A stretch of DNA of 64,000 bases, taken from assembly GCF_005233835.1 (NCBI RefSeq), contig NZ_SZQA01000022.1:1-64000 (forward strand), written 5' to 3'. The position numbers and the translations under genes were made by a program. Shown in pieces: positions 1 through 64,000 of this stretch. The DNA is from Herbidospora galbida (GTDB taxonomy: Bacteria; Actinomycetota; Actinomycetes; Streptosporangiales; Streptosporangiaceae). Below the pieces are notes generated by a model. It was given only the letters and a program-made list of their open reading frames with translations. It did no database searches and was not told the DNA's origin. Positions within the stretch are counted from its first letter, which is position 1; every line of letters begins with the position of its first letter.

Positions 1-1173
1 GAAGCCACCACGCGCGCCCGCCCGGTCGGCGGACCGTTCGAGCTCGGCCGCCACCTGCTCGTCGGGCAGCAGGCACGCGGCTGCCAGGTGCCAGGCCCGC
101 CGGTCGACGTCGGCCGGACGCGTGGTCGCCTCGGCCAGCGCGCGGTGGGCGTGCCGGCGGGCCACGCTGGTCGCGCCGCCGTAGACGGCCGAGCGGATCA
201 GCGGATGGCGGAACGCGGCGGTGGCCCCCACCGAGAGCAGCCGGGACGCCTCGGCCGGCGCGGTGGCTGCCAGCCTCAATCCAAGGGTGTCGGCCGCGGC
301 GGAGATGTAGGCCAGGTCGCCGCCCGGTTCGGCGGCGGCCAGCAGCAGCCAGGCCTGCGTGTCGGGCGGCAGGTGGCGCACCTGCCGGAGGTAGAGCTCT
401 TCCAGCCTGCTGCCGATCGGCAGCGGGTCGGGCAGCGAACGACCGCCCCGGAGCTGCTCCGACGACAACTCCCGGCCCAGGTCGGTGAGGGCGAGCGGGT
501 TCCCCGACGTGGCCGCGACGATCCGGGCGGCGACCCGTTCGTCGAGGGTGCCGCCGACGGTGGCCCGCAGGAGTTCCAGCGCCTCCGGCTCGGGCAGCCC
601 GGTCACCTCGGTCACCGGCAGCCCGGCCAGGCCCGGCAGTTCGGTACGCATGGCGAAGACCAGCCCGATGCCCTCGGCGTACGCCCGGCGGGCCACGAAA
701 GCCAGCACCGCCAGCGACTCGCCGTCGAGCCACTGCGCGTCGTCGACGCACACGAGGATCGGCTGCTCGGCGGTCGCGTCGGCCAGCATGCTCAGCGTGG
801 CCAGACCGACCAGGAACCGGTCCGGAGGCGGCCCCTCGGCCAGCCCGAACGCCACCCGCAGGGCCCCCGCCTGCGTGGGCATCAGCCGGTCGTGCCGGTG
901 CAGGAACGGGATCAGCAGGCGGTGCAGCGCGGCGTACGCGAACGCCGCCTCCTCCTGCACTCCGGCGACCCGGGCGACCCTGGTCGTGGGGAGCGCCTTC
1001 GCCGAGACGTAGTCGAGCAGCGCGGTCTTGCCGATGCCTGCGTCACCGCGCAGCAGGACGACGCCGCTGAAGCCGTTGCGGAGGGTGGCCACGAAACGAT
1101 CGAGCGCCGCACGCTCGTCAGCCCGTCCGATGATCACACTGCCCGACGATCTGGGCGTGCCGCCCGGCACCAT
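1..1173 (-). CDS. LAL-type (AAA ATPase / LuxR) transcriptional regulator, 3' end outside window
   Basis: The minus-strand frame is open from an ATG at 1173 to the left edge, giving 391 residues and no stop, so the gene is cut by the window. It has a Walker A GDAGIGKT at about residues 43-50 and a Walker B-like [12 protein letters not shown], and it aligns in layout with the complete regulator just upstream (1248-3947). Large LuxR (LAL) regulators carry this N-terminal STAND-type ATPase, a long TPR-like middle and a C-terminal LuxR helix-turn-helix; the last two parts would lie outside the window. An in-frame GTG at 1137 would remove 12 residues and is an alternative start. It lies 74 nt downstream of the next regulator in the same direction, so the two may be co-transcribed. 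The ligand is unknown. Confidence 0.85.
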
Positions 1174-1247
1174 GCTGAGCACCCTTCCCGAGGCGACGAC
1201 TACCGGCGTGAGTGACGCTATGCGCCACCGTCGCCGGGCGGCATCCG

Positions 1248-3947
1248 TCAGCCGACGTACGCTGACTGACCCAGTGCGTCGCGCAGCTGCCCGCGCGCGG
1301 TGATGCCGAGCTTGCGGAACAGCCGGTAGAGGTGGGTGCTGACGGTGCGGTGCGACAGGTAGAGCTGCTGTCCGATCTCGCGGTTCGACAGCCCGGCCGC
1401 CGCCAGCCGGGCGATGTGCAGCTCCTGCGGCGTCAGCCGGTCGACCCCGCTCGACACGCGCAGGTCGCTGACCTCGCCCGCCGCCCGCAGCTCCTGCCGG
1501 GCCTTCTCGCCCCACGCCAGCAGGCCGAGCGCGTCGAAGGAGTCCCGCGCGGTGCGCAGCGGCACCCGCGCCTCCTGGATCCGGCGGCGGCGCCGCAGCC
1601 AGACCCCGTAGGCGAACGTCAGCCGGGCCCGGCCGATGGGCCACGGTTCGCCGTTGAGCGCCTCTTGGTAAAGGCGCTCGTCGTCGGCGAGGAGTGCCCG
1701 TGCGTACCGCAGGCCCTGGTGCAGGAGGGGGGCGGGGGTCTGGGCGCCGAGCTCCTCCGCCTCGGCCAGCAGGGGCCTGATCTCCTCCCGGCGGGCGGGC
1801 AGCGCGGCGTCGACCAGGTCGGTGATGGCCCACAGCCGGGTCACGGGGTGGAAGGCGACGTCGGCGGGGTCGAACAGGCGCCGCAGGTGGCCGTAGGCGT
1901 CCTCGTGCCGTCCGGCGCACAGCGCGATCACGCCCCGGGCGTGCTCGATGAGCGCTGTCGCGGAGCTGGTGGCGCGGGCGCCGAGCATGCGCTCGCTCTC
2001 GGCGGCCAGCGCCAGGCCGTGCGCCTCCTCGCCGCGGAACCCCGCGACCATCGCCTGCCCGGCGTACGCGGAGGACTGCCAGCGCGTCTGCCCGGTCTCA
2101 CCGGCCAGCCGCTCGGCCTCCTCGGCGGCCAGCAGCGCGCCCGGAGCGTCGCCGCAGAACAGCAGGCTCCAGACCAGCGAGACCAGCGCCTGGGCCAGCA
2201 GCCCCAGCCGGCCCTGCGACCGCAGGTCGGCGATGGCCGCGTTGAGGAACGGCACCGCCAGGTCGTGGGCGCCCATCGCGCTGCCGGCCGTGCCGAGGAT
2301 CCTGGCCATGGGCGCGTCGAAGCGCCGGCCGCGTAGCCCGGCCAGGCGTTCCATCACCAGGGCGCCGTTCTCGACGGGGCTGGCGGTGGCCACGATCTGC
2401 AGCAGCTCCGGGTCGTCCGGGCCGGTGGCCACGCGTTCGGCCATGGCGACCACCCGCTGCCGCAGGTCCCAGCCGGAGCCGGTCCACCAGCAGCGCAGCG
2501 CGGCGGCGCGCAGGAAGTTGAGCGCGAGCGTCCGGTCGGTGACGCTGTCGGCGGCGGCGAGGAGCCGCAGGATGCGGGGCGGTCCCTCGTTGCGGTTCTC
2601 CTCCAGCACCTCTTTCAGCCAGGCCAGCCGCGCCTGCTGGCGCTCGCCCTCCAGCTCGGGTTCGGCCAGCGCGATCAGTTCGGCGATCTGGCCCGTCTGG
2701 CCCAGTTCGAAGGACAGTTCGGCGGCGCGCAGCAGCCGTTCGACCCGGCTGTCGGGGTCTTCGCCGACCTCGGCGGCGCGGCGCAGCGCCGACACCGCCA
2801 CGGTGATCGCGCCGCGCCGCCGGGCGCGGTCGGCGACCTGTTCCAGGTCGGCGGCGACCGAGTCGTCCCGGTGGGCGATGGCGGCGGCGCGGTGCCAGGT
2901 CCTGCGGTCGGGGTTGGCGGCGTGCACCTCGGCCAGCGCGGCGTGCACGGCCAGGCGGTCGGCCGGGCCGGCCTTCTGGTAGATGGCCGAGCGCACCAGG
3001 GGGTGGCGGAAGTGGATGCCGTCGGGGTCGGCCCTGACCAGCCCGGCCTCGGCGGCGGGGATCAGCACGTGGGCGGTGGTCGCGCCGCCCGCGACGAGGG
3101 AGGCGGCCTTCAGGGCGGCGGTCAGGTCGGGCTCGTCGTTGGCGGCGGCGGCCAGCAGCAGCAGCCGGGTGCTCGGCGGCAGCAGCGCCAGGCGGGCGGC
3201 GAAGGCGCGCTCCAAGCGGGCGGTCAGCGGAAGGAACTCCAGGTTGCCCGTGGTCGCCGCCCCCAGCGCCCGGGGCAGCTCGACCAGGGCCAGCGGGTTG
3301 CCCGCCGCCTCGGCCAGCACCCGCCAGCGCATGCCCACCGGCAGCGCGGGGGCCCGCGAGTCGAGCAGCGCCTCGGCGTCGTGCGGGCTCAGCCCGGTCA
3401 GCCGCAGCTCGGGCACGTCGCTGTCGTCGAGGCTGGTGGGGTGGTCGTCGCGGACGGCCAGCAGCAGCACGATCGGTTCCGACCGCACCCGCCGGGCCAC
3501 GAAGCCGAGCACCTCGGTGGTGGGCCGGTCGAGCCACTGCACGTCGTCCACGATCATGAGCAGCGGCCGCTGGGCCGCGGCCTCGCCGAGCAGGTTGAGC
3601 ACCGCGAGCGCGATGAGGAACGGTTCGGGGGAGCTCACGTCCACCATGCCGAAGGCGCCCAGCAGGGCGTCGCGCTGGCGGGCGGGCAGCTCCTCGGCCG
3701 ATGCGAGCAGGGGCTGCACGAGCTGGTAGAGCCCCGCGAACGGCAGATGCGTCTCGCTCTGGACGCCGGAGGTGCTCGACACGGTCACCTCGCCGGCCCG
3801 CGCACGGGCCGCCGCGACCGCCAGCAGCGCCGACTTGCCGATCCCGGGTGCGCCGCGCACCACCAGGGAGTCGCCCTGTTCACGGATGCCGTCGACGAGC
3901 GCTTCGAGGCGCGCGGTCTCGGCTCCACGCCCGATCAAGGGGTTCAC
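1248..3947 (-). CDS. LAL-family LuxR transcriptional regulator with AAA/STAND ATPase domain
   Basis: The protein has 899 residues, a normal length for LAL regulators. The N-terminus holds an ATPase module with Walker A GAPGIGKS (about 32-39) and Walker [13 protein letters not shown] (about 130-140). The middle is alpha-helical, Ala/Leu-rich and TPR-like. The last about 65 residues form a LuxR/GerE helix-turn-helix ([20 protein letters not shown] onward, with [18 protein letters not shown]). Family members are ATP-dependent activators often tied to sugar use or secondary metabolism. It is divergent from the hydrolase/MFS pair at 4043-6273 and is the best candidate for controlling it from the shared 95-nt intergenic region. 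That link is inference. Confidence 0.92.
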
Positions 3948-3979
3948 GGTCCGGCTCCTCCCATGATCGTCATCCGAAT

Positions 3980-4004
3980 TGTCTCAGACATACGTCATGT
4001 GACG
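3980..4004. promoter_or_regulatory. Two short inverted repeats in divergent intergenic region
   Basis: Two small palindromes lie side by side between the divergent genes at 3947 and 4043: TGTCT-C-AGACA (3980-3990) and CGTCA-TG-TGACG (3993-4004). Each could be bound by a dimeric regulator such as the LAL protein encoded immediately to the left. Palindromes this short can arise by chance, so the assignment is tentative. Confidence 0.35.
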
Positions 4005-4042
4005 AATGTCCGTCGTGCTGACTCCTCTTAAGGTCAACCGTC

Positions 4043-4960
4043 ATGCGCAGACCCGTGCTGGAGCCCGCCGCCAGAGCCCTGGCCGACGCCACCGCTCAGC
4101 CGCCCTTCCTGTACGGCATGCCGCCCCACGAGGCCCGCACCGCCATCCGCGACCTCCAGAGCCCCGAGATGCTGGTGCCGGGCGTCACCCGGGAACATCT
4201 CGACGACGCCAACGTGACGATCTTCCGCCCCGAACACGCCACCGGCCCGCTCGCCGTCGTGGTCTACCTGCACGGCGGCTGGGTCTTCGGCGGAGAGCAC
4301 AGCCACGGCCGGCTGGCCCGCGAACTGGCCCGGGGCTCCGGGGCCGCCGTGGCGTTCGTCCACTACAGCCGCTCGCCCGAGGCACGCCACCCGGTGGCGC
4401 TGCACGAGACCCGGGCCGCGCTCGACTGGCTGCGCCTCCACGGCCGCGCCCACGGCCTGGACCCCACCCGGATCGCGGTCGCGGGAGACGCCGAAGGCGG
4501 CGCGCTGGCCGCCGCGCTGGCCCTGCTCGACCGGCGCGGCCTGGCCGGGCAACTGCTGCTCTGCCCGGCCACCGACGCCTCCTTCGACACCGGCTCCTAC
4601 CGGGAGTTCGCCGAGGGCTACTTCCTGCGCGCCGCCGACATGCGCTGGGCCTGGGACCAGTACCTCGCCGACCCGGCGCACCGCGCGCAGATGACCGCCA
4701 GCCCGCTGCGGGCGCCGGCCCAGGACCTGGCCAGGCTCCCGGCGGCCCTGGTCATCACCGCCGAGGCCGACGTCCTGCGGGACGAGGGCGAGGCCTACGC
4801 GGCCCGGATGCGCTCCGCCGGCGCGATCGCCACCTCCGTACGCTACGACGGAGTGATCCACGGCTTCGTCGCACTCAACGCGCTGCGCGGCACCCACGCC
4901 GCCGCGATGGCCATCGACCAGTCCGGGCGCTTTCTGGCCCAGATACTGCAGAGGAAGTGA
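4043..4960 (+). CDS. Alpha/beta hydrolase fold (HSL/acetyl-esterase type) lacking the catalytic serine
   Basis: This is a 305-residue member of the hormone-sensitive-lipase-like esterase family. The oxyanion-hole motif HGGW (77-80), the acid in EADVLRDEGE (Asp243) and the base in DGVIHGF (His273) are all present. The nucleophile elbow, normally GDSxGG, reads GDAEGG at 148-153, so Ala150 (codon at 4490-4492) stands where the catalytic Ser should be. As read, the protein should not work as a normal serine esterase. It could be a non-catalytic or repurposed fold. No signal peptide is seen, so it is cytosolic. It ends 2 nt before the MFS gene and is almost certainly co-transcribed with it. Confidence 0.88.
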   Translation: MRRPVLEPAARALADATAQPPFLYGMPPHEARTAIRDLQSPEMLVPGVTREHLDDANVTIFRPEHATGPLAVVVYLHGGWVFGGEHSHGRLARELARGSGAAVAFVHYSRSPEARHPVALHETRAALDWLRLHGRAHGLDPTRIAVAGDAEGGALAAALALLDRRGLAGQLLLCPATDASFDTGSYREFAEGYFLRAADMRWAWDQYLADPAHRAQMTASPLRAPAQDLARLPAALVITAEADVLRDEGEAYAARMRSAGAIATSVRYDGVIHGFVALNALRGTHAAAMAIDQSGRFLAQILQRK

Positions 4961-4962
4961 TC

Positions 4963-6273
4963 ATGACCGCGAAACGCGTCGTCAGCGCCGCGGTGGTGGG
5001 CAGCGTCGTGGAGTTCTACGACTTCGCCCTCTTCGGGCTGGCCGCCGCGCTCATCTTCAACGACCAGTTCTTCCCCGCCAGCAGCCCGGTCGCGGGCACG
5101 CTCGGCTCCATGGCCGCCTTCGCCGTGGGCTTCCTCGCCCGGCCGATCGGCGGCGCGGTGTTCAGCCACTTCGGCGACCGGGTGGGCCGCAAGCCGATGC
5201 TCGCCGCCACGTTGCTGCTGATGGGCATCTCCACGGCGGGCATGGGACTGCTGCCCACCTACGAGACGGCCGGCGTCCTCGCGCCGATCCTGCTCGTGGT
5301 GCTGCGGCTGGCGCAGGGCTTCGGCGCGGGCGCGGAGTACGCCGGTGCGCTGGTCGTGGCGGCCGAGGCCAGCGAGCCGAGGCGGCGCGGGCTGTGGGCC
5401 TCGCTGCCCGGGATGGGGGTGGCCATCGGCATGCTGCTGGCCACGCTTGTCTTCACGGCGGTGTCGGCGCTGCCCGACTTCCACACGTGGGCCTGGCGCC
5501 TCCCGTTCCTGCTCAGCCTCGTCGGCGTGGGCGTCGGCCTGTACGTCAGGTCGCGGCTGCCGGAGTCGGAGGTGTTCGAGCGCGAGCGCAGGCGCGGGCG
5601 GAGCCGCTTCCCCATGCTGGAGGTGCTGCGCCGGCAGCCGCGCAGCGTGCTCGTCGCCTTCTTCGCCAACGCGCCGTTCAGCGCGATGGGCTACATCATC
5701 CAGGTGTTCGTGCTGTCGTACGTCAGCCGGACGCTCGGCGTCTCCGCGACGGTGGCCCTGATCGCCAACCTCGCCTCGTCGGGCCTGTCGATCGTGACCG
5801 GCCCCCTGTTCGGCCTGCTCAGCGATCGGGTCGGCCGGCGCCCGGTGTACCTCGGCGGGGCGCTCTTCCTGCTGCTGTTCTCCTTCCCGATGTTCTGGCT
5901 GCTCGACACCGGCCACCCGGTGCTCATCGTGCTGTCGGTGGCCCTGGCGTACGGCGTGGGCATCTCCGCCCTGTTCGCCGCGCAGGCCGCCCTGTTCGCC
6001 GAGCTGTTCGACACCCGCTACCGCTACAGCGGCGTCGCCGTCGTGCGCGAGTGGGCGGCGGCGCTGGTCAGCGGCCCGGCTCCGCTGGTGGCCACGGCCC
6101 TGGCCGCGGCGGCGGGCGGCGCGTCGTGGCCGATCGCGATCCTGATGGCGGGCTGCGCGCTGGTCTGCTTCACCGCGGTCGCGCTGGCTCCGGAGACCCG
6201 CGACCGCGACCTGAACGAGCCCGCCGGCCCGGTGCTCCCGCCGCTGCAGAAGGAGCGCCTGAGCCGGCGGTGA
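4963..6273 (+). CDS. MFS transporter, metabolite:H+ symporter (MHS) type
   Basis: The protein has 436 residues and about 12 membrane segments. It begins with the MHS signature VVGSVVEFYDFALFGLAAAL and has the MFS loop motif FGDRVGRKPM between helices 2 and 3, repeated as LSDRVGRRPV in the second half. Relatives such as ShiA, ProP and KgtP import organic acids or osmolytes by proton symport, and the substrate here cannot be told. The ATG at 4963 follows the hydrolase stop by 2 nt with GAGGAAG just upstream. The frame stays open further upstream, but that extension runs through the hydrolase gene and is not membrane protein. The hydrolase partner suggests the transported compound is related to an ester or carboxylate (inference). 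Confidence 0.92.
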   Translation: MTAKRVVSAAVVGSVVEFYDFALFGLAAALIFNDQFFPASSPVAGTLGSMAAFAVGFLARPIGGAVFSHFGDRVGRKPMLAATLLLMGISTAGMGLLPTYETAGVLAPILLVVLRLAQGFGAGAEYAGALVVAAEASEPRRRGLWASLPGMGVAIGMLLATLVFTAVSALPDFHTWAWRLPFLLSLVGVGVGLYVRSRLPESEVFERERRRGRSRFPMLEVLRRQPRSVLVAFFANAPFSAMGYIIQVFVLSYVSRTLGVSATVALIANLASSGLSIVTGPLFGLLSDRVGRRPVYLGGALFLLLFSFPMFWLLDTGHPVLIVLSVALAYGVGISALFAAQAALFAELFDTRYRYSGVAVVREWAAALVSGPAPLVATALAAAAGGASWPIAILMAGCALVCFTAVALAPETRDRDLNEPAGPVLPPLQKERLSRR

Positions 6274-6289
6274 GCCCGGATCCCGCCAC

Positions 6290-7210
6290 TCAGTCTCGGG
6301 GCAGGGTGGCGTGGATCAGGTTGGGGTCGGTGGCGGTGAGGTAGGCGGCGCTCAGCACATAGAGGGTCCGGCCGCGTACGGCCACCGAGGTGGGGTTCTG
6401 CAGGCCGTCCGTGAGCAGCGTCGCGACCCGGCCCTTCGCGTCGATGCCGACGACCTTGTTCGGCGCGTTGAGCGTCGCGACGACCCGCCGGCCGGCGAAG
6501 GCGATGTCGTCGATGCCGGCCAGACCGGTGGCCCTGACCTCGACGGGGCCGGGGCGGCCGTGCGTGATCGGGATCCGGAGCAGGGTGCCCTGGTCGAGGT
6601 TGGTGGCCCAGACCGCGCCGTGCCGGACCTTGATCCCATTGGCCCCGAGGAATCCGGTCGCGGCGAGTTCGCGGGCCGACGACCAGGTCCGGGCGGGTCC
6701 GCCCTTGAGCGGCACGGTGGAGATGGTGCCGAGGGCCGAGTCGGTCACGTAGAAGGTCTTCGCCGGTACGTCGAGGGCCAGCCCGTTGGGTAGGCCGTTC
6801 GCCGGGAGGGCGGCGATGCGGCGCGGTTCGCGGCCGGGGTTCAGGCGGTAGAGGCCGGTGGTGGCGGGGTCGCCGCTGGCGTACAGGAAATAGAGCGTGC
6901 CGTCGGCGGTGCGGACGATGCCCGTGGTGAGGGCGAAACCGAGGGCCGGGACGTCGGCGCCGTCGTCGGCGGGGGCGGGCAGGGTCGCCAGGACTTTGAT
7001 CACGCCCGACGGGCTGACGGCGGCGACCTGCCGGGCGGTGGCGAAGGTGACGTACGCCGTGCCGTCGGGGGCGAGGGCGAGGTTCTCCGGCTGCTGGCCC
7101 TTCTTCACGTCGAAGTGCACGGCGATCCGGGAGGTCGCGGCGTTCGACGGCGCGGCGGTCGCCAGGCCGAGTCCGGTGACGATCGCGAGGGCGAGCAATC
7201 TGGTGCGCAT
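6290..7210 (-). CDS. Secreted beta-propeller (SMP-30/NHL-like, ScyD/ScyE type) protein
   Basis: This 306-residue protein starts with a clear signal peptide (MRTRLLALAIVTGLGLATAA). The mature part repeats a propeller-like pattern: NLALAPDGTAYVTF, GIVRTADGTLYFL, NGLALDVPAKTFYVTDS, NGIKVRHGAVWATNL and IDDIAFAGRRVVATL. This is typical of ScyD/ScyE or gluconolactonase-like six-bladed propellers. I prefer the ATG at 7210 because the signal peptide starts there; the frame is open to 7243. It is convergent with the MFS gene, with 16 nt between stops. It is probably extracellular, and enzymatic activity cannot be inferred. Confidence 0.8.
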   Translation of the reverse strand: MRTRLLALAIVTGLGLATAAPSNAATSRIAVHFDVKKGQQPENLALAPDGTAYVTFATARQVAAVSPSGVIKVLATLPAPADDGADVPALGFALTTGIVRTADGTLYFLYASGDPATTGLYRLNPGREPRRIAALPANGLPNGLALDVPAKTFYVTDSALGTISTVPLKGGPARTWSSARELAATGFLGANGIKVRHGAVWATNLDQGTLLRIPITHGRPGPVEVRATGLAGIDDIAFAGRRVVATLNAPNKVVGIDAKGRVATLLTDGLQNPTSVAVRGRTLYVLSAAYLTATDPNLIHATLPRD

Positions 7211-7283
7211 TCCTGGTCCTGTCTGTATGAGGGCGTGCGGCATCGGGCGCTCCGGCCGGAGCGCCTGGGCACAGAGGAGGGGT

Positions 7284-8138
7284 TCAGCCGGTCGGCTGCA
7301 TGGACCGCGTGGCGGTGCCGTGGACGAGCAGCGTCATCGCGGCGTGTGAAGGTGACCCGGGCTCGGTGGTGGCGACGACGACCGCCTGGTCGTCGGCGGT
7401 CCGCAGCGTCTGCTGGGTCACGTGTATGGCGCCCACCAAGGGGTGGCGCATCTCGTACACCGCGTCGCCGCCGGTCTTGACGCGGTGGTCGGCCCACATG
7501 GCGGCGAACTCGGGGCTCTTCACGGAGAGCTCCCCGATCAGGGCGGCCAGCGGAGGGTCGTCAGGGTGTCGCCCGGCGGTCGTCCGCAGGGTGGCGACCA
7601 CGCCCCGGGCCTTGGCGGGCCAGTCGGCGTAGAGGTCACGGGTGTGGGCGTCCAGGAACACCAGGCGGGCCATGTTGGTGAGTCGCCGGTCGGGGGCGAG
7701 ATGACCCGCGTAGAGGGCGTGGCCCGGGGGGTTCCAGGCCAGCACGTCGCCGCGCCGGCCGAGCACCACCACGGGCACGTCGCCGAGCGCCGCGACGAGC
7801 TGACGCGTCGCGGGGGTGACACGTTCGGGTGCGGGCCGGGGGGAGGCGGTCCGGCGGCGGCCGCCGGCGGCCAGGTCGTGCAGGTGGCGGCGCTCGGCGT
7901 CGTCCAGGCGCAGCGCCGAGGCGAGCGCGTCGAGAACCTCGGGCGAGGCGTTGGCCGCCTGCCCCTGCTCCAGCCGTGAGTAGTACGACGAGCTCACCCC
8001 GGCCAGCAGCGCCAGTTCCTCCCTGCGCAACCCGGGGACGCGGCGGCGGTCACCGTAGGTGGCCACCCCCACGTCCTCGGGCCGCAGCCGGGAGCGCCGG
8101 ATCTGGAGGAACTCCCCGAGCTGTCGTCTCGTGTTCAC
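7284..8138 (-). CDS. XRE-family helix-turn-helix regulator with MmyB-like ligand domain
   Basis: The protein has 284 residues. An N-terminal XRE helix-turn-helix includes RVPGLRREELALLAGVSSSY followed by YSRLEQG (about 31-60). The C-terminal part (about 100-280) carries the MmyB/PAS-like pattern, with VVLGRRGDVLAWNPPGHALY and NMARLVFLD. Members are numerous in actinomycetes, where many repress or activate a neighbouring dehydrogenase or reductase. The candidates here are the propeller gene downstream or the RICIN gene upstream, but nothing in the sequence decides this. Confidence 0.9.
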   Translation of the reverse strand: MNTRRQLGEFLQIRRSRLRPEDVGVATYGDRRRVPGLRREELALLAGVSSSYYSRLEQGQAANASPEVLDALASALRLDDAERRHLHDLAAGGRRRTASPRPAPERVTPATRQLVAALGDVPVVVLGRRGDVLAWNPPGHALYAGHLAPDRRLTNMARLVFLDAHTRDLYADWPAKARGVVATLRTTAGRHPDDPPLAALIGELSVKSPEFAAMWADHRVKTGGDAVYEMRHPLVGAIHVTQQTLRTADDQAVVVATTEPGSPSHAAMTLLVHGTATRSMQPTG

Positions 8139-8172
8139 GCCTCAAAGTATTCGCGGCCCGGTCGAGACTCAG

Positions 8173-8193
8173 CCACACCCTGCCGGGGTGTGG
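8173..8193 (-). terminator. Possible hairpin terminator after the RICIN gene
   Basis: A perfect 8-bp stem, CCACACCC / GGGTGTGG with a 5-nt loop, sits 22 nt past the stop of the minus-strand RICIN gene. There is no T-run, so if it terminates it is of the T-less kind common in high-GC actinobacteria. It abuts the parS-like palindrome. Confidence 0.4.
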
Positions 8194-8208
8194 TTCCACG
8201 TGAAACCA
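8191..8208. promoter_or_regulatory. parS-like palindrome (ParB-binding site candidate)
   Basis: The 18-bp sequence TGGTTCCACGTGAAACCA is a palindrome apart from one symmetric mismatch. Its core at 8193-8206, GTTCCACGTGAAAC, differs at one position from the parS consensus GTTTCACGTGAAAC known in Streptomyces and Bacillus. It lies between the stop of the RICIN gene and the start of the XRE regulator gene, where a ParB site would not disturb coding. An operator for the XRE regulator is the alternative. Confidence 0.5.
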
Positions 8209-8214
8209 GGTGGG

Positions 8215-8730
8215 TCACAGGTAGACGTACCAGGCGCGCGAGGGGTGGCTGTCGCAGGTGAACTGCACGAGCGGCACGTTCGGGGCGGTGGATACGCCAC
8301 CCGAGACGGTCAGGCACTTGCCCGTCTGCACGTTCTGGAGTTTGTACAGGCCCGGCGTCCCGGTGTAGTTGAGGTGCCAGGAGCGCGAGTTGTGGTTGTC
8401 GCAGTCGAACTGGACGATCGGCAGGTTGTTGTCGGTGGAGACGCCGCCGGCGGGGGTGAGGCACTTGCCGGTGTAGACGTTCTGGATCTTGACGCCGCCG
8501 CCGACGCCGGGGGCGAGGCTCCAGCGGCGGGAGCCGTGTCCGTCGCAGTAGTACTGGACGGCCGGCACGTTGTTGGCGGTGGAGACGCCGCCCGCGATGG
8601 TGGCGCACAGAGACGTCTGCTGGTTCTGGACGTAGTAGCCGACGGACGCCTGGGCGGCGGGCACGGTCGCCAGGGCGACGCCGGCCACGGCCGCGAACGC
8701 CACACCGGCACGAGCGAGGTTGCGGAGCAT
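8215..8730 (-). CDS. Secreted RICIN (beta-trefoil) lectin-like protein
   Basis: This is a 171-residue exported protein. An N-terminal signal peptide (MLRNLARAGVAFAAVAGVAL, ending in PAAQA) is followed by one beta-trefoil made of three homologous subdomains. Each carries GGVSTxxNxPxVQxxC plus a later xxSRxW: GGVSTANNVPAVQYYC, GGVSTDNNLPIVQFDC and GGVSTAPNVPLVQFTC. This matches the RICIN QxW-type fold, with the usual Gln-x-Trp replaced by SRxW. The Cys residues probably pair extracellularly. The ATG at 8730 has GGGAGAG just upstream and starts the signal peptide. A carbohydrate-binding role is expected from the fold; there is no catalytic domain. Confidence 0.85.
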   Translation of the reverse strand: MLRNLARAGVAFAAVAGVALATVPAAQASVGYYVQNQQTSLCATIAGGVSTANNVPAVQYYCDGHGSRRWSLAPGVGGGVKIQNVYTGKCLTPAGGVSTDNNLPIVQFDCDNHNSRSWHLNYTGTPGLYKLQNVQTGKCLTVSGGVSTAPNVPLVQFTCDSHPSRAWYVYL

Positions 8731-8827
8731 GGTTCTCTCCCTTTCTCGATGGGACTGGGTGAGACCAGGCTGCGGGCTTTTGGCACGGTCCACATGAGTA
8801 GCCCCGTACGCAACCGGCCGGGCGCTG

Positions 8828-9823
8828 TCAGGGGAGCTGACCGGGGTGAGCCTTCCCGTCCGACCCGTCGAGGGCCTCGGTGTAGCGGCGGGCGATGGTG
8901 CGGACGTGGTCGACCAGTTCGGGAGGCCCGTCGACGCGGAAGTCCATCATCAGCATGCTGAGGTAGATGGCGATGGTCTCCAGGGCGTCCGCGCCGGTGA
9001 CCAAAACGCTGGTGCGGGCGTCGACGGCCTCGACGAAGCCGACCGCCGGGTTGATGCGGGCGACCACGGTCTCGGCGGGGGCCAGGACGGTGACCCGGGC
9101 CTGGACCTTCCAGCCCGTCTGCGCCACCTCGCGCAGGACGAACGCGACGAGGTCGTCGTCGGGCAGCGAGCGGGCGGCGAAGCGGCGGGAGGCCGACCGG
9201 ACCGTCGACAGATCGGCCACGGGCAGCGCCCGCCAGGTGTGCGAGCCGAGGTCGTAGGCGACCAGGAACCAGCGCCGCCGCCAGCTGATCAGGCGGTAGG
9301 GCTCCACCTCGATCTCGGCGCCGGCGTGGGCCGCCAGCAGGGTCGCGCCGTCGCGGATCGCACTCGCGACGACGGTGAGCGTGGCGGCGGGCACGGGTGC
9401 GTCGGGCTCGCGGGAGCCGACCGTGGCGGGCCCGACCGCGGTGGCCGACCGCAGCGCCGACACCTTGCGCTGGAGGTGCTTCGGGAGGATCCGCTGGAGC
9501 TTGGCGAGCGCCCGGGTGAGGCTGGCGTCGATGTCGGCGATCCCGCTGGATCCGTCTTCGGCCAGGCCGACGGCGACCGCCACGGCCACCGCCTCGTCGT
9601 CGTCGAGCAGCAGCGGGGGCATCGTCGCGCCCTGCCCGAGCCGGTAGCCGCCCACCGCGCCGCGCGTGGCGTGCACCGGATAACCGAGTTCGCGCAGGCG
9701 CTGGATGTCCTGCCGCAGGGTGCGCTCGGTGACGCCGAGACGTTCGGCCAGTTCACGGCCGGTGTACGACCGGTCTTGCAGCAGCGACAGCAGGCGGAGC
9801 ACGCGGGTCGTCGTGGGAGCCAT
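8828..9823 (-). CDS. WYL-domain transcriptional regulator (YafY/DeoR-like HTH)
   Basis: The protein has 331 residues. An HTH_11 helix-turn-helix occupies residues 1-60 (TRVLRLLSLLQDRSYTGREL, then ERLGVTERTLRQDIQRLREL). A WYL sensor domain lies at about 150-230 (EPYRLISWRRRWFLVAYDLG), followed by a C-terminal WCX-like extension. WYL regulators bind nucleotides or other ligands and often control the divergent gene, here the TIGR03086 protein at 9910. An ATTAGG/CCTAAT inverted repeat lies in the shared promoter. Confidence 0.92.
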   Translation of the reverse strand: MAPTTTRVLRLLSLLQDRSYTGRELAERLGVTERTLRQDIQRLRELGYPVHATRGAVGGYRLGQGATMPPLLLDDDEAVAVAVAVGLAEDGSSGIADIDASLTRALAKLQRILPKHLQRKVSALRSATAVGPATVGSREPDAPVPAATLTVVASAIRDGATLLAAHAGAEIEVEPYRLISWRRRWFLVAYDLGSHTWRALPVADLSTVRSASRRFAARSLPDDDLVAFVLREVAQTGWKVQARVTVLAPAETVVARINPAVGFVEAVDARTSVLVTGADALETIAIYLSMLMMDFRVDGPPELVDHVRTIARRYTEALDGSDGKAHPGQLP

Positions 9824-9838
9824 CTGATCCTCGGGACT

Positions 9839-9861
9839 ATTAGGAAGGAATCTAGCCTAAT
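9839..9861. promoter_or_regulatory. Inverted repeat ATTAGG-N11-CCTAAT, putative WYL-regulator operator
   Basis: Perfect 6-bp arms ATTAGG (9839-9844) and CCTAAT (9856-9861) are 17 bp apart centre to centre, inside the 86-bp region between the divergent WYL regulator and the TIGR03086 gene. The AT-rich arms stand out against the GC-rich surroundings. Binding by the WYL protein is inferred from position only. Confidence 0.45.
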
Positions 9862-9909
9862 GGGCCCATAGCCTTTTCTTATCAGCGCGAACGACGAAAG
9901 GCGTACACG

Positions 9910-10491
9910 ATGAACGCTCGTGAGGTTCTGGCCACCTCCTACCAGGCTCTTGAGAACGCCGTCGCCGGTGTGCGCGACGGTCAGTGGGACGCCGCCACCC
10001 CGTGCTCTGAGTGGACGGTCACCCAGGTCGTCCAGCACGCCGCGGCCGACCAGCTCGTGTGGGCCGGGGCGCTCGGCGTCGGGCCCGGCCCGGCCTACGA
10101 CCCCTTCTCGCCTTCCGGGTCGATCGAGGGCAGCCCGGCGGAGCTGGTGAAGAACGCCGTCGAGGTGGGGCGGGCGGCGTGGGCCACGGTGTCCGACGAC
10201 ACCGCGACCGTGCCGACGCCGCTGCCGCACGGCGAGCTGTCCACGCCGGTGGCCATGGTGATGTGCGCGCTCGACGCCGCCGTGCACGCCTGGGACGTCG
10301 CGATCGCCACCGGTCAGCCGTCGCCGATCGACGACGAGCTCGGCGGCCACCTGCTCGCCGCCGCGCGGCAGATCGTCGAACCGCTGCGCCAGTGGGGCGC
10401 CTACGCCGCCGTCGTCGAGGCCACCGGCGACCCCTCCGCCACCCCCGTCGCCGACGAGCTGCTCCGCTACCTCGGCCGCACCCCCGCGTAA
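9910..10491 (+). CDS. TIGR03086-family metal-binding (DinB-like, MDMPI N-terminal) protein
   Basis: This 193-residue protein has the family opening, including ALENAVAGVRDGQWDAATPC followed by SEWTVTQVVQHAAADQ. The TPC.EWTV and H motifs match the N-terminal domain of mycothiol-dependent maleylpyruvate isomerase and TIGR03086. A second conserved His lies in CALDAAVHAWDVA. Such proteins are four-helix DinB-like bundles that bind a divalent metal and probably act on thiol conjugates. It is divergent from the WYL regulator, which likely controls it. Confidence 0.88.
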   Translation: MNAREVLATSYQALENAVAGVRDGQWDAATPCSEWTVTQVVQHAAADQLVWAGALGVGPGPAYDPFSPSGSIEGSPAELVKNAVEVGRAAWATVSDDTATVPTPLPHGELSTPVAMVMCALDAAVHAWDVAIATGQPSPIDDELGGHLLAAARQIVEPLRQWGAYAAVVEATGDPSATPVADELLRYLGRTPA

Positions 10492-10495
10492 CCGA

Positions 10496-11101
10496 TCACT
10501 CCGGCGGAGTGCCGATCGGCTCGGCGGCCAGGGCCGCCGCGACGGAGACGAGGTTGGCGGCCATGGCGCGGCCGGTCTTGTCGGACCAGTCGTGGCCGCG
10601 CTGGTCGTCGAGGTAGTCGGGGCCCGCGCCGGGGCCCAGGTGCCAGTACGTCCAGGCCTGGCCGGGGATCGTGAAGCCGATGTCGATCAGGGCCCCGCAG
10701 ATCTCGCTGATGACGTGGTGGGCGCCGTCCTCGTTGCCGGTGTTGACCACGCCGGCCACCCGGTTGTACGCCACCGGCCGCCCCTCGTCGTCGGTCTCGG
10801 CGATCATGGCGTCCATCCGCTCGATCACCCGCTGGGCGACCGACGACGGGTGGCCCACCCACGTGGGGGTGGCGATGACGAGGATCTCCGATTCGAGCAG
10901 TTTGGCGTGGACCGCGGGCCAGTCGTCGCCCGGTCCCATGTCGGTCTCGACACCGGGCAGCAGGTTCAGGTCGACCGCGCGTACCGTCTCGACCTCCACA
11001 CCCCTCTGGCCGAGCTCGGCGATGACGACGTCGGCCAGGGCCTGCGTGTTGGACGGCGCGGGCGACGGCTTGAGCGTGCAGTTGATGACCAGTGCCTTCA
11101 T
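10496..11101 (-). CDS. Flavodoxin-family / NADPH-dependent FMN reductase-like protein
   Basis: The protein has 201 residues from the ATG at 11101, which follows GGGGAAATC. It begins MKALVINCTLKPSPAPSNTQ, the FMN phosphate-binding loop of flavodoxin-like reductases, and continues with ILVIATPTWVGHPSS and RVAGVVNTGNEDGAHHV, both flavin-contacting loops in this fold. It is a cytosolic quinone or FMN reductase type enzyme whose electron acceptor is unknown. It is convergent with the TIGR03086 gene, with 4 nt between stops, and divergent from the small protein at 11152. Confidence 0.85.
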   Translation of the reverse strand: MKALVINCTLKPSPAPSNTQALADVVIAELGQRGVEVETVRAVDLNLLPGVETDMGPGDDWPAVHAKLLESEILVIATPTWVGHPSSVAQRVIERMDAMIAETDDEGRPVAYNRVAGVVNTGNEDGAHHVISEICGALIDIGFTIPGQAWTYWHLGPGAGPDYLDDQRGHDWSDKTGRAMAANLVSVAAALAAEPIGTPPE

Positions 11102-11151
11102 GATTTCCCCCTGCCCGGCGATCCGTCCCTGATCCCGGGTAGGGCACATTC

Positions 11152-11541
11152 ATGACCAACGACGTGTTCGAGTTCGAGTTCGACGACCGGTACCGGCGGC
11201 TCCTGGGGTTCATCGGCGTCCGGCCCGACACGTGCCGGGTGGTGGTGGGGGACGCCGGCGTCCGGGTGACGTTCGGGCCCTGGAAGGCGGCGACCGACCT
11301 CGGCAACATCGCCGGGGTCGAGCTCAGCGGGCCCTACTCGGCGATCAAGGCCATCGGGCCCCGGCTCTCGCTCGCCGACCGGGGGCTGACCTTCGGCACC
11401 ACCACGCGGCAGGGCCTCTGCCTCAGGTTCCGCCGCCCGATCGGGCCGCTGCGCCATCCGGGGCTCACGCTGACGGTCGCCGATCCGAAGGCGCTGATGG
11501 AACGACTGTTGGTGGGGAGCCCGGGTAGCGGAGGTCCATGA
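11152..11541 (+). CDS. Conserved hypothetical protein, 129 aa
   Basis: The family is not one I can name. It is a small soluble beta-rich protein with no signal peptide or membrane helix. Recognisable parts are FEFDDRYRRLLGFIGVRPDT, FGPWKAATDLGNIAGVELSG, PRLSLADRGLTFGTTTRQGL and LTVADPKALMERL. The repeated short strands and the 'ALMERL' helix at the end suggest a PH-like or similar small domain, but this is a guess. Its stop overlaps the start of the YihY gene by 4 nt, so the two are translationally coupled. Confidence 0.75.
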   Translation: MTNDVFEFEFDDRYRRLLGFIGVRPDTCRVVVGDAGVRVTFGPWKAATDLGNIAGVELSGPYSAIKAIGPRLSLADRGLTFGTTTRQGLCLRFRRPIGPLRHPGLTLTVADPKALMERLLVGSPGSGGP

Positions 11542-12470
11542 CCCATCCCCAGGTCCCCGACCGTCCCACGCAGGTGCTCAAACGGTCCTGGTGGCAGGTG
11601 CTCCGGCGGACGGTCGCGGAGTTCCAGGAAGACAAGATCACCGACTGGGCGGCGGCGCTGACCTACTACGCGATCCTGTCGATCTTCCCGGCCCTGCTTG
11701 CCGTGGTGTCGCTCCTGGGCCTGTTCGGGCAGTCGGCCACGCGGCCGATCTCCGAGAACCTCAGCGCCATCGCGCCGGGCCCGGCCCGGCAGATCATCGA
11801 CACGGTGCTCCAGTCGCTGCAGGGCAGCCAGGGAGCGGCCGGCATCGCCACCGTGATCGGGCTCGCCGTCGCGCTCTGGTCGGCGTCGGGCTACGTCGGC
11901 GCGTTCATGCGGGCCGCGAACATCATGTACGAGATGCCCGAGGGCCGCCCGATCTGGAAGACCCTGCCGCTCCGGCTGGGCATCACCGCGGTGCTGGTCG
12001 TCATGATGGCCGCGGGCGCCGTGGCCGTGGTGTTCACCGGCAGTCTGGCCGAGCAGGCCGGGAGGGCGCTGGGCATCGGCGACACCGGGCTGACGATCTG
12101 GAACATCGCCAAATGGCCGGTTCTGGTGGTCGTCTTCATCTTCGTCCTGGCGCTGCTCTACTGGTTCGCGCCCAACGTCGAGCACCCGGGCTTCCGGTGG
12201 ATCACGCCCGGCAGCACCGTGGCGGTCATCGGGTGGATCGTGGCCTCGGGCCTGTTCGGCTTCTACGTGGCCAACTTCGGGTCGTACAGCAAGACGTACG
12301 CGACGCTGGCCGGGGTCGTGGTCTTCCTGATCTGGCTGTGGATCACCAACATCGCGATCCTGCTCGGGGTGGAGTTCGACGCGGAGATCGCGCGGGGCCG
12401 GGCCATCGCCGCCGGGCGGCCCGCCGACGAGGAGCCCTACGTCGAGCCCCGGGACACCCGCAATCTCTAG
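11538..12470 (+). CDS. YihY/virulence factor BrkB family membrane protein
   Basis: The protein has 310 residues and six predicted membrane helices. It opens with the family signature DWAAALTYYAILSIFPALLA, followed by GLAVALWSASGYVGAFMRAA and, near the end, FGSYSKTYATLAGVVVFLIW. The family is widespread and sometimes labelled RNase BN by old misannotation. Its function in actinobacteria is unknown. It overlaps the preceding small gene by 4 nt. Confidence 0.92.
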   Translation: MTHPQVPDRPTQVLKRSWWQVLRRTVAEFQEDKITDWAAALTYYAILSIFPALLAVVSLLGLFGQSATRPISENLSAIAPGPARQIIDTVLQSLQGSQGAAGIATVIGLAVALWSASGYVGAFMRAANIMYEMPEGRPIWKTLPLRLGITAVLVVMMAAGAVAVVFTGSLAEQAGRALGIGDTGLTIWNIAKWPVLVVVFIFVLALLYWFAPNVEHPGFRWITPGSTVAVIGWIVASGLFGFYVANFGSYSKTYATLAGVVVFLIWLWITNIAILLGVEFDAEIARGRAIAAGRPADEEPYVEPRDTRNL

Positions 12471-12524
12471 GGCTTTTCAACCGCTGTGAGAGGGGCAGCG
12501 GGGGTGCTGACGGAAGGAGAGGCC

Positions 12525-12941
12525 ATGACCACCGCACGTGAGATCATGACCCCGAACGCGGAGTGCGTGAACTCCGATCAGACCATCGCCGAGGCGGCAG
12601 AGAAGATGCGCAGCCTCGATGTGGGCTCGCTGCCGATCTGCGGCGAGGACAACCGGCTCCAGGGCATGCTGACCGACCGCGACATCGTGGTGAAGGTCAT
12701 CGCCCAGGGCCGCGACCCGAAGTCGTGCCTGGCCGGTGAGCTGGGCGGTGCCGAGGTCGTCACCATCGGAGCCGACGACGACGCCCGCGAGGTCCTGCGG
12801 ACGATGGGCTCCCACAAGGTCCGCCGGCTGCCCGTGATCGACGGGCACACCCTGGTGGGCATGGTCGCCCTGGCCGACGTCGCCCGCGCCGTGCCCGACG
12901 CGACGGTGGGCGACCTGATGGACGCCCTCACCACCGACTGA
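12525..12941 (+). CDS. Two-CBS-domain protein
   Basis: This 138-residue protein consists of a tandem CBS pair (Bateman module): EIMTPNAECVNSDQTIAEAA through LTDRDIVVKVIAQG, then GAEVVTIGADDDAREVLRTM through VGMVALADVARAV. Such stand-alone proteins bind adenine nucleotides and are often stress-induced. The ATG at 12525 is preceded by GGAAGGAGA, an excellent ribosome-binding site, so the longer frame from 12486 is not used. It is 55 nt downstream of the YihY gene and possibly in the same transcript. Confidence 0.9.
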   Translation: MTTAREIMTPNAECVNSDQTIAEAAEKMRSLDVGSLPICGEDNRLQGMLTDRDIVVKVIAQGRDPKSCLAGELGGAEVVTIGADDDAREVLRTMGSHKVRRLPVIDGHTLVGMVALADVARAVPDATVGDLMDALTTD

Positions 12942-12973
12942 CCCTCCTCTCCTGGCCGCGCTGGGCGGGTGAC

Positions 12974-13606
12974 TCAGCCTGCGGGCTTCTCCCAGGTCAG
13001 GAGGTAGCGCCAGAAGACGAGCCGCCGCACCCGCGCGCCCGGCAGCAGCGCGGCGGCTTCGCGGGCGACCTCCCGGGTGGTCAGCGGCGGGGTCAGCACC
13101 ATGGGCATGGCGTCGTGCAGGGCGTCTTTGGCGAACGCGCCGCCGCCGTTCAGCCGCCGTTTCGCCAGGAACACCGCGCCCAGCGCGCGATGTCCGGCCG
13201 CCGCGGCCAGTTCGACGGGCAGCTCCCTGCGCAGGTCGAGCCGGGGCAGCGCGATCGCGGCGAGCACCCCGCCGGGCCGCAGGGCCGCCGCGAGGATCGG
13301 CAGCGCCTCCTGCAAGGGCATGTGGTGCAGGGCGCAGATCGAGAAGATCGCGTCGTAGTCCTTGCCCGGCAGCGGGTCGGTCAGGACGTCGCCGAGCGCC
13401 CAGCCGACATTGCCGAGGTCACGCCTCGCGGCCTCCTCGATCATCTCCGGGGAGCGGTCGAGGCCGTCGACCCACGCGGCGCGGCCGGCCAGCTCGGCGG
13501 CGAAGGCCCCGGAGCCGCAGCCGACGTCGAGCACCCGTCGGGGGTCCGGCGGCAGGTGGCTGAGCAGGAGCCGGTGGTAGTAGGCGTTGTGATCCCAGTC
13601 GAGCAC
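12974..13606 (-). CDS. Class I SAM-dependent methyltransferase
   Basis: The protein has 210 residues with the SAM-binding motif I VLDVGCGSGAFAAEL (about 25-39), an acidic loop VDGLDRSPEMI and motif post-I ALGDVL. The DAIFSICALHHMPLQEAL stretch is typical of UbiE/Methyltransf_11-like enzymes. The start is a GTG at 13606. The substrate is unknown. It is convergent with the CBS gene and divergent from the CAP pseudogene. Confidence 0.9.
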   Translation of the reverse strand: MLDWDHNAYYHRLLLSHLPPDPRRVLDVGCGSGAFAAELAGRAAWVDGLDRSPEMIEEAARRDLGNVGWALGDVLTDPLPGKDYDAIFSICALHHMPLQEALPILAAALRPGGVLAAIALPRLDLRRELPVELAAAAGHRALGAVFLAKRRLNGGGAFAKDALHDAMPMVLTPPLTTREVAREAAALLPGARVRRLVFWRYLLTWEKPAG

Positions 13607-13683
13607 AGTCAGAGGCTAGTCCAGCGGGGTTGAGTAAAGGCGTACTCAAGCCGTCGGCAAGCACCCCGGCGCACGCTCGGCAC

Positions 13684-14375
13684 ATGAGAAGCCTTGTCGT
13701 CCTCGGCGCGTCCGTTCTGATGGCAGCCGCGCTCGCCGTTCCCGCCTCCCCCGCGCTGGCGAACACCTCCGCCGCCTGCGCCGACGCCGACCTCGTCTAC
13801 CGCGAGAAGTCGGCCTTCCCGACACCGCCAGGGGCCGCTACGACCACATGATGCAGACCAGCAAGATCGAGCAGTCGGTGCTCTGCCTGGTCAACGCCGA
13901 GCGCACCGCCCGCGGCCTGCAGCCGGTGAAGCGGTACGTCGGACTGGGCCGCGTCGTGGTGCCGCTGGGCAGCGCCACCTCCAAGCAGGTCGCCGACGCC
14001 GTGCGGATCCGCTGGTGGGGCACGGTCGCCCAGGTCGGCGACTGCACGCCGCTCAAGTCCGACCCGTCGCGCTGCGACGTCCACATCAACCCGGAGACCG
14101 GCACCGACCCGGCCGCACGTGCGAAGGCGGCAGGCTACTGCCGGAAGGGGACCTCGTGGGCGGTGGGCGAGAACGCCTACCTCGGCTGGGGCCGCGCCTC
14201 GGTCACGCCCCGCGCGGCCGTGACCTGGTGGATGGGCAGCCCGCCGCACCGCGCGACGATCCTCACGCCGGGCTACACCGAGATGTACACGCGGGCGGCC
14301 TACGGCAGCGCCGACCCGTCGGTGTCGGTCACCCCGGCCATGACCTACGTGCAGATGTTCGGCCGCTGCAGCTAA
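13684..14375 (+). pseudogene. Secreted CAP/SCP-domain protein, frameshifted
   Basis: Two frames together make one protein. The first, from ATG 13684, gives a signal peptide (MRSLVVLGASVLMAAALAVP, ending in SPALA) and the start of the mature chain to about 13818. It then runs to an early stop at 13851. The second frame continues with DTARGRYDHMMQTSKIEQSV from 13821 and a CAP domain (CLVNAERTARGLQPV, WAVGENAYLGWG, WMGSPPHRATILTPGYTEMY). One base missing in the C-run near 13816-13820 explains the switch. CAP-domain proteins are extracellular and often cell-wall-associated. This is either a true frameshift mutation or a sequencing error. Four Cys residues in the CAP part suggest disulfides. The stop overlaps the VOC gene stop on the other strand. 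Confidence 0.75.
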
Positions 14376-15103
14376 GGGCGCAGGACGCAGAACTCGTGCC
14401 CCTCGGGGTCGACCAGGCATGACCACTCGACCTCGCCCTGACCGAGGTCGAGGTCGGCGGCGCCCAAGGCGCGTAGCCGATCCACCTCCGCCGCCTTGCC
14501 GGCGCCGGGCGAGGGCAGCAGGTCGAGATGGACGCGGTCGGGCACGGTCTTCGGCCCGGCCGCGCGGTAGAAGTCGAGATAGGGCCCGCCGCCCGTGGCG
14601 GACCGCAGCACCGCGTGGTCGTCGGTGACCTGGTGGAGGGTCCAGTCGAGCGCCGCACCCCAGAACCGGGCCATGGCGCGCGGATCGGCGCAGTCGACCA
14701 CGACGGCCGCGATCGGGCCGGTGTCCCGGTAGACCTCCCGTGGCTCCAGGACGCAGAACTCGTTGCCTTCGGGGTCGGCGAGAACCGTCCACGGCACCTC
14801 GCCCTGACCGACGTCGGCGAGCGTCGCCCCCCGCGCCCTCAGGCGGCTGACCAGCTCGGCCTGATGCTCGGCGGAAGTGGTGGCGAGATCGAGGTGCACC
14901 CGGTTCTTCGCCGCCGATTTGGCTTCCGGTACGGGCACGACGTCGACGCCGACGAACACCGGGTCGGGCCAGACGAGCCCGCCGTCGGGCCCGACGTAGG
15001 TGGTCACGCCGGGACTGTAGGCACTCCACCCGAGCGCCTCCGCCCAGAACCGGCCGACCGCCGAGGCGTCGACGGCCTTGATGTTCACCTGTACGGGTCG
15101 CAT
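14372..15103 (-). CDS. VOC-superfamily (glyoxalase/bleomycin-resistance-like) protein, two domains
   Basis: The 243-residue protein has two VOC modules. The first (about 1-115) includes NIKAVDASAVGRFWAEALGW, RVHLDLATTS and WTVLADPEGNEFCVLEP. The second (about 125-243) includes VVDCADPRAMARFWGAALDW, RVHLDLLPSP and WSCLVDPEGHEFCVLRP. Paired His/Glu positions typical of metal-binding VOC proteins are present in both. Its ATG at 15103 overlaps the stop of the NmrA-like gene (TGATG), so the two genes are translationally coupled. It could be an isomerase, dioxygenase or resistance protein; the sequence does not decide. Confidence 0.87.
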   Translation of the reverse strand: MRPVQVNIKAVDASAVGRFWAEALGWSAYSPGVTTYVGPDGGLVWPDPVFVGVDVVPVPEAKSAAKNRVHLDLATTSAEHQAELVSRLRARGATLADVGQGEVPWTVLADPEGNEFCVLEPREVYRDTGPIAAVVVDCADPRAMARFWGAALDWTLHQVTDDHAVLRSATGGGPYLDFYRAAGPKTVPDRVHLDLLPSPGAGKAAEVDRLRALGAADLDLGQGEVEWSCLVDPEGHEFCVLRP

Positions 15104-15987
15104 CAGGTGGGCGAGCCGAAGAACAGGTCGCGGTTGGTTCGCACGTACTGCTCCACGGTCTGGGGCTTTTGGCCGGTGATCTGCTCGATGATCTCGTCGG
15201 TGCCCGCCAGCAGGCCGTTGCGGTAGTCGATGGCCACCGAGGTCAGGTGCTGGATGAGGTGCTCCGGGCTGCCGGCCGTCCGGAGCGTGTCGGCGTAGGC
15301 CTCGGTGGTGATCGGCTCGTAGCGGACCGGGATGCCCAGGGTCTCCGACATGATCTGGGCGATCTCGTGGTGGTTCAGCTCGACCGGGCCGTAAAGCGGG
15401 TAGGAGTGGCCGATGTGGTCGGCGGGGTCTCTGAGGATGGCGGAGATCACGCGGGCCTGGTCGGCGGCGGCGATGGGGGCGTGGCGGCCGTCGCCGAAGG
15501 GGAGGCGCAGGACGCCGCTGCCGTCGATGAACTGCCAGTTGATCGGCAGCCATTCGGCGAAGAACGTCGGCCGCAGGTGGACGGCGCCCACCGGGGCCCA
15601 GTCGAGGACGCGCTCGCCTAGCCAGTGCTGGCGGGCGGCCGTGCTCGCGGAGTCTCGGCGGGCGGGGGTCTGCGACATGTTGACCACCACTTCGAGGCCG
15701 TTCTCCGCGCCGGCCTGGGCGAAGGTCGTGGTCGCCTCGACGAGGCCGGGGAGGATCGGGTAGACGAAGTAAGCCCGGCGGACGTCGTCGAGGGCGCGGG
15801 CGACGGCGTCGACGTCGAGCAGGTCGCCGGTGACGATCTCGGCGCCCTGTTTCGACAGCCAGGCCGAGCGGTCGTCTTCGCGGTGGACCAGGGCGCGGAC
15901 GCGCAGGCCGTGGTCGAGCAGGTCGCCGACCACCTGGGCGCCTGTCTTGCCGGTCGCGCCGGTGACCAGGATCGGGTTGTCGCTCAT
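15103..15987 (-). CDS. NmrA-like NAD(P)-binding protein (atypical SDR)
   Basis: The protein has 294 residues and starts MSDNPILVTGATGKTGAQVV, the Rossmann GxxGxxG motif of NmrA/SDR_a5 proteins. It continues with VRALVHREDDRSAW, the usual NADP-contacting region, and GDLLDVDAV. The YxxxK catalytic motif of classical SDRs is not evident, in line with this family. A GGGAGG site precedes the ATG. It is the first gene of a two-gene operon with the VOC protein. Confidence 0.9.
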   Translation of the reverse strand: MSDNPILVTGATGKTGAQVVGDLLDHGLRVRALVHREDDRSAWLSKQGAEIVTGDLLDVDAVARALDDVRRAYFVYPILPGLVEATTTFAQAGAENGLEVVVNMSQTPARRDSASTAARQHWLGERVLDWAPVGAVHLRPTFFAEWLPINWQFIDGSGVLRLPFGDGRHAPIAAADQARVISAILRDPADHIGHSYPLYGPVELNHHEIAQIMSETLGIPVRYEPITTEAYADTLRTAGSPEHLIQHLTSVAIDYRNGLLAGTDEIIEQITGQKPQTVEQYVRTNRDLFFGSPT

Positions 15988-16106
15988 CGATGCCTCCCAC
16001 GTCGGAACGGGGTCATATCCACCCTAAGCGGAAGCTCATTGTCACCACTTGATCGCGGAGGGTGCTTACTGTGGTCGGCAAGATCAATCTCTCCTGAAAG
16101 TGGGTC

Positions 16107-16794
16107 ATGGTGGCTGCTGCGGCGCTGGCCGAGGCGTTGTTCGGGTTCCGGTTCGCGGACGTGCACGCGCCCTGGCGGCCCTGTTCGCCAGATTCGACCC
16201 GGCCGAGCTCACCGGGCTGGGCTACGAGGAGCGGATCGCGGCCACCTATGACCGGCTGAGGGTCGTCGACCAGGACGTACCGGACACGGCACGACCGACC
16301 AGGGGTGTTCCTGTTCGTCGTCCCGCTCGACGCCCCGGGTGTCCGCGTCGACCTGCTGCAGCCGAAGGCGCGCCCCGCGGTCGACCACTGTCTCACCACG
16401 TTCGACCAGGTCAGGCTCGGCCCGGACGCCCTCCTCCAGGGGCCGCACGGCGGCATCGGGCCGGACGGGGTGTTCGCCAGCGCGATGGGGAACCGGCGGC
16501 GGCGCATGCTGACGTCCATCGGGCGGGTCACGGCCGGGAAGCTGTGCATGAGCGCGTGCGCGGTCGGGGCGGCCCGGCAGGCGCTCGCGCCGGCGGTCCG
16601 GTACGCGCACATCCCCGGCGCAGGTGGACGCCCTTCCCGGGCTGCTCGACGAGACCCACGCCGAACTCGCGCCGCACGCGCTCACCCTGACCGACGCGTT
16701 CCTGATCCACGAGGACGTGCTGGCCCGCCACCCGATCGCCGCCCCGGACTCCGCCGCCCACGCGCGCCGCACGCTGACGTTGCTGGCACCTTGA
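16107..16794 (+). pseudogene. Decayed acyl-CoA oxidase/dehydrogenase pseudogene
   Basis: Pieces of one acyl-CoA dehydrogenase/oxidase-like protein appear in order but in changing frames: MVAAAALAEALFGFRFADVH (from 16107), ALAALFARFDPAELTGLGYE and onward (frame 2), then FLFVVPLDAPGVRVDLLQPK, TTFDQVRLGPDALL and SIGRVTAGKLCMSACAVGAA, and finally LLDETHAELAPHALTLTDAF to a TGA at 16794. At least three frame changes are needed. The stretch between the N-terminal helices and the FLFVVPLD segment is far too short, so roughly 150 codons seem deleted. This is a non-functional relic. Confidence 0.7.
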
Positions 16795-16820
16795 CGCGCT
16801 GACTTGACACACTGAACCGC

Positions 16821-17429
16821 GTGAGCGATGAAGAGCGGATGGCCGACCACTGGTGGTGGCGGCCCGGCTGGCGGGTGGGGCGGCGGGGGTACGCCTGGCA
16901 CCTCACCTTCCGCGACGCCCCCGACGTGCACCGCCTCGCGGGCGTCTACCGGCAGGGGCTCGCCGGGGTGAAGGAGCTCGACCCGGTGCCCGACGCGTCG
17001 CTGCACCTGACCATGCAGCAGGTCGGGTTCGTCGACGAGGTCGCCGAGGAGCAGGTGAAGCTGATGGTCGAGGCCGCCACCAGGCGGCTGGCCGTGCTGC
17101 CCGCCTTCGAGATCGAGCTGGCCCGGCCGGTGATCACCCGCGAGGCGGTCCGCTGGGACCCGGTTCCGGCCGGGCCCGTCGTGGCGGTGCGGCTCGCGAT
17201 CCGGCAGGCGATGGCGGAGGTGTGGCCGATGGCGCCGGGCCGCGAGGCGGGGTTCGTCCCGCACATCTCGATCGCCTACAGCAACGCGCCCGTGCCCTAT
17301 TCCGCCGTCGCCGCCGCCCTCGCGGCGATCGACGCGCCCCCGGCCCGCGCCCGCGTCGAGAAGGCCGACCTGATCGTCATCCACCGTGACCAGCGCATGT
17401 ACGAATGGACCGAGCACAGCGCGGTGTGA
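16821..17429 (+). CDS. 2'-5' RNA ligase family protein (2H phosphoesterase superfamily)
   Basis: This 202-residue protein contains both HxT/S tetrapeptide motifs of 2H phosphoesterases: LHLTMQQVGFVDEV (about 55-60) and FVPHISIAYSNAP (about 149-158). Spacing and length fit the LigT/2'-5' RNA ligase-like group. Such enzymes act on 2',3'-cyclic phosphates or related nucleotides; the true substrate is unknown. The start is a GTG at 16821. It follows the acyl-CoA oxidase relic by 26 nt. Confidence 0.88.
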   Translation: MSDEERMADHWWWRPGWRVGRRGYAWHLTFRDAPDVHRLAGVYRQGLAGVKELDPVPDASLHLTMQQVGFVDEVAEEQVKLMVEAATRRLAVLPAFEIELARPVITREAVRWDPVPAGPVVAVRLAIRQAMAEVWPMAPGREAGFVPHISIAYSNAPVPYSAVAAALAAIDAPPARARVEKADLIVIHRDQRMYEWTEHSAV

Positions 17430-17494
17430 CGGGTTCGGCGGCGGATTTCCCGGGTAGCACGGCATCCGGTTTCCCCACGAGAAGGATCACGCCC

Positions 17495-17728
17495 ATGGGA
17501 ATGTCGGCGGCTGAACAGCGCATCCTGACGGAGATCGAACACTCGTTGCGCACTCATGATCGGGCCTTCGCCACCCGCATCGACCGCATGAACGCCGCCT
17601 GCGCGCATGCGACCGGCCGCCGCCCCAAATGGCCCGCCTCGATCGGCAGGGTGACGCTGCTGGTGCTGGCCGGGGTCATGACGGGGGTCATGGCGGCGGT
17701 CGTGGTGTTAGCGGCCCTCAACACCTGA
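17495..17728 (+). CDS. DUF3040-like small membrane protein
   Basis: The 77-residue protein starts MGMSAAEQRILTEIEHSLRT, the opening seen in DUF3040 proteins, and has one C-terminal membrane segment (TLLVLAGVMTGVMAAVVVLA). GAGAAGGA lies 9 nt before the ATG at 17495; a second ATG at 17501 is also possible. It is 65 nt downstream of the phosphoesterase. The function of DUF3040 is unknown. Confidence 0.8.
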   Translation: MGMSAAEQRILTEIEHSLRTHDRAFATRIDRMNAACAHATGRRPKWPASIGRVTLLVLAGVMTGVMAAVVVLAALNT

Positions 17729-17738
17729 CCCGAGACGC

Positions 17739-18431
17739 CTAGTCGAGGCCGGTGCGGCCCTCGGCCCAGTACGCCTTGCCGAAGACCTTCCCCGGCGCGG
17801 GCGTCCAGTCGCGGGCCGCGCGCCTGATCGGGCCCACGGTCGCGGCGTCGCCGGTGACGACGAGGTCGTAGGCGCCCGTTCCGGCGGCGTCGAGCAGGCC
17901 GCGCCGGTCGGCGGTCTTCGGCACGACCGTCGCGGTCACCCCGAGCGCGGCGAGGACCTCGGTGTACTCAGCCGGGCGGGTGGACTCCAGCACGTAGGTG
18001 ACGCCGTCCGGCCGGGTCTGCCGGAGCACGGCGGCCAGGCCGACGCTGGTCTCGTCGCCGACGAAGACCAGCCGGGGCGCGGCGCCGCTCAGGTCGATCG
18101 AGCGGCGGGGGCCGAGCAGATCGCAGGGGTCGCCGGGCGTCACCCGGTCGAACCAGCGGGCGGCCGGGCCGGTGCCGTGCTCGTAGGCGACCAGCGAGAC
18201 GGTGCCCTCGGCGGGGTCCCACCCGAACGGCGTGTAGGTGCGCATGGTCATGCCGCGGTCGGTGCGCAGCTGGACCTTGCAGCCGGGCGTCCACGAGGCG
18301 GTCCGGAAGCGGTCGGACCGGAGCTCGACGCGCACGAAGTGCTCCGACAGCGCCGTCTTCGCGGTGACGACCGCCTGCGTGAGGAAGGCGCCGCTGGCGA
18401 GGTCGGCGAGGCGTTCGGTGATCCGTACCAT
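17739..18431 (-). CDS. Siderophore-interacting protein (FAD-binding ferric reductase type)
   Basis: The protein has 230 residues. An N-terminal FAD-binding beta-barrel includes GMTMRTYTPFGWDPAEGTVS (the RTYTxF flavin motif), VAYEHGTGPAARWF and PGDPCDLLGPRRS. A C-terminal NAD(P)-binding lobe carries LVFVGDETSVGLAAVL and ends in KAYWAEGRTGLD. Proteins of this kind reduce ferric siderophores or flavin acceptors in the cytosol. It is at the short end of the family length. There are 17 nt between it and the last VWA gene, so it may be read through from that operon. Confidence 0.88.
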   Translation of the reverse strand: MVRITERLADLASGAFLTQAVVTAKTALSEHFVRVELRSDRFRTASWTPGCKVQLRTDRGMTMRTYTPFGWDPAEGTVSLVAYEHGTGPAARWFDRVTPGDPCDLLGPRRSIDLSGAAPRLVFVGDETSVGLAAVLRQTRPDGVTYVLESTRPAEYTEVLAALGVTATVVPKTADRRGLLDAAGTGAYDLVVTGDAATVGPIRRAARDWTPAPGKVFGKAYWAEGRTGLD

Positions 18432-18448
18432 GGCGTCCGACTCTAGCG

Positions 18449-19516
18449 TCACCGTGTCATGAGTTGGCGCCCCCGGTTCCACCACAGCGACAGGCCCACT
18501 CCGGCGAACGTCAGCAGGGTGCCGAACAGGACGAACCAGACCGTCGTCTCGCGTTCGGCCTCGTGCAGGCCGATCTCGCTCGGCAGGTCGGTGAGCACGT
18601 CGGTGAGCTGGCCGGCGTCCTCGGCGCGGAAGTACTTGCCGCCGGTCGTGTCGGCGACCTGGGTGAGGGTCTCCTCGTCGATCTGCATGACCCGGCGCAG
18701 GCCGCTGTCGTCGCCCCAGCGGCCGAAGCCCCCGCCGCCGCCCCGCCAGTTGTCGCCGCTCACCTGGTCGGCGGTGCAGACCATCGCGGCCGGTTCGGTC
18801 GTGCCGAAGCCGATCGTGAAGACCCGCAGGCGGCGCGCGGCGGCCTGTTCGGCGGCGGTGATCGGGTCGACGCCGGTGGTGTTGGAGCCGTCGGTCAGCA
18901 CCACGATGGTGTCGGGCTCGTAGCCGTCCTGACCCGTCGGGGCGCTCAGGTCGACGCCGGTCTCGGTGACGTCGGAGTTGTACTCGGCGATCGTGTCGAT
19001 CGAGGTGAGGATCGCCTGGCCGATCGCGGTGCCCCGGGAGGTGCGCAGGCCTTCGATGGCGTCGAGCAACTGGTCTTTCTCGGTGGTCGGCGGGACGAGC
19101 AGGCCGGCGATGCCGGCGAACGCGACCAGGCCGATCCGGGTGCCGTCGTCGCTCTGCTCGATGAACGCGCGGGCGGCCTCGGTGGCCGCCGTCAGGCGGT
19201 TGGGCTCGACGTCGGTCGAGCACATCGAGCCCGAGGCGTCCATGGCCAGGATGATCGAGGTGTTGTCGGCCGGCACCGAGACGGTGGCCTGCGGGCGGGT
19301 GAGGCTGAAGCCGATGAGCAGCAGGCCGACCAGGAACAGCGCGACCGGGACCCGGCGCCGCCACGCGCTGCGGCCGGGGATGGCCGCTCGGATCAGCCCG
19401 ACGCTGGAGACGACGATCGCGGAGCGCTTGCGGCGGCGGTTGAACCACCAGCGCGCCAGCAGCAGTAACGGCACGACCAGCAGCGCGAGCAGGGCCAGCG
19501 GCCAGCTGAGCGACAT
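18449..19516 (-). CDS. VWA-domain membrane protein (BatA/BatB-like)
   Basis: The 355-residue protein has an N-terminal membrane helix pair (SLSWPLALLALLVVPLLLLA and VPVALFLVGLLLIGF), a von Willebrand factor A domain with MIDAS residues DASGSM at about 92-97, and a C-terminal membrane helix (TTVWFVLFGTLLTFAGVGLS). The domain faces the outside or periplasm-equivalent space. The Gly-rich loop WRGGGGGFGRWGDDS inside the VWA domain is unusual. The start ATG at 19516 overlaps the stop of the previous gene (TGATG). It is the last gene of the MoxR operon. Confidence 0.9.
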   Translation of the reverse strand: MSLSWPLALLALLVVPLLLLARWWFNRRRKRSAIVVSSVGLIRAAIPGRSAWRRRVPVALFLVGLLLIGFSLTRPQATVSVPADNTSIILAMDASGSMCSTDVEPNRLTAATEAARAFIEQSDDGTRIGLVAFAGIAGLLVPPTTEKDQLLDAIEGLRTSRGTAIGQAILTSIDTIAEYNSDVTETGVDLSAPTGQDGYEPDTIVVLTDGSNTTGVDPITAAEQAAARRLRVFTIGFGTTEPAAMVCTADQVSGDNWRGGGGGFGRWGDDSGLRRVMQIDEETLTQVADTTGGKYFRAEDAGQLTDVLTDLPSEIGLHEAERETTVWFVLFGTLLTFAGVGLSLWWNRGRQLMTR

Positions 19517-20478
19517 CAGACGATCCTTCCGTGCCAGCGGGTGCCGAGCAGGCCGCCCAGGGTGAGCAGCAGCAGCCCGGCCCCGGCGAACGGAGCGGTC
19601 AGTTCCAGGGGCTCTTTCTTGAAGGTGAGCCGCAGGTCGATGGCGTCGGTCGAGGCGGCCAGCGCCTGCGCGTCGGCGGCCTCGTGGTACTTCCCGCCGG
19701 TGATCTGGGCGACCGAGGAGAGCAGGTCCGCGTCGAGGGCGGTGGCCAGCCGGAAGCCGTCGACCTCGACGGTCGAGCCCCTGGCCGTGCCGACGCCGAC
19801 GGTCTGGACGCGCACTCCCGACGCCGCCGCGAGTTCGGCCGCCAGCGCGACGTCGGGTCCGCCCGTCTCCTGGCCGTCGGAGAAGACGACGATCGTCGCC
19901 TCGGGGAAGTAGCCGAGGCTCTGCGGCTGCTGCCCCTCTTCCGGCAGGACGACCGGCTTCCCGGTGATGGTGCCGAGCCCGACGAGGATGGCCCGGCCGA
20001 GCGAGGTGCCGCCGCTCGCCCCGGCCCGGCCGATCGCGGCCAGCACCGCGCCGCGGTCGTCGGTCGGGGCCTGGGTGAGCAGCGCCTGGTCGCCGAAGAG
20101 GATGACCCCGACGTCCACCGTGGAGGGCTGCCTGTCGACGAAGCCCTTGGCGGCGGCCTGCGCGGCGGCCAGCCGGGAGGGCCGCACGTCGTCGGCCTTC
20201 ATGCTGTTGGAGATGTCGAAGGCCAGCAGCACGATGCCCGAGACGCGCGGCACGCTGACCTCGGCCTGCGGGCGGGCCAGCCCGGTCAGCAGGATCGGCA
20301 GGGCGGCGAGGAGGAGGGCGTACGGGAGATGCCTGCGCAGGCCGCCGCCGGCCAGGCCGGCGAAACCGGCCGCCGCGAGGGTGGCGTTGCGCCGCCTCTG
20401 GACCGCGACGTACGCCGCCACCGCGCCGATCGTGAGCAGCACGGCGAGCGCCAGCACGAGGGGTTGGTCGAAGGTCAC
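19516..20478 (-). CDS. VWA-domain membrane protein (BatA-like)
   Basis: This 320-residue paralogue of the next protein has the same plan: N-terminal helices (FDQPLVLALAVLLTIGAVAA), a VWA domain with MIDAS motif DISNSM at about 88-93 and a C-terminal helix (APFAGAGLLLLTLGGLLGTR). It is coupled at both ends, overlapping the DUF58 gene by 4 nt and the second VWA gene by 1 nt. In MoxR systems, such VWA proteins are thought to bind metal-dependent partners matured with the help of the AAA ATPase. Confidence 0.9.
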   Translation of the reverse strand: MTFDQPLVLALAVLLTIGAVAAYVAVQRRRNATLAAAGFAGLAGGGLRRHLPYALLLAALPILLTGLARPQAEVSVPRVSGIVLLAFDISNSMKADDVRPSRLAAAQAAAKGFVDRQPSTVDVGVILFGDQALLTQAPTDDRGAVLAAIGRAGASGGTSLGRAILVGLGTITGKPVVLPEEGQQPQSLGYFPEATIVVFSDGQETGGPDVALAAELAAASGVRVQTVGVGTARGSTVEVDGFRLATALDADLLSSVAQITGGKYHEAADAQALAASTDAIDLRLTFKKEPLELTAPFAGAGLLLLTLGGLLGTRWHGRIV

Positions 20479-21335
20479 CGGGCCCTCCGTCCGTTGACCA
20501 GGCCGAGCAGGGTGGCCACCAGGTCATGGTCTGTCGTGACGCGGTGGGCGTCGACCCCTGCCTTCCGCATGCTGTCGGCCAGCTGGGCCTCCCGCGCCGC
20601 GACCTGCTCCGCCAGCCGTCCGCGCAGCAGCGGATCGCTGGAGTCGACGAGCAGCTGCTCGCCGGTCTCGGCGTCCTCGACCACGATGAGGCCGAGGACG
20701 GGCAGTTCGAGCTCCGACGGTTCGACGACGCGGACGACCACGACCTCGTGCCGGTGGGTGAGCATCCCGAGCGGCTTCTCCCAGCCGGGGTCGCCGATGA
20801 AGTCGGACATGACGACGACCAGGCTGCGCTGCCGGATGGTCGCGGCGGCCAGCTTGAGCATCCCGGCCAGGTCGGTGGTCGCCTTGGCGTACGCCGACTC
20901 GCGCATCAGGTCTCTGGCCAGGCGGAGCACCTGGTCGCGACCGGTGCGCGGCGGGATCAGGCGGTGGTCGGTGTTGTCGTACAGGATGGCGCCGACCTTG
21001 TTGCCGCCCCGGGAGACGATCCGGGCGATGCTGACCGCCAGTTCGGTGGCGGCCTCGGTCTTGCCGGCCCGCATCGAAGCCGACCGGTCGATGACCAGCC
21101 AGGCGGTCATCTCGCGGTCTTCGGTGTAGAGCCGTACGAAGGGCTCGTCGAGCCGCGCGGTGACGTTCCAGTCGATGTGCCGCACGTCGTCTTCGGGCAG
21201 GTAGGCGCGCAGGTCGGTGAAGTCGATGCCGGCGCCGCGCCACACCGTGCGGTAGGCGCCCTGCAGCCGGCCGTCGAGCCGTCTGCTCAGCCGCCACTCC
21301 AGGCGGCGCAGCAGCCGGTCGGGCGGGGAGGCCAT
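20475..21335 (-). CDS. DUF58 domain protein
   Basis: The 286-residue soluble protein has the DUF58 hallmark DFTDLRAYLPEDDVRHIDWN at about 35-54, followed by a VWA-like fold whose metal site reads DRSASM (about 88-93). DUF58 proteins are the constant partners of MoxR ATPases and probably act as substrate or chaperone adaptors. It overlaps the VWA gene by 4 nt and lies 3 nt from the MoxR gene. Confidence 0.92.
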   Translation of the reverse strand: MASPPDRLLRRLEWRLSRRLDGRLQGAYRTVWRGAGIDFTDLRAYLPEDDVRHIDWNVTARLDEPFVRLYTEDREMTAWLVIDRSASMRAGKTEAATELAVSIARIVSRGGNKVGAILYDNTDHRLIPPRTGRDQVLRLARDLMRESAYAKATTDLAGMLKLAAATIRQRSLVVVMSDFIGDPGWEKPLGMLTHRHEVVVVRVVEPSELELPVLGLIVVEDAETGEQLLVDSSDPLLRGRLAEQVAAREAQLADSMRKAGVDAHRVTTDHDLVATLLGLVNGRRAR

Positions 21336-21338
21336 CGG

Positions 21339-22331
<993 letters not shown>

Positions 22332-22347
22332 GGGGGAGGGTCCTTCC

Positions 22348-23094
22348 TCACAGGGGCGGGGCCGGGCCGTCGCCGATCGCGGTGCCGATGGGCATGGCGA
22401 AGCCGATCCCGATGAACGTGCCGGCGTCGGTGGGGTTCGCGAGGGAGACGACGATGCCGATCACCTGGCCTCGGTCGTTGATGAGCGGGCCGCCGGAACT
22501 GCCCGGGTTGACCGTCGCGTCGAACTGGATGTGCCCTTCGGTGCCCGCGACCTCGCGGTCGAGGCCGGAGACCACACCGGAGCTGGTGCTGAAGGTGAGC
22601 CCGAGCGGGTTGCCGATCGCGACCACGTCGTCGCCGACCTCGGCCCCGCCCCCGAGCGTGGCGGGCACGAGCGTGCCGGGCAGCTTGTCCGGCATGAGGG
22701 TCGCGATGTCCTTCTTCGCATCGCTGGCCGCGACCTTGGCCGAGGTGCGGCTGCCGTCGGTGTAGGCGACCTCGATGGACGAGGCCCCGGCCACCACGTG
22801 GGCGGCGGTGAGGATGGTGCCGTCGGCGTTGGCGATGACGCCGGTGCCGATGGCCGAGGTGGTCATGCTGGAGTGGTCGGACTCGTCACGCTTGGTCTCG
22901 ATGCGGACGACCGACGGGAGGAGCGTCTGGTAGACCTCGGCGGCGGATAACGGGGTGTCGGAGGGAGACGGTGACGGGCTGGGAGCGGCGGCTTCGGGTG
23001 GGTCGCCTCCGCGGACCAGGACCATCGCGGTGATCGCCACGGCCCAGACCACGGCGGCCGCGATGAGCAACCATGACTTCGGCCCTTTGGTCAT
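22348..23094 (-). CDS. Membrane-anchored trypsin-like serine protease (S1C, HtrA-like, no PDZ)
   Basis: This 248-residue protein has an N-terminal membrane anchor (SWLLIAAAVVWAVAITAMVL), a short Pro/Ser linker and a compact protease domain. Catalytic residues are visible as His in ILTAAHVVAG, Asp in KKDIATLMP and Ser in NPGSSGGPLIND. It ends without a PDZ domain, unlike DegP/HtrA. The active site should face the outside. It is the first gene of the MoxR-DUF58-VWA-VWA operon, which suggests a role in the same envelope function. Confidence 0.9.
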   Translation of the reverse strand: MTKGPKSWLLIAAAVVWAVAITAMVLVRGGDPPEAAAPSPSPSPSDTPLSAAEVYQTLLPSVVRIETKRDESDHSSMTTSAIGTGVIANADGTILTAAHVVAGASSIEVAYTDGSRTSAKVAASDAKKDIATLMPDKLPGTLVPATLGGGAEVGDDVVAIGNPLGLTFSTSSGVVSGLDREVAGTEGHIQFDATVNPGSSGGPLINDRGQVIGIVVSLANPTDAGTFIGIGFAMPIGTAIGDGPAPPL

Positions 23095-23160
23095 GAACCG
23101 ACGGTACGTGCGAGTCCTGAAAACTTCCTTAAAGGGCGCCCTTGGGGTGTCTGATCGTTT

Positions 23161-23466
23161 TCACGCCATCCCGGCGCCGTCGGCGATCGCCTTCAGCGCG
23201 GCCAGGTGACGGGTGAACGCCGCGCGCCCCTCGGGGGTCAGCTTGAGCCAGGTGCGCGGACGCTTGCCCAGGTAGCCCTTGACGACCTCGACGTATCCGG
23301 CCTTCTCGAGCGTGGTGACCTGCTTCGACAGGGTGGGGTCGGTGACCTCGACGGCGTCGCGCACGAACTGGAACTCGACCTGGTCGGCCGCCGCCAGCAC
23401 GGCGACGATGGACATCCGGACGGGCGAGTGGATGACCTCGTCGAGATCGTGGCGGGGATGACTCAC
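23161..23466 (-). CDS. Winged-helix (MarR/HTH_34-like) transcriptional regulator
   Basis: This 101-residue single-domain regulator starts with a GTG at 23466 that overlaps the stop of the upstream membrane-protein gene (GTGA). It has HSPVRMSIVAVLAAADQVEF, DPTLSKQVTTLEKAGYVEVV and LGKRPRTWLKLTPEGRAAFT, the pattern of stand-alone winged-helix proteins of the 'transcriptional regulator, MarR-like' group. It is co-transcribed with the membrane protein. Two copies of a GGCAAGTACTT-type palindrome upstream of the pair are likely its own operator (inference). Confidence 0.9.
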   Translation of the reverse strand: MSHPRHDLDEVIHSPVRMSIVAVLAAADQVEFQFVRDAVEVTDPTLSKQVTTLEKAGYVEVVKGYLGKRPRTWLKLTPEGRAAFTRHLAALKAIADGAGMA

Positions 23467-23876
23467 GCGGCTCGGCTCTCCACATACGCACCGATGAGGA
23501 ACGGGGCCGCCACGACCGCCGCGCCGACGAGCGCGACCACGGGGTCGCCGTGCCAGCCGGCCAGCGTGACGGCGAGCACGAAGGCGACGTGCAGCATCAT
23601 CCCAGCTCCCAGCGAGAAGGAGTAGCGGCGGACGTAGCCGCGCGGCTTGACGCTCTGCCGGTTGGCGTACCAGCCCACCCACACCGCGCAGAGCGCGGCC
23701 CAGGAGGCGGGGACGAACGTCCACGGACCGGACACGAACACCGTCGTGAACTCGGTCGCGAACAGCACGCCGCCCAGCGCGAGCAGGATGGTCACGGGCC
23801 ACCTGCTCACCGCGCGCACCGCTTCGCGGTGTGACTCGGCCGCCCGCAGGGCGGCGGCCGCCTCGTCTCGATCCAT
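23463..23876 (-). CDS. Small four-helix membrane protein paired with the winged-helix regulator
   Basis: The 137-residue protein has a charged N-terminus (MDRDEAAAALRAAESHREAV) and four predicted membrane helices (including TILLALGGVLFATEFTTVFV and GMMLHVAFVLAVTLAG). I do not recognise a named family. Regulator plus small membrane-protein pairs of this layout are common in actinobacteria and their function is unknown. I choose the ATG at 23876 because the longer frame to 23903 would run through the double palindrome. Confidence 0.82.
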   Translation of the reverse strand: MDRDEAAAALRAAESHREAVRAVSRWPVTILLALGGVLFATEFTTVFVSGPWTFVPASWAALCAVWVGWYANRQSVKPRGYVRRYSFSLGAGMMLHVAFVLAVTLAGWHGDPVVALVGAAVVAAPFLIGAYVESRAA

Positions 23877-23887
23877 GGCTCGATGAT

Positions 23888-23920
23888 GGCAAGTACTTTC
23901 CAAGTTGGCAAGTACTTGCC
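23888..23920. promoter_or_regulatory. Double palindromic operator GGCAAGTACTTGCC
   Basis: A perfect 14-bp palindrome, GGCAAGTACTTGCC (23907-23920), is preceded by a one-mismatch copy, GGCAAGTACTTTCC (23888-23901). Centres are 19 bp apart. The pair lies 12-44 nt upstream of the membrane-protein ATG, exactly where a repressor of the two-gene operon would bind. The winged-helix protein of this operon is the obvious candidate. Confidence 0.7.
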
Positions 23921-23930
23921 ATCACGGTGG

Positions 23931-24548
23931 TCAGCAGGTGTGCAGCATGACGCGCAGGGCCGCCTTCTCCCTCCGGGTGACCGACAGGTCGTAGTGGTGC
24001 TTCACGGTGATCCAGTCGCGGGCGTACGCGCACCAGTACCCGCGCGCCGGCGGTCGCCAGTTGGCCGGGCTGCGGCCGCCCTTGGCGAGGTTGACCGACT
24101 CGCTCACCACGACCAGCTCGGGCCGGGTGAGGTCGTGGGCGAAGGCGTGGCGGCGGGCCGGGCTCCACCGCCAGGCCCCGGAGATCCAGGCGTTGGCCAG
24201 CGGGACGACGTGGTCGACGTCGATCTCGGCGGAGTTCGTCAGGGTGCGGTCGTCGTAGGGGCTGTGCCAGAGGCCGGTCGCGTCGCCGCAGCCGCCCGAG
24301 CCGGGCGACCGGTCGTCGCGTATCAGGACGGTCTGGCGGGTGTCGCAGCCCTCGGTGCCCTCGCGCCTCCAGCCGGTCATGAACTTCGCGCGGTCGTAGC
24401 GGGCCAGGATCCGGGCGCTGGCGGGCTGCACGGTGAGCTGCTCCAGCGCCGAGCGGGCGGAGGCCCCGGCGGCGGGCGCGGGCCCGGTCGTCAGCCAGGT
24501 CGTCAGCAGGGCCGTCGCGAGAGCCGTACATGGCCGGAGGGTCTTCAT
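23931..24548 (-). CDS. Secreted HNH endonuclease family protein (DUF1524-like)
   Basis: The protein has 205 residues from the ATG at 24548. A signal peptide (MKTLRPCTALATALLTTWLT, then GPAPAAGA) is followed by a nuclease-like domain with TEGCDTRQTVLIRDD, LWHSPYDDRTLTNSAEIDVD, the catalytic-type DHVVPLANAW and VNLAKGGRSPANWRPP. This is the DHxxP...N...K layout of GmrSD C-terminal/HNH secreted nucleases. It is probably an extracellular DNase. A paralogue with the same motifs is at 59846-60427. Confidence 0.87.
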   Translation of the reverse strand: MKTLRPCTALATALLTTWLTTGPAPAAGASARSALEQLTVQPASARILARYDRAKFMTGWRREGTEGCDTRQTVLIRDDRSPGSGGCGDATGLWHSPYDDRTLTNSAEIDVDHVVPLANAWISGAWRWSPARRHAFAHDLTRPELVVVSESVNLAKGGRSPANWRPPARGYWCAYARDWITVKHHYDLSVTRREKAALRVMLHTC

Positions 24549-24655
24549 GACCCGAGCGATACCCATCGGCTACTCAGGGTAGTCGGGCCGCCTTTTATGG
24601 TGCCCTCACAAGCTATCTTCTACATTGGGTAAAAGTTCAGTGAAGGGAGCGGGCC

Positions 24656-25348
24656 ATGGGGAGTGTCCGTACCAAGGTCGCGGCGATGCGGGAGAAGGAC
24701 CGGCGGGCCGCCGCCCAACGCCGGGCGCGGCTGGTCTCCATAGGCGTGGTCGGGCTGTTCGTCGTGGTCGTCGCCGCGTTCCTGGTGTTCGACCGGGCCC
24801 AGACCGCCTCCGCCGACGGCCGTTACGTCAGGGAGGACAGCCACGTGCTGTCGAAGGCGGCCGACGGCAAGGTCACGTTGGTCGAGTTCCTCGACTTCGA
24901 GTGCGAGGCCTGCCGCGCCTACTTCCCGGTGGTGGAGGAGCTGCGGAAGAAGTACGAGGGCCGGGTCACGTTCGTGGCGCGCTACTTCCCGATCCCGAGC
25001 CACTTCAACGCCGAACGCGCCGCCCGCGCGGTCGAGGCCGCCGCCCAGCAGGGGCGGTTCGAGGACATGTACAAGCGCATGTTCGAGACCCAGCAGCAGT
25101 GGGGCGAGCAGCGGGTGCCCGCCGATCCGCTGTTCCGGACCTTCGCCGAGGAGCTCAAGCTCGACCTGGCCGCCTGGGACAAGGCCTACGCCGACCCGGC
25201 CACGCTTGAGCGCATCCGCAAGGACCAGGCCGACGGCGAGGCCGTGGGCGTGACCGGCACGCCGACCTTCTTCCTCAACGAGAAGAAGATCCAGCCGGAG
25301 TCGGCCGAGGCGTTCGAGGCGGCGCTCGATGCGGCCCTGGCCGGTTGA
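24656..25348 (+). CDS. DsbA-like thiol:disulfide oxidoreductase, membrane-anchored
   Basis: This 230-residue protein has an N-terminal signal anchor (LVSIGVVGLFVVVVAAFLVF) and a thioredoxin-fold DsbA domain. The active-site CEAC lies in FLDFECEACRAYFPVVEELR (about 80-99) and the cis-Pro loop in VTGTPTFFLN (about 200). It should introduce or shuffle disulfides in exported proteins. The VKOR gene overlaps its 3' end by 20 nt, giving a complete oxidative-folding pair. Many secreted proteins of this window are Cys-containing and are plausible clients. Confidence 0.93.
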   Translation: MGSVRTKVAAMREKDRRAAAQRRARLVSIGVVGLFVVVVAAFLVFDRAQTASADGRYVREDSHVLSKAADGKVTLVEFLDFECEACRAYFPVVEELRKKYEGRVTFVARYFPIPSHFNAERAARAVEAAAQQGRFEDMYKRMFETQQQWGEQRVPADPLFRTFAEELKLDLAAWDKAYADPATLERIRKDQADGEAVGVTGTPTFFLNEKKIQPESAEAFEAALDAALAG

Positions 25349-25859
25349 CCGGGCCACCGCGAGGTGGCTACTGGCCGGCGGCCTGATCGGGCTGGTCGCC
25401 GCGTTCGTCCTGGCGGTCGAGAAGATCGCGCTGCTCAAAGACCCGTCCTACGTCCCGACGTGCAGCATCAACCCGCTGCTGTCGTGCGGGTCGATCATGA
25501 AGACGGCCCAGGCGGAGGTGTTCGGGTTCCCGAACCCGCTGCTCGGCATCGCCGGGTTCGCCGTCGTGGCGTGCGTCGGTGCGGTGCTGCTGACGGGCGC
25601 GGAGCTGCCGTCGTGGTTCGGCTGGTCGGTGCGCGGCGGGCTGCTGCTCGGGGTGCTGTTCGTGCACTGGCTGATCTACCAGAGCCTGTACGTCATCGGC
25701 GCGCTCTGCCCCTACTGCATGGTGGTCTGGGCGGTCATGATCCCGATGGCCGTGTACGGCTGGTCGCGCAGCCCCTACCGGATCCTGATGGTGACCGGGT
25801 GGTACCTGCTGATCGTCGCCCTGATCCTGATCAGGTTCCCGAGTCTGGTACGCATGTGA
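25329..25859 (+). CDS. Vitamin K epoxide reductase (VKOR) family membrane protein
   Basis: The 176-residue protein has five membrane segments. The redox motif CPYC is in IGALCPYCMVVWAVMI (about 128-135), and the loop cysteine pair is in PTCSINPLLSCGSIM (about 42-56). Both pairs are required for VKOR. The enzyme passes electrons from DsbA-like partners to menaquinone in place of DsbB. The start overlaps the DsbA-like gene by 20 nt. The 3' end overlaps the convergent M56 gene by 29 nt. Confidence 0.95.
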   Translation: MRPWPVDRATARWLLAGGLIGLVAAFVLAVEKIALLKDPSYVPTCSINPLLSCGSIMKTAQAEVFGFPNPLLGIAGFAVVACVGAVLLTGAELPSWFGWSVRGGLLLGVLFVHWLIYQSLYVIGALCPYCMVVWAVMIPMAVYGWSRSPYRILMVTGWYLLIVALILIRFPSLVRM

Positions 25860-26781
25860 GCAGGTCGGCCGACGGGTGGCAGTCCCACACCAGCCACGGC
25901 GCGACCAGCACGGCCACCGGCCCGCTCAGCACGAGCAGCGCCGACGAGTAGACCAGCACCGACACCCACCACACCGCCTGACGGCCCCGGGCCAGCAGGC
26001 GGCGGACCCGCTCGACCACCCCGGCGTCGGCGACGCCCAGCCCGCCGGCGGGGGCCGGGGCCGCCATCGCGACCAGGGCGTGGGCCAGCGGGATCGGGTC
26101 GCGGGCGTGGTCGTCGGCGATCATCTCCAGCAGCACCGCCACGGCCTGCCGGGCGGTGCGGGCGAACGGCAGCCAGGCGAACGCCTTCGCGAGCGCCACG
26201 AACGGCAGCAGCACCAGGTCGTGGCGGCCCCTGGCGTGGGCCCGTTCGTGCTTCAGGACGGCCTGGAGCTCGGCCGCCGACAGCGAGTCGATGGCCCCCT
26301 GGCTCAGCACCACCCGGCCGCCCGCTCCCGGCACGCAGTAGGCGAGGCGGCGGGCGCTCGGGAGGACGTACACGTCGAAATCGGGAAGGTGCTCCGCCGC
26401 CACGTCGACCAGCAGCCGCTGGCGGCGGCGTTCGGTCAGCGCGACCACGGCCGCCCTGACCGTGTGGGCCACCAGCCAGACCAGCACCCCGGCCGACCAG
26501 GCCAGCGCGGCGAACTCAAGCCAGCCGAGGCCGTGGAGGCCGTGCCCCCACGCCAGCTGGCGGACGAACGTGTGCATGCCGTGGGGGAACACGGCGTCGA
26601 GCGGGGCGACCGCCGCGACCAGCCCGGCGGTGATCGCGCCCAGCCCGGCCGACAGGGCGATGGCCTGCCAGAGCGCCAGCGCCGCCTTGGGGTGCCGCCA
26701 CGTCCATTCGGCCCTCGCGAGCCGCGCCGCGACGCTCATCGGCAGCAGCGCGACCAGCGCCGACAGTAACCACGGGGTCAT
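25831..26781 (-). CDS. M56-family membrane metallopeptidase (BlaR1/MecR1-like)
   Basis: The protein has 316 residues and four to five membrane helices. A zinc-protease motif lies in QAVLKHERAHARGRHDLVLL (HExxH form HERAH). YVLPSARRLAYCVPGAGGRV precedes it, as in other M56 proteins. It has no penicillin-binding sensor domain. It is coupled to the BlaI-like repressor (4-nt overlap), which it should inactivate by proteolysis on receipt of an unknown signal. It overlaps the convergent VKOR gene by 29 nt at the 3' ends. Confidence 0.92.
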   Translation of the reverse strand: MTPWLLSALVALLPMSVAARLARAEWTWRHPKAALALWQAIALSAGLGAITAGLVAAVAPLDAVFPHGMHTFVRQLAWGHGLHGLGWLEFAALAWSAGVLVWLVAHTVRAAVVALTERRRQRLLVDVAAEHLPDFDVYVLPSARRLAYCVPGAGGRVVLSQGAIDSLSAAELQAVLKHERAHARGRHDLVLLPFVALAKAFAWLPFARTARQAVAVLLEMIADDHARDPIPLAHALVAMAAPAPAGGLGVADAGVVERVRRLLARGRQAVWWVSVLVYSSALLVLSGPVAVLVAPWLVWDCHPSADLLTCVPDSGT

Positions 26782-27131
26782 CGGGAGTCTCTCGCGTCGA
26801 GGGCCTCACGGAGGGCGGCGGCGACCTCGGGTGAGACCGTGCCGACGAACCGCTGCACGGCCCCTTCGAGGTCGCCGGCCTCGTCGAGGGCGGCCCGCAT
26901 CGCCTCGGCGACGACGGCGTCCTTCTCGACGGCGGCCCGGTAGAGGTGGGCCCGGCCGACCCGCTCGCGGGAGACCAGGCCCTTGTGGGTCAGCCGCACC
27001 AGCACGGTCAGGACCGTGGTGGTGGCCGGTTGCGACGGCAGCTTCGCCGCCAGGTCGTGGGCGAAGACCCCGTCGGGGTGTTCCCACAGGGCGTCCATGA
27101 TCGAGCGCTCGAGAGTGCCCAGCCGTGCCAT
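26778..27131 (-). CDS. BlaI/MecI/CopY-family transcriptional repressor
   Basis: This 117-residue winged-helix protein starts MARLGTLERSIMDALWEHPD and contains TTTVLTVLVRLTHKGLVSRE, the recognition region of BlaI/MecI repressors. The C-terminal half (EKDAVVAEAMRAALDEAGDL and on) is the dimerisation domain cleaved by the M56 partner. The pair with the M56 gene forms the classical BlaI-BlaR-type signalling switch. No beta-lactamase gene is in the window, so the target is unknown. Confidence 0.95.
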   Translation of the reverse strand: MARLGTLERSIMDALWEHPDGVFAHDLAAKLPSQPATTTVLTVLVRLTHKGLVSRERVGRAHLYRAAVEKDAVVAEAMRAALDEAGDLEGAVQRFVGTVSPEVAAALREALDARDSR

Positions 27132-27150
27132 GCCCTACAGCGTATGCAAA

Positions 27151-27180
27151 AGGGCCCGGACCGCGCTCGGTCCGGGCCCT
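27151..27180 (-). terminator. Rho-independent terminator (perfect 13-bp stem)
   Basis: AGGGCCCGGACCG and CGGTCCGGGCCCT form a perfect 13-bp stem with a CGCT loop. On the minus strand it is followed by TTTTGC, so it fits as the terminator of the RICIN-like gene whose stop is at 27186. It separates that gene from the BlaI operon downstream. Confidence 0.85.
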
Positions 27181-27185
27181 CAGGG

Positions 27186-27746
27186 TCACGCGTTGTCGAA
27201 GAACGGCATCGAGAAGTAGATCTCCGCGTCGGAGCCGGTGAACTGCTGGGTCAGGTACCGGTTCTCCGCCGGGGACTTCGCGGCCGCGTAGTAGCCGCTC
27301 CACTTGTTCTGCATGGCCCACTTGCCGTTCTTGTAGGGGGTGAACCACATCTGGCTCTGGGTGCCGTCGCACTGGCGGACCGCGAGTTCCGCGCCCACCG
27401 AGGTGCTGATGCCGTCGATGATGTCCAGGCATCCGGCGTTGTGGTTCTCCACGAAGTACGCCCCCGGCGTCGACGGCACCGGTGTGAAGTGCCACAGGGC
27501 GCCGACGTAGATCGGGTTGATGGTGGACGGGATCGTCCACAGCTTGACCTTGACCGCGGTCGTGGTGACCTGGGAGACCGCCGAGAACTGGCCGGTCTTG
27601 ATCCACCACATGCCCGGGTCCCTCGGCGGCAGCACCGCCGAGGCGTTCGGGTCCCCGTCGTTCCCCGGTCCCGCGCTGGCGGGACCGGTGACCCCGAGGC
27701 CGATCGCCGTGACGGCGGTGGCCGCGAGCAGGATCTTCTTGAGCAT
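27186..27746 (-). CDS. Secreted RICIN/beta-trefoil-like protein
   Basis: The protein has 186 residues and a clean signal peptide (MLKKILLAATAVTAIGLGVT, then GPASAG). The mature part includes AYFVENHNAGCLDIIDGIST, ELAVRQCDGTQSQMWFTPYK and KWAMQNKWSGYYAAAK. The CLDI...QC...SQMW pattern resembles one RICIN repeat with its QxW signature. It is probably a secreted lectin-like or wall-associated protein. It is unrelated by simple alignment to the RICIN protein at 8215, which has three SRxW repeats. Confidence 0.75.
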   Translation of the reverse strand: MLKKILLAATAVTAIGLGVTGPASAGPGNDGDPNASAVLPPRDPGMWWIKTGQFSAVSQVTTTAVKVKLWTIPSTINPIYVGALWHFTPVPSTPGAYFVENHNAGCLDIIDGISTSVGAELAVRQCDGTQSQMWFTPYKNGKWAMQNKWSGYYAAAKSPAENRYLTQQFTGSDAEIYFSMPFFDNA

Positions 27747-27810
27747 TGCTCCCCCTGATTAAGGTGCTTGCGCTTCTGAGGGAGAGTGAAGCCCGGCCCG
27801 GCGTCGCGTT

Positions 27811-28419
27811 CTAGGCAGAAGTACCGTCAGTGGAACTGTGCACGCGGTAGCGCAGGTGCGTGACGCCGGTGCCCTCGACCACCCTGATCGGGCCTTCGAA
27901 CTGGACCGGCGCGATGCCGAGGTCGGCGAACAGCGAGGTGCCCCCGCCGAGCAGCACCGGGACGAGTTCCACGCCGATCTCGTCGATCAGGCCGGCCTCC
28001 AGCGCCTGGCGGGCCATCTGGCCGCCGTTGACCACGACGTCCTTGTCGCCGGCGATCTCCTTCGCCTTCGCCACGGCCGCCTCGATGCCCTCGTCGACGA
28101 ACACGAAGTTCGGCCGCTCCTCCGGGACGCGGTGCGTCAGGACGACCACCGGGATGCCCATCGGGTGCATGCCGCCCCACGCGTTCGTCATGTCGTAGAG
28201 GTGGCGGCCGACGACCAGGGCGCCCGCGTTGCCCCACTCGTCCTTCAGCAGGTCGGCGCTGGCCCGCGACAGCCGCAGCGGCGGGACGTTCGGGCTCGCG
28301 CCGACGATCTCGACGTCGCCGTTGCCGTACCACTGGAACAGCAGGTCGAAGCCGCTCTCGCCGGGGCCGGCGATGAAGCCGTCGAGGGACATCGTGCCGC
28401 CGGTGATGACCTTGCCCAT
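27811..28419 (-). CDS. Dihydrofolate reductase-family (RibD C-terminal-like) protein
   Basis: The 202-residue protein begins GKVITGGTMSLDGFIAGPGE, the hallmark of the RibD_C/DHFR-like family common in actinomycetes. It continues with GALVVGRHLYDMTNAWGG, VVLTHRVPEERPNF, the NADPH loop DVVVNGGQMARQALEAGLID and VELVPVLLGGGTSLFADL. It is a probable NADPH-dependent reductase whose substrate is not known. It is divergent from the asparagine synthetase gene. Confidence 0.93.
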   Translation of the reverse strand: MGKVITGGTMSLDGFIAGPGESGFDLLFQWYGNGDVEIVGASPNVPPLRLSRASADLLKDEWGNAGALVVGRHLYDMTNAWGGMHPMGIPVVVLTHRVPEERPNFVFVDEGIEAAVAKAKEIAGDKDVVVNGGQMARQALEAGLIDEIGVELVPVLLGGGTSLFADLGIAPVQFEGPIRVVEGTGVTHLRYRVHSSTDGTSA

Positions 28420-28574
28420 CTTTGGTGTCTCCTTCGGATTCTTGGTCTTCCGTCAACGCGTCGTCCGGGTTGCCGTGGTTTCGACATCGGGTCTCCAAAA
28501 AATTTTTATCCGGGCATATCGGCCCCCCGGTCGTGGGTTGCCACAGGTGTGCAAGCGATTGGGGGATCGGGAGC

Positions 28575-30413
28575 ATGTGTGGAATCACCGGCTGGGTGGA
28601 TTACGAGCGCGACCTGACAGGGGCCAGGGAGATCGCGCAGGCCATGACCGACACGATGAGCTGCCGGGGGCCCGACGACGAGGGACTCTGGCTCTCTCCG
28701 CACGCCGCGATCGGGCACCGGCGCCTGGCCATCATCGACCTCGCCGGAGGACGGCAGCCGATGATCGCCGAGGCCGACGGGCGCGAACTGGCGGTGCTCA
28801 CCTACAGCGGTGAGGTCTACAACTTTCAGGAACTGCGCGACGAACTGGTATCGCGGGGGCACGCCTTCCGGACGTACAGCGACACCGAAGTGCTCCTCCA
28901 CGCCTACCTGGAGTGGGGCGAGGACCTCGCCGACCACCTGAACGGCATGTTCGCGTTCGCCGTCTGGGACACCCGGACGGAACAGCTGATCCTGGTCCGC
29001 GACCGGATGGGGATCAAGCCGCTCTACTACTACCCGACGCATGACGGGGTGCTGTTCGGATCGGAGCCGAAGGCGATCCTGGCCAACCCGATGGCCGAGC
29101 GGGTGGTCGACGCCGACGGGCTGCGCGAGATGCTCGCGTTCGTGAAGACGCCCGAGGTGGCGATCTTCAAGGGCATGTACGAGGTCCGCCCAGGCCAGAT
29201 CGTCAAGATCCGGCGCGAGGGCATCAGCAAGCGGCGCTACTGGCAGCTGACGGCGTACGAGCACACCGACGACATCCCGGCCACGGTGCTGAACGTGCGG
29301 GGGCTGCTCGACGACATCATCTCCCGCCAGCTCATCAGCGACGTGCCGCTGTGCACGCTGCTGTCGGGCGGGCTCGACTCCAGCGCCGTGACCGCGCTGG
29401 CCGCGCACGACCTGAAGGCGCAGGGGCTCGGCACGGTCCGGTCGTTCTCCGTCGACTTCCGCGGCTACACCGAGAACTTCAAGCCCGATGCCGCCCGCGC
29501 GACGCCCGACGGGCCCTACGCGCACGACCTGGTCAGGCACGTCGGGTCGGAGCACACCGACATCGTGCTCGACTCGGCCGACCTGATCGACCCCGCCGTC
29601 AGGGCGGCGGTGCTGCGCGCCCGGGACCTGCCGGTCGGCATGGGTGACATGGACACCTCGCTCTACCTGCTGTTCCGCGCGATCCGCAGCCACTCCACGG
29701 TGGCCCTGTCGGGCGAGTCGGCCGATGAGGTGTTCGGCGGCTACCAGTGGTTCCACGACCCGGTGGCCGTGCACGCGGACACCTTCCCGTGGCTGGCCGT
29801 CGGCGACATCGTGGGCCACATGAACCTGGACCTGCTCGACCAGGACCTGCTGCGGATGCTCGACATCCCCGGCTACCAGGCCGACAGCTACCACGACTCG
29901 ATGGCCGAGGTGCCCCGCCTGCCCGGCGAGAACGGGCTGGAGGCGCGGATGCGGGAGGTCAGCTACTTCAACCTGACCCGGTTCGTGCAGATGCTGCTCG
30001 ACCGCAAGGACCGCATGAGCATGGCCGTCGGGCTGGAGGTCCGGGTGCCGTTCTGCGACCACCGTCTGGTCAACTACGTCTTCAACGCGCCATGGGCGAT
30101 GAAGACGTTCGACGGCCGGGAGAAGAGCCTGCTGCGCGCGGCCTGCGCCGACATCCTGCCCGACTCGATCCTGCGCCGGGTCAAGTCGCCCTACCCCTCG
30201 ACCCAGGACCCGTCGTACGGTGTCGCGCTCCGCGACGCCGCCCGCGAGCTGCTGCGCGGCGACTACCTGCCGAGCCAGGAGATCATGGACCTCGTCGACG
30301 CCCGCAAGATGGTGAGCCGGGCCGACGGCGAGCCGCTGCCGAGGCCGCCGCTGGAGCGGCTGCTCCAGCTCGACGCCTGGCTGAAGGACTACGAAGTCAA
30401 GGTGAGCGTCTGA
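28575..30413 (+). CDS. asnB: Glutamine-hydrolysing asparagine synthetase B
   Basis: This 612-residue protein starts MCGITGWVDYERD, so the Cys2 nucleophile is exposed after removal of Met. The class II glutaminase half shows SCRGPDDEG, GHRRLAIIDLAGG and LTYSGEVYNFQEL. The synthetase half has the PP-loop LLSGGLDSSAVTALA near residue 260 and ALSGESADEVFGGYQWFHDP near 380. The reaction is ATP-dependent amidation of aspartate (or a related carboxylate) with glutamine ammonia. The ATG at 28575 is supported by the need for Cys2. No peptide-biosynthesis genes are nearby, so a primary role is more likely than one in a specialised pathway. The last 17 nt overlap the convergent LPFTG gene. Confidence 0.95.
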   Translation: MCGITGWVDYERDLTGAREIAQAMTDTMSCRGPDDEGLWLSPHAAIGHRRLAIIDLAGGRQPMIAEADGRELAVLTYSGEVYNFQELRDELVSRGHAFRTYSDTEVLLHAYLEWGEDLADHLNGMFAFAVWDTRTEQLILVRDRMGIKPLYYYPTHDGVLFGSEPKAILANPMAERVVDADGLREMLAFVKTPEVAIFKGMYEVRPGQIVKIRREGISKRRYWQLTAYEHTDDIPATVLNVRGLLDDIISRQLISDVPLCTLLSGGLDSSAVTALAAHDLKAQGLGTVRSFSVDFRGYTENFKPDAARATPDGPYAHDLVRHVGSEHTDIVLDSADLIDPAVRAAVLRARDLPVGMGDMDTSLYLLFRAIRSHSTVALSGESADEVFGGYQWFHDPVAVHADTFPWLAVGDIVGHMNLDLLDQDLLRMLDIPGYQADSYHDSMAEVPRLPGENGLEARMREVSYFNLTRFVQMLLDRKDRMSMAVGLEVRVPFCDHRLVNYVFNAPWAMKTFDGREKSLLRAACADILPDSILRRVKSPYPSTQDPSYGVALRDAARELLRGDYLPSQEIMDLVDARKMVSRADGEPLPRPPLERLLQLDAWLKDYEVKVSV

Positions 30414-30906
30414 ACCGGCGACGGGTCAGCACGATCAGGGCGGCGCCCTCCAGCGACGCGACCGCGCCCGCGAGGGCGAGGACCAGGAGGGCGTCGCCGC
30501 TCATTCCGGTGAAGGGCAGCTCCTCGGGACGCGCGCCATTGACGCCGGAATCACCCTGTACGTCAGAATTGCCCTGAACACCGGAATCACGCTGCACGTC
30601 GGAATCGCGATGCGTGCTGGAATCGCGGTGAATTCCGGAATCTCGGTTCGCGCCCGAATCGCCGTCGAAGTTCAGGCCGTCCACATTGCCGTGAATGCTG
30701 TCGATGCCGCCCCGATGGTCGTCGTCGGCGTGATGCGTGACCGGCTTTCCGTGGTGCCCGTCCGGCTCCTCCCCGGCGGGCGGGTCCTCCGGGGGCAGCA
30801 CCCTGATCGAGACCCCCGTCGAGCCCGGATCGTCCGCCGCCAGCGCGGCTGCCGGTGTGACGGTCGCGAACAACAGTCCCGCCGCCGCGGCGATGCCTTT
30901 TCTCAT
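30397..30906 (-). CDS. Small secreted LPFTG (sortase-type) surface protein with hexapeptide repeats
   Basis: The protein has 169 residues. It has a signal peptide (MRKGIAAAAGLLFATVTPAA), then an acidic, His-rich low-complexity region (HHGKPVTHHADDDHRGG), and then about seven copies of a hexapeptide of the form [R/G]-[D/N]-S-x-x-[H/Q/N]. The end is a textbook sortase signal: LPFTG, a hydrophobic helix (SGDALLVLALAGAVASLEGA) and RRRFRR. The mature part has neither Cys nor Trp. GGGGGAGAA lies directly before the ATG at 30906. It is divergent from the DUF916 gene. No sortase gene is in the window. By analogy with Firmicutes WxL loci it may be the covalently anchored member of the surface assembly. 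Confidence 0.82.
   Translation of the reverse strand: MRKGIAAAAGLLFATVTPAAALAADDPGSTGVSIRVLPPEDPPAGEEPDGHHGKPVTHHADDDHRGGIDSIHGNVDGLNFDGDSGANRDSGIHRDSSTHRDSDVQRDSGVQGNSDVQGDSGVNGARPEELPFTGMSGDALLVLALAGAVASLEGAALIVLTRRRFRRSP
30545..30670 (-). repeat. Seven degenerate 18-bp tandem repeats in the LPFTG gene
   Basis: On the plus strand the units read CCGGAATCACCCTGTACG, TCAGAATTGCCCTGAACA, CCGGAATCACGCTGCACG and four more related ones, all in phase with codons. They encode the hexapeptide repeats. GAAT at each unit start gives the segment a lower GC content than its surroundings. Copy number could vary between strains. Confidence 0.75.
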
Positions 30907-31102
30907 TTCTCCCCCGTATATCCCTGCCCTCCGGCCCATATACCCAATTGAGGGAAGTAAGGCGCATCGGGGGAAGCTTTACGGAATATGACCCCGCTGA
31001 AAACCATGGATGGAGACTGGGAATCCACGGACGATCCTGAGCAGTCCTCTTGGCGGTCCATTGAATACCTTCTCGAATTGATCGCTATGGGGGGCATTGC
31101 GG

Positions 31103-32020
31103 ATGGTCAATTCGGTTCGGGGCGGCACGGCGGGATTCCTCGTCGTGTTGTGTCTTTTCTTGACCCAAGGCACACCGGTTCGGGCGGCCGGACCGGAGGA
31201 GCCCGCCTTCTCGATGCAGGTCACGCCGACCCGGCTGGTCGTTCCGGCCGGGACCTCCGAGCACCGGTTCGAGGTGACCAACAAGGGCCGGGAGGCGTTC
31301 CAGGTCACCGTCGAGAGATCCGACTTCGTCGCCGGTGAGTCAGGGGCGATGCGCTTCCAGCCCGGCGCCCCCTACGCGGCGGCGGCCTGGGCCGTGGTCG
31401 AACCGGCCCAGCTGACGGTGCCGCCGGGGGAGACCCGGCCGGTGACGCTACGCGTGGTCGTGCCGGAGACCCCGGAACCCGGCGACCACCAGTTCGCCGT
31501 GATCTTCAAGGTTCCGGCGGCGAAGACCACGGCGAACATCCGGATCAACCGGGGGATCGCCGCGCCGGTGTTCGTCACCGTGCCCGGGGCGATCGACCTG
31601 TCGGCGGAGATCGCCGACCTGCAAGCGCCCGGGTTCGTGCTCGGCGGGCCGGTCCCGATCACCGCGCGGATCCGCAGCACCGGGACGGTCCACCGGGACT
31701 TCCGGGGGCCGGAGCGGCTCAAGGTCCGGGCCGGCGGAACGGATCTGCCGTTCCCCGACTTCACCGTCGTGCGCGGGGCCACCCGTGAGGTGGCCGCCAC
31801 CTGGGACCCGCCGCTCGTCTGCTTCTGCGACGTGACCGTGGCGGTCCCCGGCGGAAACACCCGGACGGTTCAGGTGGTCGTCTTCCCGCTGCACCTGCTC
31901 GTCGTCTTCATCGCCGTCGTGATGGGCGGCGCGCTGATCTGGGTCGTCGCCCGGCACCGGTACCGTCGCCGGGTCGAGTCGGCCGCCCGCGAACTGGCGG
32001 GGAGCGGCAGCCGTGCTTAA
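31103..32020 (+). CDS. DUF916-type (WxL-interacting-protein-like) membrane protein
   Basis: The 305-residue protein has a signal peptide (GGTAGFLVVLCLFLTQGTPV, then RAAG), a first beta-sandwich typical of the WxL-protein peptidoglycan-binding domain (MQVTPTRLVVPAGTSEHRFE, then VTNKG, and VPPGETRPVTLRVVVPETPE), a second sandwich (about 165-265), a membrane helix (LHLLVVFIAVVMGGALIWVV) and a short basic tail. The ATG at 31103 has a GGGGGG stretch 8 nt upstream. In Firmicutes such proteins tether WxL-domain proteins to the wall. Here it is immediately followed, with 8-nt overlap, by the giant repeat protein, which strongly suggests the same partnership. Confidence 0.85.
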   Translation: MVNSVRGGTAGFLVVLCLFLTQGTPVRAAGPEEPAFSMQVTPTRLVVPAGTSEHRFEVTNKGREAFQVTVERSDFVAGESGAMRFQPGAPYAAAAWAVVEPAQLTVPPGETRPVTLRVVVPETPEPGDHQFAVIFKVPAAKTTANIRINRGIAAPVFVTVPGAIDLSAEIADLQAPGFVLGGPVPITARIRSTGTVHRDFRGPERLKVRAGGTDLPFPDFTVVRGATREVAATWDPPLVCFCDVTVAVPGGNTRTVQVVVFPLHLLVVFIAVVMGGALIWVVARHRYRRRVESAARELAGSGSRA

Positions 32021-35000
32021 GCGGGTTCTCGCCGTCGCCCTCGTCGCCACGGCCGTGCACGTCCCCGCGTCGGTGTCGCACGCCGCCGGGTCGACGCTGT
32101 TCGTGCAGTCGTTCAAGAACAACACGATCGACCCCGCCTATCCGGTGACGATCCCGGCGCTGCCCGCCGGGTCGACCGGCAGCAACGTCGCCTGCCTGTC
32201 GGCCGCCGGGAACACCACCGGGACGGGGCTGAAGAGCTGCACCACCTCGACCGAGGTCAACGGCTCGGGCGCGCTGCGGCTGACGAGCGCGGTCACCAGC
32301 CAGCAGGGCGGGGTCTTCGGCGCCACGTCGGTGCCGACCTCGCAGGGCCTCGACGTGACGTTCAACATGTACCAGTACGGCGGCGGCGGCGCCGACGGCA
32401 TGGCGTTCGTCGTCGCGGCCGTCGATCCGGCCAACCCGGTGCCGCCCGCCACCATCGGGCGGCCCGGCGGTTCGCTGGGGTACTCGCCGTTCGCGGCAGG
32501 GGACGGGCTGGCCCACGCCTATCTCGGGTTCGGGTTCGACGCCTACGGCAACTTCAGCAACTCCTCCTACCAGGGCGCCGGGTGCACGAACCCGCCCTAC
32601 ATCTCGACCACCGGGACCGTCCCCGGCCAGGTCGTGGTGCGCGGGCCGGGTGCGGGCACCGTCGGCTACTGCGCCCTGAACAGCACGGCCACCTCGACGA
32701 ACTCGGCGGCCCTGCGGCTGCGGGGCACCACCCGGGCGGCGTCGGTGGTCCCGGTCGCGATCGCGATCAACCCGACGTCGAGCACGCTGACCACGGCCGC
32801 CGGACTGTCGGTCGCGGCGGGCACCTACGTGGTCCAGTTCACCCCGGTCAACGGATCCCCCCGCACGCTGACGGGCGCGCTCCCCACGGTGTCGTCGGGC
32901 CTCTACCCGTCGTCCACGTGGACGACGGCGGCCGGCATTCCTCGCCAGCTCGCGTTCGGCTGGGTGGCCTCGACGGGCGGCGTCACCGACTTCCACGAGA
33001 TCGACAACGTCGTGGTCAACAGTCTCAACCCGGTGCCCGACCTGACCGTGACGCAGACGAGCTACAACGGCTCGGCGCCGAAGCCGGGCGATCCGGTGAC
33101 CTACACGGTCAGGCCCGTGGTGTCGACGACGGGCGCCAACGAGACGCTGCCGATCGCCGTGACCGAGACGCTCCCGGCGGGCGTGGTGCCCGTGGGCGCG
33201 TTCGGCAACGGCTGGGTCTGCGGGACGCCGTCGGGACAGAAGATCACCTGTACGAACTCCAGCACCCCGTTCCCCAGCGGCACGACCCTGCCGACGATCA
33301 CCGTCGTCGGCATCGTCACCGGAAACGCGGTGACGCCGTCGACCGTCCAGACCGGTACGACGGTGACGGTCTCCTCCAACGACGGCAACCCGGGCATCGC
33401 GACCACCACCACGGCGGGCACGATCCCGGCCGCGCCGTCGGGCATCAGTCTGTCGACCACCAGCGGCACCATCGCGGGCGGCGGGACCGTGACCGTCAGC
33501 GGGTCGAACCTGAGCGGCGCGACCGCCATCGAGATCGGCACCACGGCCGAGCAGCAGGCCGGCACGCCGGTCGTGCTGCTGCCGTGCTCCAGCGTGATCA
33601 CCACGAACTGCTTCGTCGCCAACGCCAACGGCACGCTGACGATCCCGTCGATGCCGTCGCGTCCCTCGGCGGCGGCCGTGTCCGTGACGGTGGTTACCCA
33701 GGGTGTTGCCGGGGCCGCCGCCTACATCTACACCTCTGCCCCCGGCACGCCGACCGCGCCCACCGCGACGGCGGGCGCCACCAGCGCGACCGTGACATGG
33801 ACGGCGCCCTCGCCGAACGGCAGCCCGATCACGGGCTACGTCGTCACCCCCTACCTGAACGGCGTCGCGCAGCCGCCGATCTCCTATCCGTCCACCGCGA
33901 CGACGCGGACGCTCACCGGCCTGACGGCCGGGGCCTCCTACACCTTCACCGTCGCGGCCGTGAACGCCGTCGGGACCGGAACGGCGAGCCCGCAGTCGAA
34001 CACGGTCGTGCCCTACACGGTGCCGGGGCGGCCGACGATCACCTCCGCCACCGCCGGGGACCTGTCGGCCACGCTGACCTGGTCGCCTCCGGCGTCGAAC
34101 GGCGGCAGCGCGATCACGGGCTACGTCGTCACGCCCTATCTCAACGGCGTCGCGCAGCCGCCGATCTCCTACTCGTCCACCGCGACGACGCAGACGGTGA
34201 CCGGGCTGACGGCGGGGGCGTCGTACACCTTCACGGTCGCGGCGGTGAACGCGGCGGGCACGGGGTTGCCGTCGACGGTGTCCACGACCGTGACGCCGAA
34301 CGCCAACCCGCAGCTCACCTTCGGGCCGCCGCCGGGCGGGCAGGTGAACGTCGCCTACAACGTGCCGCTGACGATGACGGGCGGCACCGCGCCGATCACC
34401 TGGTCGGTCAGCGCCGGGTCGTTGCCTCCGGGGGTGACGCTCAACCCGTCCACCGGCCTGCTGTCGGGGACGCCGACGTCGGCGGGCACCTACACCTTCA
34501 CCGTCCGGATCGTCGACGCGAGCGGGCAGAGCGACACCCGGGCGGCGACGGTGACGATCGTGCCGCCCCCCGTGCTGACCGTTCCGCCACCACCGGCCGC
34601 GCAGGTGGCCGTGGCCTACAACCTGCCGCTGTCGGTGTCGGGCGGCACCGCCCCCTACGCCTACTCGCTCGCCTCGGGGGCACTGCCGCCGGGGCTGACG
34701 CTGAACGCCACGACCGGCCTGATCTCGGGAACCCCGACCACACAAGGTGCCTACGCCTTCACGGTGAAGGTGACCGACGCGAACGGGCAGAGCGACACCA
34801 GGTCGGCGTCGATCACGGTGGGGGCCGGGCCGCTGGTCATCACCAAGTCGGCCGACCAGTCGGCAGCGGTGCCGGGATCGACGGTCTCGTACACGATCAC
34901 CGTGGCGAACACCGGCCCGTCGGCCTTCACCGGGGTCACCCTGAGCGACCCGCTGGCCGACGTGCTCGACGACGCCACCTACAACGGCGACCTCGCCGCG

Positions 35001-38000
35001 TCGCTGGGCAGCGCCTCGCTGAGCGGGCAGGACGTGACCTGGACCGGCAACCTGGCCGCCGGGGCGACCGCGACGATCACCTACTCGGTGACCGTGAAGA
35101 CGGGCGGGAACGGCACCCTGACCGACACGGTCGTGTCGCCGATCTCGGGCACCAACTGCGCCGCCTCCAGCGGTGACAGCCGCTGCCGGTCGACGGTCCT
35201 GCTGCAGGCGCTCGTCATCGGCAAGACCGCCGACACGGCCAACCCCACGCCGGGGGCGACCGTGACCTACACGATCACGGTCACCAACACCGGGAAGACG
35301 GCGTACTCCCCGGCCACGTTCTCCGACGCGCTCGCCGGAGTGCTCGACGACGCGACGTACAACGACGACGCGACGGCGACCTCGGGCACCGTGACCTACG
35401 GTGCCCCGACGTTGTCGTGGTCGGGCAACCTGTCCGCGGGCGCGTCGGCCACCATCACCTACTCGGTGACGGTCCGCGACCCCGACCCCGGTGACCGCGC
35501 GCTGACCAACACGGTGACCTCGGCCAGCCCGGGTAACAACTGCCCGTGCACGGTCAGCGTCACGACGCTGGTGCCGCAGCTCACCGTCACCACCGCCACC
35601 GACGTGTCGAGCACGACGCCCACCGGCGTGGTGCGCCACACGGTGACCGCCACCAACACCGGGCAGACGAGCTACCCGGCGGCCGACTTCACGCTCGCGC
35701 CGGCGGGGGACGCGACCTACGACAACAACGCCAACGCCACCTCGGGCAACCTGACGCTGAACCCGGACGGGACGATCACCTGGACCGGCCCGCTCGCGCC
35801 CGGCCAGTCGGTGACCGCCACCGCGTCGGTCACCGTGAACAACCCGGCCACGGGCACGCTGACCAGCAACGTCACCTCGACGACGGCCGGCCTGAACTGC
35901 GTGTCGTGTACGACCTCCGTCCCGATCCTGCAACCGCAGCTGACCCTGACGAAGACCGCGAGCTCCCCGACCGTCACACCCGGCGGCACGGTCACCTACA
36001 CGATCACCGCAGCCAACACCGGCCAGGTCCCTTACCAGGGGGCGACCTTCACCGACCCGCTGACGGGCGTGCTCGCCGACGCCGTCTACAACGGCGACGC
36101 CTCGGCCACCTCCGGCACGGTCGTCTACGACGCGCCCGTGTTGTCGTGGACGGGCGACCTCGCGGTGGGCGCCACGGCGACGATCACGTACACGGTGACT
36201 GTGAGGAACCCCGACCCGGGCGACCGGCTCATGTCCAACACGGTGGTGTCCCCGGTCCTGGGCAGCACCTGCCCGCAGGGGTCGCCGAACCCGGACTGCA
36301 CCGCCGTGGTGAACGTGCTCGTGCCCGGCCTGTCGATCACCCGGCAGGCCGACCGGACCAGCGCCGCCCAGGGCGACGTGATCCGCTACACGATCACGGC
36401 CGAGAACACCGGCCAGACGCCCTACACCGGGGCGAGCCTGACCGACCAGCTCGCCCAGCTCCTCGACGACGCCGTCTTCAACGGGGACGCCGTCGCCACG
36501 TCGGGAACGGTGTCGTACACCGCGCCGAACCTGACCTGGACGGGCGACCTCGCGGTCGGCGCGACCGCGACGATCACCTATTCGGTGACGGTCCGCGACC
36601 CCGACCCCGGCGACGGGCTGATCACGGGCACGGTCGTCTCGACCGATGCCGGGTCGACCTGCCCGACCGGCTGCTCCTCGACGGTACGCCTGTCCCGCCT
36701 CGCCCTGAGCCAGGCCTACACCGAGACGAGCACCACGCCCGGCTCGGTCATCCACCTGAGCGCGACGTTCGCCAACACGGGCCAGACGCCCTACACGGGC
36801 CTCACCGTGTCGGCCTCCAGTCTCGACGTCATCGACGACGCGGTCCCGAACGGCGACCAGGTCGCCACCTCGGGGAACCTCGTCCTCGGTCCGACCGGCA
36901 TCAACTGGACGGGTGACATCCCCGTCGGCGGCACGGTGACCGTCACCGGGACGCTCACCGTGAAGAACCCCGACACCGGCAACAAGATCATTCGGGGCAC
37001 GCTCGTCTCCGACGTGCCGGGCAGCTCCTGCCCGACCGGCGGCACGAATCCGGCCTGCACCGCGCGGATCGACGTGCTGATCCCGGCCCTGACGATCACC
37101 ACCACGCCCGACACCACCACCCAGGAGCCCGGAGGCGTCGTCCGGTACACGACGACGATCACCAACAGCGGCCAGACGCCCTACACCGCGATCACCGTCA
37201 GCGACGACCTGACCGGCCTGCTCGACGACGCCGTCTACAACGACGACGCGTCGGCCACCGCGGGCACGGCCGTCTTCGTCACGCCGCAACTGCACTGGAC
37301 GGGCGACCTCGCCGTCGGCGCCACCGCGATCGTGACCTACAGCGTGACCGTCCGCGACCCCGACCCGGGTGACAAGCAGCTCATCAACGCGGTGACCTCG
37401 GCCGAGCCGGGCAGCGCGTGCGTCTCGGCCTGCACGTCGCGGGTGGTCGTGCTGACTCCGGCGCTGACCGTGGCGACCTCGGCCGACCGGCAGACCGCCG
37501 TCCCCGGCGACACCGTCACCTTCACCACGACGATCACCAACACCGGCCAGACGTCGTACACGGGCACCACCGCCCTCACCGACCTGGCGGGGCTGCTCGA
37601 CGACGCCGCGTACGGCGGCGACGCCGTCGCCACGTCGGGGTCGGTCGCCTATACGGCGCCCACGCTCACCTGGACCGGGGACCTCGCGGTGGGCGCCAGT
37701 ACGACGATCACCTTCACGGCGGTCGTCGACAACCCCGACCTGGGCGACAAGCGGCTGACCGCGGTGACCACCTCGGCCGCGAAGGGCGCCAACTGCCCGG
37801 CGGGATCGGCCGACACGCCCTGCGCGGTCACCGTGGTGGTCACCGACGCCACCGATCTCACCTTCACCAAGACGGCCGACCCGTCGTCGGTGGTGCGGGG
37901 CGGGGTCGTGACGTACACGATCACCGTGGCCAACACCGCCGCCACGCCCTATGTGGGGGCGACCTTCACCGACCCGCTGACGGGGGTGCTGGACGACGCC

Positions 38001-40889
38001 TCGTACAACGGCGACCTGGCCGCGACGTCGGGCACCGCCGCCTTCAGCTCGCCGAACGTGACCTGGACGGGGAACGTCCCGGCCGGGGGCACGGTGACCG
38101 TCACCTACTCGGTGACGGTGAATCCGGCGGGCGGCTCCGGCGACGACCTGCTCACTGGTACGCTCACCTCCCCCCCGCCGGGGGGCAACTGCCCGGCCGG
38201 GGGCGCCGACCCGCGCTGCTCGGCCACGGTCACGGTGTCGGAGCTGGAGATCGCCGCGTCGTCCAGCGCCGCCAGCGTCAAGCCGGGGCAGACGGTGCAG
38301 CTCACCACCGTGTTCACCAACACCGGGCAGACGCCCTACTACGGGATCAGTGTGGCGATCCCCGTCGGCGGCTTCGTCGGCGACATCACGCCGACCGGCG
38401 AGCAGACGGTCACCTCGGGGACGTTGTGGGTCGACGGTCTCGACCTCATGTGGACGGGCGACATCCCCGTGGGCGGCAGCGTCACGGTGTCGGCGACGTT
38501 CACCGTCGACTCGCCGCCGAGCGGGGACCGGCGCATCGTCACCCGGCTGGTGTCCGCCGCGCCGGGCTCGAACTGCCCGGTCGGCGGCACCGACCCGGCG
38601 TGCGCGATCGACGTGCCGGTGCTGCTGCCGCAGCTCACCCTCGCCAAGACGGCCGACCGCGCGGTGGCCCAGCCGGGCGACGTGGTGGCGTACACGATCA
38701 CGATCGCGAACACCGGCGAGACGCCCTACACGGGGATCGGCGTCACCGACCCGCTGGCGGGCGCGCTCGACGACGCCGTGTACGGCGCGGACGCCGCCGC
38801 CACGACCGGATCGGTGGACTTCGCCGACTCGGCGCTGACCTGGACCGGGGACCTGGCGGTCGGGGCGTCGGCGACGGTGACCTACACGATGACCGTGCGG
38901 TCGCCCGACCCGGGCGACAAGATCATGGCCAACACGGTGACGTCGGACGCCGAAGGGGTGTCGTGCGGGGCGTGCAGCAGCAACGTCCAGGTCCTCACCC
39001 CGGCGCTGACGATCGTGAAGTCGGCGAGCCCGGAGTCGACGGCGCCGGGCGGGACGGTGACCTACACGGTCACGGTCACCAACACCGGGCAGACGAACTA
39101 CCCGGCGGCCACGTTCACCGACCCGCTGGCGGGGGTGCTCGACGACGCCGTCTACAACAACGACGGCGGCGCCACGCGGGGGACCGTCGACTTCTCGGCC
39201 GGCGAACTCGTCTGGACGGGGGCGCTGGCCATCGGCCAGTCGGCGACGGTCACCTACTCGGTCACCGTCCGCAACCCCGACCCGGGTGACCGGATGTTGT
39301 CGAGCCGGATCACCTCGCCGACGGTCGGCGGCAACTGCGGGACGGACCCGCGCTGCGAGACCGACGTGCCGGTGGCGGTGTTCACCGTCGTCTCCGCCAC
39401 CGACCGGACGGTCGCGATGCCGGGAGACGTCGTGCGCTACACGGTGACCGCGACCAACAACGGCCGCACCACCTTCACGCCGGCCGACTTCACGCTGTCG
39501 CTGGCCGGCGCGCTGGCGAACGCCCAGTACAACAACGACGCGCAGGTCAGCAGCGGCGGCCTGACCTTCAACGTCGACGGCTCGGTCACCTGGAACGGCG
39601 CCCTGGCCCCCGGCGAGTCGGTCACCGCGACGTCCTCGATCACCGTGGTCGATCCGGGCGGCGACGGTGGCACGCTGACCAGCGACGTCACCTCGACCAC
39701 CCCGGGCCTCGACTGCCAGGCCTGCACGACCGCGGTTCAGGTCCTCATCCCGGAACTGACCCTGACCACGGTCGCCGACCGGGAGACCGCGACCCCGGGC
39801 GACGTCGTGACCTACACGATCACCGCCAGGAACACCGGCGAGGCGCCCTACCAGGACGCGACCTGGAGCACGTCCCTGATCGGTGTGCTCGGCGACGCGG
39901 ACTACAACGGCGACGCCACGGCGACCTCGGGCGTGGTGGACTACGCCGAGCCGACGTTGTCGTGGACCGGCGACCTGGCCCTGGGCGCGGTCGCCACGGT
40001 CACCTTCTCGGTGCGCATCAAGGACCCGGATCCGGGCGACGGCCGGCTCACCCAGCAGGTGGTGTCGTCGACCAGGGGCGCGACCTGTCCGGGCGGCCCG
40101 TCGTGCTCGACGACCGTGCGGGTGCTGACGCCGGAGCTCACGATCACCAAGCAGGCCGACGTGGCGAGCATCGTCGCCGGTGGCATCGTGAACTACACCG
40201 TGACGGTGGCCAACACGGGGCAGACGCCGTACACGGGGGCGACCTACACCGACCCGATCGGCGGGGCGATCTACGGCGGCGACGCCTGGGCCTCCTCGGG
40301 CTTCGTCTCGCCGATCAACGGCGAGCTGATCTGGACGGGCGACCTGACGGAGGGCGCCACCGCGACCGTCACCTATTCGGTGCGGATCGACCCGGCCGCC
40401 GGCGACGGCGCCCTGGCCACCACGATCACGTCGCCCACCCGGGGCTCCAACTGTGCGGTGGGCTCGACCGACCAGCGCTGCTCGACGACCATCGCCGTGA
40501 TCGCCCAGAGCATCGCCGTGGCCGACCTGACCAGGAACTTCACCCTGACCGGCCCGCCCGACACCACCCGGCGCGGCGACGGCATCGTGACGATGAACGT
40601 CATCACCAACAGCCCGACCGGCTACACGGTGACCGTGCGGTCGTCGGCGCCCGCGCTGACCTCGCCGGTGACCGGCGCCTCGATCCCGATCTCCGCGCTG
40701 AAGGTGCGGTCGCCCGAGACGTCTGGATTCGAGCCGCTGTCGGCGACGACGCCGATCGTCGTGCACCGCCGGTCGGGGCCGTCGGCGCAAATCGGGGATT
40801 CTCTCTCGAATGATTATGAGGTTGATATTCCATTTGTCCCCTCGGGTAGCTATTCGGTGACCCTCGACTATATTGCCAGCACATCATGA
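32013..40889 (+). CDS. Giant exported multidomain surface protein (lectin-like head, Fn3, Ig-like, 15 DUF11-type repeats, C-terminal WxL-like module)
   Basis: This 2958-residue protein starts with a GTG overlapping the DUF916 stop. Order of parts: signal peptide (1-25); L-type-lectin-like domain (about 26-345, with GADGMAFVVAA and LGFGFDAYGNFSNSSY); a DUF11-like and an IPT/TIG-like region (about 346-575); two nearly identical Fn3 domains (about 575-765); two putative-Ig (He_PIG) domains (about 766-939); fifteen tandem DUF11/DUF7507-like repeats (940-2829, about 126 residues each); and a C-terminal module (2830-2958). Each repeat carries a YTITVxNTGQTPY-type strand, a DDAxYNxDAxATSG segment and an LxWTGDLAVGATATITYSVT segment, and most end in a Cys pair. 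The C-terminal module is homologous to the small protein encoded next. There is no LPxTG or membrane helix, so anchoring is probably non-covalent. It is a likely adhesin or stalk. Confidence 0.92.
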   Translation: MLKRVLAVALVATAVHVPASVSHAAGSTLFVQSFKNNTIDPAYPVTIPALPAGSTGSNVACLSAAGNTTGTGLKSCTTSTEVNGSGALRLTSAVTSQQGGVFGATSVPTSQGLDVTFNMYQYGGGGADGMAFVVAAVDPANPVPPATIGRPGGSLGYSPFAAGDGLAHAYLGFGFDAYGNFSNSSYQGAGCTNPPYISTTGTVPGQVVVRGPGAGTVGYCALNSTATSTNSAALRLRGTTRAASVVPVAIAINPTSSTLTTAAGLSVAAGTYVVQFTPVNGSPRTLTGALPTVSSGLYPSSTWTTAAGIPRQLAFGWVASTGGVTDFHEIDNVVVNSLNPVPDLTVTQTSYNGSAPKPGDPVTYTVRPVVSTTGANETLPIAVTETLPAGVVPVGAFGNGWVCGTPSGQKITCTNSSTPFPSGTTLPTITVVGIVTGNAVTPSTVQTGTTVTVSSNDGNPGIATTTTAGTIPAAPSGISLSTTSGTIAGGGTVTVSGSNLSGATAIEIGTTAEQQAGTPVVLLPCSSVITTNCFVANANGTLTIPSMPSRPSAAAVSVTVVTQGVAGAAAYIYTSAPGTPTAPTATAGATSATVTWTAPSPNGSPITGYVVTPYLNGVAQPPISYPSTATTRTLTGLTAGASYTFTVAAVNAVGTGTASPQSNTVVPYTVPGRPTITSATAGDLSATLTWSPPASNGGSAITGYVVTPYLNGVAQPPISYSSTATTQTVTGLTAGASYTFTVAAVNAAGTGLPSTVSTTVTPNANPQLTFGPPPGGQVNVAYNVPLTMTGGTAPITWSVSAGSLPPGVTLNPSTGLLSGTPTSAGTYTFTVRIVDASGQSDTRAATVTIVPPPVLTVPPPPAAQVAVAYNLPLSVSGGTAPYAYSLASGALPPGLTLNATTGLISGTPTTQGAYAFTVKVTDANGQSDTRSASITVGAGPLVITKSADQSAAVPGSTVSYTITVANTGPSAFTGVTLSDPLADVLDDATYNGDLAASLGSASLSGQDVTWTGNLAAGATATITYSVTVKTGGNGTLTDTVVSPISGTNCAASSGDSRCRSTVLLQALVIGKTADTANPTPGATVTYTITVTNTGKTAYSPATFSDALAGVLDDATYNDDATATSGTVTYGAPTLSWSGNLSAGASATITYSVTVRDPDPGDRALTNTVTSASPGNNCPCTVSVTTLVPQLTVTTATDVSSTTPTGVVRHTVTATNTGQTSYPAADFTLAPAGDATYDNNANATSGNLTLNPDGTITWTGPLAPGQSVTATASVTVNNPATGTLTSNVTSTTAGLNCVSCTTSVPILQPQLTLTKTASSPTVTPGGTVTYTITAANTGQVPYQGATFTDPLTGVLADAVYNGDASATSGTVVYDAPVLSWTGDLAVGATATITYTVTVRNPDPGDRLMSNTVVSPVLGSTCPQGSPNPDCTAVVNVLVPGLSITRQADRTSAAQGDVIRYTITAENTGQTPYTGASLTDQLAQLLDDAVFNGDAVATSGTVSYTAPNLTWTGDLAVGATATITYSVTVRDPDPGDGLITGTVVSTDAGSTCPTGCSSTVRLSRLALSQAYTETSTTPGSVIHLSATFANTGQTPYTGLTVSASSLDVIDDAVPNGDQVATSGNLVLGPTGINWTGDIPVGGTVTVTGTLTVKNPDTGNKIIRGTLVSDVPGSSCPTGGTNPACTARIDVLIPALTITTTPDTTTQEPGGVVRYTTTITNSGQTPYTAITVSDDLTGLLDDAVYNDDASATAGTAVFVTPQLHWTGDLAVGATAIVTYSVTVRDPDPGDKQLINAVTSAEPGSACVSACTSRVVVLTPALTVATSADRQTAVPGDTVTFTTTITNTGQTSYTGTTALTDLAGLLDDAAYGGDAVATSGSVAYTAPTLTWTGDLAVGASTTITFTAVVDNPDLGDKRLTAVTTSAAKGANCPAGSADTPCAVTVVVTDATDLTFTKTADPSSVVRGGVVTYTITVANTAATPYVGATFTDPLTGVLDDASYNGDLAATSGTAAFSSPNVTWTGNVPAGGTVTVTYSVTVNPAGGSGDDLLTGTLTSPPPGGNCPAGGADPRCSATVTVSELEIAASSSAASVKPGQTVQLTTVFTNTGQTPYYGISVAIPVGGFVGDITPTGEQTVTSGTLWVDGLDLMWTGDIPVGGSVTVSATFTVDSPPSGDRRIVTRLVSAAPGSNCPVGGTDPACAIDVPVLLPQLTLAKTADRAVAQPGDVVAYTITIANTGETPYTGIGVTDPLAGALDDAVYGADAAATTGSVDFADSALTWTGDLAVGASATVTYTMTVRSPDPGDKIMANTVTSDAEGVSCGACSSNVQVLTPALTIVKSASPESTAPGGTVTYTVTVTNTGQTNYPAATFTDPLAGVLDDAVYNNDGGATRGTVDFSAGELVWTGALAIGQSATVTYSVTVRNPDPGDRMLSSRITSPTVGGNCGTDPRCETDVPVAVFTVVSATDRTVAMPGDVVRYTVTATNNGRTTFTPADFTLSLAGALANAQYNNDAQVSSGGLTFNVDGSVTWNGALAPGESVTATSSITVVDPGGDGGTLTSDVTSTTPGLDCQACTTAVQVLIPELTLTTVADRETATPGDVVTYTITARNTGEAPYQDATWSTSLIGVLGDADYNGDATATSGVVDYAEPTLSWTGDLALGAVATVTFSVRIKDPDPGDGRLTQQVVSSTRGATCPGGPSCSTTVRVLTPELTITKQADVASIVAGGIVNYTVTVANTGQTPYTGATYTDPIGGAIYGGDAWASSGFVSPINGELIWTGDLTEGATATVTYSVRIDPAAGDGALATTITSPTRGSNCAVGSTDQRCSTTIAVIAQSIAVADLTRNFTLTGPPDTTRRGDGIVTMNVITNSPTGYTVTVRSSAPALTSPVTGASIPISALKVRSPETSGFEPLSATTPIVVHRRSGPSAQIGDSLSNDYEVDIPFVPSGSYSVTLDYIASTS
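34830..40499 (+). repeat. Fifteen tandem ~378-bp coding repeats (DUF11-like modules)
   Basis: The segment encodes residues 940-2829, that is 15 units of on average 126 codons. Units 6 and 10 (starting SRLALSQAYT and SELEIAASSS) form a divergent sub-type that lacks the usual DPL....DDA segment. Units 3 and 13 (VPQLTVTTATD and AVFTVVSATD) form another, with ADFTL. The spacing of the sub-types suggests block duplication. DNA similarity between units makes the array prone to recombination and to assembly errors. Confidence 0.88.
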
Positions 40890-40950
40890 GTTTAACTACG
40901 GGAAATCGCGGTGATCATGGCGTCGAGGTTAATTGAAAGGGATGACACAA

Positions 40951-41460
40951 ATGCCTTACATCAGAATCGCGTGCGCGGCTTTCGCCTGCCTGGCGAGCGT
41001 ATTGAGCGCCGTGCCCGCCGCCGCCGACACGGCGACCGGCAACACCGAGGCGATCGTCGAGGTCACCGACCAGATCACGCTCACCGAGCTGACCTCGTCG
41101 TTCACGCTGACGGGCGTGCCACGCGACGTCGTGACCACCGCAGCCCCGGTGACCATGCGCGTGACCACGAACAACTTCGCCGGTTACACCGTGACGGTGC
41201 AGCCGACAACACCCAACCTGCTGCCGTCGATCGCCGGCAGCACCGACGTCATCCCGGCTTCGCTGCTCGAGGTCAGCGGCCCGGCCCAGGTGGGCACGTT
41301 CACCCCGCTGAACCCGGGCACGCCGGTCGTCGTCGACACCAAGCCGTCGGCTTCGGCGTCCACGGGCGACGTCATCGCGAACAACTACCGCATCACCATT
41401 CCGTTCGTCCGCCCCGACATCTACCGGGGCACGCTGAATTACATCGCCACCACGCTCTAA
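40951..41460 (+). CDS. Small secreted protein equal to the C-terminal module of the giant protein (WxL-like)
   Basis: The protein has 169 residues. A signal peptide (MPYIRIACAAFACLASVLSA, then VPAAADT) is followed by a single beta-rich module that aligns throughout with residues 2830-2958 of the giant protein. Shared blocks are LTxxFTLTGxP, GYTVTV, IPxSxLxV, FxPL, N-x-Y-x-x-x-IPFV and TLxYIAxT. Neither copy contains Trp. GAAAGG 10 nt upstream supports the ATG at 40951. It is encoded between the giant gene and the DUF11 membrane protein in the same direction. By analogy it is a stand-alone wall-associated WxL-like protein. Confidence 0.85.
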   Translation: MPYIRIACAAFACLASVLSAVPAAADTATGNTEAIVEVTDQITLTELTSSFTLTGVPRDVVTTAAPVTMRVTTNNFAGYTVTVQPTTPNLLPSIAGSTDVIPASLLEVSGPAQVGTFTPLNPGTPVVVDTKPSASASTGDVIANNYRITIPFVRPDIYRGTLNYIATTL

Positions 41461-41510
41461 TGCCGGAGAATGGCCGGCGGAATATCCGTCCGCCGGCCTC
41501 TGGGGGGACC

Positions 41511-42071
41511 ATGGCGTTTTGGGGAAAAATCGCGGGAATAACAGCTGTGCTGTTGGCCGTCGCACCGGCTGCGCACGCGAAACCGAAGGCTCAGCTGACC
41601 ATCGCGGTCGAAGGCCGCGGCGACTCGGTCAAGCAAGGACAGCGGCTGACGTACACGACGACGGTGACCAACACGGGCGCCGGTGACGCCAGGTCCCTCG
41701 ACATCAGCCAGACGGTCGATCCCGGGCTGACGCTGGTCTCGTCGTCGCCGTCGGGGAAGGCGGCCGACGGCCGGGTGCGCTGGACGCACCCGCTGAGGGC
41801 GGGCGAGACCGTGACGTTCAGCGTGACCATGGACGTGAAACGGCTGGCCCCCGGACTGAAGCGGCTGGCGGTGGTCTCCTGCGCGGCCCGCGCGGGTGAG
41901 GCGAGGCCGCTGGTGTGCGCGACCGACTCGGCCCCCGTGGCCGCCCCGGCGCCGGTGGCGATGAAGACCCAGGGGTCGTCGGCGCCGGTGGCGTGGAGCG
42001 CGGGCGCCGCCCTGCTGGCCGTGCTGCTGGTGCTCGTGTGGCGGCGCCGGACGGGCGCGTCTATGCGCTGA
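41511..42071 (+). CDS. Membrane-anchored single DUF11-domain protein
   Basis: The 186-residue protein has a signal peptide (GKIAGITAVLLAVAPAAHAK), one DUF11-like domain (LTYTTTVTNTGAGDARSLDI, then WTHPLRAGETVTFSVTMDVK), a Pro/Ala linker, a membrane helix (VAWSAGAALLAVLLVLVW) and RRRTG at the end. I choose the ATG at 41511, preceded by GGGGGGA, over an earlier ATG at 41460 that overlaps the previous stop. It resembles one repeat of the giant protein fixed to the membrane, and could act as its docking base. Its 3' end overlaps the convergent TetR gene by 11 nt. Confidence 0.83.
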   Translation: MAFWGKIAGITAVLLAVAPAAHAKPKAQLTIAVEGRGDSVKQGQRLTYTTTVTNTGAGDARSLDISQTVDPGLTLVSSSPSGKAADGRVRWTHPLRAGETVTFSVTMDVKRLAPGLKRLAVVSCAARAGEARPLVCATDSAPVAAPAPVAMKTQGSSAPVAWSAGAALLAVLLVLVWRRRTGASMR

Positions 42072-42663
42072 GCGAGGTCAGATATCCCCCCAGCACCCGC
42101 TTGAGCTCGGCGATCTCGGCCGGGCGCTCCTCCTCCGGCGCCGCCGTCACCAGCGGCGTCATGGCCTGGAAGATCCTGACCAGCACCCGCGCGCTGCGCG
42201 CCCTGCCGTCCGGGGAGAGCCCCGGCACCCGGGCGCCGAGGATCGACTCGACCTGCCCGAGCATCGCCGCCTGGATCGGCTGCGACGACTCGGCGAGCGC
42301 GGCCGGCATGTCGGGCCGGGCGAACAGCGCCTTGAACCCCGGGTTGGCCAGGTTGAACGCCACCAGCGGGTCGACCACCCGGTCGAGCAGCTCGCCGAGG
42401 TCCATCGCGGCGACGTCGGCCCCGCCGAACGCCGAGGCGTGGGCGGTCCGCATGTCGGCGACGAACCGGTCGGCCAGCGCGCGGGCCACCGCCTCCTTGC
42501 TCGGGAAGAACTGGTAGAGCGAGCCGGGGGAGATCCCGGCCCGCGCGGCGATGGCGTTCGTGGACGCCTTCTCGTAGCCCAGTTCGGCGAAGGCGTCGGC
42601 CGCCGCGTCGAGGATCTCGGCCATCCGCCGCTCACCGCGCGCCTGCCGGCGTCGCTCCATCAC
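42061..42663 (-). CDS. TetR-family transcriptional regulator
   Basis: The protein has 200 residues. The N-terminal TetR HTH reads RMAEILDAAADAFAELGYEK, then ASTNAIAARAGISPGSLYQF and FPSKEAV. The C-terminal ligand/dimer domain is less conserved. It is divergent from the MMPL exporter gene, and the 88-bp gap holds two GCGAGC-N4-GCTCG inverted repeats that fit a TetR operator. It should repress the exporter until an effector binds. Confidence 0.95.
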   Translation of the reverse strand: MMERRRQARGERRMAEILDAAADAFAELGYEKASTNAIAARAGISPGSLYQFFPSKEAVARALADRFVADMRTAHASAFGGADVAAMDLGELLDRVVDPLVAFNLANPGFKALFARPDMPAALAESSQPIQAAMLGQVESILGARVPGLSPDGRARSARVLVRIFQAMTPLVTAAPEEERPAEIAELKRVLGGYLTSLSA

Positions 42664-42679
42664 GATCTCCCTTGAAAAT

Positions 42680-42722
42680 GCGAGCGACCGCTCGTATTGT
42701 TCAAACGCGAGCGTTTGCTCGC
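42680..42722. promoter_or_regulatory. Twin inverted-repeat operator for the TetR regulator
   Basis: Two 16-bp sites with the same arms are present: GCGAGCGACCGCTCGT (42680-42695) and GCGAGCGTTTGCTCGC (42707-42722). Centres are 27 bp apart. Both lie between the divergent TetR and MMPL genes. The arm sequence GCGAGC/GCTCGC with a 4-nt spacer is typical of TetR repressors. Confidence 0.8.
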
Positions 42723-42751
42723 AAAAATCCTATCAAGGGGATCGATTCGTC

Positions 42752-44785
42752 GTGCGCGGAGCCAGCTGGGTGCTCGTCCTGGGCCTCCTGATCACGCTCG
42801 CCGCCGGGGCCGTCGCCGCCGGAACGCTCAACGCCCTCTCGCTCAGCCGCTTCGAGGCCCCCGGCTCGGAGTCGATGCGGGCCAAGGAGACTCTCGCCGC
42901 GCAGTTCGGCACCGGCAGCCCCAACCTCGCCCTCCTCGTCACGGCCAAAGAGGGCACCGTCGACGACCCCGAGGTCGCCGAGGCGGGCCGCGAGCTGACC
43001 CGCGAACTCGCCGCCCGCAGCGGGGACGCCTGGTCGTACTGGACACGTGGTTCGGCCACCCTGCGCAGCCAGGACGCCCGGCAGGCCCTCGTGCTGGCCT
43101 GGATCCCGGGCGACGCCGACGCGGTCAGACGGACCGTCCTGCCGGCGCTCACACCGGAGTTCACCCGCGACGGCCCGCTGGTCAGGGTCGAGGTCGGCGG
43201 CGGCGACGAGGTGTTCCGGCAGGTCATGGAGCAGGCCAGGACCGACTTCCTGCGCGCGGAGCTGGTCGTGCTGCCGATGGTCCTGCTGCTGCTCTGGCTG
43301 GTCTACCGCCGGTTCGCCGCCGCCCTGGTCACCCTCGCCGTCGGCGTCGCCGCCGTGGCCGGTTCGCTCGCGCTGATCCGCGCGGTGACCCTCTTCACCG
43401 ACGTCTCCACGTTCGCCGCCAACCTCGCCCTCGTCATGGGCGTCGGCCTCGGCGTCGACTACGGCCTGTTCGTCGTCTTCCGCTTCCGCGAGGAACTCGG
43501 CCGGGGCGCGGCGGTCGACGAGGCGGTCGCCCGGACCGTCCGGACCGCCGGGCGGACCGTGGTGTTCAGCGGCGTCACCGTCGCCGCCGCGCTCGCGGTC
43601 CTGCTCGCCTTCCCGTTCCCGTTCCTCCGGTCGTTCGGGTACGCCGGCCTCGCGGTCGTCGTCGCCGCCGTGCCCAGTGCGACGGTGCTGCTGCCCGCCG
43701 CCCTGCGGCTGCTGGGCCACCGGGTCACCCGGCGTCGTCCGGCCCCGGCCCCGGTCTTCTGGGGAGAGGTGGCCACCCGGGTCATGCGCCGGCCGCTGCT
43801 GCTGGGCGGGGCGGCGCTGGCGCTCGTGTTGCTGCTCGGCTCGCCGTTCCTCGGCATCAGGTTCGGCCTCCCCGACGACCGCGTGCTGCCCGAATCGGCT
43901 CCCGCCCGTCAGCTCTACGACCAGGTCAGAGCCGGGTTCCCGGTGGAGGAGGCGGACGCCGTCCAGGTCGTGGCGGCCAGGGAAAACCTCCCGGCGTCCT
44001 ACGCGGCGGAGCTGTCCCGGATCGACGGCGTCGCGCGGGTCGACTCGGCGGCCGGGTCGTTCGCCGACGGCCGGCCGGTCGGGCCCCCTGCGGGCACCCG
44101 GTTCGCGGCCGGGGGCGGGACGTGGCTCTCGGTCGTGGCCTCCGGCGACCGGCTCGACCTGGTCGCCGACGTCAGGGCGCTGCCCGCGCCGGTCGGCGTA
44201 GTGGTCGGCGGCTACCCGGCCGAGCTGGCCGACTACCGCGACGGCGTCGTGGGCCGCCTGCCGCTGGTCGCCGGGCTGATCGTGCTGGTCACGTGCGTGG
44301 TGCTGTTCGTGATGAGCGGCAGCGTCGTGGCCCCGCTGAAGGCGGCGGTGCTGAACCTGCTCAGCCTGTCGGTCATGTTCGGCGCGCTGGTCTTCCTCTT
44401 CCAGGACAGAACGGGCAGCATCGAGCCCAGCATCCCGATCCTGATGTTCTGCGTCGCCTACGCCCTGTCCATGGACTACGAGGTCTTCCTGCTCTCCCGC
44501 ATCAAGGAGGAGTACGACCGCACCGGTGACGTCGTGAGCTCCGTACCGAACGGAATCGCGCGGAGCGCGCCGCTCGTCACCGCGGCGGCCGCGATCCTGG
44601 CGGCCTCCTTCGCCGTGTACGCCACCTCCGGCGTCGTCTTCCTGCAGATGCTCGGCGTGGGCATGGCCCTCGCGGTAGTGGTCGACGCGACGATCATCAG
44701 AGGGGTGCTGCTGCCCGCCGCGATGGCCCTGGCCGGGCAGGCGAACTGGTGGGCGCCGCGACTACTGACAAGGAGACGCCGCTGA
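42752..44785 (+). CDS. MMPL-family RND exporter
   Basis: The 677-residue protein has two repeated halves, each with an exported loop and a cluster of membrane helices. First half: MGVGLGVDYGLFVVFRFREE (proton-relay helix with D-Y pair). Second half: FCVAYALSMDYEVFLLSRIK. These D-Y motifs are diagnostic for MMPL transporters of lipids or drugs. The start is a GTG at 42752 after an AAGGGG site. It is divergent from, and probably repressed by, the TetR gene. The LLM oxidoreductase gene overlaps its 3' end. Confidence 0.93.
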   Translation: MRGASWVLVLGLLITLAAGAVAAGTLNALSLSRFEAPGSESMRAKETLAAQFGTGSPNLALLVTAKEGTVDDPEVAEAGRELTRELAARSGDAWSYWTRGSATLRSQDARQALVLAWIPGDADAVRRTVLPALTPEFTRDGPLVRVEVGGGDEVFRQVMEQARTDFLRAELVVLPMVLLLLWLVYRRFAAALVTLAVGVAAVAGSLALIRAVTLFTDVSTFAANLALVMGVGLGVDYGLFVVFRFREELGRGAAVDEAVARTVRTAGRTVVFSGVTVAAALAVLLAFPFPFLRSFGYAGLAVVVAAVPSATVLLPAALRLLGHRVTRRRPAPAPVFWGEVATRVMRRPLLLGGAALALVLLLGSPFLGIRFGLPDDRVLPESAPARQLYDQVRAGFPVEEADAVQVVAARENLPASYAAELSRIDGVARVDSAAGSFADGRPVGPPAGTRFAAGGGTWLSVVASGDRLDLVADVRALPAPVGVVVGGYPAELADYRDGVVGRLPLVAGLIVLVTCVVLFVMSGSVVAPLKAAVLNLLSLSVMFGALVFLFQDRTGSIEPSIPILMFCVAYALSMDYEVFLLSRIKEEYDRTGDVVSSVPNGIARSAPLVTAAAAILAASFAVYATSGVVFLQMLGVGMALAVVVDATIIRGVLLPAAMALAGQANWWAPRLLTRRRR

Positions 44786-45831
44786 TCCGCATCGGGATCT
44801 TCCTGGTCGGCGCGCTGTTCCCCGGCCAGACCTCCGGCGAGGTGCTGCGGAACACCGTCGAGACCGTCGTCGCCGCCGAACGGGCCGGCTTCGACGACGC
44901 CTGGCTCGCCGAACACCACTTCATGTCCTATGGCGTGATTCCCTCAGCCGTCACGCTGGCGGGGGTGGCCCTGGGCCGCACGTCGCGGATCCGCGTCGGG
45001 ACGGCCGTGAGCGTGCTGTCCACCCGCCACCCGGTCGCCCTCGCCGAGGAGGCCGCGATCCTGCACCACGCCTCGGGCGGCCGCTTCGAACTCGGCGTGG
45101 GCCGCGGCGGCCCCTGGGTCGACCTGGAGGTCTTCGGCACCGGCCTGCCCCGCTTCGAGCGCGGCTTCGCCGAGTCCCTCGACCTGCTCTGCGCGGCGCT
45201 GACCAGGGAAAGCGTGTCGGCCGACGGGGAGTTCTTCCGCTTCCGCGAGGTCCCCGTGACGCCGTCGCCGCCGGGCCTGCGCCCGGTCGTCGCCTGCACC
45301 TCGGCGCAGACCGCCGACCTGGCCGCCGCACGCGGCCTGCCGATGCTGCTGGGCCTGCACGTCGGCGACGAGGAGAAGGCCGCGATGCTCGCCCGCCACT
45401 CCGCCGCCGGGGAGAAGGCCGCGACGCTCACCCTGCACTCCGCCGCCGAGGGGGTTTCGCCGTCGACCGCCACCGGAGTCCCGGCCGACCACATCGGAGC
45501 CGCCGTCGGGTTCGTGGCCGACACGACCGACGAGGCCGTCGCCGAGCTCAAGCGGGCGATGCCGCGCTGGCTGCGCCCCGGTCTGGCCGGTTACGTCCCG
45601 GTCGACGGCCGCCCACGACCCGCCCGCGACGTCGACGCCTATGTCGACCTGCTCTGCCGTATCCACCCGGTCGGATCGCCGGAGCACTGCGTCGGAGTGC
45701 TGCGCGAGACGATCCGGCGTACCGGTCTGACCAGGTTGATCCTCCTGGTGGAAGGCGCGGGCGACCATCGCAGGACCCTGGAGAACGTGGCCCGGCTCGG
45801 CCGGGAGGTGCTGCCGCTGATGAGAACGTGA
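44749..45831 (+). CDS. LLM-class flavin-dependent oxidoreductase (luciferase-like)
   Basis: The protein has the luciferase-like TIM-barrel pattern: RIGIFLVGALFPGQTSGEVL, AERAGFDDAWLAEHHF, RIRVGTAVSVLSTRHPVALA and GRFELGVGRGGP. An F420 or FMN cofactor is expected. The coordinate given uses a GTG at 44749 that has no good ribosome site. A perfect AAGGAG (44770-44775) sits 6 nt before a CTG at 44782, which would give the family-typical N-terminus [M]IRIGIF. This CTG is probably the real start. A 39-nt tandem duplication (45373-45450) lies in the C-terminal third. It overlaps the MMPL gene and is likely in the same operon. Confidence 0.88.
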   Translation: MGAATTDKETPLIRIGIFLVGALFPGQTSGEVLRNTVETVVAAERAGFDDAWLAEHHFMSYGVIPSAVTLAGVALGRTSRIRVGTAVSVLSTRHPVALAEEAAILHHASGGRFELGVGRGGPWVDLEVFGTGLPRFERGFAESLDLLCAALTRESVSADGEFFRFREVPVTPSPPGLRPVVACTSAQTADLAAARGLPMLLGLHVGDEEKAAMLARHSAAGEKAATLTLHSAAEGVSPSTATGVPADHIGAAVGFVADTTDEAVAELKRAMPRWLRPGLAGYVPVDGRPRPARDVDAYVDLLCRIHPVGSPEHCVGVLRETIRRTGLTRLILLVEGAGDHRRTLENVARLGREVLPLMRT

Positions 45832-45871
45832 TTCGTCCACGGCATGAACACGAGATTGCCTATAAAAGAGG

Positions 45872-45887
45872 TAGGTAAAGTTGCCTA
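45872..45887. promoter_or_regulatory. Imperfect inverted repeat upstream of the FAD/NAD(P)-binding protein
   Basis: TAGGTAA-AG-TTGCCTA has 7-bp arms with one mismatch and ends 10 nt before the ATG at 45898. The right half TTGCCTAT recurs at 45856-45863. The AT-rich block stands out from the GC-rich surroundings and probably holds the promoter and an operator. The regulator is unknown; a DtxR/IdeR-like iron box is conceivable but the match is poor. Confidence 0.35.
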
Positions 45888-45897
45888 TCCTGAGGGC

Positions 45898-47199
45898 ATG
45901 ACTCCCGTCATCGTGGTCGTGGGCGGTGGGGCCAGTGGCACCCTGGCCGCCGTTCACCTGCTGCACAACGCACGAGCCCGTCGTCTCCCCCTGCGGGTCG
46001 TGCTGATCGACCGGTACGCCCGTCACGGCCTCGGTCAGGCCTACTCCACCACCGATCCCGCGCATCTCCTCAACGCCGCCGCGGCGAAGATGAGCGCTCT
46101 CCAGCACGACCCGGACGACTTCGTCCGCTGGGCCAGGGCGCCGGAGTGCGCCTTCCTGCCCCGGCAGACCTACGGCCACTACCTGCGCGACGTTTTGGAG
46201 CGTGCCCAGGACGGGCCCGAGCGCACCGTCCAGCGGGTCACCGGCGACGTCGCGGCGGTCTCGCGGCGGCCCTACCGGGTGACGCTCACCGACGGGAGGG
46301 GCTACGACGCCGACGCGATCGTGCTGGCCACCGGCAACGCCGCGCCCGGACTGCGGCTGCCCGAGGAGCGATGTACCAACGACCCCTGGGCGGTGGGCGC
46401 GCTCAACGGGGTCGCCGACGGCGACGTCCTCGTCGTCGGGACCGGCCTGACCATGGTCGACATGGCCGTCACGCTCACCCGCGCGCCCGGCCGGACGGTC
46501 TACGCGGTGTCGCGGCACGGGCTGCTGCCCCGCGTGCACACAGAAGGGCCCGTGACCCCCCACCCGGTCACGCTGCCCGAAGGGCCGCTGACGCTGCGGG
46601 TGCTCTTCCGGGCCGTGCGCGAGGCGGCCGCACGCGACGACTGGCGGGGTGTGGTCGACGGGCTGCGGCCCCGGGTGCCGGAGCTGTGGTCGCGGCTCCC
46701 GCTGAGGGAGCAGCGCCGGTTCCTGGCGCTGGCGGCGCGCTACTGGGAGATCCACCGGCACCGGATCCCGCCCGTCACCGCCGCGAAGATCGAGAGCCTG
46801 CGGTCGTCCGGCCGGCTGAAACTGCTGAGCGGCTGCGTGGACGGGGTCACGCCCCGCGCCGACGGCGTGACGGTGCACCTGAAAGACCGCGACCTGCCCG
46901 TCTCGTGGGTGGTCAACGCCACCGGGCCCGGCTCGGTCTGCGCCCGCGATCCGCTGCTGACCCGGCTCATGGGCGACGGCCTGGTGCGGGCCGACCGGCT
47001 CGGGCTCGGCGTGGACGCCGACGCGCGCGGACGTCTCGTCGACGCCACCGGCCGGGCCGACGACCGGCTCGTCACCCTCGGGCCGGTGCTGAGAGGCAGC
47101 CGCTACGAGACCACGGCCATCCCCGAGATCCGCGGCCAGGCCGCGGCGCTCGCCCCGCACGTCATCGACGAGATCGCGCGGTGGCCGAGTGTGATCTAG
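45898..47199 (+). CDS. FAD/NAD(P)-binding protein (NAD_binding_9 / COG4529 type)
   Basis: The protein has 433 residues from the ATG at 45898. The N-terminal dinucleotide-binding motif is VIVVVGGGASGTLAAVHLLH. Then come GLGQAYSTTDPAHLLNAAAA, ADAIVLATGNAAPG and a second nucleotide motif DVLVVGTGLTMVDMAVTLTR. It ends with VVNATGPGSVCARDPLL and LGPVLRGSRYETTAIPEIRG. This is the COG4529 group of uncharacterised flavoproteins. The stop codon lies inside a CRP-like palindrome. The frame is open further upstream to 45844, but Met19 fits the family start. Confidence 0.88.
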   Translation: MTPVIVVVGGGASGTLAAVHLLHNARARRLPLRVVLIDRYARHGLGQAYSTTDPAHLLNAAAAKMSALQHDPDDFVRWARAPECAFLPRQTYGHYLRDVLERAQDGPERTVQRVTGDVAAVSRRPYRVTLTDGRGYDADAIVLATGNAAPGLRLPEERCTNDPWAVGALNGVADGDVLVVGTGLTMVDMAVTLTRAPGRTVYAVSRHGLLPRVHTEGPVTPHPVTLPEGPLTLRVLFRAVREAAARDDWRGVVDGLRPRVPELWSRLPLREQRRFLALAARYWEIHRHRIPPVTAAKIESLRSSGRLKLLSGCVDGVTPRADGVTVHLKDRDLPVSWVVNATGPGSVCARDPLLTRLMGDGLVRADRLGLGVDADARGRLVDATGRADDRLVTLGPVLRGSRYETTAIPEIRGQAAALAPHVIDEIARWPSVI

Positions 47200-47205
47200 A
47201 TCACA
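47190..47205. promoter_or_regulatory. Perfect CRP-type palindrome TGTGATCTAGATCACA
   Basis: This 16-bp perfect palindrome is identical to the idealised CRP site TGTGA-N6-TCACA known in enterobacteria, and actinobacterial Crp homologues are reported to use a similar motif. It overlaps the stop codon (TAG) of the flavoprotein gene and lies 62 nt before the ATG of the glycosyltransferase gene at 47268, so that gene is the likely target. Confidence 0.65.
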
Positions 47206-47267
47206 TAAGCGAATTGTGTGTTCACCGCGTCTTAATACCGGGGAAATCACACATTTCAAAGGGGAAA

Positions 47268-48533
47268 ATGTTGACCATCTCGGGAGCTTTACGACGAACG
47301 GTCATCCGATTGCTGGAGAAACGCGACCAGCGCCGGGCCAGAAAAGCTCCACCGCCCGACACGCGCGAGATCCGCATTCTCCTGCTTCACGCCTACGGAT
47401 TGGGCGGCACCATCAGAACCGTCTTCAACCTGGCCGCCCACCTGGCCGAACGCCATGACGTCGAGATCGTCAGCGTCGTCCGCGAACTCCCGGATTTCTT
47501 CTTCGAACCGCCGCCCGGCGTGCGGATCACCTATCTCGATGATCGCGTGAACGGCAGAAAAGGACTCCTCAACCGCTTCCGCAGCCGCCTGACGCCGCCC
47601 GACGAGGCCGCCGCCCACTGGTACACCCTGAAAACCGACCTCGCGCTGGCGCGCTACATCCGCAAGCGGCGCGGTGGCGTCCTCATCGGCACCCGCCCGG
47701 CCCTGAACCTGCTGATCGCCCGGTTCGCCGGACCCGAGGTGATCACCATCGGCCAGGAGCACGCGAACCTCCCGTCGCACGGGGAGGAGACCCAGAAGCA
47801 GATCGCCCGCCGCTACGGCCGCCTGACCGCCGTGGCCACGCTCACCGAGACCGACCTGCGGTCGTACGAGAAGGCACTGAAGAAGAAGCGCCCGGCCCAC
47901 CTGGTCAGGATCCCGAACGCGGTCCCGAAGCTGAACGGCGCGACGGCGCACCGCACCGCGCCCGTCGTGGTGGCGATCGGCCGGCTCGCCCACGTGAAGG
48001 GCTACGACCTGCTGATCCGCGCCTGGGCCCACGTCCACCGCGTCCACCCCGACTGGGAGCTGCGCATCTACGGCTCGGGCGCCCGCCACGACAAGCTCCA
48101 GGCGTCGATCGAGAAGAAGGAGCTGACCGGCTGCGTGCGCCTCATGGGCCCGGCCACCGACGTCGGCGCGGTGCTGGCCGAGGCGTCGATCAACGTGCTC
48201 AGCAGCCGCCGCGAGGGCATGCCGATGACCATCCTGGAGGCCATGAGCGTCGGCGTCCCGGTCGTCGCCTACGACTGCCCGACGGGCCCGGCCGAGATCA
48301 TCACCGACGGGCACAACGGCCTGCTCGTCCCGGCCGGCAAGATCCACGCGATGGCCGACGCCATCGGCCGCCTCATCGCCGACCCCGACCTGCGCACCCA
48401 CCTGGCCGAGAACGGCCTGGTCACGGCCAAGGAATACGACATGAGCGCGATCGGCCCCCAGTGGGAGGAACTGCTCACCGCGTGCTCAGCGGCGTCTCCT
48501 CGGTCAGGCGGGACAGCTTCTCCGGGTTCCTGA
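47268..48533 (+). CDS. GT4-family glycosyltransferase
   Basis: The protein has 421 residues. The N-terminal lobe shows RILLLHAYGLGGTIRTVFNL (sugar-acceptor side glycine loop). The C-terminal lobe has VVVAIGRLAHVKGYDLLIRA and the E-x7-E donor motif in SRREGMPMTILEAMSVGVPV, with CPTGPAEIITDGHNGLLVPA after it. It is a retaining GT-B enzyme using an NDP-sugar, with similarity to wall and exopolysaccharide glycosyltransferases. GGGGAAA precedes the ATG. The last 59 nt overlap the convergent sigma-factor gene. A CRP-like site lies 62 nt upstream. Confidence 0.92.
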   Translation: MLTISGALRRTVIRLLEKRDQRRARKAPPPDTREIRILLLHAYGLGGTIRTVFNLAAHLAERHDVEIVSVVRELPDFFFEPPPGVRITYLDDRVNGRKGLLNRFRSRLTPPDEAAAHWYTLKTDLALARYIRKRRGGVLIGTRPALNLLIARFAGPEVITIGQEHANLPSHGEETQKQIARRYGRLTAVATLTETDLRSYEKALKKKRPAHLVRIPNAVPKLNGATAHRTAPVVVAIGRLAHVKGYDLLIRAWAHVHRVHPDWELRIYGSGARHDKLQASIEKKELTGCVRLMGPATDVGAVLAEASINVLSSRREGMPMTILEAMSVGVPVVAYDCPTGPAEIITDGHNGLLVPAGKIHAMADAIGRLIADPDLRTHLAENGLVTAKEYDMSAIGPQWEELLTACSAASPRSGGTASPGS

Positions 48534-49359
48534 CGTAGTAGACCTCGGTGATCAGGCCGTCTTCGACGCGCATCGTCATCAGGCCGTCGAGGACGCCGTC
48601 GAGGTAGGCGAGGAAGGCCGGGCAGCCGTTGGCCTCGGTCGTCTCCAGCGTCATGACCGCGCCGAACGCGCGCAGGATGCCCTCGTAGAAGCGGACCATC
48701 TTCTCGGCCCCCACGAGGGGCCGGTGCATGGCCTGGACGTTGCCGCCGCCGTCGGCGAGCAGCACCACGTCGGGGGCCAGCAGGTCGAGCAGGCCCTGCG
48801 GGTTCCCGGTCTCGATCGCGTGCCGGAAGGCGGCCATCGCGTCTCTGGTCTGCTGCTGCGAGGGGGTGCCGCGCGGGCGGCGGGCGGCCACGTGGCCCCG
48901 GGCGCGGTGGGCGATCTGCCGCACCGCCGCCTGGGACTTGCCGACGGCCTCGGCGACCTCGGCGTACTCGAAATCGAAGACCTCGCGGAGGACGAAGACG
49001 GCCCGCTCCGTCGGGGTGAGGGTCTCCAGGACCAGCAGCATCGCCGTCGACAGGCTGTCGGCCAGTTCGACGTCCTCCGCGACGTCGGGGGCGGTCAGCA
49101 GGGGCTCGGGCAGCCACGGGCCGAAATAGGTCTCCTTGCGGCGGCCCAGGACGCGCAGCCGCCCGAGCGCCTGCCGGGTGGCGATGGTGACCAGGTAGGC
49201 GCGCTGGTCGCGGACCGCCGAGAGGTCCACGCCGGTCCACTTGAGCCACGTCTCCTGGACGACGTCCTCGGCGTCGGCGGCCGAGCCGAGCAGCTCGTAG
49301 GCGACGGTGAAGAGCAGGGTGCGGTGGGCGACGAAGGTCTCCGTCGCGGGATCGGTCAT
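48475..49359 (-). CDS. sigJ: ECF41-type RNA polymerase sigma factor (SigJ-like) with SnoaL-like C-terminal domain
   Basis: The 294-residue protein has sigma-70 region 2 (TFVAHRTLLFTVAYELLGSA and DAEDVVQETWLKWTG), region 4 (LTPTERAVFVLREVFDFEYA and EVAEAVGKSQAAVRQIAHRA), and a SnoaL-like C-terminal extension. The extension holds the group's hallmark motifs LLADGGGNVQA and NPEKLSRL. In ECF41 sigma factors this extension regulates activity, and no anti-sigma gene is needed. The exact start is uncertain: Met at 49359, 49365 and 49395 are all in frame. It is divergent from the oxidoreductase at 49455, its probable target. Confidence 0.9.
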   Translation of the reverse strand: MTDPATETFVAHRTLLFTVAYELLGSAADAEDVVQETWLKWTGVDLSAVRDQRAYLVTIATRQALGRLRVLGRRKETYFGPWLPEPLLTAPDVAEDVELADSLSTAMLLVLETLTPTERAVFVLREVFDFEYAEVAEAVGKSQAAVRQIAHRARGHVAARRPRGTPSQQQTRDAMAAFRHAIETGNPQGLLDLLAPDVVLLADGGGNVQAMHRPLVGAEKMVRFYEGILRAFGAVMTLETTEANGCPAFLAYLDGVLDGLMTMRVEDGLITEVYYVRNPEKLSRLTEETPLSTR

Positions 49360-49394
49360 ATCCATCAGATGCCGGAGCCGGTCGTTTCGTGACA

Positions 49395-49421
49395 TGTCAC
49401 AAGGAAGTCCTGCGGAGCATC
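49395..49421 (+). promoter_or_regulatory. Candidate ECF41 promoter (TGTCACA-N16-CATC)
   Basis: TGTCACA at 49395-49401 is an exact match to the -35 element known for ECF41 promoters. CATC follows after 16 bp at 49418-49421, one base off the CGTC -10 element. The oxidoreductase ATG is at 49455 with AAGGAG 8 nt upstream. The arrangement of sigma gene, divergent target and matching promoter is typical of ECF41 loci. Confidence 0.7.
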
Positions 49422-49454
49422 TCCTGTCTGACGCAACCAGACAAGGAGACGGCA

Positions 49455-50510
49455 ATGCAGATCGTGGTGATCGGAGCCGGATACGCGGGCACCTACGCGG
49501 CCAACCGGCTCGCCAAGAAGACCGACGCCGAGGTCACGGTGGTCAACCCGCGCGGCCACTTCGTGGAGCGGCCCCGGCTGCACCAGACGCTGTCGGGCAC
49601 CGGCCGCGACGTCACCCCGCTCACGTCGATGATGCGGAAGGGCGTCACGGTGCGGGTCGGGGCCGTGGACAAGATCGGCGACGGGGTCGTCACGCTCGAC
49701 GACGGCGACTCGCTCGGCTTCGACCACGCCGTGCTGGCCGTCGGCAGCTCGGTCACGCCGATGCCGGGCACGGTCGCGGTGGGCACCTGGGAGGGGGCCG
49801 AACAGGGGCGGGCCCGCCTCGCGGCGCTCGGCCCGGGGGCCTGGGTCACCGTCGTCGGCGGCGGCCCGACCGGCCTGGAGACGGCCTCGGAGGTCGCGGC
49901 GGCCCGCCCCGACCTGCGGGTCAGGCTCATCGGCGCGCGGATCGGAGAGGCCTTCGGCCCGCAGGTGCGGCGGCGGGTGCTCGCCGCGCTGGCCGGGCTG
50001 AAGGTGGAGGTCGTCGAGGACACCCTGACGGCGGCGGGCGACGGGTTCGTCCGGGTCGGCTCGGGCCGGGAGCTGGAGTCGGGTCTGACCCTGTGGGCGA
50101 TCGTGTCGGGCACCAGCGACCTCGCGGCGCGCAGCGGCTTCACCGTCAACGAGGAGGGCCGGATCGCCGTCGACGACTACCTGCGCAGCGTCGACGATCC
50201 CCGGATCTTCGCCGCCGGCGACTGCGCGGACGTGCCCGGGGCGCGGTTCGCCTGCCAGACCGCCATCCCGCAGGGCGCCCGCGCGGCCGACAACCTGATC
50301 CGCCTCATCGAGGGCCGCCCGCTCCGGCCGCACGAGTTCCGCTACCTGGGCATCTGCATCAGCCTCGGCCGCAAGGACGCGCTGCTGCAGATCACCCACG
50401 CCGACGACAGCCCCGCCCGGACGTTCTTCGCCAAGGGCCCGGCCGTGCTGGCCAAGGAGACGGCGCTGCGGGGGATCAAGGTCGGCGTACGGATGGGCGT
50501 CGGGATGTGA
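49455..50510 (+). CDS. NADH dehydrogenase-like (NDH-2 type) FAD-dependent oxidoreductase
   Basis: The 351-residue protein starts MQIVVIGAGYAGTYAANRLA (FAD-binding GxGxxG). It has GFDHAVLAVGSSVTPMPGTV, a second nucleotide site WVTVVGGGPTGLETASEVAA and FAAGDCADVPGARF near 255. It lacks the C-terminal membrane-anchoring stretch of true NDH-2. The electron acceptor is unknown. The start ATG at 49455 follows AAGGAG, and the frame open upstream to 49389 overlaps the ECF41 promoter. It is likely the main target of the divergent sigma factor. Confidence 0.92.
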   Translation: MQIVVIGAGYAGTYAANRLAKKTDAEVTVVNPRGHFVERPRLHQTLSGTGRDVTPLTSMMRKGVTVRVGAVDKIGDGVVTLDDGDSLGFDHAVLAVGSSVTPMPGTVAVGTWEGAEQGRARLAALGPGAWVTVVGGGPTGLETASEVAAARPDLRVRLIGARIGEAFGPQVRRRVLAALAGLKVEVVEDTLTAAGDGFVRVGSGRELESGLTLWAIVSGTSDLAARSGFTVNEEGRIAVDDYLRSVDDPRIFAAGDCADVPGARFACQTAIPQGARAADNLIRLIEGRPLRPHEFRYLGICISLGRKDALLQITHADDSPARTFFAKGPAVLAKETALRGIKVGVRMGVGM

Positions 50511-50676
50511 GGCCATCCCAACTACTCGAAATACATCCGATCTGTTGATCGACTAAGGGGGGCAATACAGGGTTTTGGGGGGTTGTCGGCACGGAAACAT
50601 CGGATGCCAACTCTTGTTTCGCGGGTATTTCGGTGCTATTTCCTTGACTACCCCCTCACCCTGACCGGAGGATTCC

Positions 50677-53600
50677 GTGCGCCGAAGATTATGCATCGCC
50701 GGATTGGCGGTGTTCGCCATGGTGGCCGGTATGACCGCGATCACCCAGACGCAGGCGTCCGCGCTGGCCCTGCCGCCCACCGACGACCTGACCCTCTGGT
50801 ACAACTCCCCGGCCACCGACTGGGAGACCCAGGCCCTCCCGATCGGCAACGGCCCGCTGGGCGCCAAGCTGTTCGGCGGCGTCGCCTCCGAGCAGATCCA
50901 GTTCAACGAGAAGACGCTGTGGACCGGCGGCCCCGGCGCGCAGGGCGGCTACAACCACGGCAACTGGACCTCCCCCCGACCGGGGGCCATCGACAACATC
51001 CAGGCGCAGATCGACCAGCAGGGCCGGATCACCCCGCAGACCGTGGCCAACGCTCTCGGCCAGGGCAAGACGAACTTCGGCTCCTACCAGACCTTCGGCG
51101 ACCTGTTCCTCGACTTCGCCAACCCGCCGACGAGCACCAGCGAATACCGCCGCGAGCTCAGCCTCCGCGAGGCCATCGCCCGGGTGGGCTACACGGCGGG
51201 CGGCGTCGAGTACACCCGCGAGTACTTCGCCAGCAACCCCGGCAACGTGATCGTGGCCCGCATCTCGGCCAACCAGACCGGCCGGGTGTCGTTCACGCTG
51301 CGGCACACCTCGCCGCGCAACGACAAGACGATCACCGCCTCGAACGGCCGGCTCACCATCAAGGGCGCGCTGGCCAACAACGGGCTCAAGTTCGAGGCCC
51401 AGGTCCAGGTCGTCAACCAGGGCGGCACCCGTACGGACGCCGGTGACCGTGTCACCGTCACCGGCGCCAACAGCGTGCTGCTGGTCCTGTCGGCCGGCAC
51501 CAGCTACTCCGACGTCTACCCGACCTACCGGGGCGCCGACCCGGCCGCCGGGGTCACCTCGCGGGTGACGACCGCCGCCGCCAAGAGCTGGGACGAGCTG
51601 AAGGCCGCCCACCTGGCCGACTACAAGAACCTGTTCGACCGGGTGAAGCTGAACATCGGCCAGAGCAACCCGACCGTGCCGACGAACACGCTGCGGGCCA
51701 ACTACACCGGCGGTTCGGCCGCGCAGGACCGGGCGCTGGAGGCGATGTTCTTCGCGTACGGCCGCTACCTGCTCATCTCCTCCTCGCGGGAGAACGACAT
51801 CCTCCCGGCCAACCTGCAGGGCGTGTGGAACAACGTGGTGAACCCGCCATGGGACGCCGACTACCACGTCAACATCAACCTGCAGATGAACTACTGGCCC
51901 GCCGAGCAGACCAACCTCCGCGAGACCACCAGGCCCTACGACCGCTACGTGAACTCGATGGTCGCCCCCGGCCGGGTCACCGCCCAGAACATGTACGGCG
52001 CCCGGGGCTGGGTCGTCAACAACGAGACCAACCCCTACGGCTTCACCGGCGTGCACAACTACCCGCAGTCGTTCTGGTTCCCCGAGGCCGCCGCCTGGAC
52101 GACCCAGCACCTCTACGACAGCTACCGCTTCAACGGCGACGTCACCTACCTGCGCGACACCGCCTACCCGGCGATCAAGGGCGCGGCCGAGTTCTGGCTC
52201 GACTTCCTGCACACCGACCCGCGCGACAACCGCCTGGTGGTCTCGCCGTCGTACTCGCCGGAGAACGGCGACTTCTCGGCCGGCGCGTCGATGTCGCAGC
52301 AGATCGTGCGCGAGGTCTTCACCAACGCCCTGGCCGCCGCCCGGACGCTGAACGTCGACGCCTCGCTCCAGAACGAGCTGACCACCGCGCTGTCGCGCCT
52401 CGACCCGGGCCTGCGCATCGGCCGCTGGGGCCAGCTCCAGGAGTGGAAGACCGACTGGGACTCCCAGACCGACACCCACCGCCACGTGTCCCACCTGTTC
52501 GCGCTGCACCCCGGCAATCAGATCCTCCCGGGCACGGCCGAGGCCAACGCCGCCCGCGTCTCGCTGAACGCGCGCGGCGACGGCGGCACCGGCTGGTCGA
52601 AGGCCTGGAAGATCAACTTCTGGGCGCGTCTCCTCGACGGCAACCGCGCCCACAAGCTCCTGTCGGAGCAGCTCAAGTCGTCCACCCTCGACAACCTGTG
52701 GGACACCCACCCGCCGTTCCAGATCGACGGCAACTTCGGCGCGACCTCCGGCGTCGCCGAGATGCTCGTGCAGAGCCAGCACGACACCGTCCACGTCCTG
52801 CCCGCCCTGCCCTCCACCTGGGCCAACGGCTCGGTGACGGGCCTCAAGGCGCGCGGCGACGTCACCGTCGACACGACGTGGAAGTCGGGCGCGGCCGAGA
52901 CGATCACCCTGCGGACCGCCCGGACCGCCCCGATCAAGGTCCGCACCGCCGCCGCCACGGGGACCTACTCGGTCAAGGACGAGACCGGCGCGACCGTCGC
53001 CGCCACCCGGACCGGTGACACGCTGAGCTGGAACGCGACCGCCGGGAAGACGTACACGATCAGCTTCACCACCACCGGCGGCGGCACCAGCCAGACCGTC
53101 GAGGGCGAGGCGTTCACCTCGCAGTCGGGCGTCCAGCCCGCCGGGCACGCCACCGCCAGCGGCGGCCAGACCGTCGGCTACATCGACAACGGCGACTGGG
53201 CGGCCTACTCGCAGGTCAGCACCTCGGGCCTGCGCACCTTCAGCGCCCGGGTCTCCTCGGGCGGCCCCGGCGGGACGATCACGGTCAGGGCCGGGTCGCC
53301 GACCGGGACCGTGCTCGGGTCGGTGGCCGTCGCGCCCACCGGGAGCTGGGACACGTTCACGACGGTGTCGACGACGCTGACCGGATCGGGCTCCGGCCCG
53401 CTCCACCTGGTCTTCTCCGGCGGCTCCGGCAGCCTGCTCGACGTCGACACCATCACGGTCTCGACCACCGGAAGCGGCCCGCAGCCGCAGACCGTCCAGG
53501 GTGAGGCCTGGACGTCGATGAGCGGCGTGCAGCAGGCCGACCACCCGAACGCCCAGGGCGGCTACTCGGTCGGCTACATCGACAACGGCGACTGGACGGC

Positions 53601-53862
53601 CTACTCCGGGGTGAACACCTCGGGCCTGCGCAACTTCAGCGCCCGGGTGTCGTCGGCCGGGGCCGGCGGCACCATCCAGGTGCGGTCGGGCTCGCCGACC
53701 GGAACGCTGCTCGGGTCGGTCGCGGTCGCCCCGACGGGCGGCTGGGACACCCACGTGACGGTCTCCACGACGCTGACCGGATCGGCCTCCGGGCCGCTCC
53801 ACCTGGTCTTCACGGGTGGCGCGGGCTCGCTGTTCGACGTGGACTCGTTCACGGTGTCATGA
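50677..53862 (+). CDS. Secreted glycoside hydrolase family 95 (alpha-L-fucosidase type) with two CBM6 domains
   Basis: The 1061-residue exported enzyme has a signal peptide (MRRRLCIAGLAVFAMVAGMT) and the GH95 N-terminal sandwich (LWYNSPATDWETQALPIGNG, then PLGAKLFGG). The catalytic (alpha/alpha)6 part carries PPWDADYHVNINLQMNYWPA, SPSYSPENGDFS and HPPFQIDGNFGAT, which hold the Asn pair, general acid Glu and Asp of GH95. Two tandem CBM6 domains follow (about 815-930 and 940-1061, each with DNGDWxAYS). GH95 releases alpha-linked fucose or galactose from glycans. GGAGG precedes the GTG start. A strong terminator follows. It stands alone, with no transporter nearby. Confidence 0.93.
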   Translation: MRRRLCIAGLAVFAMVAGMTAITQTQASALALPPTDDLTLWYNSPATDWETQALPIGNGPLGAKLFGGVASEQIQFNEKTLWTGGPGAQGGYNHGNWTSPRPGAIDNIQAQIDQQGRITPQTVANALGQGKTNFGSYQTFGDLFLDFANPPTSTSEYRRELSLREAIARVGYTAGGVEYTREYFASNPGNVIVARISANQTGRVSFTLRHTSPRNDKTITASNGRLTIKGALANNGLKFEAQVQVVNQGGTRTDAGDRVTVTGANSVLLVLSAGTSYSDVYPTYRGADPAAGVTSRVTTAAAKSWDELKAAHLADYKNLFDRVKLNIGQSNPTVPTNTLRANYTGGSAAQDRALEAMFFAYGRYLLISSSRENDILPANLQGVWNNVVNPPWDADYHVNINLQMNYWPAEQTNLRETTRPYDRYVNSMVAPGRVTAQNMYGARGWVVNNETNPYGFTGVHNYPQSFWFPEAAAWTTQHLYDSYRFNGDVTYLRDTAYPAIKGAAEFWLDFLHTDPRDNRLVVSPSYSPENGDFSAGASMSQQIVREVFTNALAAARTLNVDASLQNELTTALSRLDPGLRIGRWGQLQEWKTDWDSQTDTHRHVSHLFALHPGNQILPGTAEANAARVSLNARGDGGTGWSKAWKINFWARLLDGNRAHKLLSEQLKSSTLDNLWDTHPPFQIDGNFGATSGVAEMLVQSQHDTVHVLPALPSTWANGSVTGLKARGDVTVDTTWKSGAAETITLRTARTAPIKVRTAAATGTYSVKDETGATVAATRTGDTLSWNATAGKTYTISFTTTGGGTSQTVEGEAFTSQSGVQPAGHATASGGQTVGYIDNGDWAAYSQVSTSGLRTFSARVSSGGPGGTITVRAGSPTGTVLGSVAVAPTGSWDTFTTVSTTLTGSGSGPLHLVFSGGSGSLLDVDTITVSTTGSGPQPQTVQGEAWTSMSGVQQADHPNAQGGYSVGYIDNGDWTAYSGVNTSGLRNFSARVSSAGAGGTIQVRSGSPTGTLLGSVAVAPTGGWDTHVTVSTTLTGSASGPLHLVFTGGAGSLFDVDSFTVS

Positions 53863-53865
53863 CGC

Positions 53866-53899
53866 GAAAGGGCGCCCCCTGGTGGTGGGGCGCCCTTTC
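53866..53899. terminator. Perfect 13-bp hairpin, bidirectional terminator
   Basis: GAAAGGGCGCCCC (53866-53878) pairs perfectly with GGGGCGCCCTTTC (53887-53899) around an 8-nt loop. It lies between the converging GH95 gene (stop 53862) and membrane-protein gene (stop 53905). The A/T-containing ends of the stem can serve as partial U-tracts on both strands. Confidence 0.85.
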
Positions 53900-53904
53900 C
53901 TCTC

Positions 53905-54501
53905 TCACTTTCCGCTACGGACGAGCTCCGGCCGGAAGGCGATGATCAGGCCGAGGGTGGCGTAGCCGACGAGCAGGTGGGTCGCGCCGACGACGTCGCC
54001 GACCTCCGGGCCGAAAACGCCCATGGCGGGGATCGTCACGACGGCCCAGCTCTCGGCCACGACCGGCCAGACGCGGGCCAGGCCGCGCCACCGCCCGGCG
54101 AAGGCGACCTTGATCCCGATGACGAACATGCCGAGCATCGACAGCGGCCAGAAGACGTCGAGGACCGCCAGCCAGCCGGCGTCGCGCTGGTCGGGCAGGA
54201 CGGCGTGCAGCAGGCTCCAGACCATGGCCGGGACCAGCAGCACCCGCTCGACCTGGAGCATGATCCGGGCCGGTCTGGAGGTGCCGGTCGCCTGGGTGCG
54301 GATCATGAGGGCCAGCAGGCACAGCAGGCCGATCTGGAAGACCAGCCCGCCCAGGTCGGTGAGCATCCAGCCCAGGTCGTTGGCCGGCTGGAAGCCGTAG
54401 AAGAGGCTGGCGGCGGCCCAGACCAGGGCGCCGGTCGACAGGCCGAGCGCGAGGTTGCGGTTGGTCGTGTCCGGCTGAACGGGGGTGGCGGTGAGCGTCA
54501 T
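53905..54501 (-). CDS. Uncharacterised multi-helix membrane protein
   Basis: This 198-residue protein has about six membrane segments (for example LALGLSTGALVWAAASLFYG, VFQIGLLCLLALMI, FWPLSMLGMFVIGIKVAFAG, VGATHLLVGYATLGLIIAF). I recognise no enzyme motifs and no named family. It is divergent from the histidine-kinase gene at 54651 and may be controlled by that two-component system, but there is no direct evidence. Confidence 0.8.
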   Translation of the reverse strand: MTLTATPVQPDTTNRNLALGLSTGALVWAAASLFYGFQPANDLGWMLTDLGGLVFQIGLLCLLALMIRTQATGTSRPARIMLQVERVLLVPAMVWSLLHAVLPDQRDAGWLAVLDVFWPLSMLGMFVIGIKVAFAGRWRGLARVWPVVAESWAVVTIPAMGVFGPEVGDVVGATHLLVGYATLGLIIAFRPELVRSGK

Positions 54502-54608
54502 CGTCTCGGTCCTTCGTTTGTCGGGAACGGGGACGATCCTCCGGATCGGGCGGCCCGGGCCGGCAGGGCGTGGCGTCCTGTTCCGGTGCTCAGTACAAAT
54601 GGGACACG

Positions 54609-54621
54609 AGTCCTAGGGACT
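54609..54621. promoter_or_regulatory. Inverted repeat AGTCC-TAG-GGACT upstream of the kinase gene
   Basis: A perfect 13-bp inverted repeat lies 30 nt before the GTG of the histidine-kinase gene, in the 149-bp region between divergent genes. It may be an operator for autoregulation by the response regulator. The neighbouring GATCC-TCC-GGATC repeat (within about 54534-54547) is similar in size. Chance occurrence is possible. Confidence 0.3.
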
Positions 54622-54650
54622 TCGCTGACCTGCTGCGCCACACTTTGCTG

Positions 54651-56648
54651 GTGCGGAAGGTGCTCTTCGCGGTCGCGGTGGCCGCCCTGCCCGCCGCGGC
54701 CCTCGTCGACGTACGGGTCCCGGCGGCCCATCGCGTGCTGCTGCAGCTCCAGCCGGGCGCGGTCGACGCGCTGACCGGGGTCGCGCTCGCGGCGGCCGGG
54801 CTGGCCGTCCTCGGCCGGTTCCCGCGCCACGCCCTCGGGTGGCTGATGTCCGGCTTCGGCGCGTGGTGGGCGCTCGACGGGCTGGCCTCGTCGTGGCTGG
54901 CCTACTCGACCTCCGCCGGACTGCCCGGCGGTTCGGCCGCCTTCCTGATCTACCAGCGGCTCGGCGCGGGGCTCACGCTGCTGCTGCCGCTCGTCCTGCT
55001 GCTGTTCCCCGAGGGGAGGCTGCCGGCGGGCCGGTGGCGGGTGGTCTCGCTGGTCAGTCTCGGCCTGACGAGCCTGCTCCCGCTGACGCTGATCGCGGCG
55101 CCCTCGGAGATCGCCCAGGCCGCCTCGGAATCGGGGCCGATCCCCGCGCCGCTGCGGGCCATCGACCTCGACCTGGTCCACCTGCCGCTGCCCGACGAGG
55201 TGTGGACGGCCCTGCTCGGCGTGGCCCAGCTCTGCGTGCCGCTGAGCCTGGTCGCGCCGTTCGTCGTGGTCGTCCGGCGCTATCGCGGGTCGGCGGGGCT
55301 CGACCGGACGCGGCTGCGCTGGCTGGTCTGGGCGGGCGTGGTCGACCTCATGGTCATGCTGACCTTCCGGCTGCTGCCCGGCTCGTGGACGGCCGCCGGG
55401 CTGACCGTCGGGGTGGTCCTCACCGCCGCCGCGGTCGCGGTCGGCATCGTCCGGCCCGACCTGGTCGACGTCGACCGCCTGCTCGGCGGCACCGTCGTGT
55501 ACGCCCTCCTGCTGGCCCTGACCTTCGTGCTCGACCTGGTGGTGCTGGGCAGCGCCGGGCAGTTCCTCGGCTCCCGACTGAACGACGGCGAACGCCTGGT
55601 CATCGCGGTGTTCGCGGTCGCCATCGCGTACGCGCAACTGCGCCACCGGCTGTGGCGGCTGGTCCGCCGCTGGGTCGTGGGCGACCGCGACGACCCCTAC
55701 CACGTGGTCTCCGGCCTGGCCGAGAGGCTGGAGGCGACCGACGACTCCGAGGCGCAGCTCCTCACGCTGGCCCGCACGGTCCGGCGGGCGTTCCGGTCGT
55801 CGTACGTGGGCGTCGAGATCACCGACGCGCTCCTGGTCGAAGACGGCGAACGCCCGGCGGAGACCCGGGCGCTGCCCATCGCCTACCGGGGTGAACGCAT
55901 CGGCCGGCTGGTGCTGCCCGCCCGGGTCACCCGCCCGACGCCGGGCGACGAGAGGCTGCTCGCCGACGTGATCCGCCAGGCCGCGGCGGCGGCGCGGGCC
56001 GTCCACCTGGCCGAGGAGCTGCAGCGCGGCCGGGAGAGGATCGTGTCGGCCGTCGAGGACGAACGCCGCCGCCTGCGCCGCGAACTCCACGACGGCCTCG
56101 GCCCCACCCTGGCGGCCGTCGCCGCCCGCATCGACATGGCCAGGATCACCGCCCGCCGCTCCGGCGACGACGCCGACCAGATCCTCGGCCAGGCCCGCCA
56201 GGAGCTCACCGGCCTGCTCGCCGAGGTCAGACGGCTGGTCCACGGCCTGCGCCCCCCGGCGCTCGACGACGTCGGCCTGGTCGGGGCGATCCGCCAGCTC
56301 GCCCCCGACCTGACCATGACCGTCGAGGAGCACGGCGACCTGACCGGCCTGCCCGCCGCGGTGGAGGTGGCGGCCTACCGGATCGCCGCCGAGGCGATCA
56401 CGAACGTCCGCCGCCACGCCCGCGCGACGACCTGCGCCGTGACCCTGACCCGCGCCGACGGCGTCCTGGCCGTCGAGATCACCGACGACGGCGTCGGCCT
56501 GGGCGCGGCCGCGACGACCGGGGTGGGCCTGGTGTCCATGCGCGAACGCGCCGCCGAACTCGGCGGCACCTGCGTGGTCGCCCCGATGGAGCCGAGAGGA
56601 ACCCGTGTGCTGACCAGCCTCCCCGCCCGCGACGAGGTGACGGTGTGA
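54651..56648 (+). CDS. Two-component sensor histidine kinase (HisKA_3, NarL-type partner)
   Basis: The 665-residue protein has an N-terminal multi-helix membrane part (up to about 330), a GAF-like linker (about 340-440), a HisKA_3 dimerisation domain with phospho-acceptor His in DERRRLRRELHDGLGPTLAA, and an HATPase domain with EAITNVRRHA and ITDDGVGLG...GVGLVSMRERAAELGG. This matches kinases that pair with LuxR-type response regulators. The start is uncertain: GTG 54651 is chosen; TTG 54645 and a GTG at 54570 are also in frame. The stop overlaps the regulator start by 4 nt. The signal is unknown. Confidence 0.88.
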   Translation: MRKVLFAVAVAALPAAALVDVRVPAAHRVLLQLQPGAVDALTGVALAAAGLAVLGRFPRHALGWLMSGFGAWWALDGLASSWLAYSTSAGLPGGSAAFLIYQRLGAGLTLLLPLVLLLFPEGRLPAGRWRVVSLVSLGLTSLLPLTLIAAPSEIAQAASESGPIPAPLRAIDLDLVHLPLPDEVWTALLGVAQLCVPLSLVAPFVVVVRRYRGSAGLDRTRLRWLVWAGVVDLMVMLTFRLLPGSWTAAGLTVGVVLTAAAVAVGIVRPDLVDVDRLLGGTVVYALLLALTFVLDLVVLGSAGQFLGSRLNDGERLVIAVFAVAIAYAQLRHRLWRLVRRWVVGDRDDPYHVVSGLAERLEATDDSEAQLLTLARTVRRAFRSSYVGVEITDALLVEDGERPAETRALPIAYRGERIGRLVLPARVTRPTPGDERLLADVIRQAAAAARAVHLAEELQRGRERIVSAVEDERRRLRRELHDGLGPTLAAVAARIDMARITARRSGDDADQILGQARQELTGLLAEVRRLVHGLRPPALDDVGLVGAIRQLAPDLTMTVEEHGDLTGLPAAVEVAAYRIAAEAITNVRRHARATTCAVTLTRADGVLAVEITDDGVGLGAAATTGVGLVSMRERAAELGGTCVVAPMEPRGTRVLTSLPARDEVTV

Positions 56649-57289
56649 CCGTCAGGGTCCTGGTCGTCGACGACCACCCGGTCTTCCGCGAGGGCTTCGC
56701 CGCCCTGCTCGGCAGCATCGACGAGATCGACGTGATCGGCACCGCCGCGAACGGCGCGGAAGCGGTGACGCGGGCCCGTCAGCAGGAGCCCGACGTGATC
56801 GTCATGGACGTCTCGATGCCCGAGATGGACGGCATCGAGGCCACCCGCCGCGTTTTGGCCGACCGCCCGGAGACCGGCGTGGTCGTCCTGACCATGTCGG
56901 AGGAGGACGGCACGATCTTCGACGCCCTCCGCGCCGGCGCCCGCGGCTACCTGCTGAAAGGCGCCGAACCCGACGAGGTCGTGCGCGCGATCACCACGGT
57001 CGCCGGGGGAGGCGTGGTCTTCGGCGCCGTCTTGGCCGGCCGCATCGCCGACTTCCTCGCCCCCCGACCGCCGGAGACCTCGGGCGAGACGTTCCTGACC
57101 CTGACCGCCCGGGAGCGCGAGGTGCTCGACCTGGTCGCGGCCGGCCTGTCGAACGCCCAGATCGCCGCCCGCCTGTTCCTCTCCCAGAAGACCGTCCGCA
57201 ACCACGTGTACGCGGTCATGGGCAAACTCCAGGCGGCCGACCGGGCCGAGGCCATCATCCGCGCGAGGGACGCCGGCCTCGGCCGTTAG
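56645..57289 (+). CDS. NarL/FixJ-family response regulator
   Basis: This 214-residue protein has a receiver domain with acidic pocket VLVVDDHPVF and phospho-acceptor Asp in VIVMDVSMPEMDGIEA (about residue 54), then a C-terminal LuxR HTH (LTAREREVLDLVAAGLSNAQ, then SQKTVRNHVYAVMGKLQ). It overlaps the sensor kinase by 4 nt, so kinase and regulator are made together. The targets are unknown; the divergent membrane protein at 53905 is a candidate. Confidence 0.95.
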   Translation: MTVRVLVVDDHPVFREGFAALLGSIDEIDVIGTAANGAEAVTRARQQEPDVIVMDVSMPEMDGIEATRRVLADRPETGVVVLTMSEEDGTIFDALRAGARGYLLKGAEPDEVVRAITTVAGGGVVFGAVLAGRIADFLAPRPPETSGETFLTLTAREREVLDLVAAGLSNAQIAARLFLSQKTVRNHVYAVMGKLQAADRAEAIIRARDAGLGR

Positions 57290-57295
57290 CCGGAT

Positions 57296-58273
57296 CTACC
57301 AGCGGTTCCCGATCTGGGGAGCGATCAGTTCGTCGTAGATCTCGTTGACCGCGGCCAGGGTCTCGCCCGTCAGGGGCGCGAGGTCGGCGGCGGCGCTGTT
57401 GGAGCGGGCCTGGCCCGGGTTGCTGGCGCCCGGGATGATAGCGCTCACACCCGGCTGGTCGATGATCCAGCGGAGCGCGAACTGGGCCATCGTGGCGCCC
57501 TCGGGCACGAGCGGGGCCAGGCGGCGGACCGCTTCGAGGCCCGTCTCGAAGTCGACGCCCGAGAAGGTCTCGCCGACGTCGAAGGCCGCGCCGTGGCGGT
57601 TGTAGTTGCGGTGGTCGTTCTCCGGGAAGGTCGTGCCGGTGTCGTACCGGCCGGAGAGGAGACCGCTCGCCAGCGGGACCCGGGCGATGATGCCGACCCC
57701 GGCCTCCCTGGCGGCGGGGAGGACCTCCGCGAGCGGGCCGAGGCGGAGCATGTTCAGGATGATCTGCACGCTCGCCACGCCCGGACGGGCGATCGCCTTG
57801 AGGGCCTCCTCGCGGGTCTCCACGCTGACCGCGTAGTTCTTCATGCGGCCCTCGGCGACCATGGTGTCGAGGGCGTCGAAGACCTCGTCGTTCGAGTAGA
57901 CCGGAGTGGGCGGGCAGTGCAGCTGGACCAGGTCGAGGGTGTCGACGCCCAGGTTCTGCCGCGACCGGTCGTTCCAGGCGCGGAAGTTGCCGAGGTTGTA
58001 GTTCTCCGGGGTCTGCTCGACCCGGCGGCCCATCTTGGTCGCCACCAGGATGTCGGGGTGGTCCTTGATGAAGCGGCCGATGAACTGCTCGCTGCGGCCG
58101 TCGCCGTAGACGTCGGCGGTGTCGAAGAAGTCGACGCCCGTCTCGACGGCGGTCTCCAGGACGGCGAAGGCGGTGTCCTCGCTGACGTCGCCCCAGTCGG
58201 CGCCGAGCTGCCAGGTGCCGAGGCCGACCACGGACACGTCCCGGCCGGTCCGGCCAAGTGTGCGGTGTTCCAC
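57296..58273 (-). CDS. Aldo/keto reductase
   Basis: The 325-residue protein shows the AKR pattern: GRDVSVVGLGTWQLGADWGD, the catalytic Tyr and Asp in DFFDTADVYGDGRSE, Lys in LVATKMGRR and His in LVQLHCPP. The NADPH-site end includes IPGASNPGQARSN. It is a soluble NADPH-dependent reductase of unknown substrate. It is convergent with the response-regulator gene with 6 nt between stops, and the HAD gene lies upstream in the same direction. Confidence 0.95.
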   Translation of the reverse strand: MEHRTLGRTGRDVSVVGLGTWQLGADWGDVSEDTAFAVLETAVETGVDFFDTADVYGDGRSEQFIGRFIKDHPDILVATKMGRRVEQTPENYNLGNFRAWNDRSRQNLGVDTLDLVQLHCPPTPVYSNDEVFDALDTMVAEGRMKNYAVSVETREEALKAIARPGVASVQIILNMLRLGPLAEVLPAAREAGVGIIARVPLASGLLSGRYDTGTTFPENDHRNYNRHGAAFDVGETFSGVDFETGLEAVRRLAPLVPEGATMAQFALRWIIDQPGVSAIIPGASNPGQARSNSAAADLAPLTGETLAAVNEIYDELIAPQIGNRW

Positions 58274-58309
58274 GTCTTTCCTTCCATAGTGGAATCTGCA
58301 GGTCCGAGA

Positions 58310-58939
58310 CTAGTCACCCGAGATCAGGGCTTCTGACTCCAGGACGTCCGCGACCACGTGGTCGGCGTCGGAGCCGTGCGGTTCGCGGGTCACCCAGATC
58401 GTGCGCAGCCCGGCCGCCCGGCCTCCTTCGATGTCGGCGACGGGGTTGTCGCCGACCATCCAGCCGCCGCCCGCCAGGGCCGCCCCGCACCGCGAGGCGG
58501 CGATCTCGAAGAGGGCCACGTCGGGCTTCTTGATCCCCTCGACCCCGGCCACCGCGAACCCGTCGACCGCGTCGGCGAGGCCGGTGGCGCGGAGCTTGCC
58601 GAGCTGGTTGTCGGCCATGCCGTTGGCCACGATCCCGACCTTCCAGCCGGCCGCCCGCAGCCGGGCCAGCATGCTGAGGACCTCCGGGCGGCATTCGACC
58701 AGGAACGGCATCCGGGCGCGGTATCCGGCCCACAGTTCCTCTGCGGGCGCGGCGAGGTCGAAGTGATACTTGATCCACCGGAACATCAGGTCCCGGTGCG
58801 GGATGTCCAGATCGAGGAGCCAGCGCACCCCGTCGTCGCCCAGGCCGTGGGTTCCGGCGAACTCGGCGGCCCAGGCGCCGAACGCGCCGTCGAGATCGAT
58901 GAGGGTGTTGTCCATGTCGAACAGGACCAGCCGTTGCAC
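58310..58939 (-). CDS. HAD-superfamily hydrolase
   Basis: This 209-residue protein has HAD motif I LVLFDMDNTLID at the N-terminus, motif II region VGIVANGMADNQLG, the conserved Lys in IKKPDVALFEIA and motif III/IV GGGWMVGDNPVADIEGGRAA. The alpha-helical cap lies between motifs I and II (subclass I). It is likely a phosphatase. The start is a GTG at 58939. It precedes the aldo/keto reductase gene, 36 nt apart, and may be co-transcribed. Confidence 0.9.
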   Translation of the reverse strand: MQRLVLFDMDNTLIDLDGAFGAWAAEFAGTHGLGDDGVRWLLDLDIPHRDLMFRWIKYHFDLAAPAEELWAGYRARMPFLVECRPEVLSMLARLRAAGWKVGIVANGMADNQLGKLRATGLADAVDGFAVAGVEGIKKPDVALFEIAASRCGAALAGGGWMVGDNPVADIEGGRAAGLRTIWVTREPHGSDADHVVADVLESEALISGD

Positions 58940-58966
58940 GCGGCCGACTCTATAGAGGTGACCTGA

Positions 58967-59788
58967 ATGAAGCGGGTGCTGGCGGCCCTGACCCTGCTGG
59001 CGACCTCCCAGTGCGCGGCCGATGCGGAGACGGTCTACCTGGTCCAGAACCACGACCAGTCGGTGACGGTCTACAACATGGCCGGGGTCGCCGTCAGCGA
59101 CGACCTGCGGCTGCCGGAGGTCGAGCACGTCCGGCGCATCGCCGCCGCCGACGACGGCTTCCACGTGCTGGGCATGACCGGCGACTTCGAGCCGCGCTAC
59201 TTCCGCCTGCGCGGGCCCGCCTACACGCCCGAGCCCGTCGAGGCCATGAAGGGCGTCGGGACCGCCAAGCTCGCCTGGGCGATGACCCGCGACGGAGCCA
59301 AGGTCGCCTTCGAGACCGTCGACGGGCCCTCGGTCGTCGTCCGGGACGTCGGGACGGGCCGCCAGACGATCAGGAAGGTGGCCGACGTGAGCCGGCTGGC
59401 CTGGTCGCCCGACGGGAAACGGCTGCTCCTCACCGTCTCGCTGCCCTGCACGCCGCCGCCCCCGTCGGTGTCGAGCACCGCCTCGTGCCTGCCCGAGCAG
59501 CAACTGCGGTTCCTGGACGCCGACCGCCCGGTGAGGACGTTCAAGGAGATCACGGCCGAACCGGTGATCACCGGCGACGGGATCCTCGTCGGCGTCCCCG
59601 GCGGGATCCTGCGGCTGGCCGACGACGGCAGGATCCTCGACCGCTTCAAGGGCGCCGGCCGGCTGTCCGTCCGGAACGGCCAGCTCATGATCCAGGGCGG
59701 TGGACGCCTCACCGTCGGCCCGCTGACCGGCGGAAACCGGCGCGACTTGCCGTGGGACGACAAGGTCATGGATACCGCGACCTGGTGA
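58967..59788 (+). CDS. Secreted protein with WD40/TolB-like propeller repeats
   Basis: The 273-residue protein has a short signal peptide (MKRVLAALTLLATSQCAADA). Motifs such as KLAWAMTRDGAKVAFETVDG, SRLAWSPDGKRLLLTVSLPC and GGILRLADDGRILDRFKG have the WSPDG-type strand seen in TolB/PD40 propellers. A Pro-rich loop with two Cys (CTPPPPSVSSTASC) could be closed by a disulfide. I do not recognise a specific family. It is followed by the HNH nuclease gene. Confidence 0.78.
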   Translation: MKRVLAALTLLATSQCAADAETVYLVQNHDQSVTVYNMAGVAVSDDLRLPEVEHVRRIAAADDGFHVLGMTGDFEPRYFRLRGPAYTPEPVEAMKGVGTAKLAWAMTRDGAKVAFETVDGPSVVVRDVGTGRQTIRKVADVSRLAWSPDGKRLLLTVSLPCTPPPPSVSSTASCLPEQQLRFLDADRPVRTFKEITAEPVITGDGILVGVPGGILRLADDGRILDRFKGAGRLSVRNGQLMIQGGGRLTVGPLTGGNRRDLPWDDKVMDTATW

Positions 59789-59801
59789 CGTCATGATCAC
59801 G

Positions 59802-59829
59802 TTCGCCGGACCACGGGGGCCCGGCGGAA
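59802..59829 (+). terminator. Possible weak hairpin terminator
   Basis: TTCGCCGG (59802-59809) can pair with CCGGCGGAA (59821-59829), with one bulged base and an 11-nt loop, 14 nt past the stop of the propeller gene. No T-tract follows, and the hairpin is close to the ribosome site of the HNH gene, so it could instead be a translational element. Confidence 0.3.
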
Positions 59830-59845
59830 ACGTGAGGAATGACCG

Positions 59846-60427
59846 ATGAGCTGGGTTCTGGCCGCATTGCTGCTGGCCGAGGTGCCGGGGGTGCCGACCG
59901 TCGCGGAGGTGCTCAACCGACTGGAGACGCTGGAGGTCGCCGAGGAGCGGAACGCCTCCACTTATGACCGTGTGCTGTTCCCCCACTGGTCGACCGTGGC
60001 CGGGACCTGCAACACCCGCGAGACCGTGCTCCGGCGCGACGGCTTCGACGTCGTCACCGACGCCGCCTGCCGCTCGGTCTCCGGCACGTGGCACAGCCCC
60101 TACGACGGCGGGATCTGGACCAAAGACTCCGACGTGGACATCGACCACATGGTCCCGCTCAAGGAGGCCTGGCGGTCGGGCGCCTGGGCCTGGACGACCG
60201 AGCAGCGCCGCCGGTTCGCCAACGACCTCGACGGGCCGCAGCTCTGGGCGGTGACCGACAACGTCAACCAGGCCAAGGGCGACAAGGACCCGGCCGCCTG
60301 GAGGCCGCCGAGGCGGGACTTCGAGTGCGTGTACGCGAAGTCGTGGATCGCCGTCAAGCACGCGTGGACGCTGACTCTGCAGGCCGAGGAGAAGACGGCG
60401 CTCCTGGACATGCTGCTCACCTGCTGA
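59846..60427 (+). CDS. Secreted HNH endonuclease family protein (DUF1524-like), second copy
   Basis: The protein has 193 residues and a short N-terminal hydrophobic segment (MSWVLAALLLAEVPGVPTVA). The nuclease-like domain has CNTRETVLRRDG, GTWHSPYDGGIWTKDSDVDI, then DHMVPLKEAWRSGAW and VNQAKGDKDPAAWRPPRRDF. All key positions of the paralogue at 23931-24548 are kept (DHxVPL, W-SGAW, VN-AKG, WRPP). It is a probable extracellular nuclease. GTGAGGA precedes the ATG. It is not adjacent to any immunity-like gene, which argues against a toxin role. Confidence 0.87.
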   Translation: MSWVLAALLLAEVPGVPTVAEVLNRLETLEVAEERNASTYDRVLFPHWSTVAGTCNTRETVLRRDGFDVVTDAACRSVSGTWHSPYDGGIWTKDSDVDIDHMVPLKEAWRSGAWAWTTEQRRRFANDLDGPQLWAVTDNVNQAKGDKDPAAWRPPRRDFECVYAKSWIAVKHAWTLTLQAEEKTALLDMLLTC

Positions 60428-60461
60428 GGCAACGACTCGGGAAAAAGCCTTCAAACCGCTA

Positions 60462-60481
60462 CGAAACGGTTGTTAGTTTCG
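60462..60481. promoter_or_regulatory. Inverted repeat CGAAAC-N8-GTTTCG upstream of the SnoaL gene
   Basis: Perfect 6-bp arms CGAAAC (60462-60467) and GTTTCG (60476-60481) lie 21-40 nt before the SnoaL-like gene start. A second overlapping repeat AACCG-N8-CGGTT (60454-60471) shares bases with it. It could be an operator or an mRNA hairpin; no regulator gene is next to it. Confidence 0.3.
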
Positions 60482-60501
60482 GCGGAAGGGGGTGGTGTGC
60501 G

Positions 60502-60933
60502 ATGACCAGTGCCCGGGAGCTCAAAGACCTCTGCATCGAGGCCTATAACCGGCACGACGTCGGAGGGATGATGCGGCACTTCGCACCCGCGGGTGTCCTG
60601 GTCACACCGGCGGGGATCCATGAGGGGCGGGAGCAGGTCGCCTGGTACTACGCCCACTGGTTCGCGGCGTTCTCTGATCTGAAGGTGACCGCGTGGATGT
60701 TGCCGACGGCCGACGACCCGGCCGTCACCGAGTTCACGATCACCGGCACCCATGACGGGCCGTTCCTGCTCAGCGATGGAGCGGAACTGCCCGGCACGGG
60801 GCGGCGGATCGCGCTGCGCGGGGTGTCGCTCTGCACGATCGAGGACGATCTGATCGTCACCGACCGCGACTACTACGACCAGTTGGAGCTCTACAGTCAG
60901 CTCGGGTTGCCGGTGGGGGTGGGGGTCTCCTAG
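60502..60933 (+). CDS. SnoaL-like (NTF2 fold) protein
   Basis: This 143-residue soluble protein follows the SnoaL-like pattern: LKDLCIEAYNRHDVGGMMRH, APAGVLVTPAGIHEGREQVA, FAAFSDLKVTAWML and RGVSLCTIEDDLIVTDRDYY. Such proteins include polyketide cyclases, isomerases and many of unknown role. The ATG at 60502 comes after a GGAAGGGGG stretch. The 3' end overlaps the convergent SGNH hydrolase gene by 4 nt. Confidence 0.88.
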   Translation: MTSARELKDLCIEAYNRHDVGGMMRHFAPAGVLVTPAGIHEGREQVAWYYAHWFAAFSDLKVTAWMLPTADDPAVTEFTITGTHDGPFLLSDGAELPGTGRRIALRGVSLCTIEDDLIVTDRDYYDQLELYSQLGLPVGVGVS

Positions 60934-61661
60934 AGCGCCGGGGCGGGTTTGCGCGCCTCGACGACCAGGGGAAACGGCCGGGGATAGGGGGCGCCCACGC
61001 CGAACTGGCCCGACAGCGTGTCGGCGAAGGCCGCCGCGATGCGGAGTTCGCCCTGGCCGTTGGGGTGGGTGCCGTCCCAGGTGTGGGCCGAGGCGACGAA
61101 CTCGGCGTGGGTCGCGGCGATGACGATCGGGGAGCGCGCGGTCGTCATGTCGCCTGCCGTGAGGATCAACCGGCGGTTGAACTCCGACACGCGGGCGTTG
61201 AACTCGGGGTCGACGGAGGCCCGGTGGGTGTCGAGGACGGTGCCCAGGATGATCTTCACGTCGTGGTTGCCGGTTCTGGCGTTGGAGATGAAGGCCCGCA
61301 GGTTGGCCTCGTTCTGGTCGGCGGAGTGGCCGTACCAGAACAGGTCGTTGATCCCCAGCAGGACCAGCAGGTATTGCGGCCGGTGCGCGGCCACCTTCCG
61401 GGCGATCTCGGCCATCTCCAGGCAGTAGGGGCGGCCCCACTGGGCGTTGTGGTCGGGGTCGAAGTCGGGGTCGGCGTAGGTGGCGTCGCCGTCGCCGGGC
61501 TCGGGGGTGGCGATGGCGTCGAGGTCGCTCCGGGGGCCGACGAAGTCGAGGGTGACGTCGTGCTGCTTGAGGTGCTTGAACAGCCGGTAGCGCCAGGTCC
61601 AGTCGCCGCTGCTGCCGTGGCTGATGGAGTCGCCGACGATCATCAAGGTGACAACGCTCAT
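60930..61661 (-). CDS. SGNH/GDSL-type hydrolase
   Basis: The 243-residue protein has block I LMIVGDSISHG at the N-terminus (Ser nucleophile), the Gly and Asn blocks in YLLVLLGINDLFWYG, and the Asp-x-x-His block in WDGTHPNGQGELRIA. It is an esterase/lipase-like enzyme acting on small esters or glycan acyl groups. No signal peptide is visible from the ATG at 61661; the frame open to 61688 overlaps the divergent promoter region. It is divergent from the P450 gene. Confidence 0.92.
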   Translation of the reverse strand: MSVVTLMIVGDSISHGSSGDWTWRYRLFKHLKQHDVTLDFVGPRSDLDAIATPEPGDGDATYADPDFDPDHNAQWGRPYCLEMAEIARKVAAHRPQYLLVLLGINDLFWYGHSADQNEANLRAFISNARTGNHDVKIILGTVLDTHRASVDPEFNARVSEFNRRLILTAGDMTTARSPIVIAATHAEFVASAHTWDGTHPNGQGELRIAAAFADTLSGQFGVGAPYPRPFPLVVEARKPAPAL

Positions 61662-61710
61662 AATCACTGAATGTAGCTGTATGAACACGGTTCGTCATTC
61701 AGGAGTTGTC

Positions 61711-62880
61711 ATGCTGCCGCTGCACATGCGCCGCCAGGAGTTCGACCCGCACCCCGACCTCACCGGGCTGCTCCGCCAAGACGGGCTCGCCCGGGTCCCG
61801 ACGCTCTACGGCGGACCGGAGGCGTGGCTGGTCACCCGCTACGACGAGGTCCGCGACGTGCTGCGCGACCCCGAGACGTTCAGCAACGCCCTCAGCCTCA
61901 ACCTGCGCTTCCCCGACCTGCCGGAGCCCACGCCGGAAGAAGAGGTCCAGATGCGCGCGGGCGCGATGCTCATGATGGACCCGCCCGAGCACACCCGGCT
62001 GCGGCGGATGCTGACGCCCGAGTTCACGATGCGGCGGATCCGCCGCCTGGAGCCGAGGGTGACCGAGATCGTGAACGACCATCTCGACGCGATGGAGGCC
62101 AAGGGGTCGCCGGCCGACCTGGTCACCGACTTCGCCATGCCGGTTCCCTCGCTGGTCATCTGCGAACTGCTGGGCGTGCCCTACCAGGACCGGGCGGCCT
62201 TCCAGGAACGTACCGCCACGATGATGGACATCGCCTGCCCGCCCGAGAAGCGGCTCAGCGCGCAGCGGGAGGCCCGCGACTACATGGCCGACCTGGTCGC
62301 GCGGCACACCGCGACGCCCGGCGACGACCTGCTCGGGATGCTCATCCGGGAGCACGACCTGGAGATCGACGAGCTCATCGGGATCGGCGGGCTGCTGCTG
62401 ATCGCCGGGCACGAGACGACCACGAACATGCTGGGCCTGGGCACCCTCGCCCTGCTGCGCAACCCCGGCCAGCTGGCGAAGCTGCCCGGCGACGTCGACG
62501 GCGCCGTCGAGGAGCTGCTGCGTTACCTCAGCATCCTGCACGCCGGGGTCACCAAGGTCGCCACCCGCGACGTCGAGCTGTCGGGCACGAAGATCCGCGA
62601 AGGCGAGGTCGTGATCGTCTCGCTCCCGGCCGCCAACCGCGACCCCGCCTTCGCCGCCGACCCCGACCGGCTCGACATCGGCCGGGAGAACCACGCGCAC
62701 GTCGCCTTCGGCTACGGCGCCCACCACTGCCTCGGGGCGCCGCTGGCGCGCATGGAGATGCGCATCGCCTTCCCCGCGCTGTTCGCCCGGTTCCCCGGCC
62801 TGCGCGAGACCGAACCGGCCGCGCGGTTCCGCTCCCATCACTTCGTGTACGGGCTCTCGACGCTTCCCGTCGCCTGGTAG
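61711..62880 (+). CDS. Cytochrome P450
   Basis: This 389-residue bacterial class I P450 has the I-helix oxygen motif LLLIAGHETTTNM, the K-helix E-x-x-R in AVEELLRYLSI and the heme ligand loop in AFGYGAHHCLGAPLARMEM (Cys near residue 340). It has the length and motifs of the CYP105/CYP107-like group of actinomycetes. AGGAG lies 5 nt before the ATG at 61711; an ATG at 61681 is also in frame. No ferredoxin gene is adjacent, so electrons must come from an unlinked partner. The substrate is unknown. Confidence 0.93.
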   Translation: MLPLHMRRQEFDPHPDLTGLLRQDGLARVPTLYGGPEAWLVTRYDEVRDVLRDPETFSNALSLNLRFPDLPEPTPEEEVQMRAGAMLMMDPPEHTRLRRMLTPEFTMRRIRRLEPRVTEIVNDHLDAMEAKGSPADLVTDFAMPVPSLVICELLGVPYQDRAAFQERTATMMDIACPPEKRLSAQREARDYMADLVARHTATPGDDLLGMLIREHDLEIDELIGIGGLLLIAGHETTTNMLGLGTLALLRNPGQLAKLPGDVDGAVEELLRYLSILHAGVTKVATRDVELSGTKIREGEVVIVSLPAANRDPAFAADPDRLDIGRENHAHVAFGYGAHHCLGAPLARMEMRIAFPALFARFPGLRETEPAARFRSHHFVYGLSTLPVAW

Positions 62881-62903
62881 GCGGCGCCGAGAGCCCGAAA
62901 CTT

Positions 62904-63881
62904 TCAGCCCACCCGGCAGGACACCGTCGGCCAGGTGCTGTTGCCGTTGCGCATGATTGTCACGCCCCAGTTGTTGCCGCTTCCGTTGGGCCGGGCCGTG
63001 AGGGTTTGCGCGTTCGGGTAGGACGCGGAGATGTTCCACGTCGAGCTGATCTTCGCGGGCGACGGTACGTTCATCGTCACCGTCCAGTTGCTCGAACCGC
63101 TCACCGAGACGTTCAGGTTGTAGCGGTCGGTCCACGACTGGCCCGCCGACAGGCTGGCCGTGCACGAGCCCCCGCCACCCGTCGGGGTGGGCGTGGGGGT
63201 GGGGTTCGGGCTCGGGTTCCCGCCGGTCGGGGCCACCGCGCGGCCGGTGCTGGGCGAGATCATGCCGGCGCACAGGTTGCGGCTCGCCAGGTTCTGGGCG
63301 ATCTGCGGGACGGCGGCCACGGTGGTGGCGTACTGGTCGTGCATGAGGATGACCTGGCCGTTCTGCAGGCGGCCGGCCGCCTGGACGATGGCCGAGGTGC
63401 TGGCGCCGTTCCAGTCCTGGGAGTCGACGTCCCACAGCACCTCGGTCAGGCCGAGCTGCTGCGCGATCGAGCGCACGGTTCCGTTGGTCTCGCCGTAGGG
63501 CGGGCGGAACAGGCGCGGGGCGGTGCCGGTCGCCGACTGGATGGCGCTCTGGGTGCGGGAGAGTTCCGACTGGATCTGCGAGCTGCTCATCTGGGTCAGG
63601 TGCGGATGAGTGTAGCTGTGGTTCGCGACCCACATACCGGCGCTGACCTGGGCGCGGACCAGCGCGGGGTTGGCGGCGGCGTTCTGGCCGGTGTTGAACA
63701 TCGTGGCCCGCAGACCGGCGTTGCGCAGCGCGTTCAGCAGGGTGTTGGTGTTCCCTCCCGGACCGTCGTCGTAGGTCAGGCCGACGTAGCCGGCGCTGCA
63801 GTCGGCGGCCTTCGCCGGGACGGAGACGAGCGCTCCGGCCAGGGCGACGGCCGCGGCGAGCATGATCGTTTTCAGACGCAT
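62904..63881 (-). CDS. Secreted polysaccharide deacetylase (CE4, NodB) with C-terminal CBM2
   Basis: The 325-residue exported protein starts with a signal peptide ([20 protein letters not shown], then VPAKAA). The NodB domain has all five motifs: [28 protein letters not shown] and VILMHDQ. A Pro/Thr linker ([16 protein letters not shown]) leads to a carbohydrate-binding module of family 2 ([20 protein letters not shown], ending NSTWPTVSC). It should deacetylate chitin, xylan or peptidoglycan-like glycans. GGAGG 7 nt before the ATG at 63881 fixes the start. A CebR-like box lies upstream. Confidence 0.95.
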
Positions 63882-63922
63882 CGCGGAACCTCCGGGTGGC
63901 ACACAGGTGGCGGTTGGAGGTA

Positions 63923-63936
63923 GGGGAGCGCTACCC
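63923..63936. promoter_or_regulatory. CebR-like operator GGGGAGCGCTACCC
   Basis: The 14-bp sequence matches the CebR box TGGGAGCGCTCCCA at 11 of 14 positions, including the central GAGCGCT. CebR is the LacI-family cellobiose-responsive repressor of cellulose-utilisation genes in streptomycetes and thermobifidas. It lies 42 nt upstream of the ATG of the CBM2-containing deacetylase, where a repressor would block the promoter. Confidence 0.55.
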
Positions 63937-64000
63937 GAAGCACATTTTGAGAACGTGTGTCGAAAATTGTCAATGAGTAACAGAAAGTTTCGGGGGTTGA

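Follow-up and report, generated by a model that had tools for sequence, protein, structure and literature searches.

The window, a stretch of 64,000 nucleotides from Herbidospora galbida (contig NZ_SZQA01000022.1), contains five neighbouring genes for predicted exported proteins (Table 1).

A five-gene surface-protein locus

All five reading frames listed in the preliminary description were present, as was the 8-nt overlap between the gene for the membrane protein, called DUF916-type there, and that for the giant protein (stop codon at 32018-32020, GTG start at 32013). Four of the genes are co-directional, whilst the LPFTG gene lies divergently on the minus strand, so that the claim of a gene order matching WxL loci was overstated. 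The LPFTG protein has 169 aa when read from its second ATG and 180 aa from its first. The small module protein, also of 169 aa, had been called equal to the C-terminal module of the giant protein; identity to the last ~143 residues of the latter is only 39-40%. The match of the giant's N-terminal stretch to the L-type lectin family PF18483 is sub-threshold (E 1e-8, 35.8 bits, cut-off 78.3). As regards isopeptide bonds, on which we make no claim, seven stretches match the RrgB model, and by eye 7 of the 15 repeats carry a Lys at the expected position.

Table 1 Features of the locus in the window
Feature	Position	Strand	Basis
Small exported LPFTG sortase-substrate protein, repeat-rich	30397..30906	-	Reading frame; divergent homologues beside the operon in relatives
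WxLIP-like membrane protein with two Ig-like domains in its predicted fold, a hydrophobic helix at the C-terminus and a basic tail	31103..32020	+	
Giant exported protein, 2958 aa: L-type-lectin-like domain, 2 fn3, 2 He_PIG, 15 DUF11/DUF7927 repeats, C-terminal WxL-like module	32013..40889	+	
N-terminal stretch of the giant, sub-threshold L-type lectin match (PF18483)	32082..33060	+	Searched alone
Tandem array of 15 DUF11/DUF7927 repeats of about 126 aa, spanning giant residues 941-2819	34833..40469	+	
C-terminal WxL-like module of the giant	40455..40886	+	
Small exported protein: signal-peptide-like start and one WxL-like module	40951..41460	+	
Single-DUF11 protein with C-terminal hydrophobic anchor	41511..42071	+	Reading frame, Pfam; homologues in relatives

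Relatives of the membrane protein and the module

Against Pfam, the membrane protein matches PF06030 only below the curated cut-off (E 0.12, 12.9 bits, cut-off 27.3) and is matched better by another Ig-like family, FixG_C (E 0.0065). Across 16 members of its family, matches were obtained to NPCBM_assoc in 14, fn3_5 in 13, FixG_C in 10 and PF06030 in 9. The DUF916-type assignment, which Pfam left sub-threshold, is nevertheless supported by profile-profile comparison: the family aligned with 13 other actinobacterial WxLIPs (11 from regions found with PF13731 and two from the window's own genome, chosen with the HMM of the window's family itself) at an hhalign probability of 99.7-99.8, E 2.5e-27 to 2.9e-27 and score 198.5-199.0, with column-shuffle maxima of 21.4 (60 shuffles) and 21.0 (30 shuffles). 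The six WxLIPs from loci over the PF13731 cut-off gave a probability of 99.2 (E 1.2e-19), and three comparisons of the WxLIP set, rerun on a clean realignment, returned nearly equal scores. Independently, all 8 of the comparison WxLIPs that were scanned match Pfam WxLIP_PGBD (E up to 1, best 1.8e-11), and the profile of the 13 finds Enterococcus faecium EfmWxLIP1 (PDB 9i25, 9i1y) at 1e-8. In the alignment, the window's family lacks the NQIDKxxxYFDLK motif and carries FSLxVSPTR near its N-terminus instead; inspection by eye revealed a C-terminal hydrophobic stretch with a basic tail, as well as an FxLxVxP core common to this family and EfmWxLIP1.

For the module, comparison with 13 actinobacterial domains retrieved by PF13731 (7 above the cut-off and 6 below) gave an hhalign probability of 79, under the level usually called certain, with E 1.5e-5 and a score of 38.6, as compared to a mean of 10.9 and a maximum of 17.0 across 200 column shuffles. 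The 7 over-cut-off domains gave the same probability (E 1.6e-5, score 38.9 as against at most 14.8 in 30 shuffles), and with the 6 sub-cut-off domains alone it dropped to 39, over 20 columns. Scores were low against WxLIPs (12.7), PapD chaperones (13.4) and the giant's own repeats (15.9 with all 15, where shuffles reached at most 21.0; 19.7 with three of them). Module GYTV aligns onto the GWxV of WxL domains, and the small module of the window has neither Trp-x-Leu motif, showing Y-x-V at motif 1 and Y-x-A at motif 2. None of 21 module rows (one out of frame) matched PF13731 at E up to 10, in a search where HMMER filters discard most weak matches. The module stands at the C-terminus of one large and one small protein per cluster, which is the WxL-type arrangement. 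The earlier statement that the domain types match a WxL system holds for the profile homology of both partners and fails for the module's motifs, which lack both tryptophans, and for its Pfam annotation. Judged by sequence profiles, membrane protein and module appear to be relatives of WxLIP and WxL, respectively, in a divergent, tryptophan-less branch.

Fold prediction placed the membrane protein (pLDDT 91.5) as 20 strands in two Ig-like domains, ahead of the C-terminal hydrophobic stretch noted in the alignment. In the PDB, Foldseek matched this model to the CsuC chaperone (E 2.2e-9, TM 0.51-0.52, rmsd 8.3) and to the solved E. faecium WxLIP (E 1.3e-8); the protein is thus modelled with the two-domain chaperone fold of PapD and CsuC. 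By profile, the family's link to PapD-type chaperones of E. coli is weak, with a probability of 49 for eight of them (score 37.3, shuffle maximum 20.1 of 60) and of 23 when EcpB is left out (score 32.9, shuffle maximum 22.8 of 60), and the other actinobacterial WxLIPs show no link to these chaperones (probability 1.3). The module model reached a pLDDT of 93.6, two of the five AlphaFold2 models having means of 74-76. Its best PDB matches are modest, namely the TasA fibre (9.9e-4) and a Csu pilin (1.6e-3); among the 50 matches listed, one has E <=0.001, TM (query) is 0.39-0.59 with large rmsd, and there is no WxL chain. In profile comparison the module did not resemble E. coli pilins (score 11.2, shuffle maximum 16.5), on which ground membership of the pilin family by sequence was rejected. 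When the PDB was searched by sequence using profiles of the module, of actinobacterial WxL domains and of the window's WxLIP family, the best E was 0.4 or worse. An N-terminal extension precedes the module's first strand, and its hydrophobic alternation is only moderate.

Gene linkage across genomes

The four-gene operon was found at 13 distinct loci, each with one small-module copy, and a divergent LPxTG-type gene adjoins it in 12 of the 12 loci where upstream sequence was seen, so that the proposed co-occurrence of the five families in relatives was borne out. Because it is conserved in other genera, the five-gene set is not a chance grouping. Five further fetched stretches, one of them in another class, contain the module and WxLIP genes as a pair alone, without the giant gene; such two-gene units are what a docking pair would predict. 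Genome profile searches located the module in at least 17 of 150 genomes of the family, a close WxLIP in at least 16 and both in at least 16, where up to 26, 10 and 15 first-look candidates were scored per genome, such that misses are possible, and where the line for a close WxLIP, 1e-100, was set post hoc at the gap between 1.1e-108 and 4.9e-41. In two of the 16 genomes holding both, the WxLIP gene is distant from the giant's module, by 1.6 Mb (G132) and about 114 kb (G151). Within the class of G276, the module search returned 1 of 66 genomes, G276 alone.

A proposed assembly and its known counterparts

From the computed profile homology, fold predictions, gene linkage and co-occurrence, we infer a putative joint assembly with candidate strand donation, wall binding and glycan binding. 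The reading we favour, with reasonable though far from full confidence, is a divergent WxL/WxLIP surface system in which the WxLIP donates a strand to the modules and a lectin-tipped stalk is tethered at the cell. All five proteins would be exported, the divergent gene product as a sortase substrate, the WxLIP tethered to the membrane, and the small DUF11 protein from the fourth co-directional gene likewise membrane-anchored. The F1-G1 hairpin of the first Ig-like domain of the WxLIP would add a strand to the β-sandwich of the module (donor-strand complementation), and a hairpin strand of WxLIP is predicted to complete the WxL sandwich in an earlier study (PMC10599100). The WxLIP may in this way fold, hold or dock both modules at the membrane-wall boundary, and the giant protein is probably held on the cell by its membrane partner, with the stalk of 15 repeats carrying the lectin-like domain outwards for putative glycan binding.

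A shared operon is also compatible with a module that attaches directly to the wall or to a glycan in it, the WxLIP-like protein being a separate membrane receptor that donates no strand. WxL domains are described as peptidoglycan-binding in a passage of PMC5817068, and the distant WxLIP genes of G132 and G151 fit this arrangement; we nevertheless regard it as doubtful, given the module-WxLIP pairs that occur without a giant gene, even in another class, and the predicted WxLIP fold, which has a long hairpin and matches strand-donating chaperones. Were the small module instead a fibre subunit that uses its N-terminal extension for polymerisation by donor-strand exchange, like TasA and pilins, and were this fibre started or chaperoned by the WxLIP and capped by the giant, the module's best predicted fold matches, the extension ahead of its first strand and the Gram-positive precedent of TapA/TasA (PMC10151520) would all find a place. 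Its lack of profile similarity to pilins, the moderate alternation of the extension and the single small copy per four-gene locus make such a fibre improbable.

A generic actinomycete operon of Ig-like surface proteins, convergent on WxL and unrelated to it, could account for the sub-threshold Pfam scores, for generic Ig-like families scoring as well as PF06030 and for the broad mutual resemblance of Ig-like sandwiches. It leaves unexplained why both partners score far over column shuffles whilst the module controls (repeats, WxLIPs, pilins, PapD) stay low, and why the genes are paired as in WxL/WxLIP; we consider it very improbable, and rejected the absence of a WxL relation on the shuffle comparisons for both partners.

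The favoured WxL/WxLIP reading suggests that WxL-type systems extend past the reach of motif and Pfam searches, with a tryptophan-less branch in filamentous actinomycetes. Because these are mostly soil organisms, binding to an animal host is unlikely as the system's general function. Among the open-licence papers listed, judged by titles and the starts of abstracts, none treats filamentous actinomycetes as carriers of WxL or WxLIP systems. Strand complementation may be a shared principle; WxL domains are reported, in a portion of PMC9772566, to lie always at the C-terminus, and a free end beside the receiving groove is one possible reason.

Chaperone-usher pairs (CsuC-CsuA/B, FimC-FimA) resemble the window's pair in the predicted folds of both partners, and in the alignment the TR of FimC coincides with an Arg that the WxLIP-like family carries close to its N-terminus. 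Unlike in those pairs, the module has no pilin sequence similarity and the partner is membrane-anchored in a Gram-positive cell, so that no usher pathway is expected. Conceivably, although we think it unlikely, WxL/WxLIP is the Gram-positive counterpart of a chaperone-subunit system, a membrane-tethered PapD/CsuC-like strand donor serving pilin/TasA-like modules; here, strand exchange might further link small modules into a fibre that bears the lectin-tipped giant. TapA-TasA of Bacillus subtilis offers strand complementation of a sandwich subunit in a Gram-positive cell, and TasA is the module's best fold match; as a difference, TasA forms fibres, and the likeness drawn here is one of predicted fold.

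In Enterococcus, Lactiplantibacillus and Listeria, WxL clusters comprise a small WxL protein, a large WxL protein, a WxLIP and often an LPxTG protein. The window is like them in its WxLIP, its small and large proteins with a common C-terminal domain, its LPxTG-type neighbour and the profile relation of the partners. It differs in having no W in either motif, a WxLIP under the Pfam cut-off, a giant stalk of 15 repeats, a divergent LPxTG gene, an extra DUF11 anchor gene and filamentous actinomycetes as hosts. Amongst the 13 aligned actinobacterial domains found with PF13731, all carry W in motif 1 and none in motif 2, whereas in the window's family motif 1 too is without W and shows Y. Two further WxL-like/WxLIP pairs, found by HMM, lie in the same genome as the window (L096, L097), and four actinobacterial loci over the PF13731 cut-off (L121, L122, L123 and L126) have, like the window, one or two WxL-type genes with a WxLIP as neighbour.

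Gene layout and conservation of the operon

All five adjacent genes of the preliminary description are present as reading frames; however, the LPFTG gene is divergent from the other four, because it lies on the minus strand and they on the plus strand. The 8-nt overlap between the WxLIP and giant genes was confirmed in the sequence. The small module had also been called equal to the giant's C-terminus, yet the two share only 39-40% identity. Between the small-module and DUF11 genes, at 41472-41498, visual inspection showed an inverted repeat of two perfectly paired 9-bp arms around a 9-nt loop, absent from promoter/terminator scan output and possibly a terminator or attenuator. Downstream of the operon come a minus-strand gene for a TetR-type regulator and a transporter of the MMPL family (42061-44785), an adjacency retained in five named Herbidospora relatives. 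Elsewhere in the window, a minus-strand protein at 27186-27746 matches a ricin-B-type lectin family (PF14200) with 26.3 bits against a cut-off of 25.6.

Reading frames of the locus
Gene	Position	Strand	Basis
WxLIP-like	31103-32020	+	reading frame
giant	32013-40889	+	reading frame
small module	40951-41460	+	reading frame
DUF11	41511-42071	+	reading frame
LPFTG	30397-30906	-	reading frame; divergent from other four

At the N-terminus of the giant a single match to an L-type lectin falls below threshold (PF18483, 35.8 bits against a cut-off of 78.3, E 1e-8). The protein also contains fn3 and He_PIG stretches, two of each, and a run of 15 DUF11/DUF7927 repeats (residues 941-2819); a Cys stands near the repeat end in 15/15 aligned repeats.

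The four-gene operon (WxLIP, giant, small module, DUF11 anchor, in constant order) was found at 13 distinct loci: in Herbidospora the window, L001-L004, L010 and L094, and elsewhere L005 (Acrocarpospora; L099 is the same locus, counted once), L007 (Sphaerisporangium), L008 (an Actinoallomurus MAG), L095, L098 and L144. A divergent small LPxTG-type gene adjoins the WxLIP gene in all 12 loci with upstream sequence (L008 is without), its sorting motif being LPFTG in 11 and a degenerate LPYSG in L099, which bears out the expected co-occurrence of the five families in relatives. Excluded from this count were genome G088, with the operon split over contigs L143 and L100 and the LPFTG gene ~2.5 kb away beyond an intervening TetR-like frame, and L093 (6157-12107), an apparently decayed operon in which the giant is short and split, the module match is only partial, and the WxLIP, DUF11 and LPFTG genes are retained, the last in its usual place.

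The small module's nearest named relatives are in five Herbidospora genomes (86-88% identity), in keeping with a Herbidospora origin of the window, and its own genome holds the module at two places only, the giant C-terminus and the small module (E up to 1). Five stretches carry a two-gene unit, module gene then WxLIP gene, with no giant gene within the stretch: L006 and L009 (Streptosporangium), L087 and L088 (two stretches from G080, where a giant gene sits on a separate contig) and L083 (G276, of another class; identity 35% and 33%). Across a phylum sample of 396 genomes, G276 was the only genome besides the own one to match the module strongly (2.9e-29), and weak matches (E 0.0046-0.0098) came from four others; among the 66 genomes of its class, the module was found in none but G276.

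Within the family, the module occurs in 17/150 genomes (6/68 genera) and a close WxLIP (E below 1e-100) in 16/150, all within those 17. Eleven of the 16 hold the four-gene operon; the rest are G080 with its two-gene units, the split G088, the decayed G036, and G132 and G151, where the WxLIP gene lies 1.6 Mb and ~114 kb, respectively, from the giant's module and no module adjoins it. In the seventeenth genome, G041, two small modules and a giant fragment share a 3.9-kb contig, at whose edge a WxLIP-like frame starts (E 9.5e-7). At 1e-10, 31 family genomes give a WxLIP-type match; in the 15 weaker than the close set the module was not found, and in one of these, G109, the WxLIP is broken by one TGA. 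L092 (9316-10129) holds a broken WxLIP-like gene, and the search of its genome gave no module. Fisher p values for the module/close-WxLIP association (1.2e-20 by genome, 5.8e-7 by genus) are optimistic, because the genomes share descent.

Relation to WxLIP and WxL families

Against PF06030 (cut-off 27.3) the WxLIP-like protein reaches 12.9 bits, and in its 16-row family alignment PF06030 matches (nine rows, E up to 1; best 0.00039) are outnumbered by NPCBM_assoc (14), fn3_5 (13) and FixG_C (10); WxLIP identity is therefore not settled by Pfam alone. The WxL domain, PF13731, matches 17/396 Actinomycetota genomes at E up to 0.01 and 8/396 over cut-off, and we took 13 such regions, seven with a match over cut-off and six with a weaker one. 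An HMM of the window's WxLIP family found an ORF near the WxL gene in 11/13 (E 2.4e-4 to 1.2e-16, for a small ORF set only) and none in L125 (a 3.9-kb contig) or L131. PF06030 matched 8/8 scanned WxLIPs from these regions and own-genome locus L096 (E up to 1; best 1.8e-11). The family profile scored 199.0 (E 2.5e-27; maximum of 30 shuffles 21.0) against 13 WxLIPs, namely those 11 plus L096 and L097 of the own genome, and 145.1 (E 1.2e-19; shuffle maximum 27.7) against the six from regions over cut-off; the actinobacterial WxLIP profile reached E. faecium EfmWxLIP1 (PDB 9i25, 9i1y) at about 1e-8.

L096 (6649-10122, G000:C73) supplies the own genome with another WxL-like/WxLIP pair: the C-terminus of a purple-acid-phosphatase-like protein matches the actinobacterial WxL HMM (1.1e-15; PF13731 E 0.07), and after its gene stands one for a WxLIP that passes the Pfam cut-off. 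In L097 (8770-10430, G000:C29), a 210-aa protein matches that HMM (3.1e-13) with no PF13731 match, its range overlapping a WxLIP-like frame (PF06030 24.9 bits, cut-off 27.3).

The small module has no Pfam or NCBIfam match (E up to 1). Compared with the 13 PF13731-found domains, the 21-sequence module set scored 38.6 (probability 79, E 1.5e-5), against a mean of 10.9 and a maximum of 17.0 for 200 column shuffles and 13.2 on reversal. Against the seven domains over cut-off it scored 38.9 across 114 columns (shuffle maximum 14.8, n=30), and against the six weaker ones 31.2, probability 39, across 20 columns only. Other Ig-like sets scored low (15 giant repeats 15.9, WxLIPs 12.7, pilins 11.2, PapD chaperones 13.4), a smaller set of three giant repeats giving 19.7. 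The actinobacterial domains have W at motif 1 in 13/13 and at motif 2 in 0/13; in the module family, Y occupies motif 1 in 21/21 rows and motif 2 in 85% of 20. The proposed WxL-type module thus keeps its profile relation to WxL domains but lacks their defining dual motif, and it is therefore named WxL-like.

Predicted folds and comparison with known systems

AlphaFold2 predicts a beta-sandwich for the module (mean pLDDTs of five models 93.6, 93.2, 91.5, 76.2 and 73.9), with best PDB matches to the TasA fibre (9.9e-4), Csu pilin (1.6e-3) and then other pilins, all modest (TM by query 0.39-0.59, best 50 of 882). The WxLIP ectodomain model (pLDDT 91.5) matches the CsuC chaperone (2.2e-9), E. faecium WxLIP (1.3e-8) and, amid many PapD-type chaperones, WxLIP bound to a long WxL (9i25, 1.1e-7), with TM by query 0.33-0.54 (best 50 of 1721). 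Its hairpin (residues 98-131, loop less confident) conserves N116, I117, N120, R121 and P126. R15, in PTRL, is Arg in 15/16 family members and aligns with the TR of FimC, presumably that chaperone's anchoring Arg. The family matches a PapD chaperone profile weakly (probability 49; 23 without EcpB), a likeness absent from the other actinobacterial WxLIPs (1.3).

A published AlphaFold2 prediction has a WxL sandwich completed by a WxLIP hairpin strand (PMC10599100, whose main text contains neither 'donor' nor 'chaperone'), strand complementation in TasA offers a Gram-positive precedent (PMC10151520, PMC9674648), and in vitro binding of two E. faecium WxL proteins to a transmembrane partner is reported (PMC5817068). 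From these precedents, the fold predictions and the conserved hairpin, we infer that a membrane-tethered WxLIP would donate a strand and so hold the modules, the giant forming a lectin-tipped stalk. Homology, gene linkage and predicted folds are the basis of this model, and WxLIP-module docking is a well-motivated hypothesis.

The locus represents a genuine branch of the WxL/WxLIP system, both conserved and divergent. Of the papers listed by searches of an open-licence library, none treats such a system in filamentous actinomycetes, judging by title and abstract start; over 91% of 938 WxL sequences are reported from Firmicutes (PMC9772566). Metallophosphatases and DUF916 are described near Ang-2 genes (PMC12537917), surroundings that the own-genome phosphatase-like locus L096 resembles.
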